DNA from: Bacteroidota bacterium
GTDB taxonomy: Bacteria; Bacteroidota; Bacteroidia; Bacteroidales; VadinHA17
Length of the DNA stretch: 36,511 bases
Direction of reading: 5' to 3'
NCBI GenBank assembly: GCA_011049175.1
Contig: DSCJ01000088.1
Coordinates: 1 to 36,511, forward strand
The notes below the pieces were generated by a model. The model was not told where the DNA came from, searched no databases, and saw nothing but the letters and a program-made list of their open reading frames with translations. The translations under genes were made by a program, and so were the position numbers. This document shows positions 1 to 36,511 of this stretch, in pieces (the first letter of the stretch is position 1; every line of letters begins with the position of its first letter).

Positions 1-44
1 GGCCCTATTTACTAAAGATATGGGGGGAGGTCAATTTGAAAAAT

Positions 45-73
45 GAAAAACCAATGCCCTGTTTATGGGCATT
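45..73 (-). terminator. Second (distal) intrinsic terminator of the leucine-catabolism/idi operon
   Basis: A perfect 7-bp inverted repeat AATGCCC (53-59) / GGGCATT (67-73) with a 7-nt loop. Read on the minus strand it is followed by GG and a T-rich run (minus strand of 40-50). It lies just beyond another terminator-like hairpin after the last gene of the leftward operon, so it probably acts as a backup terminator. Confidence 0.6.
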
Positions 74-80
74 ACAAAAG

Positions 81-109
81 AAAAAATACCGACTTTACAA
101 TTTAGTCGG
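81..109 (-). terminator. First intrinsic terminator, overlapping the idi stop codon
   Basis: Inverted repeat CCGACT (89-94) / AGTCGG (104-109), 9-nt loop, followed on the minus strand by TATTTTTTCTTTTG (75-88). The isomerase stop codon (102-104) lies at the edge of the loop and stem. The direction and U-tract fit the end of the leftward operon. Confidence 0.65.
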
Positions 110-1133
110 ATAACAGTGATTTTTTTACTACCAGAAAATCGCGGGCCAGTTGCAGGCCCCGGATCTGCCATTCCACATATTTTTTGAGTTCCTCATAACT
201 GCCCCGGGCATGTTTCAGGAACTCGCCGGCCTGCCCGTAAACAGCGGGCAGGCGGATGCTGCTGATCAGAGCATAACCGTCGAGGTAGTTCCTGATCCCG
301 CCAGAGATGATCACCTGCCGGCAGGCCGGATGCGGATCCTCATCCAGCAGGCGGTTCACCGTTTCCACCATCTCCACGGCATCGTGCCCCACGGTGGCCA
401 GAGGACCGTATAGTTCTTCCTCCCGCCCACCTGTACGCATCAGTTCGAGCCTGGCAAAATTTGTCCCGCCGAAAGCTCCGAATTCAATCGCTTCCAGAGG
501 CAGTCGGAAAAGGCTCTTCAGGCTTTCGGGTCCCATCCCCTGGCCCACCTCTTTCACAATCACAGGATATCCCAGCTTCTCCACGGCGCAGGCAACTACC
601 TCGATGGGAGGTACTGTGAGCCGGTCGCCTTCGGGCTGCAGGCTTTCCTGCATGGGGTTTACATGGATGATCAGGCCGTCGGCCCGGAGCTTATCCACCA
701 GCCTCTTCACACGGCTGAAATCCTTCTGAAGACAGAATTTTTCTATCTGGGCAATGCCCAGGTTGGCATACAGGGGAGATGCATCCCCCATCACCCCACG
801 CACATCGAAATCGGGAAATGCGCGATCATCGTTCAACAATACCCGGCAGGAACCGAGACCCATCCCCAGGCCAAACTCGCCGCAGGCCCTGGCCAGATTA
901 TGATTGATGGTATGTGCCATCCGGGTTCCCCCCGTCATGCTCGATACCCAGATAGGTACCCGAAATGTCTTTCCCAGGAAAGTAAAGGGGGTCCAGGGCT
1001 CGGTGGAATGGGCTTTCAACAGGGGTTCATACCAGAAACGGTCGTCGCGTTCTTCCTTTCCCACCCGGGAACGGAAGGCAAGTTCGATATGGTCTTTTTT
1101 CCTTTCTTCCATGTCAGATATACTTTTTAGCAT
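102..1133 (-). CDS. fni: Type 2 isopentenyl-diphosphate delta-isomerase
   Basis: Interconverts isopentenyl and dimethylallyl diphosphate; this type is an FMN-dependent cytosolic TIM barrel. The 343 residues match the family length (about 330-350). Visible motifs in order: RKKDHI near the N-terminus, SSMTGG (FMN/phosphate site), HVNPMQE (the conserved H-x-N-x-x-Q-E substrate/Mg site), VKEVGQG, GGTNFARLE and SGGIR near the C-terminal phosphate-binding region. The ATG at 1133 lies 7 nt inside the 3' end of the acyl-CoA dehydrogenase gene, so translation is probably coupled and this is the last gene of the operon. Two hairpin terminators follow. The placement behind acyl-CoA catabolic genes is unusual, since the link to isoprenoid synthesis would be through HMG-CoA. 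The family assignment is secure; a physiological link is inference. Confidence 0.93.
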   Translation of the reverse strand: MLKSISDMEERKKDHIELAFRSRVGKEERDDRFWYEPLLKAHSTEPWTPFTFLGKTFRVPIWVSSMTGGTRMAHTINHNLARACGEFGLGMGLGSCRVLLNDDRAFPDFDVRGVMGDASPLYANLGIAQIEKFCLQKDFSRVKRLVDKLRADGLIIHVNPMQESLQPEGDRLTVPPIEVVACAVEKLGYPVIVKEVGQGMGPESLKSLFRLPLEAIEFGAFGGTNFARLELMRTGGREEELYGPLATVGHDAVEMVETVNRLLDEDPHPACRQVIISGGIRNYLDGYALISSIRLPAVYGQAGEFLKHARGSYEELKKYVEWQIRGLQLARDFLVVKKSLLSD

Positions 1134-2271
1134 CCTATTTTCCGGGAAATGACCAGCTGAAGGATCTCGCTGGTCCCTTCCCCGATCTCCAGCAACCGCT
1201 GGTCACGGTAAAACCGTTCAACGGCGTAATCCTTCATCAGGCCGTATCCTCCGTGTATCTGAACGGCTTCATCCACCACTTCCCCGGCAATACGGGAACA
1301 ATACAGCTTCGACATGGCCGCCTCGGCGGTATAATCCATCCCCTGGTCTTTCATCCAGCAGGCCGTATACAGAGTGTTCCGTGCATGTTCGATCCTGGTG
1401 GCCATATCGGCCAGCTTGAAAGCAATGGCCTGGAATTTCACAATAGGCTGACCGAACTGTTTTCTATCTCTGGCATATTGCAGGGCCATTTCATAGGCTC
1501 CCCGGGCCAGACCCAGTCCCATAGCCGCAATGGACAACCTGCCCCCGTCGAGGGTACTGAGCATGATCCGGGATCCCTGGCCTCTTTCTCCCAGGGTTTG
1601 TGAAACAGGTACCCGGCACTCCCCGAAAAACAGCTCGGCCGTATCCGATCCCCTCCACATCATTTTCCGGTGCATGGTACGTTGGGCAAATCCTGGCGTG
1701 TCTTTCTCCACCAGGATGGTGGTAAATTCCTTTTTCCCGCCGTTTTCACCTGTCACGGCCTGCACGGTGGCCCCGGCCGACATCTCCGCCGATCCGTTGG
1801 TAATAAATATTTTCGAACCGTTGATCACCCATTCCCCGTTTTCCAGGCGGGCGGTGGTACGGGTGCCCCGGCTGTCGGAACCTGCATTGGGTTCCGTGAG
1901 TCCGAATGCCCACAAATGTTCTCCGGAGCAGAGGCCGGGCAGATATTTCTTTTTTTGCTCTTCCGAACCATAGTTAAAAAGGGGGCCACTCCCAGGGAAT
2001 TATGCGCTGCCAGGGTGGCAGCCTGTGACCCGTCGACCCGGGCAATTTCTTCCACGGCAATGATATAGGAAAGAGTATCGAGCAAATGCCCCCCGTATTT
2101 GGGGGGAAGGGTCATGCCGAACAGACCAAGCTTTCCCATTTTCCGGGTGAGTTCGGGAGAAAACCGTTCTTCTTCATCCAGCCGGGGTGCCAGGGGTTTG
2201 ATCTCGCGTTCGGCAAAATCACGCACCGTTTTGCGGATTATTTCATGGTCTTCTGTAAGCAAGGGATTCAT
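1127..2271 (-). pseudogene. Acyl-CoA dehydrogenase, interrupted by a single-base frameshift
   Basis: FAD-dependent alpha,beta-dehydrogenation of an acyl-CoA. The gene is complete over about 380 codons, the usual length, but in two frames. The N-terminal part (2271 to about 1985) ends its good match at AAHNSLGV. The rest (from about 1985 to 1127) resumes with NYGSEEQ, then WAFGLTEPNAGSDS, the FAD/substrate motif, and ends with IHGGYGLMKDY and EIGEGTSEI. The switch falls at a homopolymer junction (A5G5 on the plus strand, 1976-1985), and adding one base restores the frame. Nothing else is damaged, so a sequencing or assembly error is at least as likely as a true mutation. The probable catalytic Glu is in IGEGTSEI, as in short-chain and butyryl-CoA dehydrogenases. 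The helix-G position used by isovaleryl-CoA dehydrogenase reads GGRLS, without the Glu. The neighbours suggest a branched-chain substrate, but the residues do not prove it. Confidence 0.85.
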
Positions 2272-2353
2272 AGATTAAAATTATATGGCAGTAACAAATA
2301 TCCGATCACTTTGTTGAAGATATAATCCTTCCTGTCTTCCACAAAATACTTTT

Positions 2354-4354
2354 TCATCCTCCCGCAAACCGGATCAATACCCTGTTTCCTTCCACCTGGT
2401 CGCCTTCACTCACCAGGATATCCTCCACCACCGCATCGCCGGGTGCCAGCAGGCTGTTTTCCATTTTCATGGCTTCCAGAACAAGCAGGATATGCCCCTT
2501 TTTGACAGATTCTCCCTTCCTTACAAGGATCCTGACCACTTTCCCGTTCATGGGAGCACGCACGGTTTTACCGTTCATTTCAGGTTCTGCTGTTAGTCGT
2601 TCCACCGGTTCTTCCGGCAGGAAATCCAGCCGGCGGATCTCAAAGTCAAATCCCTGGAACGTCACAAAAGCCCTCCAGCTGGTATCTTCCGATATCCAGA
2701 CCCGGTGCATGCATCCGTCGATCTCGAGGCTTACCTGGTGATCATGAACGGATTCCAGCCGCACCGCATGATGCATTTCTTCGAATGTCATATCATTGCG
2801 ATCCCCCGGTAAGCTTCGGATACCGACTTCCTTTTTCTTTCCGTCGATTTCCACCGGAATGTTCATTATATACCTCCAGTATCCGATCCTTTCCCAGATG
2901 CTGGGACCCGAACCGGAAGAAGGCATATTTTTTCTGAGGCTGTACAGGATACAGGCAAAAACCGGAACATGAAGGAGGCATTTATTTTTCTTCCGGCGGA
3001 TCGTGTCGATGATTTCCTTCCGGTACAGGTCAAGGAAACGTGTGGACAGGTTGTTTTGCAGAAAGGCAGGATGTTTTATCAGGCCGGAAAGAAATGATAT
3101 GTTATTCCGCACATTATGTATCACATATTGCTCGAGGGCAATCTCCAGGCGCGCCAGGGCCTGTTCCCGGTCTGATCCGTGAACGATCAGTTTGGCGATG
3201 AGGGGGTCATAGAAACTATTGATTGCTGTTATTCCGTTCATACCCGTATCGATACGAACCCCATCTCCGGAAGGCTCGTGGTAAAAAGTCATTTTCCCCG
3301 GTGAGGGCAGAAAACCGTTCTCAGGATCTTCGGCATAGATCCGACCTTCCACGGCATGTCCGTTAATTCTCACATCCTCCTGGCTGAAGCTCAGGGGATG
3401 ACCTTCACTTACCCGTATCTGCTCCTTCACCAGATCGATTCCGGTAATCATTTCCGTAACAGGATGCTCCACCTGTATCCGGGTGTTCATTTCCAGGAAA
3501 TAGTAGTTCCGGTTCTCATCCACCAGAAATTCAATGGTACCGGCATGATCATATCCGGCGGCATTCCCTAAACGGATGGCAGCCTCTGCCATTTTTTCCC
3601 GCAGGCCGGAGGTCAAAAACTGAGAAGGAGCTTCTTCCAGCACCTTCTGGTACCTTCGCTGAATGGTACACTCCCTTTCATACAGGTGCACCACATGGCC
3701 ATGCCGGTCGCCCATGATCTGAAACTCGATATGCCGGGGATTTTCCAGGTATTTTTCCACAAACACATCCGGATGGCCGAAATAATTCATGGCCTCGCGA
3801 GCCGTAGCTTCCAGGGCATCCGGCAGTTCCGATATTTTCCGTACGATCCGCATGCCTTTCCCTCCTCCGCCTGCTACCGGTTTTACCAGCAGCGGCAGGC
3901 TCATTTTCCGGGCCTCCTTCAGCAACGAAGCCTGATCTTCCCCGGCAAACCCTTCGATTACCGGTACACCCGAACGGGCAGCAAAGTCGCGGGCCTTTAC
4001 CTTGTCGCCCATCAGGGCTATCACGCGACTATCCGGACCGATAAACCGGATGCCGGCTTCCTCACAGGCTAAAGCAAATTCCTGATTTTCTGAATGAAAA
4101 CCGTATCCGGGGTGTATGGCGTCACACTCTGAACAACGGGCAATGCGAATGATCTTCTCCTTATTCAGATACGTATCAGCCAGTTCTTTATCGCCCAGAA
4201 AATACGATTCATCAGCCATCTTTACGTGGAGGGAATGCCGGTCTGTTTCCGCAAAAACAGCCACGGTTCGAATACCCAATCCGGCAGCGGCACGAATGAT
4301 CCTGACGGCAATCTCGCCGCGGTTCGCTACCAGGATTTTTCGAAAATGGTCCAT
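2354..4354 (-). CDS. Biotin-dependent acyl-CoA carboxylase alpha subunit (methylcrotonyl-CoA carboxylase-like)
   Basis: Carries the biotin carboxylase and biotin carrier functions of an acyl-CoA carboxylase: ATP-dependent carboxylation of biotin, then transfer by the partner beta subunit. 666 residues. Residues 4-445 form the biotin carboxylase region: ILVANRGEIAVR at the N-terminus, the Gly-rich ATP loop GGGGKGMRIV, ERECTIQRRYQKV, and the EMNTRIQVEHPVTE signature. A middle linker follows, then the carrier domain with the biotinylation motif EAMKMEN, biotin Lys at about residue 630, 36 residues from the end. Start ATG at 4354, 9 nt after the hydratase stop, so co-transcribed. The pairing with a beta subunit bearing MCC-type signatures and a LiuC-like hydratase favours methylcrotonyl-CoA over propionyl- or acetyl-CoA. 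A Cys-containing hydrophobic stretch at about residues 458-475 in the linker is unusual but need not be a membrane segment. Confidence 0.85.
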   Translation of the reverse strand: MDHFRKILVANRGEIAVRIIRAAAGLGIRTVAVFAETDRHSLHVKMADESYFLGDKELADTYLNKEKIIRIARCSECDAIHPGYGFHSENQEFALACEEAGIRFIGPDSRVIALMGDKVKARDFAARSGVPVIEGFAGEDQASLLKEARKMSLPLLVKPVAGGGGKGMRIVRKISELPDALEATAREAMNYFGHPDVFVEKYLENPRHIEFQIMGDRHGHVVHLYERECTIQRRYQKVLEEAPSQFLTSGLREKMAEAAIRLGNAAGYDHAGTIEFLVDENRNYYFLEMNTRIQVEHPVTEMITGIDLVKEQIRVSEGHPLSFSQEDVRINGHAVEGRIYAEDPENGFLPSPGKMTFYHEPSGDGVRIDTGMNGITAINSFYDPLIAKLIVHGSDREQALARLEIALEQYVIHNVRNNISFLSGLIKHPAFLQNNLSTRFLDLYRKEIIDTIRRKKNKCLLHVPVFACILYSLRKNMPSSGSGPSIWERIGYWRYIMNIPVEIDGKKKEVGIRSLPGDRNDMTFEEMHHAVRLESVHDHQVSLEIDGCMHRVWISEDTSWRAFVTFQGFDFEIRRLDFLPEEPVERLTAEPEMNGKTVRAPMNGKVVRILVRKGESVKKGHILLVLEAMKMENSLLAPGDAVVEDILVSEGDQVEGNRVLIRFAGG

Positions 4355-4363
4355 AGGTACAGA

Positions 4364-5161
4364 TTATTCCCGGTTTATCCAAGAAGGATCCCTTTTTTCA
4401 AGAAAAGCTCTCATGCCTTCCTGCCCTTCCGCCGAGATCCTGACCGATGCGATCATCCGGGCCGTTTCCGCCAGGGCATCCTTCAGCGACCACTGGTTGG
4501 TCACTCCGTTTATCAGGAGCTTGCAACGGGTCAGGGCCTGCGGACCAGCCGCAAGCAGCAGGGCAACCATTTCCTCCAGGTTTTTCTCCAGTTCCGCTTC
4601 AGGAAGAGAACGATTCACCAGCCGGTAATGTTCAGCTTCCTTTCCGGTGAATCTTCTTCCGGTAAGCATCAGTTCCCTGGCTGTATATTCGCCGGTACGT
4701 CGTATCACAAAGGGGGAGATCACGGCAGGGACCAGTCCCAGTTTCACCTCACTGAGAGAAAACACCGCTTCATCGGAGGCGTAGGCCATATCACAGGCTG
4801 CAACCAGACCGTTGGCTCCGCCGATGGAAGCCCCGTTCACCACGGCAATCGCAGGTTTAGGGCAGGAATAAAGGGTGTGGAAACATTCCGCTAATTGCAG
4901 GCTTTCGCGGTAATTCTGCTCCCACGAATATCCGGCCACGTTACGCATCCAGTTCAGATCGGCGCCGGCACAGAATGCTTTTCCTTCACCCCGCAGCAGG
5001 ATCACCCGCACCGAGGGGTCGGCAGTCAGGTCTCTGATACCCTGCATGATTTCTGTTATCATGCCTTCATGGAAAGCGTTCCTTACCTGCGGCCGGTTAA
5101 GCCACAGGGTTCCTGTACGGTTTCCCGTTTCCGTACGGATAAATTGATAAGTCCCTTTCAT
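4364..5161 (-). CDS. Enoyl-CoA hydratase family, 3-methylglutaconyl-CoA hydratase-like (LiuC-like)
   Basis: Crotonase-fold hydratase, 265 residues, the normal family length. The oxyanion-hole segment reads GKAFCAGADLNWM and the second one NGASIGGANGLVAACD. SEVKLGLVPAVISPFVI closely resembles the LiuC signature (GLAPAVISPFV) of leucine/isovalerate degradation rather than fatty-acid hydratases. It should hydrate 3-methylglutaconyl-CoA to HMG-CoA, the product of the flanking carboxylase being its substrate. Start ATG at 5161, 17 nt after the carboxyltransferase gene, and 9 nt before the alpha-subunit gene, hence one operon. The family is certain; the substrate is inferred from motif and context. 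A generic enoyl-CoA hydratase is the alternative. Confidence 0.82.
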   Translation of the reverse strand: MKGTYQFIRTETGNRTGTLWLNRPQVRNAFHEGMITEIMQGIRDLTADPSVRVILLRGEGKAFCAGADLNWMRNVAGYSWEQNYRESLQLAECFHTLYSCPKPAIAVVNGASIGGANGLVAACDMAYASDEAVFSLSEVKLGLVPAVISPFVIRRTGEYTARELMLTGRRFTGKEAEHYRLVNRSLPEAELEKNLEEMVALLLAAGPQALTRCKLLINGVTNQWSLKDALAETARMIASVRISAEGQEGMRAFLEKRDPSWINRE

Positions 5162-5178
5162 AAGGCAACAGGTTGATA

Positions 5179-6795
5179 TTACATTCTGTAAACCCCGGTA
5201 CGGGGCTCGTCGATCAGCCGGTTAAGCGACATGGAAATCCCCAGTGACAGAGCCACCCGGGTATTCACCGGATCAAGGATCCCGTCGTCCCAGAGCCTGG
5301 AAGTGGCATAATAGGCCGAGCTCTCCGTTTGATACTTCAATAGCAACTCGTTTTTCATCCGCTTTTCTTCCTCCTGTTCCATGGTTTTTCCTGCTGCCGC
5401 CAGCTGGTCTTTCTTCACAAGGGTCAGCACCTCGGCTGCCTGCCCACCTCCCATTACCGATATGCGGGCATTGGGCCACATGAACAATAACCTCGGATCA
5501 AAGGCCCGGCCGGCCATGGCATAATTCCCCGCCCCGAAAGAACCTCCGAAAATCAACGTAAATTTGGGTACGGAAGCAGTGGCCACGGCATGCACCATTT
5601 TCGATCCGTCGCGGGCAATACCCTGGTGTTCATATTGTTTACCTACCATAAAGCCGGTAATATTCTGAAGAAATACAAGGGGTATTTTGCGGAAATTACA
5701 TAATTCAATGAAGTGGGCCCCTTTCAGGGCCGTTTCAGAGAACAGCACCCCGTTACTGGCGACAATACCCACCGGGAACCCCATAATCCGGGCAAAGCCT
5801 GTAACCAGGGTGGTGACGTACCTGGCCTTGAACTCATGAAACCGGCTTCCGTCCACCAGGCGCATGATGATCTCTTTTGCATCCACCGGCATGCGCAGAT
5901 CAACGGGAGCAATCCCGTACAATTCCCCTGGGTCGTATGCCGGCTCTTCGGCAGGTTGCACATCCAGCACCTGCCGCCGACTCACCGGCAGGGTGGAAAA
6001 TATATCACGGCATATGCCGATGGCGTGTTTGTCGTTTTCGGCATAATGATCTGAAACTCCCGAGATACGGGTATGTACATCGGCTCCCCCCAGCTCTTCG
6101 GCAGTCACTTCCTCGCCCGTTGCGGCTTTCACCAGCGGCGGACCGCCGATAAAAATAGTTCCCTGCCTGCTCACAATGATGGTTTCATCGCTCATAGCCG
6201 GCACATAGGCCCCTCCCGCGGTACATGATCCCATCACCACGGAAATCTGGGGAATACCCATGGCAGAAAGCCTGGCCTGATTGTAAAAGATCCGGCCGAA
6301 ATCGAAACGGTCGGGGAACACCCTGGCCTGCTCCGGAAGAAAAACCCCTCCCGAATCGACCAGATAAACACAGGGTAGGTGGTTCTCCAGGGCAATTTCC
6401 TGTGCCCGCAGATGCTTTTTAATGGTTTCCGCCACATAGGTCCCCCCCTTCACCGTGGCATCGTTGGCCACCACCACCGCTTCCCGGCCATGAATCACCC
6501 CAATACCCGTAACCAGCCCGGCCGATGGAAACTGATCGCGGTACTGACCCAGGGCCGCCAGGGGGGAAAGCTCGAGAAAGGGAGTGTTCGGATCAAGCAA
6601 AAGGTCGACCCGTTCACGGGCCAGTAGCTTGCCCCGGGCATGATGTTTCTTTACCGCTTCGGGAGGTCCGCCCCCGGTATTCTTCTTCAGGACGTCCCTG
6701 AATTCATCCAGGAGTTTCTGGTAATTCCGTTTTCTTTCCTGAAATTCTCCCGACCTGACGTCGATAGAGGACACCAATCGTTGCAAAGGAATCAA
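5179..6795 (-). CDS. Acyl-CoA carboxylase beta subunit (methylcrotonyl-CoA carboxylase carboxyltransferase)
   Basis: Transfers CO2 from carboxybiotin to the acyl-CoA. 538 residues, typical of MCC beta chains. Visible features: [18 protein letters not shown] near the N-terminus, the oxyanion segment [33 protein letters not shown], and the C-terminal half with [19 protein letters not shown] and [17 protein letters not shown]. These fit the methylcrotonyl/geranyl-CoA branch better than propionyl-CoA carboxylase. It is the first gene of the leftward operon. No ATG is available: an in-frame TAA lies at 6799-6801, so translation must start at TTG 6795, at TTG 6786 or 6777, or at GTG 6774. An intrinsic-terminator-like hairpin stands 23 nt upstream, either the end of the preceding transcript or an attenuator. 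Confidence 0.87.
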
Positions 6796-6817
6796 GTTTT
6801 ATGTTCAATCAATATAC

Positions 6818-6850
6818 AAAAAAAAACCGTGATTTCTGATCACCGGTTTT
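6818..6850 (-). terminator. Intrinsic terminator upstream of the mcc operon
   Basis: On the minus strand, AAAACCGGTGAT (revcomp of 6839-6850) pairs with ATCACGGTTTT (revcomp of 6823-6833), with one bulged base, and the stem runs into a T9 tract (6818-6826). This is a textbook terminator for the leftward transcript of the secreted-protein gene at 7039-7632. As it stands only 23 nt before the carboxyltransferase start, it could also act as a leader attenuator if the operon promoter lies further upstream. The remainder of 6796-7038 shows nothing recognisable. Confidence 0.7.
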
Positions 6851-7038
6851 CTAAACAGTGAAACATCGCATTTAGTTCACCCGCTGCAGAGCCGGTTTCC
6901 ATGCTCTGGAACATATACGGCTGACTGGGAAAAAGCTTTCTCCTGCTCTTCCCCGGGGAAAAAACGAATCGAGGGAAACAGGCCCTGTGAACGGGTAAAT
7001 ACGTGTATATTGTCTGAAGAATAAGGAAGGTGCCGCTC

Positions 7039-7632
7039 TTATTTCCTCCAGTTTTTCAGCTCGCCGTTTTCAAAATACAGGGTCACATTGCGGTATGACC
7101 ATACCTCCATGGTTTTGTCCAGCTCGTGATAGCGGTCAACGTTCAGAGGCTTACCCCAGCTGTCGTATACCATACTTCTGTTCATTCCCCGCCATATGGC
7201 CCCCCGGGCAATTTTCTCACCCATTTCGCGGCCATAGCGTTTCACCAGGATCTCTTCTCTGGTGCTGTCGCCAGAAACCTCCTGATGCGACACTTCTTCA
7301 GGATGTTCCCTGGCCCAGGCTTCCTGCACCTTTTTTTCGGTCTCTTCCGTAAAACGGGTCTGATCTATCCGGATATATCCACTGACTCCCTTATATTCCG
7401 CCAGATAATAATCTCCGAATTCCGAATAGATCCTCACCTTTTCACTGGCCGGAATGATCATCAATACGGAGCTCAGGTTTTCCATATCCTCGAAAAGCCT
7501 CGTCCCCGAAAGGGTGACCACATAATATGCATCTTCATTGCCGGCGCTACTGGTATCGGGGGTTTCCTGTGCGGAAACCGAAAACCAGCAGCCCGTTATG
7601 ATTCCTGTCAGTAATACCAGTATGTTTTTCAT
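7039..7632 (-). CDS. Secreted protein of unknown function with SH3-like and C-terminal gating-type region
   Basis: 197 residues. A signal peptide is clear: MKN, then a hydrophobic core to about residue 21 ending VSAQE. Residues 35-90 resemble a bacterial SH3-type fold: short beta strands with a Gly, as in YYLAEYKGVSGYIRIDQTRF. The C-terminal part has IARGAIWRGMNRSMVYDSWGKPLNV and ends in a strand pattern, VTLYFENGEL. This resembles the small OmlA/SmpA-like or DUF2845-type modules, where a W-G-x-P turn follows a helix. No catalytic motif was recognised. It is a single gene with its own terminator downstream and no promoter I could assign with confidence. Probably periplasmic or cell-surface; function unknown. 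Confidence 0.7.
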   Translation of the reverse strand: MKNILVLLTGIITGCWFSVSAQETPDTSSAGNEDAYYVVTLSGTRLFEDMENLSSVLMIIPASEKVRIYSEFGDYYLAEYKGVSGYIRIDQTRFTEETEKKVQEAWAREHPEEVSHQEVSGDSTREEILVKRYGREMGEKIARGAIWRGMNRSMVYDSWGKPLNVDRYHELDKTMEVWSYRNVTLYFENGELKNWRK

Positions 7633-7752
7633 GATCGGATGAACTATGTGTACACCAAATACCGCTCAAAAACCATACCATACCCGATTACTCTATTAGT
7701 CTGAATATCATATAATTAACAGGGTAGAGCCAGACTGTCCCGGTGCCGGAAA

Positions 7753-7783
7753 TTGTGAAAAACCGGGAATTTTATTATCTTTG
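7753..7783 (+). promoter_or_regulatory. Bacteroidota-type promoter of the KamA-family gene
   Basis: TTG at 7753-7755, a 20-nt spacer, then TATCTTTG at 7776-7783, an exact match to the Bacteroidota -7 consensus TAnnTTTG with proper spacing to the -33 element. Transcription should start near 7790, giving a leader of about 115 nt before the ATG at 7906. Confidence 0.7.
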
Positions 7784-7800
7784 TATATCAATGATCTTTC

Positions 7801-7855
7801 CGGAAGGATGCACCGGTTCAGCTTGAGTCCCTTCCGAACCAATTGGTCCTGAACC
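7801..7855 (+). promoter_or_regulatory. Candidate structured leader RNA (interleaved stems) upstream of the KamA-family gene
   Basis: Three self-complementary elements occupy the first half of the predicted leader. Stem A is CGGAAGG (7801-7807) with CCTTCCG (7830-7836). Stem B is GGTTCAG (7815-7821) with CTGAACC (7849-7855). There is also the palindrome ACCAATTGGT (7838-7847). Stems A and B are interleaved, so they could form a pseudoknot or be mutually exclusive. It does not match a riboswitch class I can recall. It is a pattern seen by eye; covariation is untested. Confidence 0.35.
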
Positions 7856-7905
7856 TTTCCAGGCATCTTCCAGAATATTATTAATGAAAATCAAGGAATC
7901 TTTCT

Positions 7906-10092
7906 ATGAAATATAAAGGTGATACCCATTCTGTTGCTATCAGTTTAAAATCAAAAAAAATACTCAGGCAGATCCTGAAGGAAAATCCCAAGCTCGAGAA
8001 GATACTCAGGGAAACGGAAAGCCCGGCTGAAGTGACTGCAAGGATCAGGGAATGGGTCATGAACTGGATGGAAGATCACCCAGCAGCGCTGAAATTTTAT
8101 AGCGGAAGGGAAAATCCACGAAGTATATTCGAAGAACTGCAATGGGATGAGATTGCCGCCATTAGGATACTGGATTATCTTGATCATGCAGGAACGGTCA
8201 TTCCCGACCTGAACCAGCATGGAAAGGAGATTGAAAATGACCCTTTCCGTCTGATGATGCTGGCTTACCGGAAAGGAACGGGAGGAGCAAAACCGGCCTT
8301 TTTCCTTGACATGCTCCATCTGTTCAGACAGTTCAACGGGAAAAAGGTAAGGGAAATACCCCACAGGGAAAAAGTAAAGGAATGGATGGAACGTTATCCC
8401 TCGGGACTTGATCCGGAGATCATCAAACTTCGTGAACAGAACAGGGACCGTATTCTGAACATCATCATCGACCGGATGGAAAAGGGACTGGTGTCCGACC
8501 ATAAATATGTTTTCCCTCCGAATATCAACAGGCGCGAGAAGCTGAACATTGCCAGAAAGTGGTGGAACGAACGCCTTTTCCATCTTAGATTTGCCGTACG
8601 TTCTCCCCGGTTGCTGCAGGAAATGCTCGGTGGGACCCTGGAACCCGAAACCATGGAAATACTTGAAAAAGCCCGCGAGGCAGGTATTCCCACCTTTGTG
8701 AATCCCTATTACCTTTCCCTGTTGCTGGTGAACGAGCCTTTCAAATACCAGGGCATTGACCAGGCGATCCGCGATTATGTGATATACAGCCGGGAACTGG
8801 TGGATGAATTCGGTGAAATCGTGGCATGGGAAAAGGAAGATGTGGTGGAACCCGGCATTCCCAACACGGCCGGTTTTATTCTGCCTTCCAGGCACAATGT
8901 TCACCGGCGGTACCCCGAGGTAGCCATCCTGATCCCCGATACCATGGGAAGAGCATGCGGTGGCCTGTGCTCATCCTGCCAGCGCATGTACGACTTTCAG
9001 AGGGGCCATCTGAATTTCAACCTCGACGAACTGAAACCCGAAGAAAAATGGCCCATACGGCTGATCCGTCTTATGGAATATTTCCGTAACGACTCACAAC
9101 TCAGGGATATACTCATCACCGGAGGCGATGCCCTGATGAGTACCGACAAGTCGCTGGAAAAAATACTCGATGCCGTTTACGAAATGGCACGGGCTAAGAA
9201 AAAAGACAATCTATCCAGAAAAGAAGGAGAAAAATATGCCGAAATGATCCGCATAAGGCTGGGTACCAGGCTTCCCATTTATCTTCCCCAGAGAATCAGC
9301 CCCGAGCTGGTATCCCTGCTGAAGGCCTTCAGGGAAAAAGCCATGAAAATAGGCATCCGGCAATTTGTCATACAAACCCATTTTGAGTCGCCCCTGGAGA
9401 TCACTCCCGAATCAAAGCTTGCGGTGGAACGCCTGCTGTCGGCAGGATGGATTGTAACCAACCAGCTTGTTTTTACAGCAGCCGCATCGCGCAGGGGACA
9501 TACGGCCCGGTTGAGACAGGCTCTGAACGATATCGGAGTGCTGGCATATTATACTTTCACGGTTAAAGGTTATATGGAGAACAGCCATAATTTCGCCACC
9601 AATTCCCGGGCCGTGCAGGAACAGGTGGAGGAAAAATCCCTGGGCGTTCTTCAGGGGGAACAGGAAGAATGGCTTGACGAGCTGAATGAAACGGAAAATA
9701 TCCGCCGCTCTGTTGACCGGATCAGGGAACAGGCAGGAATCCCCTTTCTGGCTACCGACAGGAATGTGCTGAACCTGCCGGGAGTAGGAAAAAGTTTGAC
9801 CTTCCGAACGATTGGGATAACACGCCACGGAAGAAGAATCCTTTCCTTCGATCATGATCATTCACGCTGGCACAGTCCCATTATCAAAAAAATGGGAAAG
9901 GTGACCATTATCGAATCCAAGCCCATAGCCAGATACCTGGAACAACTGGAAGATATGGGCGAGGATCCTGAAGAATACCGGAATATCTGGGGCTATTCCC
10001 TGGGAGTGACCGAAAACAGGGCTTCGGTGTTCAATTACCCCGAATATGAATTTCCGGTTACCGGCGAACTAACCAATCTGAAAATCGAATAA
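7906..10092 (+). CDS. KamA-family radical SAM, PLP-type protein with long N-terminal extension
   Basis: 728 residues, far longer than classical lysine 2,3-aminomutase (about 415). The radical SAM cluster motif CGGLCSSC gives Cys351, Cys355 and Cys358, some 225 residues later than in the clostridial enzyme, so residues 1-270 are an added region with no domain I recognise. LITGGDALMSTDKSLEKIL and LPIYLPQRISPELV are strong KamA-family segments. PGVGKS supplies the probable PLP Lys (about K629), replacing the usual PGGGGK. By hand alignment, the two Asp residues that bind the distal amine of lysine in the clostridial enzyme (D293, D330, recalled) fall on K554 and N623, so L-lysine may not be the substrate. 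The gene has a consensus promoter and a long leader, and ends in a hairpin shared with the next gene. It is probably a cytosolic aminomutase-like enzyme of unknown substrate. Confidence 0.85.
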   Translation: MKYKGDTHSVAISLKSKKILRQILKENPKLEKILRETESPAEVTARIREWVMNWMEDHPAALKFYSGRENPRSIFEELQWDEIAAIRILDYLDHAGTVIPDLNQHGKEIENDPFRLMMLAYRKGTGGAKPAFFLDMLHLFRQFNGKKVREIPHREKVKEWMERYPSGLDPEIIKLREQNRDRILNIIIDRMEKGLVSDHKYVFPPNINRREKLNIARKWWNERLFHLRFAVRSPRLLQEMLGGTLEPETMEILEKAREAGIPTFVNPYYLSLLLVNEPFKYQGIDQAIRDYVIYSRELVDEFGEIVAWEKEDVVEPGIPNTAGFILPSRHNVHRRYPEVAILIPDTMGRACGGLCSSCQRMYDFQRGHLNFNLDELKPEEKWPIRLIRLMEYFRNDSQLRDILITGGDALMSTDKSLEKILDAVYEMARAKKKDNLSRKEGEKYAEMIRIRLGTRLPIYLPQRISPELVSLLKAFREKAMKIGIRQFVIQTHFESPLEITPESKLAVERLLSAGWIVTNQLVFTAAASRRGHTARLRQALNDIGVLAYYTFTVKGYMENSHNFATNSRAVQEQVEEKSLGVLQGEQEEWLDELNETENIRRSVDRIREQAGIPFLATDRNVLNLPGVGKSLTFRTIGITRHGRRILSFDHDHSRWHSPIIKKMGKVTIIESKPIARYLEQLEDMGEDPEEYRNIWGYSLGVTENRASVFNYPEYEFPVTGELTNLKIE

Positions 10093-10134
10093 TTTTTTGT
10101 TTTTTTGATGTTACGTATCAGAAAAACAAAAAAT
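10092..10134 (+). promoter_or_regulatory. 18-bp AU-rich intercistronic hairpin spanning stop and start codons
   Basis: Positions 10092-10109 and 10117-10134 form an 18-bp stem (one U.G wobble, otherwise perfect) around a 7-nt loop (10110-10116). The left arm begins at the last base of the upstream stop codon and the right arm takes in the first two bases of the downstream ATG (10133-10135). It may partly terminate transcription, protect mRNA, or limit initiation of the downstream gene. Confidence 0.6.
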
Positions 10135-11377
10135 GAATCCCATCCCTGAAAAAAACACCTTAGCATTGCACGTACAGAATGATTTCCCCTCCCTGCAGAG
10201 AAAGCGCCGGGGAAAGCAGGTAATCTATTTCGACGGGCCGGCAGGCACCCAGGTACCGCTGGCAGTAATCCACGCCATATCAGACTATTACAGGAAATAC
10301 AACGCCAACTCGCACGGCTGTTTCGACACCAGCCGGGAAACCGACAACATGGTGCTGGAAACCAGAAAACTGCTGGCCACTTTTCTGGGAAGTTCTTCCT
10401 GGAAAACCATCTCCCTGGGGGCGAACATGACCACGTTGAACTATTCCCTCAGCAAAGCCATCAGGCGTTCACTGGAACAAGGCGACGAGATCGTCATCAC
10501 CCAGCTCGATCATGAAGCCAACCGGGGACCCTGGTTGGAACTGGAAAAAACGGGAATACGGGTTAAGGAAGTGCGCATCCACCAGAACGGCACCCTCGAC
10601 CTGGACGATCTGGCCCGGAAGATTACCCGTTCCACCCGCCTGGTGGCTGTGGGAATGGCATCCAACGCCCTTGGAACCGTGAACGATATGCACCTGATCC
10701 GGAATCTTACCCGTCAGGCAGGAGCCTGGCTGCTGGCCGATGCCGTGCACTACGCACCGCATTTCCCCATACATGTGGAAGAACTGGATGTAGATTTCCT
10801 GTTGTGTTCGGCCTACAAATTTTACGGCCCGCATGCAGGAATTCTGTATACCCGCGAAGGATTGCTCGACCAGCTGGAGCCCGACAGGCTGAAAACACAG
10901 GATCAGCAGGCTCCCTTCCGGATCGAAACGGGCACTCCCAACTTCGCCACCATTGCCGGTGTGGGCGAAACCATCAGGTACCTGTCTGGTATAGGATCCG
11001 GAGTTTCACTGAGAGACCGGCTGGTTTCGGCCATGGAAAAGATCGGATCGCATGAACAGGAGCTGGCCCTGAAACTGTATCACGATCTCAGATCCAGGCC
11101 CGGCGTCAAAATATACGGTCCTCCGTTTGAAAAATACAAACGCACTCCCACCCTGTCATTTACGGTGGAGGGAAAAACAGCCCGGGAAGTGGCCTGTTTC
11201 CTGGGAGAACGGGGCATCTATGTATGGGATGGAGATTTTTATGCACGCAGACCCGTTGAGGTTCTGAACCTTCTTAACCAGGGCGGGCTGATCAGGATCG
11301 GCATGTCAATGTACAATACCGGCAAAGAAGTGGAAAGGCTTACAGAAACATTGAACGAACTGTTCAAAACCATTTGA
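10133..11377 (+). CDS. Class V aminotransferase, cysteine desulfurase-like (VC1184 subfamily)
   Basis: PLP-dependent fold-type I enzyme of 414 residues. The N-terminal pattern YFDGPAGTQVPLAVIHAI and NSHGCFDTSRETD matches the VC1184 branch of the cysteine desulfurase family. The Schiff-base Lys lies in LLCSAYKFYGPHAG (about K229), preceded by the cofactor-binding segment LLADAVHYAPH. The loop where SufS-type desulfurases carry the persulfide Cys (R-x-G-H-H-C) reads YVWDGDFYARRP and has no Cys, so sulfur mobilisation is doubtful and the real reaction unknown. It starts 40 nt after the KamA-family gene, with a hairpin covering the junction, and probably belongs to the same transcript. The substrates of the two PLP-type enzymes might be related, but this is only suggested by adjacency. 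Confidence 0.82.
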   Translation: MNPIPEKNTLALHVQNDFPSLQRKRRGKQVIYFDGPAGTQVPLAVIHAISDYYRKYNANSHGCFDTSRETDNMVLETRKLLATFLGSSSWKTISLGANMTTLNYSLSKAIRRSLEQGDEIVITQLDHEANRGPWLELEKTGIRVKEVRIHQNGTLDLDDLARKITRSTRLVAVGMASNALGTVNDMHLIRNLTRQAGAWLLADAVHYAPHFPIHVEELDVDFLLCSAYKFYGPHAGILYTREGLLDQLEPDRLKTQDQQAPFRIETGTPNFATIAGVGETIRYLSGIGSGVSLRDRLVSAMEKIGSHEQELALKLYHDLRSRPGVKIYGPPFEKYKRTPTLSFTVEGKTAREVACFLGERGIYVWDGDFYARRPVEVLNLLNQGGLIRIGMSMYNTGKEVERLTETLNELFKTI

Positions 11378-11491
11378 CCGGATCATATCCTGGTAAAAAC
11401 GAAGAGGAATCATGACAGGGAAAGAAAAATCATAAGGAAAAAATACAGGCAGGAAGTCAATGATAACACCCCATGGTTAAAAACACACATC

Positions 11492-13009
11492 ATGCATAAG
11501 CCCCCACACCAGATGCTGGTTATTTTCGGAGCCTCGGGCGATCTTACCCGGAGGAAGCTCATCCCGGCCCTTTTCGACCTTCACCGGCAGAACCTGCTGC
11601 CCGGCCATTTCGTTATAATGGGCTCGGGCAGAACGGGACACACCGATGAATCGTTCCGCGATCTTTTCAGGGAATCTCTTGAAGAAAAAGATCGGGATGC
11701 TGCTGCATCCTTCCTGCAACAGTTGTTCTACCACCCCGCCGATCAGAAATCGAAAGAAGATTTTGCCGCCCTGGCGAAAAAAATGGAAACTCTGGACAAA
11801 CAGTGGAAACTGAACGGAAACCGGATTTTTTACCTGGCCACCCCGCCGGGTCAGTATATACCCATTGCCTGCCAGCTGGCCGGGCAGGGACTGAACCAGG
11901 AAAAAGAAACGGATGGCTTCACCCGGATGATCATTGAAAAACCTTTCGGTCACGATCTGAAATCGGCTCAGGCCCTGAACCGGAACCTGAAGAAGCACTT
12001 TGGGGAACACCAGCTGTATCGTATCGATCATTACCTGGGAAAAGAAACCGTGCAGAATATCCTGGTAACAAGGTTTTCCAACGGAATCTTCGAGCCTCTG
12101 TGGAACCGCAATTACATTCACCACGTAGAGATCACATCGGCCGAAGATATGGGAGTGGAAAGCCGGGGTACCTATTACGAACAATCAGGCGCCCTGCGGG
12201 ACATGATCCAGAACCACCTTTTGCAACTGGTTTGCCTGGTCGCAATGGAACCTCCCACGGTCATCGAACCGGGAGCCATCAGGAACGAAATGCTGAAAGT
12301 GCTGCAGTCGTTACGACCCTATACAGAAGCTGAAATACCAAAATATGTGATCCGCGGACAGTACATGGCATCACGGGTACGCAGGAAGTATCTTACAGGA
12401 TACCGGGAGGAGAAGGGTGTGGATCCCGTTTCGCGGGTGGAAACCTATGTGGCCATGAAATTCTACATTGACAACTGGCGGTGGGGAGGGCTCCCCTTCT
12501 ATATCAGGACCGGCAAAAGGCTTCCCCTCAAAGTAACGGAAATTGTCATCCATTTCAAACCCACCCCGCACAAGCTTTTCAGAAAAGAAGAGGACAATTG
12601 CAGCACCTGCAACCAGCTGATCATCCGGATCCAGCCCGATGAGGGCATTCTCCTGAAGTTTGCCATGAAGATCCCGGGCGCCGGCTTCCACGTTCAGGAT
12701 GTAAACATGGATTTCCATTATTCCGATCTTTCTTCCGCTCACCTGCCCGATGCCTACGAAAGGCTCCTGCTCGACGCCATGAACGGCGACGCTACCCTGT
12801 TCAGCCGGAGCGATGTGGTGGAAGCCGCATGGGCTTTCGTTGATCCTATCCTCAGAGCCTGGGAATCGAATCACGACAATCCCCTGCACGGATACCCCTC
12901 GGGAACCTGGGGGCCCGATGTAGCCGACTACCTGATTGAAGAACCGGCCATTACCTGGAGATATCCCTGCCGGAACCTGTCGGAAGACACCAATTACTGT
13001 GAATTATGA
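11492..13009 (+). CDS. zwf: Glucose-6-phosphate 1-dehydrogenase
   Basis: Oxidises glucose 6-phosphate to 6-phosphogluconolactone, the first step of the oxidative pentose phosphate pathway; cytosolic. 505 residues, normal length. The nucleotide-binding motif is VIFGASGDLTRRKLIPAL near the N-terminus. The active-site signature RIDHYLGKETVQNIL contains the substrate His/Lys. IEKPFGHDLKSA precedes it and YIRTGKRLPLKVTEI forms the later substrate region. Start ATG at 11492. It overlaps the lactonase gene by 4 nt (ATGA), so translation is coupled. The 114 nt upstream (11378-11491) show no promoter or terminator I trust, so it may be read through from the aminotransferase gene. No 6-phosphogluconate dehydrogenase gene is nearby. 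Confidence 0.96.
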   Translation: MHKPPHQMLVIFGASGDLTRRKLIPALFDLHRQNLLPGHFVIMGSGRTGHTDESFRDLFRESLEEKDRDAAASFLQQLFYHPADQKSKEDFAALAKKMETLDKQWKLNGNRIFYLATPPGQYIPIACQLAGQGLNQEKETDGFTRMIIEKPFGHDLKSAQALNRNLKKHFGEHQLYRIDHYLGKETVQNILVTRFSNGIFEPLWNRNYIHHVEITSAEDMGVESRGTYYEQSGALRDMIQNHLLQLVCLVAMEPPTVIEPGAIRNEMLKVLQSLRPYTEAEIPKYVIRGQYMASRVRRKYLTGYREEKGVDPVSRVETYVAMKFYIDNWRWGGLPFYIRTGKRLPLKVTEIVIHFKPTPHKLFRKEEDNCSTCNQLIIRIQPDEGILLKFAMKIPGAGFHVQDVNMDFHYSDLSSAHLPDAYERLLLDAMNGDATLFSRSDVVEAAWAFVDPILRAWESNHDNPLHGYPSGTWGPDVADYLIEEPAITWRYPCRNLSEDTNYCEL

Positions 13010-13755
13010 AAGCCCCTCCAACCCACGCCCCTCACACCAGGGTATTTCACGATCCTGAAGAAACGGCCGGCCAGCTGGCCGGTTTTCTGCTGGCTCTGAT
13101 AGGAAAAAGACTTGCGGAAAGTGAAAATTTCTTTATGGCCGTATCGGGAGGAAGTACACCACTCCTGCTCTTCCACCGCCTGGCCCATGCAGGCGGTCGA
13201 ATCCCCTGGAACCGCATCCACCTGTTCTGGGTTGACGAACGATGCGTACCCCCCGGTCACCCCGAAAGCAATTACGGGCAGGCACAGCAAGTCTGGCTGC
13301 AAAAGATCACCATGCCGAGGGAGAACATCCACCGGATGCGCGGAGAAGATGATCCTGTAATTGAAGCACAGAGGTACGGCCGTGAGATCGAAAATATTCT
13401 ACCCAAAAAGAAAGGTTTGCCGGCCTTCGATGTTGTTCTGCTGGGACTGGGAAACGACGGGCATACGGCCTCCCTTTTCCCCGGAGACAATGATTCTTTG
13501 ATTTCGGAAAAGAGCTGTCTGGCCATACGTCATCCACAAACCGGTCAGAACAGGATTACCCTGACCCCCCGCATCATCAACCGCTCGAAAATTGTATGTT
13601 TTCTGGTTACCGGAAAGGAAAAAGCAGCACCAGTTCAGTTCATTCTTGAAAATTCACCTTCATCGGAAAAATTTCCGGGATCGTATATCCGGCCGGAAGA
13701 AGGGGAACTTTACTGGTTCCTCGATGCCGGTGCAGCCGGTAGGATTCCGGCATGA
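13006..13755 (+). CDS. pgl: 6-phosphogluconolactonase
   Basis: Hydrolyses 6-phosphogluconolactone, the product of the preceding enzyme. 249 residues, typical for the DevB/SOL family of the NagB fold. Recognisable segments: FFMAVSGGSTPLLLFHRLA (phosphate-binding loop), HLFWVDERCVPPGHPESNYG (the W-x-D-E-R-x-V signature) and DVVLLGLGNDGHTASLFPG (catalytic Gly-x-Asp-Gly-His-x-Ala-Ser-Leu-Phe motif). The start ATG at 13006 overlaps the zwf stop by 4 nt. It converges tail to tail with the DUF6599-like gene, only 21 nt apart, with no obvious terminator between. Confidence 0.95.
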   Translation: MKAPPTHAPHTRVFHDPEETAGQLAGFLLALIGKRLAESENFFMAVSGGSTPLLLFHRLAHAGGRIPWNRIHLFWVDERCVPPGHPESNYGQAQQVWLQKITMPRENIHRMRGEDDPVIEAQRYGREIENILPKKKGLPAFDVVLLGLGNDGHTASLFPGDNDSLISEKSCLAIRHPQTGQNRITLTPRIINRSKIVCFLVTGKEKAAPVQFILENSPSSEKFPGSYIRPEEGELYWFLDAGAAGRIPA

Positions 13756-13776
13756 GACAGAAGGGGTTTCAGCTAT

Positions 13777-14625
13777 TCATACCGAACCCAGAATTCCCCT
13801 GATCTGTTCTTCGCTGTTGAGACCCGAAATGCCCCATATCCGGTTACCTTTCAGGCGCAATCCAACCAGTCCGTTGTAAGGATCATTCATCATATGATAT
13901 TCCCCTTCCCGGAATCCGGTTTTCGTGAAACGGTAATACGCTTCCAGGATCTCCCTGCATTCACCCGGCTTTTCTTTCTCCAGCAGAAAAAGTGTGAACC
14001 TGTCATCGCCTTCCTCATACTGAACCGCAAAAACATCGGAAAGGAATTCATGGCCCATGAAATTTTGAGAAATGAAGGTTTCTGTCCGGGGCAACCTGTT
14101 TTCAGAAGGAAACAGGCTCAGGGCAACAGGAAGGGATGGTTCCGGATCGATGTTTCCGGCCACTTTTCGGGCAATTTCCTGAATAAACCGTTTGGTTTCC
14201 GCATCCTCGTCATGGCTCATGATTTTCACATAGAACCGGCCAGCCACGAAGTTCAGGGTACTTCCCTCCTGGTACCCTTCCGCACCCACATCAACAAAAT
14301 GGAAATCAGGATACCGTTCCTGGCTGTATATTCCGTATGCATGCACCGGCGTGGCATGCCGGTATAATTCCACCTTCACGGGGGCACCCCCGCCCCGGGA
14401 ATACTCGGCAATATGCAAGTCGACAAAATCATAGCTGAGATAGGCATCGGCTCCCCCGTTGATATAATCCCACAGGTTACCGGGCTGGTAAACAGGGTAA
14501 TCGAAGACGATATCGTATCCGTCCACCTCAGGAAAAATGCCTTCCACACCTGTTTCCTGTGCCCTTGCCGAATTCCCTGTCCACAGGAGGATGCATCCAA
14601 TAAACACAAAGGTTTGTTTCATCAT
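13777..14625 (-). CDS. Secreted DUF6599-like protein
   Basis: 282 residues from the ATG at 14625 (ATG 14622 equally possible). These starts give a clean signal peptide: MKQTF, a hydrophobic core, then ARAQETG. The reading frame is open further upstream, but that would place the signal peptide internally and overlap the reductase gene. The mature protein contains GDLW-like NLWDYINGGADAYLSYDF, FHFVDVGAEGYQEGSTLNFVAGRFYVKI and a C-terminal GLVGLRLKGNRIWGISGL, which I associate with the DUF6599 family of Bacteroidota, of unknown function. It starts 12 nt after the Fe-S aldo/keto reductase stop, so it is the second gene of a two-gene operon. Likely periplasmic; no enzymatic role can be read from it. 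Confidence 0.75.
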   Translation of the reverse strand: MMKQTFVFIGCILLWTGNSARAQETGVEGIFPEVDGYDIVFDYPVYQPGNLWDYINGGADAYLSYDFVDLHIAEYSRGGGAPVKVELYRHATPVHAYGIYSQERYPDFHFVDVGAEGYQEGSTLNFVAGRFYVKIMSHDEDAETKRFIQEIARKVAGNIDPEPSLPVALSLFPSENRLPRTETFISQNFMGHEFLSDVFAVQYEEGDDRFTLFLLEKEKPGECREILEAYYRFTKTGFREGEYHMMNDPYNGLVGLRLKGNRIWGISGLNSEEQIRGILGSV

Positions 14626-14636
14626 TTTGGAAAAAA

Positions 14637-15821
14637 TTAAGCAATAAACAGATCTGCAGGCACATCTTTCCATCTGGCCACCCTGCTTATCCTCTCCGCC
14701 ACCTGATATCCCCTGCGGCATGTCACCGTGCATTCGGCACAATCGCTGCAGGGTTCGGAAGGCAGATCGAGCGAGGCGACCAGTTCTCTGGCTTCAGCGT
14801 AGGCACGGTACCCGTAAGTATACATATAGCCCCGCATCAGATCGGGAATGGAAAGCCCTTTGCTGCACTGGCCCAGGCAATCGTTGCAGCCGAGGCAAAA
14901 AAGCGATGCCTCATGCTGAGCCAGGCGCAGATCTTTCATCTCATCGTCTGACAGGTGAAGATTCTCCATTACCGAGAAAGATTCCTCCAGTTCATTGAAA
15001 CTGGTATATCCGGGGATGGACGTATGAATATTGGGATTGAGCAATGCCCATTTCAGGGCGGCTTTTACATTGATGGGCTGGGTGCGGTCGTTGTCGAAAA
15101 AAGCGCCTGCCATCGTTTTCATGGCGATCAGGCCGATGCCTGCTGCCGCTGCTTTTTCCAGTGCATGGTTCATCTCCTTCCAGTCGGCCATCTGAAAATT
15201 GTACGAGGTAAGGACTACATCGTAAAAACCGCTTTCAGCCGCTTCATCAATCACCTCGGGCATGTTCTGGTGGGTTGAGAAACCAATGAAACGGGCTTTC
15301 CCTTCTTGTTTGATCTGTTCAAGTTTTTTCAGCAGGGGTTCAAAAGTAACTGACTGCCTGCTCGACAGGCCGTGCACGTGCAGAATGTCCACATAATCCA
15401 TCTGCAGCCTCTCCAGGCTGATGTGGAACATCCGTTCAAATTCTTCCGGATCGGTGTCGGAAGTTAGATCACCGGTCTGACGGTCCTTTCCTGTTGGACC
15501 CACCTTGGTACCCACGATGAATGAATCGCGCGGGTAATCCTGCAATACCTCCCCCAGCATTCTTTCGTTATTGCCCCGCTGGTAGCCGTGGGCCGTGTCA
15601 AACAGTGTCACGCCTTTTTCCAGGGCTGCCCGTACCAGGTTCGGATTATCAGCACGCATCACCCCCATGCTGACCACCGGTATTTGCAGACCGGTCCGTC
15701 CCAGGGTCCGGTAAACCAGTTTGCCTTCCGTCTGAGACGCTGAAGAGGCCAGCACCGTCTTACCCATCATAACTCCGGAAGCCCCCAGAGCGGCCGATTT
15801 AAAGAAATTCCTTCTGTCCAT
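14637..15821 (-). CDS. Exported aldo/keto reductase with C-terminal 4Fe-4S clusters
   Basis: 394 residues. The N-terminus has a twin-arginine motif (MDRRNFFKSAALGASG) followed by a hydrophobic stretch and SSAS, so Tat export after cofactor loading is likely. The body is an aldo/keto reductase barrel: YRTLGRTGLQIPVVSMG, FDTAHGYQRGNNERMLGEVL (catalytic Asp and Tyr), VGTKVG (Lys), and ILHVHGL (His). The last 75 residues hold CLGCNDCLGQCSKG and CSDCAECTVTCRRG, two Cys-rich Fe-S cluster motifs of ferredoxin type. This domain order is known in Bacteroidota and anaerobes. The Fe-S part suggests electron exchange with a redox partner rather than free NADPH alone. The first gene of a two-gene leftward operon; the 218-nt region upstream has no convincing minus-strand promoter. 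Confidence 0.87.
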   Translation of the reverse strand: MDRRNFFKSAALGASGVMMGKTVLASSASQTEGKLVYRTLGRTGLQIPVVSMGVMRADNPNLVRAALEKGVTLFDTAHGYQRGNNERMLGEVLQDYPRDSFIVGTKVGPTGKDRQTGDLTSDTDPEEFERMFHISLERLQMDYVDILHVHGLSSRQSVTFEPLLKKLEQIKQEGKARFIGFSTHQNMPEVIDEAAESGFYDVVLTSYNFQMADWKEMNHALEKAAAAGIGLIAMKTMAGAFFDNDRTQPINVKAALKWALLNPNIHTSIPGYTSFNELEESFSVMENLHLSDDEMKDLRLAQHEASLFCLGCNDCLGQCSKGLSIPDLMRGYMYTYGYRAYAEARELVASLDLPSEPCSDCAECTVTCRRGYQVAERISRVARWKDVPADLFIA

Positions 15822-16011
15822 GTTCTTATGTATTTATTTATCAACCTGCATATTATGGCGGAAATTTATATAAAAAACGTTTTCATCCGATCAGAATTGC
15901 CCAATCATGTGTCTTTCTTTTTATAACATGCTGTTTTAGTGTTGTGTGCAGAATAATTTGTACTGGTTACAAATAATATTTCGCCTCCCCGTTACAAACT
16001 GCATTTCTTTC

Positions 16012-16019
16012 TATCTTTA
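16012..16019 (+). promoter_or_regulatory. Possible -7 element of the SRPBCC gene
   Basis: TATCTTTA differs from TAnnTTTG in the last base only. It would give a leader of about 15 nt before ATG 16040. No TTG lies at the expected -33 position, so this is a weak call. Confidence 0.3.
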
Positions 16020-16039
16020 CCTGGAGAAATTTTTTTTAT

Positions 16040-16420
16040 ATGGGAACCATCAAGCAGGAGCATTTTATCAAAGCCCCGGCAGAAGATATCTATAACGCCC
16101 TGGTCAATCCGTTTGCCATTGAGCTGTGGTCGGGTTATCCGGCCCGGATGTCGGAAGAGGCAGGCAGTGAGTTCGAGATCTGGGATGGAGACATTGCCGG
16201 CCGGAACCTGAATTTTGAAAAAAACCGGATGATCCGGCAGGAATGGTACTTCGGCGAACAGGAAGAATCGTCGGTGGTAACCATCAGGCTGTATGAAGAA
16301 AAGAAAGGCACCCGTATCAAGCTGGAGCACACGCATGTGCCCGACAGTGAAATGGAAGAGATGGAAAACGGCTGGAAGAGGTATTACTTTGGTGCCCTGA
16401 AACATTATTTTGAGGAGTAA
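16040..16420 (+). CDS. SRPBCC / AHSA1-domain small protein
   Basis: 126 residues forming one START-like (Aha1-type) domain. The pattern IKAPAEDIYNALVNPFAIELWSGYPA is the usual opening helix-grip segment. It continues with EFEIWDGDIAGRNLNFEKNRMIRQEW, VVTIRLYEEKKGTRIKLEHTHVP and the closing helix GWKRYYFGALKHYFE. Such proteins bind hydrophobic ligands or clients; no specific function can be assigned. It is a single gene, transcribed divergently from the aldo/keto reductase and convergent with the propeller-phosphatase gene, whose stop lies 3 nt away. Cytosolic, as no signal peptide is present. GTG or other starts are not needed: ATG 16040 sits at the natural domain boundary. Confidence 0.88.
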   Translation: MGTIKQEHFIKAPAEDIYNALVNPFAIELWSGYPARMSEEAGSEFEIWDGDIAGRNLNFEKNRMIRQEWYFGEQEESSVVTIRLYEEKKGTRIKLEHTHVPDSEMEEMENGWKRYYFGALKHYFEE

Positions 16421-16423
16421 CCC

Positions 16424-19400
16424 TCACACCCGGATCCCGATCATAATGATATCATCCACCTGATCCAGCGGGCCTTTCCATTCATGGAACGTACGGTCGA
16501 TTACCCGGTACTGTTCATCCATTCCCTCCTCCTGGATATCCAGCAGGAGCTGTTTCAGGTTCCTGGAAAGGAATTTTTTCCCTTCCGGCCCGCCGAACTG
16601 GTCAACATACCCGTCGGAAAAGATATAAAAGGAATAGCCGGGTTGATAAGTAAGGGTATGGCAGGTAAAGGGTTTCTGTTCCTTGGCTGAGATCCCGATG
16701 GGCATTTTTTCAGCTCTTATCTGTTTCAGAATGTACCGGTCGTTTTTCAGATCCCCGTTATTCTTCTCAAATCCTTTCACCTGTGCCGCATTTTTGTTCT
16801 TTTCACTCCCGGAAAGCGGCCTTACCATATAGAGCGGATTGTAGGCCCCGGCATACTTAACCGTTTGTTTCCCTTTGTCAAATACCAGCACCGCCACATC
16901 CATTCCGTCTTTTGTTTCGTTTTCCTTGCCCGTTTGTTTCAGGGAGCTCATCACCAGCTCTCTGAGCTGGTTCAGAATGCTGTCGGGTTCCAGAACATGA
17001 AAAATATTCACAATCTCATTCAGGAAAGAGATGCCCAGCATGCTCATGAAGGCTCCGGGCACTCCGTGACCAGTACAATCGGCAGCCACCACCACGATTT
17101 TTTCATCCTTCTGTGATATCCAGTAAAAATCGCCGCTCACAATATCCCTGGGGAGAAAATAGATAAAGTGTTCGGGAAAATGCTCGGCCAGGATCCGTAC
17201 CGATGGAAGCAACGCCTGCTGGATACGGCTGGCATAGTGAATACTGTCGGTAATTTCTTCTTTTTGCTTCACCACTTCGGCCGTACGTTCCGCAACAATA
17301 CCCTCCAGCCTGATCTTTTCCCTCACCAGCCGGCGGGCATTCAGGCGGACGATCAGGGTAACCACCAGCACCGCCAGAACAATATAACCCAGAAAAGCCA
17401 CCACGGTCTGGTACCAGGGCGGCTGAATAACAAAAGCAAATGAGGCAACCTCACTTTCATTCCCGTATATGTTCCGGGCTTTTACCTCAAAAGTATAATG
17501 TCCCGGAGCCAGGTTATAGAATGGGAAGCCGGTCACCCTGCTCCAGGCCGACCATTCGCTCTGCTGGGAACCCAGCAAACGGTAACTGTACTCTATCTTT
17601 TCAAATTCTTCGAAAAACGGCGCCACCCATTCAATATCAAGATTCCTGAAACTGAAGGGAAAAACATATTTGAATTCCTCATTCTGTTCCGGTCCTACAA
17701 TCCGCTCTCCTGTTTCACTGACACGGAAATTGGAACCGTAAAACACCACACTGTCCTGATTCACCCTCACCCTCCGGATCAGGGTATGGAATGGCTGGGC
17801 ATAATATTGCCGTTCCGGATGAAACTTCCTTGCCAGTTTTTCATCGAAAGAAAACAAACCATCAGACCGTCCGAACCACACCAGGCTGTCACGATCGGGA
17901 TAGATAGCATCTACCCACCGGTCAAAACGGGCCAGGGATACACTATCAACATCCCATCCCTGATCATCTTCCGATGGGCTGATCTTCATCACTTTATGAA
18001 TCCTTTCCTCGGCAGTTACCTGATACAGGAATACCCAGTAATTATTTTCCCGGTCGGCTTTTACACGGAAAACTCCGTACCGGCCGTTATGCATCGGTTC
18101 AGGGAAACTGGTATCGGGCTCGAACACATCTTTTTCCCTGTTGAAGCGGTAAATTCCCTCCCGGGTAGCCAGCCTCCACCCATCGCCATAGGAAAATATT
18201 TCGTTTTCTTTCATCATGGGCAGGCCGTCATCGGTGGTATAATGTACCAGCGTGGTATCACCGTCCTGAAAAGAATAATGATAGATCCCGTTCACATAGG
18301 TACCTGCCCACACCGAACCGTCGGGATCAAAAGAGATACTCCGCACTTCGTTCATGATCCCCTGTACCTTATGATACCACCATAACCCGTCCTGGTATTT
18401 GATGATATTGAGTCCCCCGTTGTCGCCAACCAGTAAATATTCAGGAAAATCGGGATCCACATGCAGATGGAAAGCGGGAATGATTGCGTTCTCATCCACT
18501 CTTCCCCTCACCTGCCGGTCGAACCAGATCACCCGTTTCTCGTCGGTAATATCGTATATCCCACCGAGGGAACCCACCAGAAGATGCTCTTTGCCGGTTC
18601 CCGGATTTGTCCACCGGGCAAATGACCATGCCTCATTGATCGGATCCTCGCCGAAAAGGACCGGAACCGGAAGAGATCCTTCCCTGATGGCATATACTCC
18701 GTTAAATGTAGCCACATACAGCACTCCCCGGAACCGGATAATATCCATTACAAACCCTTTCAGACCCGACAGTTCATCAAACTTCCTGACAGGAATGTGA
18801 TAATCCACCCTGGTAAGGCCTTCATTCATAGCCAGCCACAGAGGCGAGGCCAGTGTATTATCCTCACAGGTATATGCCGAAATAATGGTGTGATCCTGAA
18901 GCCCGTTTTCACCGGTCAGGTGGTTCACCGCCCTAAGGTTCTCATCCAGTATGATGGCTCCGTTATACAGTGTGGTAAAAGCATACCATCCTCCGGCAAG
19001 GGGCACACCGTGGTACAGGGTTCCCGATTTGAACAGCTCGTTCACGGCAGGATCGATGATATTTTTTCCCACTTCGCCGGTAAGGGGATGAAAAGAATAC
19101 AAACCGCCGGAACCCGTTCCCACCAGCAGCTGATCATCCACCCAGGGCAACAGTACAAAAATGTTTTTATGAATAAAAAAATCACCTCCGCGAACCGGCA
19201 CTACTGAATCTCCCTTCAGTTCAAGCAAACCCTTTACATAATTGCCTATAAAAACCCGCCCGTTGATTCCGAAACTGAAATTGCTGGCAGCAGGAAGGGA
19301 AAGCACATGCACCGAATCATGATCGTATATGAACAATTTTTCGGCAGCACTGAAAAAAACAGAATCGCCCAGGCAGAATGTTCTCCATACGTGCTGGGCA

Positions 19401-19783
19401 AATCCCTGCTGGGATGAATCGAGCTTCCCGATCAGTGAACGGTAAGTCATCCTCCCCAGATCATCGGGTTCCAGGTATCCGAATTCTCCGATAGCTCCCA
19501 CATAGATCGTACCCCGTCTATCCCTGGCCAGCGATTTGACGGAAGAATTATTCGGCAGGCTGATCTTATGCCATGTTTTTCCGTCATATTCGATCACCCC
19601 GTCATCATTATTCCCCAGGTAGATCACCCCCCGGTCGTCCTGCAAAACGGCCCAGTTCTGTTCCGCAGCACTCATCATGGCCGGAGTATAATTTGTTACA
19701 ATGGGTAAGCCGTTTCTGTTGATCTGTGACCGGACAGCAATGAACGGACACAGCAGAACCATCAGAAGCAGAGTATGTTTCAT
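16424..19783 (-). CDS. Propeller sensor with Y_Y_Y domain and SpoIIE/PP2C phosphatase output
   Basis: 1119 residues. A signal peptide (residues 1-19, ending VRSQ) exports the N-terminal two thirds. About residues 25-690 are propeller repeats of the two-component-regulator type, seen as WAVLQDDRGVIYLGNNDDGV, SFDPDGSVWAGTYVNGIYHY and similar W/L-G blade ends. A Y_Y_Y immunoglobulin-like domain follows (EYSYRLLGSQQSEWSAWS, then LAPGHYTFEVKARN). One membrane helix spans about 794-816, then a coiled coil. The SpoIIE-type PP2C phosphatase runs from about 875 to the end, with metal-binding Asp residues in VSGDFYW, ADCTGHGVPGAFMSMLG and DDIIMIG. It thus senses outside the inner membrane and probably dephosphorylates an anti-sigma antagonist or other target in the cytosol. 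No partner kinase or antagonist is encoded nearby. Diverges from the C25 protease gene; a weak TATATTTA (minus strand, 19820-19827) could be its -7 element. Confidence 0.9.
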   Translation of the reverse strand: MKHTLLLMVLLCPFIAVRSQINRNGLPIVTNYTPAMMSAAEQNWAVLQDDRGVIYLGNNDDGVIEYDGKTWHKISLPNNSSVKSLARDRRGTIYVGAIGEFGYLEPDDLGRMTYRSLIGKLDSSQQGFAQHVWRTFCLGDSVFFSAAEKLFIYDHDSVHVLSLPAASNFSFGINGRVFIGNYVKGLLELKGDSVVPVRGGDFFIHKNIFVLLPWVDDQLLVGTGSGGLYSFHPLTGEVGKNIIDPAVNELFKSGTLYHGVPLAGGWYAFTTLYNGAIILDENLRAVNHLTGENGLQDHTIISAYTCEDNTLASPLWLAMNEGLTRVDYHIPVRKFDELSGLKGFVMDIIRFRGVLYVATFNGVYAIREGSLPVPVLFGEDPINEAWSFARWTNPGTGKEHLLVGSLGGIYDITDEKRVIWFDRQVRGRVDENAIIPAFHLHVDPDFPEYLLVGDNGGLNIIKYQDGLWWYHKVQGIMNEVRSISFDPDGSVWAGTYVNGIYHYSFQDGDTTLVHYTTDDGLPMMKENEIFSYGDGWRLATREGIYRFNREKDVFEPDTSFPEPMHNGRYGVFRVKADRENNYWVFLYQVTAEERIHKVMKISPSEDDQGWDVDSVSLARFDRWVDAIYPDRDSLVWFGRSDGLFSFDEKLARKFHPERQYYAQPFHTLIRRVRVNQDSVVFYGSNFRVSETGERIVGPEQNEEFKYVFPFSFRNLDIEWVAPFFEEFEKIEYSYRLLGSQQSEWSAWSRVTGFPFYNLAPGHYTFEVKARNIYGNESEVASFAFVIQPPWYQTVVAFLGYIVLAVLVVTLIVRLNARRLVREKIRLEGIVAERTAEVVKQKEEITDSIHYASRIQQALLPSVRILAEHFPEHFIYFLPRDIVSGDFYWISQKDEKIVVVAADCTGHGVPGAFMSMLGISFLNEIVNIFHVLEPDSILNQLRELVMSSLKQTGKENETKDGMDVAVLVFDKGKQTVKYAGAYNPLYMVRPLSGSEKNKNAAQVKGFEKNNGDLKNDRYILKQIRAEKMPIGISAKEQKPFTCHTLTYQPGYSFYIFSDGYVDQFGGPEGKKFLSRNLKQLLLDIQEEGMDEQYRVIDRTFHEWKGPLDQVDDIIMIGIRV

Positions 19784-19921
19784 AGGAATAACCTGATCGG
19801 ATCACATGAAATATGAAGTTAAATATACAATCAGAAATCTTATTAAAAAAGTATTTTCCCTTCCGGTGTTTCAGCCGTCAGGGGCTTCCCTCAGGCACAG
19901 CGGAATCTGGCCGGTGTTTTC

Positions 19922-19953
19922 TTTCCTGTTCAGTCGAAAAATGCTTAATTTTC
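19922..19953 (+). promoter_or_regulatory. Possible promoter of the C25 protease gene
   Basis: TTTC (19922-19925), a 20-nt spacer and TAATTTTC (19946-19953): both boxes match the Bacteroidota consensus except for C in place of the final G. The predicted start would lie near 19960, about 50 nt before GTG 20011. Confidence 0.3.
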
Positions 19954-20010
19954 CCAAAGAAAACTCCCCTGGATCTTTTTTCGTATAATGAAAAATCATA
20001 TCTCTGCCGG

Positions 20011-23000
20011 GTGAATCCATGGTCTGAAAATATCAGCACGCGAATACTGAGAATCTTCCTGTTCGTTTGGTCTGCTGCTGTAATATATCCGAACGACCTG
20101 CTTTCCCAGGGATTTTCTGAAAAACATACCTTACGGCTTCTCTCGTCCACCCCCGAAGCGCTGATCATAGAAAACCTCCCGGGCGAAATCGGCTTCATCA
20201 CCGTGGAAGCAGCCGGAAATCCCTTTACCCGGATCCGGATACCGGGTTACCTGCACAATGACCGGCCGGGCAAACCCGAACTGCCTGTTGTTCGCGCCTC
20301 AGTGGAGATACCGCAGGAAGCAGGAATGGAGATCATAATACTGGATAAAGACTCCCTGATCATCCCGCTGACGGAGAAAGGATACCCCCACCCCCTTTAT
20401 CCTTCACAACCCAGCATACGGAAGAATGCCCCGCAGAACGACAGGCCCTTTTATTTCGACAGCCTGACATACCGGCAAAACCGTTTTACGGATGACAGTC
20501 TCATCAGGGTTGAACCCATGGGCATCATGCGGGGAAGCCGGCTTGCAAGGATTACTGTTTCCCCTTTCCGCTACCATCCGGTGAAACATCTCCTGGTCGT
20601 TTATACACGCCTGGAATTTGAGATCCGTTTTAGCCATCCCAACCATATAATGACCAGGAACAAAAAGAAAAAATATTATTCCCCACTGTTCGAGCCCCTG
20701 CTGAAAAAATCACTGAATTATGAAGCTCCGGCAGTAAAAACGGAAGAACAGCCCGTGTCAGAAACCTACGTTATTCTGGCCGACAGTATGTTCCGTGATG
20801 CCCTGGCCCCCCTGGTGGAATGGAAAACAAAAAAAGGGTTCCGGGTAATTGAATTGTACATTGGAAAACCGGAAACCGGTAAAACGCCTGAAGAATTCAA
20901 ATCCAGCCTCAGCCAGCTGTATCATAACCCGCCTGAAGGAACCGCCCCGCCGGGATTCCTCCTCATCGTGGGCGATGTTAACCAGATCCCTTCCTCAGCC
21001 GGCACCGGCCATATAACCGACCTGTATTATGCCTGTTACGACGGGGAGGGAGATTACCTTCCCGAACTGTTTTACGGCCGTTTTTCCGCCAATACGGAAG
21101 AGGAACTGATCTCCCAGATAGAAAAAACCCTGGAATACGAACAGTATCTATTCCCCGATCCCTCTTTTCTGGATGAAGCAGTCATGATCGCCGGAGTGGA
21201 TAACACTTACGCTTCCCTGCACGGAAACGGTCAGATCCGCTACGGAACAGATTATTACATCAACAGTGCCCATGGCATCACGTCTCATACATACCTGTAT
21301 CCCGAATCGGGTTCTGCATCGGAAACCATCAAAACGCACCTCGGAAACGGCGTGGGTTTTGTCAATTATACCGGTCACGGGCAGTACGACCGGTGGGAGA
21401 ATCCCGTATTCAGTATATCCGATATCCCCTCTCTGACCAATACACACCGCTACCCCCTCATAATAGGGAACGGCTGCGCCACCAACCGGATGGAACATTA
21501 CGCCTGCCTGGGGGAAGCCCTTCTTCGTGCCCCGGAAAAAGGAGCCCTGGGGTACATCGGATGCAGCAACGATTCATACTGGGACGAGGACTATTACTGG
21601 GCTGTGGGGGTGGGTACCATTGTATCCCATCCTCTGTATGAAGAAACCGGCCCGGGCATGTACGACAAGGTTTTCCATGAAGGAAACGAATCGGAAAACT
21701 CCTGGGCACCCGCACAGGGACAGATGGTATTTGCCGGAAACATGGCTGTTCTGGAAGGCAGCCCACGCCACGCAAAATACTACTGGGAAATTTACCACCT
21801 CATGGGCGATCCATCCCTCATGCCATATTTTTCCGTCCCCGAACAACTCACAGCCTCTTTTCACAGCCATGTACCTGTCGGAACATCCTATCTCAACGTG
21901 CTGACCCTCCCCGGAGCGTATGCAGCCCTTTCGTCAGGGACCCAACTGCTGGCAGCCGCCCACGCCGGAGAAGACGGTCTGGCTGTTCTGCGCTTCGAAT
22001 CCCTTACACAGACCGATACCCTGGATCTGGTGATCACGGCACAGAACCGTCAGCCCCTGTTCGATACCCTGATGGTAAGCGATCCCAATTCCGTATTCCT
22101 TTCCCTGGAAAGCTGGTTTGTACGCGATACTTCGGGAAACAGCGACGGGATCATGAATCCGGGAGAAGATATCGGGCTGGGGATCACTCTCCGCAATCTC
22201 GGCATGGAAGAAGCCGCTCCGGTTCATCTCAGCCTGCACACTGCCGACACTCTGATCAGCCTCATCGATTCGCTGGATACGATACCTTCTCTGCCAGGCC
22301 AGGCTTCCATTACCCTGGATACCGCCTTTCGCTTCGTGGTGCCCGAAAAAGTACCCGTTGAACACTTGATACGGTTTCAGTTGATCACCACCGATCAAAA
22401 AAACCGTGTTTTCGAACATTTCATCGACCTGGTGGTACATACACCCGATCCGTTCATCGAAAGGATGCTGATTAACGACTCCCTGCAGGGCAATCTGAAC
22501 CGGCGGATCGACCCTGGAGAAACTTTTGAATTACAGGTGCAAGCAGGTAATCAAGGCTCCGGATCGCTCCAACATCCCGTTTTAACCGTTCAACCGGGAA
22601 ATGATATCAGTCTTCTCAGTTCTGCCACAGTTTCTTTCGACAGTCTGGGACCCGGCGATACCATTCATGCCTCTTTTCTGCTCGAGGCAGCAGCGGAAAT
22701 GGAGAAGGGAAGTCGGATTGACTTTGTAATTACCTGGGGATCTGAATATTACAACACTGAAGCCGGTCTCTCCCGGTATGCCGGGATCCCTTACGAAGAC
22801 TTTGAAACGGGCGACCTGCTGCAGTTCTCCTGGCAAAACGATCCTGTCCATCCCTGGGAGCTAACTACCGAACAGCCCGGAGAAGGCCGTTTTTCACTGC
22901 AATCGGGAGCCATTACCCACGGACAATCGACCGGCATGGAACTGACCCTGTACTTCCCTGAAAATGACACCATCGTTTTCCTTCGCCGGGTATCATCGGA

Positions 23001-24921
23001 ATATCATTATGATTTTCTGAGAATACATATTGACGGGGTGATGAAGGAAGAATGGTCGGGGGAGTTACCCTGGGATGAGGCGAAGATCCCGGTACCCTCC
23101 GGCCTGCATACCCTGAAATTCACCTATTCCAAAGACTTCAACACCACCAACGGCAGTGACAGGGCATGGATCGACAGGATCATCTTCCCACGGGCAGTGC
23201 ACCGAATGGCCGGAACGCTCACCGCCGATGAGACCACCGGTAACGGAAACCAGACGGTCGAAGCGGGAGAACAGGTCACTGTACTGGCCGGCCTGGATAA
23301 CCCCGGCATAACCGGCGGGTATCCGGTAACGGCGCGGCTGTCAGCGGATGAACCCCTCATCATACTGCATGACAGCATATGGGAATTCCCGGAAACAATC
23401 ACTCCCGATAACCAGCCGCTGGAGGCAAGATTTGCCATTGAAACCGATCCTCTGATCCCCGACGGGTACACGATTCCACTGGTGATCACCCTCACCGACA
23501 GCTCAAGGGGTTCATGGGAATATTATGCTGAAATGACAGTCAATGCCCCTTCGCTGGAGATAACGGAGGTATGGTGGAACGACAGCATTACAGGAAACGG
23601 AAACGGACAGCTCGACCCCGGAGAAACCATGAATTTTCACGTGGTCATCCGGAATACCGGGCATGACGTGGCAGGTCAGTCGACATTCTTTCTGGATACA
23701 CATCCCGAACACGGAACACCCGTCACATTTCTGAATGATACGACACAACTCCAGTTCCTTGCCGCCGGCAACTCGCAAACGGTGGTATTCCCTATGGAAG
23801 CCGCAACCGGCGTTACCGACCCCCTGATCCCTTTCCTGCTCAGGCATATCGAACCGGGCGATACCCTGCTCGGCACCTGGTACAAATCGCTGGGCCATCC
23901 CTGTGAGGATTTTGAAACGGCAGGTTTCGACAAATTCCCCTGGATCACAGAGGATGCCGGGCACTGGATGATCACGCCGGGTTTGCCGGCTGAAGGCAGG
24001 TATTCCGCCAATTCGCCCTCAACAGAACATAGCGCGAAATCATCGCTGCGCCTGGTGGTTGAAAACCGGGAAAACGGAGATATTCTCTTTTTCAGGAAGG
24101 TGTCTTCAGAACAGAAATACGACTTTCTGGAGTTTCACCTGGACGACATCCTGGTCGAGCAATGGTCGGGGGAAATGGACTGGGCAGCCGAAACGTATCC
24201 CCTGCCGGGGGGAATCCATACCCTGACCTGGACCTACGCCAAAGACGGCTCCCTCAGCGCCGGAGATGACCGGGCATGGATCGACTACGTGGTGTTGCCT
24301 TACACAAGCGAAGCAGTGCATGTCGATCTGGAAACGGCCGGATTTCGTTATCCGGAAAACGATTCCCTCCTGGGTACGGATGAACGGATCTGCATCGGTG
24401 TAGTCAACCACAGCAGCATTCCGCTCAGCAACATTCCGGTAAGCTATGCCGTCGACCGGGGCATGCCGGTATCGGAACTCATAACAGAAACCATACAGCC
24501 CGGAGATACCTGCTGGCACGAATTTACGGGTACGGTCGACCTGTCGCCCGTGGGAAGCTATGAACTGACAGCCTCTGCAGGGTATCCGCACGACTGGTAC
24601 CCGGCAAACGACTCCTGCCGGACCATTCTCGAAAACCTGTCGCCCGAATACATAAACCCTGCGCAAAGCCGGCCCGGACTGTTCCTGTTCCCGCAACCGG
24701 CACAGGATATGTTGCACATCACATTCACAGCTACCGGAAGCAACCCGGTGGTTTTTCTGGTAACCGATATAACCGGGAGGGTCAGGATTACCAGAAACAT
24801 GAAACCGGTTTATGGAAAAAACAGCCATACTTTGTATCTTCGCACCCTGGAACCCGGGGTATATATTTTGCATTACAGGGAAGATTCCATCACGCAACAT
24901 GCCGTTTTTCTCAAGGAATAA
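20011..24921 (+). CDS. Gingipain-type C25 cysteine protease with type IX secretion C-terminal domain
   Basis: Open reading extends back to ATG 19813, but those 66 codons look non-coding and would bury the signal peptide. GTG 20011 gives a signal sequence (NISTRILR, then IFLFVWSAAVIY) and 1636 residues. A gingipain propeptide-like region precedes the C25 catalytic domain, which has GDVNQIP, the catalytic His in VNYTGHGQYD (codon 21376) and the catalytic Cys in IGNGCATNRMEH (codon 21475). After it come several beta-rich modules with the recurring pattern G-N-x-N/D-G-x-x-x-P-G-E (for example ITGNGNGQLDPGE), and two copies of a 130-residue jelly-roll-like module. The last 85 or so residues (FPQPAQDMLHI ... 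LEPGVYILHY) are a type A T9SS sorting domain, so the protein should be secreted or surface-anchored. The closest known family roles are surface proteolysis and, for PorU, processing of T9SS substrates. PorU lacks such a sorting domain, so this is more likely a substrate than PorU. Confidence 0.9.
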   Translation: MNPWSENISTRILRIFLFVWSAAVIYPNDLLSQGFSEKHTLRLLSSTPEALIIENLPGEIGFITVEAAGNPFTRIRIPGYLHNDRPGKPELPVVRASVEIPQEAGMEIIILDKDSLIIPLTEKGYPHPLYPSQPSIRKNAPQNDRPFYFDSLTYRQNRFTDDSLIRVEPMGIMRGSRLARITVSPFRYHPVKHLLVVYTRLEFEIRFSHPNHIMTRNKKKKYYSPLFEPLLKKSLNYEAPAVKTEEQPVSETYVILADSMFRDALAPLVEWKTKKGFRVIELYIGKPETGKTPEEFKSSLSQLYHNPPEGTAPPGFLLIVGDVNQIPSSAGTGHITDLYYACYDGEGDYLPELFYGRFSANTEEELISQIEKTLEYEQYLFPDPSFLDEAVMIAGVDNTYASLHGNGQIRYGTDYYINSAHGITSHTYLYPESGSASETIKTHLGNGVGFVNYTGHGQYDRWENPVFSISDIPSLTNTHRYPLIIGNGCATNRMEHYACLGEALLRAPEKGALGYIGCSNDSYWDEDYYWAVGVGTIVSHPLYEETGPGMYDKVFHEGNESENSWAPAQGQMVFAGNMAVLEGSPRHAKYYWEIYHLMGDPSLMPYFSVPEQLTASFHSHVPVGTSYLNVLTLPGAYAALSSGTQLLAAAHAGEDGLAVLRFESLTQTDTLDLVITAQNRQPLFDTLMVSDPNSVFLSLESWFVRDTSGNSDGIMNPGEDIGLGITLRNLGMEEAAPVHLSLHTADTLISLIDSLDTIPSLPGQASITLDTAFRFVVPEKVPVEHLIRFQLITTDQKNRVFEHFIDLVVHTPDPFIERMLINDSLQGNLNRRIDPGETFELQVQAGNQGSGSLQHPVLTVQPGNDISLLSSATVSFDSLGPGDTIHASFLLEAAAEMEKGSRIDFVITWGSEYYNTEAGLSRYAGIPYEDFETGDLLQFSWQNDPVHPWELTTEQPGEGRFSLQSGAITHGQSTGMELTLYFPENDTIVFLRRVSSEYHYDFLRIHIDGVMKEEWSGELPWDEAKIPVPSGLHTLKFTYSKDFNTTNGSDRAWIDRIIFPRAVHRMAGTLTADETTGNGNQTVEAGEQVTVLAGLDNPGITGGYPVTARLSADEPLIILHDSIWEFPETITPDNQPLEARFAIETDPLIPDGYTIPLVITLTDSSRGSWEYYAEMTVNAPSLEITEVWWNDSITGNGNGQLDPGETMNFHVVIRNTGHDVAGQSTFFLDTHPEHGTPVTFLNDTTQLQFLAAGNSQTVVFPMEAATGVTDPLIPFLLRHIEPGDTLLGTWYKSLGHPCEDFETAGFDKFPWITEDAGHWMITPGLPAEGRYSANSPSTEHSAKSSLRLVVENRENGDILFFRKVSSEQKYDFLEFHLDDILVEQWSGEMDWAAETYPLPGGIHTLTWTYAKDGSLSAGDDRAWIDYVVLPYTSEAVHVDLETAGFRYPENDSLLGTDERICIGVVNHSSIPLSNIPVSYAVDRGMPVSELITETIQPGDTCWHEFTGTVDLSPVGSYELTASAGYPHDWYPANDSCRTILENLSPEYINPAQSRPGLFLFPQPAQDMLHITFTATGSNPVVFLVTDITGRVRITRNMKPVYGKNSHTLYLRTLEPGVYILHYREDSITQHAVFLKE
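22801..23190 (+). repeat. Internal protein module repeat, copy 1 (C25 protease)
   Basis: 130 codons beginning FETGDLLQF and ending DRAWIDRIIFP. The second copy starts 1110 nt later. Shared positions include F-E-T, RRVSSE/RKVSSE-x-x-YDFL, EEWSGE/EQWSGE, LHTLKFTYSKD/IHTLTWTYAKD and DRAWID. It is probably an adhesion or carbohydrate-binding jelly roll, by appearance only. Confidence 0.75.
23911..24300 (+). repeat. Internal protein module repeat, copy 2 (C25 protease)
   Basis: 130 codons from FETAGFDKF to DRAWIDYVVLP, the same length as copy 1 and aligned to it without large gaps. The two are separated by two beta-rich spacer modules with G-N-G-N repeats. Confidence 0.75.
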
Positions 24922-25600
24922 CGCCAACGCCCGGGGCCGGACAAACATTTCGGGTGTGAGCCATTACATTCATCAGCTGATCAGGGAAGGAGAACACCAG
25001 CAACTGGATTTCAAATACGGCATTACCGATTCCAGAAAAATTGCCCGGACCTTTTCCGCTTTTTCCAACACCCGCGGAGGCAGGCTTCTGATCGGGATCA
25101 AGGACAATGGAAACGTTTCGGGGGTAAAAACCGAAGAGGAGTATTACATGCTGGAAGCAGCGGCCCAGCTGTATTGCCGTCCGGAAGTATCCTTCGAAGT
25201 AAAGAAATGGCAGGTAAATGAAAAAACCGTTCTGGAAGCGATCATCCCCGAAGCCCCGGAAAAACCCGTGCTGGCTCCCACAGAACAGGGCCCGTGGAAG
25301 GCTTTCATCAGAGTGAATGATCAAAACCTGGTGGCTGCCAGGGTGATCCTTAAAATATGGAATCTGGAGAACAGGAAACATGGCCTCAGCATCAAATATA
25401 CCCGGAAGGAAAGAATGCTGATCGAATGGCTGGAAAAAAACGATACCATTACCCATACCCAGTTCTGCCGGTTGGCGACCCTCACCCGCAACAGTGCCGA
25501 GAACACCCTGGCGCATCTGGTGGTGCTAGGGGTCCTGTCTATGGAAGTCGGACAAAAACAGATCCTGTTCCGGCTGAATACCCCGGATGAAAAAAAATAA
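24899..25600 (+). CDS. AlbA_2 (Schlafen-type) putative DNA-binding protein
   Basis: 233 residues from ATG 24899; the open frame runs upstream inside the protease gene but without a better start. The gene overlaps the last 23 nt of the protease gene. Residues 20-150 carry the AlbA_2 pattern: EGEHQQLDFKYGI, SRKIARTFSAFSNTRGGRLLIGI, DNGNVSGV and later PEKPVLAPTEQGPWKAFIRVND. The C-terminal part (LIEWLEKNDTITHTQFCRLATLTRNSAE and on) looks like a winged helix-turn-helix. It is probably a cytosolic regulator or nucleic-acid-binding protein; targets unknown. The overlap with the secreted protease suggests translational coupling, which is odd for such different products. The following racemase-family gene begins 25 nt downstream. 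Confidence 0.8.
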   Translation: MPFFSRNNANARGRTNISGVSHYIHQLIREGEHQQLDFKYGITDSRKIARTFSAFSNTRGGRLLIGIKDNGNVSGVKTEEEYYMLEAAAQLYCRPEVSFEVKKWQVNEKTVLEAIIPEAPEKPVLAPTEQGPWKAFIRVNDQNLVAARVILKIWNLENRKHGLSIKYTRKERMLIEWLEKNDTITHTQFCRLATLTRNSAENTLAHLVVLGVLSMEVGQKQILFRLNTPDEKK

Positions 25601-25625
25601 TAAACTGAATAACCGAGCGAAAAAA

Positions 25626-26318
25626 ATGAAAACCATCGGGTTGCTGGGCGGCATGTCGTGGGAGTCAACCGCCGAATACTACCGGATTATCAATGAAGAA
25701 ATCAACCGCCGGCTGGGAGGATCGCATTCGGCATCCATCCTGATGGTTTCCTTCGATTTTCACGAAATAGAAGTCCTTCAGCACCAGGAGGAATGGAACC
25801 GGATGGAAACCCTGCTGGTAGAACAGGCCCGCAAGCTTGAACAGGCTGGTGCCGCACTGCTCCTGATCTGCACCAATACCATGCACCGGCTGGCGCCCGC
25901 GATCGAAAAGGCCATCGGCATTCCCCTGCTTCATATAGCCGATGCCACCGGCCGGGCGATCGTTCAAAAACAAATCCACACGGTAGGATTGCTGGGTACC
26001 CGGTTCACTATGGAAGGGGATTTTTACCGGAAACGCCTGGACGAACGGTTCGATCTGAATGTGATCATCCCCACCCCCGGGGAAAGGGAGGAAATCCACC
26101 GCATCATATACGGGGAACTGGTAACCGGAAAAATATGGACACCTTCCCGGGAAAAATTCATACAGGTGATCGGGTCACTGGAAAAACGCGGTGCGGAAGG
26201 TATTATTCTGGGCTGTACCGAAATTCCCCTCCTGGTAAAACAGGAACATTCCCCCCTGCCCCTGTTCGACACAACCACCCTACATGCACTGGCCGGTGTG
26301 GAAATGGCTCTGCAATAA
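25626..26318 (+). CDS. Aspartate/glutamate racemase family protein
   Basis: 230 residues from ATG 25626, where the family-typical MKTIGLLGGMSWESTAEYY begins. An upstream ATG (25587) overlapping the AlbA_2 stop would add 13 Lys/Asn-rich residues. The two catalytic Cys residues are seen in LLICTNTMH and IILGCTEIPLL, both intact, so a cofactor-independent amino-acid racemase is expected. The D-amino acid made is not evident; aspartate racemase (YgeA/RacX-like) is the closest type. It forms the last gene of the run started by the protease and AlbA_2 genes; the A/T-only spacer follows immediately after the stop. Confidence 0.88.
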   Translation: MKTIGLLGGMSWESTAEYYRIINEEINRRLGGSHSASILMVSFDFHEIEVLQHQEEWNRMETLLVEQARKLEQAGAALLLICTNTMHRLAPAIEKAIGIPLLHIADATGRAIVQKQIHTVGLLGTRFTMEGDFYRKRLDERFDLNVIIPTPGEREEIHRIIYGELVTGKIWTPSREKFIQVIGSLEKRGAEGIILGCTEIPLLVKQEHSPLPLFDTTTLHALAGVEMALQ

Positions 26319-26420
26319 ATTTAATATAATATTAAATATATTTTAATATTATATTAATATTATTAATGATTAATTCAATTATTATTATTCTATATTTAAT
26401 TATTTTAATATATTTTTTTA
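26319..26420. other. Extreme A/T spacer (102 bp with three G/C)
   Basis: Only G26368, C26376 and C26390 interrupt an otherwise pure A/T stretch, inside a region of roughly balanced composition. It holds the palindrome ATTTAATAT (26319-26327) / ATATTAAAT (26329-26337) and many ATTAAT/TATTAT repeats. It starts directly after the racemase stop codon. It may act as terminator, bent DNA or promoter-upstream (UP-like) element of the HD gene. No gene lies in it. Confidence 0.85.
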
Positions 26421-26455
26421 CCTTTTTATGGATCAACCGGCTGCAGCGGTTCCTG

Positions 26456-26487
26456 TTTTCCATGCCGGAAGATTTTCATTAATTTTG
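26456..26487 (+). promoter_or_regulatory. Bacteroidota-type promoter of the HD-domain gene
   Basis: TAATTTTG (26480-26487) matches TAnnTTTG exactly. The -33 position holds TTTT/TTTC (26456-26460), an imperfect TTTG. Transcription should start near 26494, about 14 nt before ATG 26508. Confidence 0.5.
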
Positions 26488-26507
26488 TGATAAACATTCA
26501 ACATACC

Positions 26508-27104
26508 ATGAAACCATCTCAGGCACCTACCCGCGATGAAGCCTGGAAACTTTTCAGGCAGTACAATGAATCGGAAAGTCTTGTCAAACATGCCCTGGCA
26601 GTGGAAGGAGTGATGCGGTACATGGCCAGGAAGTACGGGGAGGATGAAGAAAAATGGGGAATTATCGGGCTGGTGCATGATCTGGATTACGAGAAATATC
26701 CCGACCAGCACTGCAAAAAAACGGAGGAGATCCTGAGGGAAAACCAATGGCCGGAGGAATATATCCATGCCGTACTGAGCCATGGATGGGGCATCGTCAC
26801 CGACGTCAAGCCTGAATCGCTCATGGAAAAAGTATTATTTGCCATTGACGAGCTCACGGGTCTGGTCGTCACTTCTGCGCTGGTAAGGCCCTCCCGTTCG
26901 GTCATGGATATGGGAGCCAAATCGGTTAAAAAGAAATGGAAAGACAAACGGTTTGCCGCCGGGGTAGACCGTTCCGTTATAGAAAAAGGAGCAGAAATGC
27001 TGGGAGTGGAACTGGGCGACCTGATCACAGACACGATCATGGGCATGCGCGAAGTGGCCGCTGAAATCGGTCTGGAAGGAAATCCGCAGCAGGCATCATC
27101 CTGA
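26508..27104 (+). CDS. HD-domain phosphohydrolase-like protein
   Basis: 198 residues from ATG 26508; a longer frame from GTG 26487 would overlap the promoter, so it is rejected. The HD metal-site residues are all visible: VKHALAVEG (first His), LVHDLDYEKYPDQH (HD pair), AVLSHGWG (third His) and FAIDELTGLV (distal Asp). This matches small bacterial HDIG-type proteins of unknown substrate, perhaps a nucleotide. Cytosolic. It lies 87 nt before the Mut7-C gene and probably shares its transcript; a conserved link in function is only suggested by order. Confidence 0.88.
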   Translation: MKPSQAPTRDEAWKLFRQYNESESLVKHALAVEGVMRYMARKYGEDEEKWGIIGLVHDLDYEKYPDQHCKKTEEILRENQWPEEYIHAVLSHGWGIVTDVKPESLMEKVLFAIDELTGLVVTSALVRPSRSVMDMGAKSVKKKWKDKRFAAGVDRSVIEKGAEMLGVELGDLITDTIMGMREVAAEIGLEGNPQQASS

Positions 27105-27191
27105 CAGCCATCTACCGGTTAGGACTTTCCGTTTTCTCCGTAAAGGGAACCCCCGGGCGCCGGCATTTCTTCCCTGTGAAACAACCGGCTT

Positions 27192-27962
27192 ATGAGCAGG
27201 CAGGCCACATTCCGGTTTTATGAGGAGCTGAACGACTTCATTCCGGCAATGAGGAAAAAAAAAGCTTTTGCCCATTCCTTCACAGGAACGCCATCGGTAA
27301 AAGATGCCATTGAAAGTCTGGGAGTGCCGCATACGGAAGTAGACCTCATCCTGGTAAACGGCCGGCCGGTGGATTTTTCCTACCTGCTGACCGGCGGAGA
27401 ATATGTATCGGTCTACCCCTGTTTTGAAAGTATTGATATATCGGGTGTCACCGGCTTACGCGACCGGGGCTTGCGCGTCAGCCGTTTCATTCTGGACGTG
27501 CACCTGGGCAAGCTGGCCAGGTACCTGCGGTTGTTCGGTTTCGACACCGTATATGAAAAAGATTACAACGACCGGGAAATAGCCCTCCGGAGCGTGCAGG
27601 AAATGCGCATTTTATTAACACGTGATGTGGGGTTGCTGAAACACAAAAACCTGACTCACGGATACTGGCTTCGCTCACAGAAACCCATAACACAGTTACA
27701 GGAGGTGCTGGATCATTTCGACCTGTATTCGCAGGCAAAGCCTTTCAGCAGATGCATGGCATGCAACGGGATCATTGCCCCGGTCAGCCGGCAGGAGGTG
27801 GAGGAACACATCCCTCCCCTCACCGGGAAATACGTTCAAGCGTATTCCCGTTGCACAGGGTGCGGAAAAATATACTGGGAAGGAAGCCATTATGAAAGAA
27901 TGAAGGAAATGGTGGCCCGGATCCTGGGCAGAAAAAATTCTTCATACCCGTCACGACCATGA
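27192..27962 (+). CDS. Ubiquitin-like / Mut7-C (PIN-like RNase fold) protein
   Basis: 256 residues. The first 80 look like the ThiS/ubiquitin-like Mut7-C partner: TFRFYEELNDFI, PSVKDAIESLGVPHTEVDLILVNGRPVDF and GGEYVSVYP. From about residue 95 it is a Mut7-C domain: RFILDVHLGKLARYLRLFGFDTVY, where the Asp is an expected catalytic acid, and RILLTRDVGLLKH with the second acid. The C-terminal zinc ribbon has CMACNG and CTGCGKIYW. Family members are predicted RNases; none of the key residues is missing. The gene ends in a 4-nt ATGA overlap with the phosphoesterase gene, so the two are co-translated. Cytosolic. Role in tRNA or mRNA turnover is inference from the fold. Confidence 0.88.
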   Translation: MSRQATFRFYEELNDFIPAMRKKKAFAHSFTGTPSVKDAIESLGVPHTEVDLILVNGRPVDFSYLLTGGEYVSVYPCFESIDISGVTGLRDRGLRVSRFILDVHLGKLARYLRLFGFDTVYEKDYNDREIALRSVQEMRILLTRDVGLLKHKNLTHGYWLRSQKPITQLQEVLDHFDLYSQAKPFSRCMACNGIIAPVSRQEVEEHIPPLTGKYVQAYSRCTGCGKIYWEGSHYERMKEMVARILGRKNSSYPSRP

Positions 27963-28654
27963 ACAGAACTTTTGTGATCGGCGACATACACGGAGCATTT
28001 CTTTCCCTGCAGCAATGTTTCGAAAGAGCGGGATTTGATGCCTCGGCTGACCGGCTGATCTGCCTGGGCGATGCCTGTGACGGATGGCCGGATGTGGCCG
28101 AGGTGATGGAAACCCTTTCTTCCCTTCCCCATCTGGTGTATATTCTGGGCAACCACGACCAGTGGGCACTGGAATGGATCAGAACAGGAAACCCATCGCA
28201 GGCCTGGCTTATGCAGGGGGGAACAGCCTGTGTAAATGCCTATCCGGAGGGCATGCCTGAACCGCACCGGCAGTTGCTGGAAAATGCCCGGCCGTTTTTC
28301 CTGGAAAATGACCGGCTCTTCGTTCACGGAGGGTTTGATCCGGGAACACCCCTGGAAGAGCACGATGCCGATATGCTGGCATGGGACCGCGAGCTGATAC
28401 AGCAGGCCATGGAGCTGGCCGGGCAAAACGAAGATACCAGGCTTACCGGGTTTACCGAGGTGTATGTTGGACACACTCCCACCATCCGGTACGGCAGCGA
28501 CCGTCCCATCAAAGTGGGTGAAATCTGGCTGATGGATACGGGAGCCGGCTGGACCGGGCCTCTGAGCATGATGGATATCGGCACCCACGAAATATTTCAG
28601 GGAGACTCTCCCTCCAGCCTTTATCCCCCGTCCAGCGGAAGGTTATTTATCTGA
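27959..28654 (+). CDS. PPP-type metallophosphoesterase
   Basis: 231 residues. The bimetal centre motifs are in order: VIGDIHGAF (Asp, His), CLGDACDGWPD (Asp), ILGNHDQWALEW (Asn, His), FVHGGFDPG (His), and VYVGHTPTI (His). The family includes Ser/Thr phosphatases of PrpA/PP1 type and ApaH-like diadenosine tetraphosphatases. The small size and lack of specific inserts do not decide between them. It overlaps the Mut7-C gene by 4 nt; the paired RNase-like and phosphatase activities could act together on RNA ends, as an inference. Converges on the TIM-barrel gene with 14 nt between the stop codons. Confidence 0.88.
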   Translation: MNRTFVIGDIHGAFLSLQQCFERAGFDASADRLICLGDACDGWPDVAEVMETLSSLPHLVYILGNHDQWALEWIRTGNPSQAWLMQGGTACVNAYPEGMPEPHRQLLENARPFFLENDRLFVHGGFDPGTPLEEHDADMLAWDRELIQQAMELAGQNEDTRLTGFTEVYVGHTPTIRYGSDRPIKVGEIWLMDTGAGWTGPLSMMDIGTHEIFQGDSPSSLYPPSSGRLFI

Positions 28655-28668
28655 TCCGGGCGCAGGGT

Positions 28669-29589
28669 TCAGGAAACCGACAGAATGGCTTTTTCCAGCA
28701 GCGCTTTCGTGGCCCGGGTACCGGCATACTCATCCAGCCCGCTTCCCTCGTATTCAATACCGATATATCCCCTGTAACCCGAATCTTTCACAATGCCGAG
28801 CATTCGATAGAAATCGGTATGGATCTCATTCCCCTCCTCATCGAATTCATGGGATTTGGCAGAAACACCCTTTGCCCAGGGCATCAGTTCCTTCACACCC
28901 AGGTAGCGGTCATATTCCTCATCAGCACTGATTCTGAAGTTCCCGAAATCGGGAAGGGTCCCCACCCGGGGATGATCCACCGTCCGCATCACTTCGGAAA
29001 GCCATTTTGCATTGCTGGAAAGGCCTCCGTGGTTTTCCACAATCACGTTGATATTATACCGGTCGCCGTATTCACACAGTCGCCTGAGGCCGTCAGCGGC
29101 CAGCTTCATCTGCTCCTCATACGACCCTTCGCTGCGGGCATTCACCCTGATGGAATGGCAACCCAGAAAAGCAGCTGCTTCCACCCATTTATGGTGATTG
29201 GTAACGGCCTCGAAGCGTTTTTCTTCGTCAGGATCGCCCAGGTTTCCTTCATTGTCGCACATGATCAGCAGGCTGGTTACTCCTTCCCCGTCACAGCGTT
29301 TTTTCAGTTCGGCCAGGTATTTTTCGTCACGCGCCCTGCCGGGATAGAATTGGTTAACATACTCCACCGCTTCGATTCCAAAATCCTGCCGGGCTATGAC
29401 AGGAAAATCGAGTGGATCCTTGCCAAGGGACTCATCCCAGAAGGTACGGTGCAACGACCATTGTGCCAGAGAGATTCCAAACAGGGGATCTTTACGGCCC
29501 CGGCAGGCAGACAGAAGGGAAGGAGCCAGCATCAGGCCCGTTCCCGCCAGCACTGTGCTGGAAAGAAATTTTCTTCTGTTTTGAGGCAT
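28669..29589 (-). CDS. Tat-exported xylose-isomerase-like TIM barrel (candidate 3-keto-glycal hydratase)
   Basis: 306 residues from ATG 29589; longer starts would bury the signal. The N-terminus [11 protein letters not shown] is a Tat motif followed by a hydrophobic stretch and the lipobox LLSAC, so it is probably a lipoprotein. The barrel belongs to the sugar phosphate isomerase/epimerase family (AP_endonuc_2), with metal-site residues in VIVENHG (Glu), LPDFGN (Asp), AKSHEF (His) and IGIEYEG (Glu). It is the last gene of a seven-gene leftward operon with two Gfo/Idh/MocA oxidoreductases and DUF1080 proteins. In Bacteroides thetaiotaomicron a similar set (BT2156-2160, recalled) breaks down 3-keto-glycosides, the TIM barrel acting on the keto-glycal. 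A hydratase or epimerase role is therefore likely. It differs in being exported. Confidence 0.82.
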
Positions 29590-29607
29590 GGTGGTTATTT
29601 TAAATGT

Positions 29608-29652
29608 GAAAGGCCGGTGCGGCCTGTCATGGACATGCCCTGCCGGCCTTTC
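29608..29652 (-). promoter_or_regulatory. Intercistronic GC hairpin between DUF1080 and TIM-barrel genes
   Basis: GAAAGGCCGG (29608-29617) and CCGGCCTTTC (29643-29652) form a perfect 10-bp stem around a 25-nt loop. No U-tract follows on the minus strand, so it is not a classical terminator. It may stabilise the upstream mRNA and set the level of the last gene. Confidence 0.5.
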
Positions 29653-29669
29653 CGATGTTTGTAAACGGG

Positions 29670-30461
29670 TCAAAGTTCCTTGAGCTTGATGTTTTTGAAC
29701 CATACATCGTTACCGTGATCCTGCAGGGCGATGTACCCTTCGCGGTACTTGCCGAACTCTTCATACCCGGCAAACTTGCTGTTGGCCACCAGTTCTTCCC
29801 AGTCGGGTGTTCCCAGGTGGTATTCCAGTACCTGTTCACCGTTCATTTTATGTACAACGGTACCCTGGTACACGATAATCTCAACCTGGTTCCATTCCCC
29901 GGCAGGTTTGGCATTCTGGGGTTTGGCAGGGATCAGGTCGTACAGCGAGCCGGCCTTCCGGTTTCCTTCTTTCCCCAGATTTGCATCAATATGCCTTTCA
30001 TTGTCAAGCACCTGCATTTCAGGTGCCGATTTCCAGATCTCCGTTCCGGGTATTTCCTGGGCCAGGTAAAAGATACCGCTGTTTCCGCCTTCCGAGATCT
30101 TCCAGTCGAGCTTCAGGTGGAAATCCTTGAATTTGCGGTCGTAAAGGATGTCTCCACCCTGGCCGCCGGCTTCGCCTTCACCGCTGCCTATGCATTTCAG
30201 GGCACCGTCTTCGATCGTCCAGCCAGCTTCGGGGAAGCTCTCTTTATTGTAACCCCTCCAGCCGTTGGTGGAAGAACCGTCGAAAAGAAGCATCCAGCCC
30301 TCTTCCATTTCAGCCTGGGAAAGGGTATTGTCGGCCGGAGCTTCCACAGCGGTTTCTTCAGGAGCTTCTTCACCACCGGTTTTTTTACCGGTCGATTTAC
30401 AGGAAATTCCTAACAGCATGAAAGCTGCCGTCAGCATCATGAGTATTCCTTTTGTTTTCAT
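29670..30461 (-). CDS. DUF1080 lipoprotein (3-keto-disaccharide hydrolase/lyase family)
   Basis: 263 residues from ATG 30461, where [10 protein letters not shown]... gives a lipoprotein signal ending LLGISCKS; the longer frame (to 30488) adds only a short non-signal stretch. An acidic Glu/Pro linker follows the lipid Cys. The concanavalin-like DUF1080 domain shows [44 protein letters not shown] and the C-terminal [18 protein letters not shown]. Family members cleave 3-keto-glycosides, some by beta-elimination. It probably sits in the periplasm or outer membrane as the keto-glycoside-cleaving step, next to the oxidoreductases that would make the 3-keto substrate. It is closest in pattern to the protein encoded at 34892. 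Confidence 0.88.
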
Positions 30462-30498
30462 AGGTGGTTGAATTTTTGTGGTTAACAATGATCGGTAG

Positions 30499-31983
30499 TT
30501 ATGGCATATCCGGCAATGACCAGCCGTTGCGGTATGTATGTTTCACCAGTTCGGCGGCATACTCTTTTGCCGGAAGCGGGTCGGTCCATTTCTTATCGAA
30601 GGTAGGATGTCCATCGTGTATCTGGAAGCCGTCTTCGACCACCACCCGAAGGGTTTCGTGTTCGCCGATATTGGTAAAGGTCATATTGGGTCCGTCCCAC
30701 AGCAGTTCCTTGTTCAGGCCCTGCAATCTGACGGCCAGCACGCCCATCACCACCATTTCATTGAACGGGCCCGCTTCACTGAATGGGGAAGCTGTTTCCA
30801 CGCGGTTTCCGGGACTTTCCTTGCAGGCCCTGATCCAGTCCTGTTCGTGGTTTTCGTTGGGAACCCGGCGGATAGTTTTGGGCACGCTGGGTACCCTTCC
30901 GGAAAGGAGCCAGGGGTCTTTCCCGTAGCAACCGCAGATAAGCTTGTCTTTGGTTCCGTGGAAGATCACCCCACCGCCGGCATCGTTCATATCCCGGCCT
31001 TCGGGCCAGCCTTCGGGCTTCATAGGCTGCAATCCGCCGTCATACCAGGTCACCTCCACCTGGGGCAGCTTCAGTTTCCCGTACCTGGGTCTTTCCGGGA
31101 AAATAATCCTGACCATCTGGGCATTGGGAGCACAATCGGTCAGCAGGAGTGTGGAACTTCCCTGTACCCGGGTAGGATATCCCAGTTTCAGTCCCACGAA
31201 CACAGGATGCAGAATATGGCAGGCCATGTCGCCCAGGGCGCCCGTGCCAAAATCCCACCATCCTCGCCAGTTCCAGGGGGTATACAGTTCATGATACGGA
31301 CGCATGGGAGCGGGTCCGATGAAAAGGTCCCAGTTCAGGGTTTCGGGCACCCACATACCGGGGCTGGGCCTGTTCAGACCCTGCGGCCAGATGGGCCGGT
31401 CAGTAAATGCCTCTACTTTGGTCACCTCTCCGATCTCACCGTTCCACAGCCACTCGCAGATCAAACGGACTCCTTCACCGCTCGATCCCTGATTTCCCAT
31501 TGAGGTAGCCACTTTGTATTTCTCAGCCAGTTTGGTCAGGAGCCTGGATTCGTACACCGAATGCGTAAGGGGTTTCTGGAGATACACATGTTTGCCCATG
31601 GTAATGGCATGGGCGGCAGTAATGGCATGGGTGTGATCGGCTGTGGCGATCACCACGGCATCGATGCTCTTCCCCATTTCGTCGTACATTTTTCTCCAGT
31701 CCCAATAGGCTTTGGCTTTTGGATAATGCTCAAATACCCGCTGGCTGTATTTCCAGTCCACGTCACACAGAGCCACAATATTTTCTGTCTCCATGGCCTT
31801 CAGATTGGCAAAGCCCATACCTCCCACCCCGATCCCGGCAATGTTCAGCTTATCGCTGGGCGGGGTATGACCCAGACCGCTGATCACATAACTGGGAAGA
31901 ATGGTGAATCCTGCAGCGGCAGCTGCCGAATTGGCCAGAAATCTTCTTCTGGACAGCTTGTTTGATTCGTATTCTTGTGCCAT
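30499..31983 (-). CDS. Gfo/Idh/MocA oxidoreductase with Tat signal
   Basis: 494 residues from ATG 31983; an upstream ATG at 32013 adds ten residues and is possible. SRRRFLANSAAAAAGFTIL is a Tat signal. The NAD-binding motif is IAGIGVGGMGFANL, and the second landmark, usually E-K-P, reads YLQKPLTHS, keeping the Lys but replacing Glu by Gln. The C-terminal part has WWDFGTGALGDMACHILHP, seen in many glycosidase-like or sugar-oxidising members, with the probable catalytic His. Oxidation at C3 of a glycoside by tightly bound NAD is the expected reaction. Tat export would let the protein fold with its cofactor before transport. A possible internal promoter stands upstream at 32045-32077. Confidence 0.87.
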   Translation of the reverse strand: MAQEYESNKLSRRRFLANSAAAAAGFTILPSYVISGLGHTPPSDKLNIAGIGVGGMGFANLKAMETENIVALCDVDWKYSQRVFEHYPKAKAYWDWRKMYDEMGKSIDAVVIATADHTHAITAAHAITMGKHVYLQKPLTHSVYESRLLTKLAEKYKVATSMGNQGSSGEGVRLICEWLWNGEIGEVTKVEAFTDRPIWPQGLNRPSPGMWVPETLNWDLFIGPAPMRPYHELYTPWNWRGWWDFGTGALGDMACHILHPVFVGLKLGYPTRVQGSSTLLLTDCAPNAQMVRIIFPERPRYGKLKLPQVEVTWYDGGLQPMKPEGWPEGRDMNDAGGGVIFHGTKDKLICGCYGKDPWLLSGRVPSVPKTIRRVPNENHEQDWIRACKESPGNRVETASPFSEAGPFNEMVVMGVLAVRLQGLNKELLWDGPNMTFTNIGEHETLRVVVEDGFQIHDGHPTFDKKWTDPLPAKEYAAELVKHTYRNGWSLPDMP

Positions 31984-32044
31984 AATTCCGGTATTTTTGG
32001 TTGGTTCGTTCAATGGTCAACGGCAGGCTGCAATGCCGATTCTT

Positions 32045-32077
32045 TAAAATTAATCAATTTATTGTAAAAAAAACAAA
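32045..32077 (-). promoter_or_regulatory. Possible internal promoter before the Tat oxidoreductase gene
   Basis: Minus strand: TTTG (revcomp of 32074-32077), 21-nt spacer, TAATTTTA (revcomp of 32045-32052), one base off TAnnTTTG. The start would fall near 32038. The 5' leader then holds a small hairpin with CGGCA/TGCCG arms. Confidence 0.4.
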
Positions 32078-32083
32078 CCCTGC

Positions 32084-33658
32084 TCATATGATCTGTTGTT
32101 TATCAGGATCCCAGTAAACTTTTCTGCCTTCCCGGTAGGCGATAGTTCCCATGTGGGCAGTCATGGCTTCTTCAAAGCCGGCATCGATATGGCAGCTGGT
32201 TGGCGATCCCGTGCGGATGGCGTCGATCCATTCGCGGATATGGAGATGGGTTGTATCCACCCGTTTACCGCCCCGGTAAGTATATAACAGTCCTCTTCCG
32301 GCAAAGTATTGCTCGGTGGCGGAAGTCACAGCATCCACCTGTTTGGTTCCCGGAGTATATGTATAGATGGGGAGAGAAGGATCGATAATTCCTTTTCTGA
32401 TCTGTTTGGCATACCGGGTTGAGGCCGGGTCGGCTTTGATGATCAGGGTATCACCCATTTCCATACTGGCATCGTGTCCCATGATCACCTTGCCGCGGGA
32501 ACGCTGGCTGGCCAGGGTAGCGCTGTACATCAGGGTGAGGTCTTTCTCCGGATACTCGAACACGGTATGCAGTACATCGGGAACGGTACGTCCGTCCTTG
32601 TAGAAATAGATCCCTCCCGAGGAAACCGCTGAACGGGGAATGCCCAGTCCCAGTATCTGGTTCATGGCATCGTATTCATGGGTCAGCAAATCACCGGAGA
32701 GGCCGGTGCTGTAATCCCACCAGCAGCGCCATCTGAAGAATCTTTCCAGGCTGAACTCGTGCCAGGGGGCAGGCCCGATAAACTGTTCCCAGTCGATAGT
32801 ATCGGGACCGGCATCCGGGTGAATGGGATACACCCAGGCACCGTTGGGATCATTCCGGTTGGTAGTTACTTCGATCAGGGTGATCTTACCCAGCAGGTCT
32901 TTTTCAATAGCTTCCCTGGCTTTGATATAACTTTCTGTTTGCCTTCCCTGGTGGCCCAGCTGAAATACAACCCCGTTCTCCTTCACTGCTTTCACCACCT
33001 CATAGGTTTCCTGAACGGTCCATGTCATGGGTTTTTCACAGTAAACATGTTTCCCGTTCCGGGCGGCTTCAATGGTCATGGGTCCGTGCCAGTGATCGGG
33101 CGTGGCAATGATCACGGCATCGATATCGGGGGAAGCACACAGTTCTTTGTAATTTTTAAACCGCCGGGGGGCATCGCCCATTTTCCCGCCGGTTCCCTCC
33201 CTGTAAATATTTGCCCCTGCCTCCACAGCCAGTTCTCCGTAGGTATCGAAAATATCGCAAACACCATTAACCACTACATTCAGATCATCCTGGGCCAGAA
33301 AATCCTGGTACCGGGTATCGGAAGGATTGATGGCAGCGGCATCCCTTACCGTATCAATCCATGCAGGATGAGCAAATCCGGCTGCCCGGGCCAGGTGTGG
33401 CCCGCGTATCCCGTAGCCGATAATTCCCAGACGGAGGGTTTTCCCCTCACTCAAGGGAGGAGGAGCCGGTACGGGGTTCGTACTCATGTTCAGCTCGCTG
33501 AAGATGTTCTTCTTCAGCAGGCGGTCATACCGGCGTTTTCTGTACCAGGCATAGGCAAAAACGCCCAACACCGGCACAGTGGCCAGGGTTTTTACCCATT
33601 CTCTGCGATGCACCTTCCCCGAAAGGCTGTTTTCCTTGTTGTCACTTTCCATTTCCAT
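32084..33658 (-). CDS. Membrane-anchored Gfo/Idh/MocA oxidoreductase
   Basis: 524 residues from ATG 33658, chosen because AGGAG stands 7 nt upstream, an unusually good ribosome site for this genome. The longer frame would overlap the DoxX gene. The N-terminus has HRREWVKTLATVPVLGVFAYAW, a twin-Arg pair with a hydrophobic segment but no clear cleavage site, so a membrane anchor or Tat signal. The nucleotide motif is LGIIGYGIRGPHL and the landmark YCEKPMTWTV has the canonical E-K-P. WRCWWDYSTGLSGDLLTHEYDAMNQ resembles the same segment of the second oxidoreductase (about 30-40% alike by eye). Two different oxidoreductases side by side is also the arrangement of the B. thetaiotaomicron locus. Separation from the DoxX gene is 20 nt. 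Confidence 0.87.
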   Translation of the reverse strand: MEMESDNKENSLSGKVHRREWVKTLATVPVLGVFAYAWYRKRRYDRLLKKNIFSELNMSTNPVPAPPPLSEGKTLRLGIIGYGIRGPHLARAAGFAHPAWIDTVRDAAAINPSDTRYQDFLAQDDLNVVVNGVCDIFDTYGELAVEAGANIYREGTGGKMGDAPRRFKNYKELCASPDIDAVIIATPDHWHGPMTIEAARNGKHVYCEKPMTWTVQETYEVVKAVKENGVVFQLGHQGRQTESYIKAREAIEKDLLGKITLIEVTTNRNDPNGAWVYPIHPDAGPDTIDWEQFIGPAPWHEFSLERFFRWRCWWDYSTGLSGDLLTHEYDAMNQILGLGIPRSAVSSGGIYFYKDGRTVPDVLHTVFEYPEKDLTLMYSATLASQRSRGKVIMGHDASMEMGDTLIIKADPASTRYAKQIRKGIIDPSLPIYTYTPGTKQVDAVTSATEQYFAGRGLLYTYRGGKRVDTTHLHIREWIDAIRTGSPTSCHIDAGFEEAMTAHMGTIAYREGRKVYWDPDKQQII

Positions 33659-33678
33659 ACTGCTCTCCTGTTTATTGA

Positions 33679-34173
33679 CTATTTTACTTGTTTTTTGTTC
33701 TTCTTTCTTCCCAGCACCCAACGGTCAACCCCAATCTCCTTCCCCGTGGGGAATACATAGAGAACTGCCAGGGCGGCCAGCTCGATCAGGGTCTTATCCA
33801 CCACCAGGTAATTGCCTTCCATGGGTGAGGCATACTTCAGGCCCACAAACGGCGGATGGGACAGGTAGTAAAAAGCGAGCAGGACAATGCCTGCCATGGT
33901 AGCCACCCGGGTAAACAATCCCAGGATCAGTCCCAGTCCGATAAAAATCAGTCCCCAGACATTCAGAAAATCCACAGTAGCCAGCACATCGGAATTTAAT
34001 GTCAGGGAATGGAAAAACGGGGAAAACCATCCCTGGCTGTCGAGCAGATAGAATGCCGATGTCCAGTTCGGATTTACCAGTTTCGCAATCCCTTCATAAA
34101 GAAAATGCCAGCCAATCAGCAGTCTGAGTATGACCATCCATGTAAGTTGTACATTGTTCTTCCAGTTCATCAT
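33679..34173 (-). CDS. DoxX-family membrane protein
   Basis: 164 residues, four hydrophobic helices: LTWMVILRLLIGWHFLYEGIAKL, VDFLNVWGLIFIGLGLILGLF, VATMAGIVLLAFYYL and LIELAALAVLYVF. The opening helix with LR-x-x-I-G-x-x-F-x-x-x-G-x-x-K is the DoxX signature. The end is Lys-rich (KKNKKQVK). DoxX proteins are tied to quinone-linked electron transfer in some archaea; here one could take electrons from the exported oxidoreductases to the quinone pool, which is inference. It lies inside the 3-keto-glycoside operon, 61 nt after the DUF1080 gene, with its own promoter-like element upstream. The start is ATG 34173 or ATG 34170. Confidence 0.85.
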   Translation of the reverse strand: MMNWKNNVQLTWMVILRLLIGWHFLYEGIAKLVNPNWTSAFYLLDSQGWFSPFFHSLTLNSDVLATVDFLNVWGLIFIGLGLILGLFTRVATMAGIVLLAFYYLSHPPFVGLKYASPMEGNYLVVDKTLIELAALAVLYVFPTGKEIGVDRWVLGRKKNKKQVK

Positions 34174-34195
34174 CTCGCCATTGTTGAAATGTTAG

Positions 34196-34228
34196 CAAAC
34201 ATAAGCTCCCGGCCACCATGCCGGCAGG
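34196..34228 (-). promoter_or_regulatory. Promoter-like element before the DoxX gene
   Basis: Minus strand TATGTTTG (revcomp of 34196-34203) matches TAnnTTTG exactly, about 22 nt before the ATG. The -33 position reads CCTG, two bases off TTTG. It could drive the DoxX and oxidoreductase genes apart from the DUF1080 genes upstream. Confidence 0.45.
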
Positions 34229-34234
34229 AATTTG

Positions 34235-34891
34235 TTATTTATCAAGTGTTTTTATTCGAATATGCCTGTATTTAATCTTTCCATTGCTTGTCCTGCATAC
34301 CTGAAGGGCAATGGATCCCCTGCCCTTTTCAATCCTGCCATCTTTCAGGCTGATCATTCTTTTTCCGTTCAGCCATACCTTCACCCGGTTCTTTTTTACT
34401 TTCAGACGAAACTGGTTCCATTTGCCGGGCACAGGATATATTTTCCGGCGGGGTGGCAGGGTTTCCAGCCAACCTCTGCCGTGGGTTTCCAGAATTCCCG
34501 AAGTATCCTCAGGGGATGTAGCCAGCACAGCCTGCCAACCCATGATGTCCTTCCCGTCGGTGGCGGACCGAAAAAATATCCCGGCAGCCGATTCCTCTTC
34601 CGGAAAAAATTCAAGGGACAGTTCAAAATCAATAAAATGTTCACGGGTACATAAAAAACCCGGTGCGCGTCCCGAAAGACTTTCTCCCACCAGTTCTCCC
34701 TTCTCGGCATACCAGCTGCCTTCGCCGGCTTGCCGCCATCCGTCCAGGTTCACTCCATTAAACATCGAAACCCAGCCGTTTTTTTCATCCGGCAGGGTAT
34801 TGTCATCTACAGCAGGTCCCTCTACCGCGGCACACAGAATCAACCAGCCTGTCATACCAGGCAAGAGACGTCCGAAGAATGTCCGCTTCAT
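34235..34891 (-). CDS. Divergent DUF1080-like secreted protein
   Basis: 218 residues, signal peptide at residues 1-25 (LLPGMTGWLILCAAVEG). The fold signature NGWVSMFNGVNLDGWRQAG and FIDFELSLEFF, then GKWNQFRLKVKKNRVKVWLNGK, place it in the DUF1080 family. It is shorter than the other two. GGNSGI reads ESAAGIFF here, and the end lacks the Q-D-H-G motif (IALQVCRTSNGKIKYRHI). If those residues matter for catalysis it may be a binding or accessory partner instead of an enzyme. The start codon touches the stop codon of the preceding DUF1080 gene (0 nt between), so the two are coupled. Confidence 0.82.
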   Translation of the reverse strand: MKRTFFGRLLPGMTGWLILCAAVEGPAVDDNTLPDEKNGWVSMFNGVNLDGWRQAGEGSWYAEKGELVGESLSGRAPGFLCTREHFIDFELSLEFFPEEESAAGIFFRSATDGKDIMGWQAVLATSPEDTSGILETHGRGWLETLPPRRKIYPVPGKWNQFRLKVKKNRVKVWLNGKRMISLKDGRIEKGRGSIALQVCRTSNGKIKYRHIRIKTLDK

Positions 34892-35662
34892 CTACTCCAA
34901 TTCACGAATTTTGATATTCCTGAACCATACTTTGCTTCCGTGATCCTGCAGACATATATGGCCCTCCCGGGCTGTTCCGTAGCCGGGATAGTCTTTCCAT
35001 TTTCCCTGTTCCACTTTTTCCTTCCACTCATCGGTCCACAGTTCATATTCCACCACTTTCACTCCGTTTAACCAGTGTTCCACGTGTCCATCCTTCACCC
35101 GGATCATCGATTTGTTGTATTTTCCAACCGGTTTTACCCTGGGGTTGACCGGCGGGTGCATGGCATAATTGGCCCCTGTGGTCTGCCAGGGTTCCAGTTT
35201 TTCAGGAAAACCGATATCATCTATAATCTGGTATTCGGGCCCCGTGGCATAGGGAACATCATATCCCTCTTCCTTCACAAGATACATGATCCCGCTGTTC
35301 CCCCCCGGACTGATTTTCCATTCGACCAAAAATTCAAAATCACGGAATTTCTCCCGGGTAATAATATCTCCCGAAAGGTCGGTTCCTTCTCCCAGGGCAA
35401 CCAGATTACCGTCTTCAGCCACCCAACCTCCCACCAGGGAATCGGCACCGAATGATCTCCAGGCATCCAGGCTTTTTCCGTCGAACAGCAATACCCAGCC
35501 TTCTTCAATTTGTTCGGCAGTAAGGCTGTTATGCATAGCAGGCTGTTCCGTTCCGGCAATCTGTTTCTCCGTTTCCTGATGTTCAGAACGGGTTCCCTGC
35601 CGGCAGGAACAAAGAAATGTAATGGAAATCAAGGTTATGTTTATGAGAAATGCGCGGTACAT
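34892..35662 (-). CDS. DUF1080 lipoprotein, first gene of the 3-keto-glycoside operon
   Basis: 256 residues. A lipoprotein signal with lipobox TFLCSC at residues 15-20 is followed by a Glu/Gln-rich linker. The DUF1080 domain has EGWVLLFDGKSLDAWRSFG, EWKISPGGNSGIMYLV, PEYQIIDDIGFP, YNKSMIRVKDGHVEHWLNG and LQDHGSKVWFRNIKIREL. The long middle segment with HPPVNPRVKPVGKYNK is typical of the larger members. It is expected to cleave 3-keto-glycosides made by the downstream oxidoreductases. The 197 nt before 35859 contain no sure promoter; TATTTTAG (minus, 35723-35730) is one base off. No regulator gene lies in the window for this operon. Confidence 0.88.
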   Translation of the reverse strand: MYRAFLINITLISITFLCSCRQGTRSEHQETEKQIAGTEQPAMHNSLTAEQIEEGWVLLFDGKSLDAWRSFGADSLVGGWVAEDGNLVALGEGTDLSGDIITREKFRDFEFLVEWKISPGGNSGIMYLVKEEGYDVPYATGPEYQIIDDIGFPEKLEPWQTTGANYAMHPPVNPRVKPVGKYNKSMIRVKDGHVEHWLNGVKVVEYELWTDEWKEKVEQGKWKDYPGYGTAREGHICLQDHGSKVWFRNIKIRELE

Positions 35663-35766
35663 GGGATTACACTTATTTTGGATGAAACATGCATTTCCAT
35701 GGATGGCTTAAAAAAAGAAGTCCTAAAATAAGAATTATTTACGAAAAATACCGGCCGGCACCGGGG

Positions 35767-35782
35767 AATGTTCCGGAATATT
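35767..35782. promoter_or_regulatory. Imperfect palindrome in the divergent spacer
   Basis: AATGTTCCGGAATATT is palindromic except for one mismatched pair. It lies between the leftward DUF1080 operon and the rightward amrS gene, near a second palindrome CCGGCCGG (35751-35758). It could be an operator for either side; only the symmetry supports this. Confidence 0.25.
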
Positions 35783-35913
35783 TTCTTAAACATTTTCATG
35801 GGATTGTCAGGAGTTTTTTTTCATGCCTATTTTTTTTATCTTTTGGTCCGGGCAGGCAGATGTACAAACGGTCAAAATGCTCCCGGGGATTTATTGATAA
35901 AAGGCAGAAGATC

Positions 35914-36511
35914 ATGAAGAAGGAAGCTATGTACGCAGAAAAAGCAGGTGCAGATAATGTGCGTTGTTTGCTGTGCCCGCACCGATGCCTGATTAAACCC
36001 GGCAAAAGGGGAATATGCCGGGTAAGAAAGAATGTTAACGGAACCCTGGTAACCGAAACGTATGGAAAGCTTTCGGCGGTTCATATTGATCCGGTGGAAA
36101 AAAAACCCCTGTATCATTTTTACCCCGGCCGAACCATTCTTTCTGTAGGAAGCATTGGCTGCAATATGCATTGCGATTTCTGCCAGAACTGGGATATTTC
36201 TCAGTCATCGCCCGATAATTTTCACCATCTGAAAGAACACTTTCCGGAAGAGCTGGCCGAGGTGGCAGCCGAGTCGAAAGACAACATCGGAATAGCATAC
36301 ACGTACAATGAGCCTGTGGTATTTTATGAAATGATGATAGATACAGCACGGCTGGTGCATAAGAGGGGCAAAATGAATGTGGCGGTGACCAATGCATTCA
36401 TCGAACCGGACCCCCTGCAGGAACTGATCCCTCTGATGGATGCGTTCAATGTGGATTTGAAAGCCTTTGATAAGGAATTTTACAGGAAATATGCCGGTGC
36501 CAGACTGGAAC
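35914..36511 (+). CDS. amrS: AmmeMemoRadiSam system radical SAM enzyme (partial, cut by window end)
   Basis: 199 codons before the edge; the family is about 330-350 residues. The start at ATG 35914 puts MKKEAMYAEKAG at the usual family N-terminus, with VRCLLCPHRC and GKRGICRVRKN right after. An in-frame ATG at 35860 would add 18 residues and cannot be excluded. The radical SAM motif CNMHCDFC sits in GSIGCNMHCDFCQNWDISQ. TYNEPVVFYEMM and FNVDLKAF follow, all standard for AmrS. The usual partners are Memo and AMMECR1 proteins, which would lie to the right. The function of the system is not established. No clear promoter: TATCTTTT (35837-35844) lacks a TTG at the right distance. Confidence 0.9.
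   Translation, partial: MKKEAMYAEKAGADNVRCLLCPHRCLIKPGKRGICRVRKNVNGTLVTETYGKLSAVHIDPVEKKPLYHFYPGRTILSVGSIGCNMHCDFCQNWDISQSSPDNFHHLKEHFPEELAEVAAESKDNIGIAYTYNEPVVFYEMMIDTARLVHKRGKMNVAVTNAFIEPDPLQELIPLMDAFNVDLKAFDKEFYRKYAGARLE

Follow-up and report, generated by a model that had tools for sequence, protein, structure and literature searches.

A predicted 3-keto-glycoside cleavage operon of Bacteroidales with a candidate membrane electron-transfer module of DoxX and a Gfo/Idh/MocA oxidoreductase

Analysis of a 36,511-nucleotide stretch of a Bacteroidales genome (GCA_011049175.1, contig DSCJ01000088.1; the window) revealed seven co-directional genes on the minus strand, between 28669 and 35662 in the ORF list. 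We read them as a 3-keto-glycoside cleavage operon joined to a membrane electron-transfer module, in which electrons would pass from sugar to NAD(P), then to covalent FMN and on to DoxX and menaquinone; the probability of this combined reading is put at about 0.5. The new part of the locus is the pair formed by DoxX and a Gfo/Idh/MocA oxidoreductase, designated GFO1, while the 3-keto core is of the known BT2158 type.

The gene order (5′ to 3′) is K1, K2, DoxX, GFO1, GFO2, K3 and TIM, with 0 to ~100 bp between genes. ATG starts were picked by eye, and the listed ORF lengths of GFO1, GFO2, K3 and TIM contain upstream extensions. K1 (34892–35662), K2 (34235–34891) and K3 (29670–30461) encode PF06439 proteins (3-keto-disaccharide hydrolase, DUF1080) that scored 176 bits (cut-off 26.8), 110 bits and 183 bits respectively in Pfam. 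DoxX (33679–34173) encodes a small protein of about four membrane helices, with borders drawn by eye, that matched PF07681 with 36.3 bits (cut-off 23.6). GFO1 (32084–33658) and GFO2 (30499–31983) both matched PF01408, with 73 bits and 52 bits, and TIM (28669–29589), a xylose-isomerase-like TIM barrel, matched AP_endonuc_2 (PF01261) with 103 bits. The seven genes named by the sequence-only reading (three DUF1080, two Gfo/Idh/MocA, a TIM barrel and DoxX) were therefore real, co-directional and over the curated Pfam cut-offs, and its statement that no SusC/D, regulator or glycoside hydrolase adjoins them holds for the 25 Pfam-scanned ORFs of the window. A sensor-type regulator gene lies ~9 kb from the operon (16424–19783). 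By eye, GFO2 has a Tat-type N-terminus (SRRRFLANS...), TIM a signal of the Tat lipoprotein type (NRRKFL...LSAC), K1 (FLCSC, Sec type) and K3 (LLGISC) lipoprotein-like signals, and K2 a weaker signal of Sec type. The seven-gene order was seen in full in one near relative, present in two collections (L051, L071), so the order is not due to chance.

The 3-keto reading of the operon is well supported, because GFO2, predicted to be Tat-exported, clears the cut-off of the NCBIfam equivalog model for the BT_2158 glycoside 3-dehydrogenase (BT_2158_fam, NF058561; 915 bits, cut-off 750). Against the BT_2159 model (NF058563) it scored 33.9 bits (cut-off 650). In the PDB it aligned near end-to-end with 8tdf and 8tdh, both titled glucoside-3-dehydrogenase AL3. 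The whole genome holds three PF06439 matches, all inside the operon, and together with GFO2 they bear out the 3-keto core proposed earlier. A PDB search with K1 returned 3u1x and 8tda among other solved relatives, and the best PDB match of TIM was 4ovx (398 bits). In such a pathway GFO2 would oxidise the C3 hydroxyl of a glycoside using bound nicotinamide, K1–K3 would then cleave the glycosidic bond so activated, and TIM is the candidate enzyme for processing the keto-sugar product. The Bacteroides thetaiotaomicron BT2156–BT2160 locus likewise has a BT2158-family glycoside 3-dehydrogenase, PF06439 protein(s), a TIM-barrel protein and envelope export; unlike it, the present operon has three PF06439 genes and the DoxX–GFO1 pair, and has neither a BT2159-family dehydrogenase nor a regulator adjacent. 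The available text of PMC11300592 describes BT2158 as a periplasmic glycoside 3-dehydrogenase, and that of PMC9007349 reports a Caulobacter DUF1080 protein with a putative signal peptide that was proposed to cooperate with a membrane lactose 3-dehydrogenase.

Comparison with the BT2156–2160 products, while placing GFO2 in the BT2158 family, did not make GFO1 a BT2159. With BT_2158_fam, GFO1 reached 131 bits (cut-off 750), and it had no match to BT_2159_fam (NF058563) at E 0.001; these scores set it apart from both families and ruled it out as the BT2159 counterpart. Three of the genome's six other Gfo matches were checked for a BT2159-family dehydrogenase encoded elsewhere and scored ≤22 bits against NF058563. 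The middle Gfo genes of the L087 and L077 operons were also rejected as BT2159, both matching PRK11579 (345 and 311 bits respectively; cut-off 330), as were the TIM genes of these operons as BT2156; the TIM proteins tested (L087, L046) matched an inosose dehydratase model alone, weakly. Foldseek gave Gfo-fold proteins, sugar dehydrogenases among them, as the top matches of GFO1. The N-terminus of GFO1 (RREWVKTLATVPVLGVFAYAWYRKRR) carries an Arg-Arg pair (33602–33607), present without change in all 33 aligned sequences, ahead of a hydrophobic membrane helix that by eye appears to be an uncleaved anchor.

DoxX adjoins GFO1 in 79 of the 80 named loci reached via GFO1. It was found as an ORF within 200 bp in 74 of these and by tblastn on the DNA in five (L084, L085, L086, L122 and L145; partial in L086 and L122), and the sequence of the sole exception, L138, starts within GFO1. 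Cultured bacteria that have the pair include Prolixibacter bellariivorans (L076) and Geofilum rubicundum (L118). DoxX was also next to GFO1 in 38 of 40 loci of relatives, a set that we selected from the matches and that has genomes in common with the 80 named loci. When the search started from DoxX, GFO1 was adjacent in 8/8 distant loci. Six of these eight distant DoxX genomes had no BT2158-family match at E 1e-180, so that DoxX–GFO1, a widely conserved two-gene unit, is a module separable from the BT2156–2160 set. The sequence-only reading had treated the locus as an expansion of that set, a view that gives way here to a separate module; its 'possible membrane electron outlet', by contrast, is strengthened by the pairing and by the motif data given below. 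Alignment of DoxX revealed invariant polar residues, and its loop charges suggest an N-in/C-in topology. No relative of the operon's DoxX was found among solved structures.

A separable module might be a mere neighbour of an ordinary cluster of the BT2156–2160 kind, with an unrelated redox role in the envelope (e.g. on a membrane lipid, a quinone or a cell-wall sugar). We regard this as unlikely, though the six distant genomes agree with it, as do 24 of the 80 named loci, many of them short contigs, in whose fetched DNA DUF1080 and GFO2 were both absent. Against it, among 59 genomes of the order, one per family, the BT2158 family was present in 9/9 GFO1-positive and 3/50 GFO1-negative families (Fisher p 1.8e-8), and GFO2 immediately follows GFO1 in 13 of the 80 named loci. 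Positive here means a GFO1 match above ~370 bits (weaker in G098, G109 and G110), and the 2 × 2 tables were tallied by reading match lists. Outside the order, with the operon's own genome left out, the BT2158 family was found in 2/8 DoxX genomes and 20/386 others (p 0.068), so a phylum-wide coupling of DoxX to BT2158 is weak. Many BT2158-family genomes were without a DoxX of the operon type, and DoxX is therefore not needed for the BT2158 pathway.

Under the electron-transfer reading, the uncleaved twin-arginine helix would hold GFO1 on the periplasmic face, in a complex with DoxX. The nicotinamide of GFO1 would be reduced by a sugar, most likely a glycoside or free sugar of the pathway that GFO1 would share with GFO2, and hydride would then pass to FMN on the threonine of a DAVTSAT motif, to DoxX and to menaquinone. 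The oxidative direction is favoured because menaquinone has a higher potential than an alcohol/ketone couple. GFO1 could, with identical components, act as a reductase instead, with menaquinol returning the 3-keto sugar to sugar through DoxX and flavin after cleavage. The cleaved keto-sugar does need reducing somewhere; however, menaquinol has little power to reduce a ketone and a cytoplasmic reductase would be simpler, and we consider this reversal improbable. Exported Gfo-type dehydrogenases hold their nicotinamide where no free NAD(P) exists, and disposal of electrons is therefore a real question for the breakdown of glycosides by the 3-keto route. A Gfo enzyme that bears flavin and is linked to DoxX would answer it, would feed sugar oxidation in the envelope straight into respiration and would assign a definite function to the DoxX family, which is poorly understood.

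Parts of this arrangement have precedents. In the DoxDA thiosulfate:quinone oxidoreductase, a membrane subunit of the DoxX/DoxD type is proposed to pass electrons to quinone; here, unlike in DoxDA, the partner of DoxX is a Gfo protein, and the operon's DoxX falls under the cut-off of the DoxD model (20.7 vs 22.7 bits). LacABC, another protein family, of the FAD/GMC type with a cytochrome, differs from the operon, the candidate membrane enzyme of which is a Gfo protein with DoxX. The operon is like LacABC of Caulobacter and Pedobacter, as presented in the available text of PMC9007349, in that membrane-linked 3-oxidation of sugar is coupled to a periplasmic DUF1080 protein. With NqrC, RnfG and flavinylated fumarate reductases (available text of PMC8238504 and PMC11334425) it shares a D-x-x-[ST]-G-A-[ST]-like site, an exported redox protein and an adjacent membrane partner, but here the enzyme is a Gfo/Idh/MocA or TIM-barrel-like protein and the membrane partner is DoxX. 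The terms GFO and DoxX do not occur in the main text of PMC8238504 and PMC11334425.

The motif D-x-x-[STA]-[ST]-[AP]-T was present in 116 of 118 GFO1 entries, which are not independent because genomes overlap between the locus sets, compared to 2/136 other Gfo proteins and 12/1120 other ORFs. The two entries without it are the second Gfo of L062, a misassigned paralogue, and L129 (DGVVTPT). In the operon's GFO1 the motif reads D-A-V-T-S-A-T (32315–32335), the last Thr being residue 462 (alignment A1, row 1); D and T are invariant in 33/33 aligned sequences. In sequence it comes close to, without matching, the site flavinylated by ApbE, given as D-x-x-[ST]-G-A-[ST] in the available text of PMC12052999. 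The canonical site was found in 0/118 GFO1 entries; position 5 is Ser or Thr in every motif listed, as opposed to Gly, and position 6 is Pro in some. The same source reports that a G-to-A change in the site alone cuts flavinylation by about half. The distant GFO1 of L195 ends its motif in Ser, the other residue accepted by ApbE. From these features we infer that the motif threonine may carry covalent FMN.

One ApbE is encoded in the genome (G000:C10:46722-47522, 274 bits). As ApbE was found in 130 of 147 genomes, its presence says little and was uninformative as a test of the flavin reading. It was not detected in 7/74 DoxX genomes (G004, G014, G045, G052, G074, G075 and G077), which include G052 (100% complete), G074 (95%) and G077 (94%). 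L046 encodes DoxX, GFO1, GFO2, DUF1080, TIM and ApbE on one strand, but no other locus had ApbE among the ORFs of L031–L170, and ApbE neighbourhood was dropped as general evidence because of this single case.

The motif could instead form a structural or substrate-binding loop without flavin, with DoxX serving to anchor or assemble GFO1 and the nicotinamide being recycled by a second sugar. The glucose-fructose oxidoreductase of Zymomonas, a soluble, Tat-exported Gfo enzyme with bound nicotinamide, recycles its cofactor in this way; we know of no DoxX partner for it. The residue at position 5 and the DoxX genomes without detected ApbE fit such a loop, as does the GFO1 model, which has low confidence around the motif (pLDDT <50 at 461–463). 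So do the GFO1 loci L040 and L045, which retained the motif with no DoxX in the fetched DNA by ORFs or tblastn. We nevertheless doubt this alternative, since a similar motif, in most cases canonical or with Ser in place of Gly, occurs in a family of DoxX-fused enzymes and is absent from members that lack DoxX.

This second enzyme family, joined to DoxX via a similar anchor and carrying an ApbE-type site, raises the tentative idea, to which we give rather less than even odds, that DoxX defines an undescribed class of Bacteroidota membrane dehydrogenases. In these, a DoxX subunit or domain and the twin-arginine helix after it would hold an exported Gfo or new TIM-barrel-like enzyme, from which electrons would pass by covalent FMN to menaquinone. 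If so, the fused form would need Sec for its DoxX part and Tat for its folded domain, ApbE flavinylation would reach two further enzyme families, and the RR anchor, the motif and DoxX would together provide sequence rules for finding more such systems. An early by-eye impression that the C-terminal domain was an aldo/keto reductase was unsupported. Pfam analysis of five fusions gave models of the membrane part alone (among them DoxX, DoxD and MauE), and the fusion L151 matched nothing in NCBIfam or the PDB; its single-sequence fold (pLDDT 39.8) was set aside. The family profile had weak PDB matches, the best being to a short stretch of Lmo0132 and IMP dehydrogenase (E 0.035–0.25), and the label 'TIM-barrel-like' derives from these.

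The search for this family gave 76 match rows, 68 of which fall in the 67 loci that were read. Two full-length matches (G077:C237, G085:C153) and six fragments were left out. The canonical D-x-x-[ST]-G-A-[ST] was present in 12 of the 17 DoxX fusions fetched first. The pattern D-x-x-[ST]-[GS]-x-[TS] was found in 52/56 fusions with a full DoxX compared to 1/11 homologues without one. Counted as misses were three one-residue variants (EAVTGAS in L231, QAVSGAS in L234 and DATTRAT in L229) and one split frame; in L226 the pattern matched a stretch earlier than the apparent site. The tree left out L221 (frame split) and L206 (a run of masked N), and no DoxX state was assigned to L246, in which DoxX is in broken pieces. 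On this tree DoxX changed independently seven times, the motif going along in 6.6 of the changes on average and opposite in 0 (sign test p 0.0156, range to 0.031); in the DoxX-fusion family, the flavin-type site thus follows DoxX.

Family placement of the seven genes by Pfam and NCBIfam bore out the operon proposed by the sequence-only reading. All seven are encoded on the minus strand at 28669-35662: K1 and K2 (both PF06439, DUF1080), DoxX, the Gfo/Idh/MocA oxidoreductase GFO1, a second such oxidoreductase designated GFO2, K3 (PF06439) and a xylose-isomerase-like TIM-barrel protein (TIM). The absence of SusC/D and glycoside hydrolases claimed by the same reading held by Pfam for the 16 further ORFs of the window and the two flanking genes. 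The source genome (3.24 Mb, 139 contigs, 98% complete) contained eight PF01408 matches and only three PF06439 matches, all of them in the operon. A radical SAM gene at 35689-36510 (plus strand) is divergent from the operon; in the relative L056, a gene judged similar by its N-terminus likewise diverges from this cluster.

GFO2 scored 915 bits against the NCBIfam equivalog for the Bacteroides thetaiotaomicron glycoside 3-dehydrogenase BT2158 (cut-off 750), which upheld the earlier assignment to a 3-keto pathway of the BT2156-2160 type. It also matched the solved chains 8tdf (796 bits) and 8tdh (782 bits), titled glucoside-3-dehydrogenase AL3 and the trehalose-bound form of AL3, respectively. 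PMC11300592 describes BT2158 as a periplasmic glycoside 3-dehydrogenase whose mutant showed no growth on trehalose, leucrose and palatinose. A wider BT2158 role is disfavoured by PMC11501099, in which single deletion of BT2157 or BT2158 caused no defect on raffinose-family sugars. Lactose use by DUF1080 together with LacABC is proposed in PMC9007349. K1, K2 and K3 would cleave the 3-keto-glycoside, and TIM would process the predicted cleavage product. We put the probability that the operon core is a 3-keto-glycoside pathway at roughly 0.85; this operon adds one more case to the 3-keto-glycoside loci.

GFO1 scored only 131 bits against the BT2158 family and is therefore a different Gfo protein from GFO2. 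With hhalign (probability 99.7, E 3.8e-26) the two could be aligned over residues 144-364 only, a stretch in which the E-K-P lysine and the D-x3-H region were matched. A PDB search with the AlphaFold model of GFO1 (mean pLDDT 81.8) placed Gfo-fold dehydrogenases on top, with 8tdh at rank 39.

GFO1 matches at E 1e-30 were found in 77 of 147 genomes (own genome included), many being weaker paralogues. DoxX directly adjoined GFO1 in 38 of the 40 loci that we picked from these matches, and was absent by tblastn too from the other two (L040 and L045). A GTDB contig scan with GFO1 revealed at least 552 relatives, mainly Bacteroidales, Prolixibacteraceae and similar MAGs among the best 80, which were kept. 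A DoxX ORF lay ≤200 bp from GFO1 in 74 of these 80 loci, and tblastn added DoxX in five, nearly whole in L084, L085 and L145 and partial in L086, where it ends at the contig edge, and L122 (a 55-residue fragment); the contig of L138 starts within GFO1. The closest of the best 80, MAG HyVt-105, presumably of hydrothermal-vent origin from its name alone, has the identical seven-gene order. A DoxX search of 395 Bacteroidota genomes gave eight positives besides the own genome, and all eight encode GFO1 directly downstream (46-49% identity) with its twin-arginine (RR) anchor and C-terminal motif. As the pairing is kept in both search directions, DoxX-GFO1 is an old unit. We consider it very highly probable that the two proteins form a complex.

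A second GFO1 clade (L035-L045, 44-48% identity) is DoxX-paired except in L040 and L045. Its neighbourhoods differ, with a GH20-type gene near that of L035, for example, which suggests that it acts on other substrates. Several relatives have a protein of ~880 aa between DUF1080 and DoxX; the one example scanned (L056:5848-8517, plus strand) is M14 carboxypeptidase-like.

Within an order-level sample of 59 genomes, one per family, GFO1 was present in nine, all of which encoded the BT2158 family, versus 3 of the 50 others (p 1.8e-8). For DoxX of either form the figures were 10/10 versus 2/49 without DoxX (p 1e-9). A DUF1080 or GFO2 gene was found within the fetched DNA of 56 of the best 80 of at least 552 loci, with GFO2 immediately after GFO1 in 13; L046 encodes DoxX, GFO1, GFO2, DUF1080, TIM and the FMN-attaching enzyme ApbE on one strand. 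At phylum level, BT2158 occurred in 2/8 DoxX genomes versus 20/386 without this DoxX (p 0.068; own genome excluded). The strong order-level and weak phylum-level co-occurrence makes DoxX-GFO1 a frequent partner of the 3-keto pathway, not a required part.

The Arg-Arg pair of GFO1 was invariant in 33/33 sequences and was followed by a hydrophobic segment and then a basic one, and no cleavage site is evident there; we infer that GFO1 is exported. Mean residue counts over an alignment of 35 DoxX sequences gave a positive charge for the short second loop (K+R 0.94, D+E 0) and for the C-terminal tail (K+R 4.5, D+E 1.8), and a slightly acidic one for the two long loops (K+R 2.2, D+E 3.1; K+R 1.3, D+E 1.8). 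By the positive-inside rule, both DoxX ends would be cytoplasmic and the long conserved loops periplasmic, facing GFO1.

The C-terminal part of GFO1 carries D-x-x-[STA]-[ST]-[AP]-T, ending in Ser instead of Thr in one distant GFO1 (L195). A loose pattern also permitting Gly, counted in the partly redundant ORFs of L031-L188, was present in 116/118 GFO1 entries versus 2/136 other Gfo proteins, 0/112 DoxX alone and 12/1120 other ORFs. The ApbE site is given in PMC12052999 as D-x-x-[S/T]-G-A-[S/T], with FMN on the last residue. This canonical site occurred in 0/118 GFO1 entries; the GFO1 motif is thus a near match that failed the strict test. In the stretch surrounding ApbE of the own genome (L184), a protein that we take to be NqrB-like carries DAFSGAT, a hint that this genome flavinylates proteins. 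A DAITGAT motif was also seen in the protein encoded at L053:15106-16659 (minus strand), which combines an FGE-sulfatase-like domain with a NapC/NirT cytochrome N-terminal region.

In relatives, DoxX was often matched inside frames of ~500-550 aa, and such fusions occurred in 17/20 fetched loci. They comprise DoxX, an RR anchor similar to that of GFO1 (consensus RRDLLKALATVPVLGAFAYGVYKKRKYDRL in GFO1, RRELLKGLASLPFLGAFAYAALKKNKWESF in the fusions), a short linker with the site, and a C-terminal domain for which no clear known relative was found. This domain gave 76 match rows in 147 genomes, of which 68, in 67 loci, were read. The site was present in 52/56 proteins with full DoxX versus 1/11 without. 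Two truncated proteins are telling: the sequence reads DAVSGAP in L198, which retains an apparent DoxX remnant, and NEAVRGAS in L204, which retains what is apparently the first helix. A quick IQ-TREE tree of the C-terminal domain alone (65 rows) revealed at least seven DoxX changes. Over seven independent pairs, the motif changed with DoxX in 6.6 on average and never opposite to it (p 0.0156 by a sign test, ranging up to 0.031). As the motif is downstream of DoxX and the anchor is kept in DoxX-less proteins, this coupling suggests function.

The periplasm is not known to contain free NAD(P); a Gfo enzyme exported there therefore has to regenerate the oxidised form of its bound cofactor on site, as glucose-fructose oxidoreductase does. 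Hydride from GFO1 would pass to FMN on Thr462, the last Thr of the motif, and from there through DoxX to menaquinone. The odds that FMN is covalently held on GFO1 are about even, and a quinone acceptor is a slightly more tentative proposal. ApbE was not found in 7/74 DoxX genomes, three of them 94-100% complete, which disfavours a covalent flavin unless the assemblies miss ApbE. The literature searched, which included few papers from subscription journals, did not link DoxX to ApbE or flavinylation among the papers listed, mentioned DoxX and MocA together only in work on another subject, and gave no relevant title for DoxX and FMN among those listed; DoxX and GFO do not occur in the main text of two flavinylation papers. 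DoxX-GFO1 is best called a new form of known extracytosolic electron-transfer systems, with a candidate flavin.

Elsewhere in the window, 19813-24921 (plus strand) encodes a gingipain-like peptidase, likely type IX secretion cargo given its Peptidase_C25 domain with propeptide and a Por_Secre_tail match slightly below cut-off. A Schlafen/AlbA_2 ORF (24812-25600, plus strand) overlaps the end of this gene. A sensor-type protein with propeller/Y_Y_Y and SpoIIE phosphatase domains is encoded at 16424-19783 (minus strand). The ORF at 27192-27962 (plus strand) has a Mut7-C RNase domain together with the ubiquitin-like domain that belongs to it.
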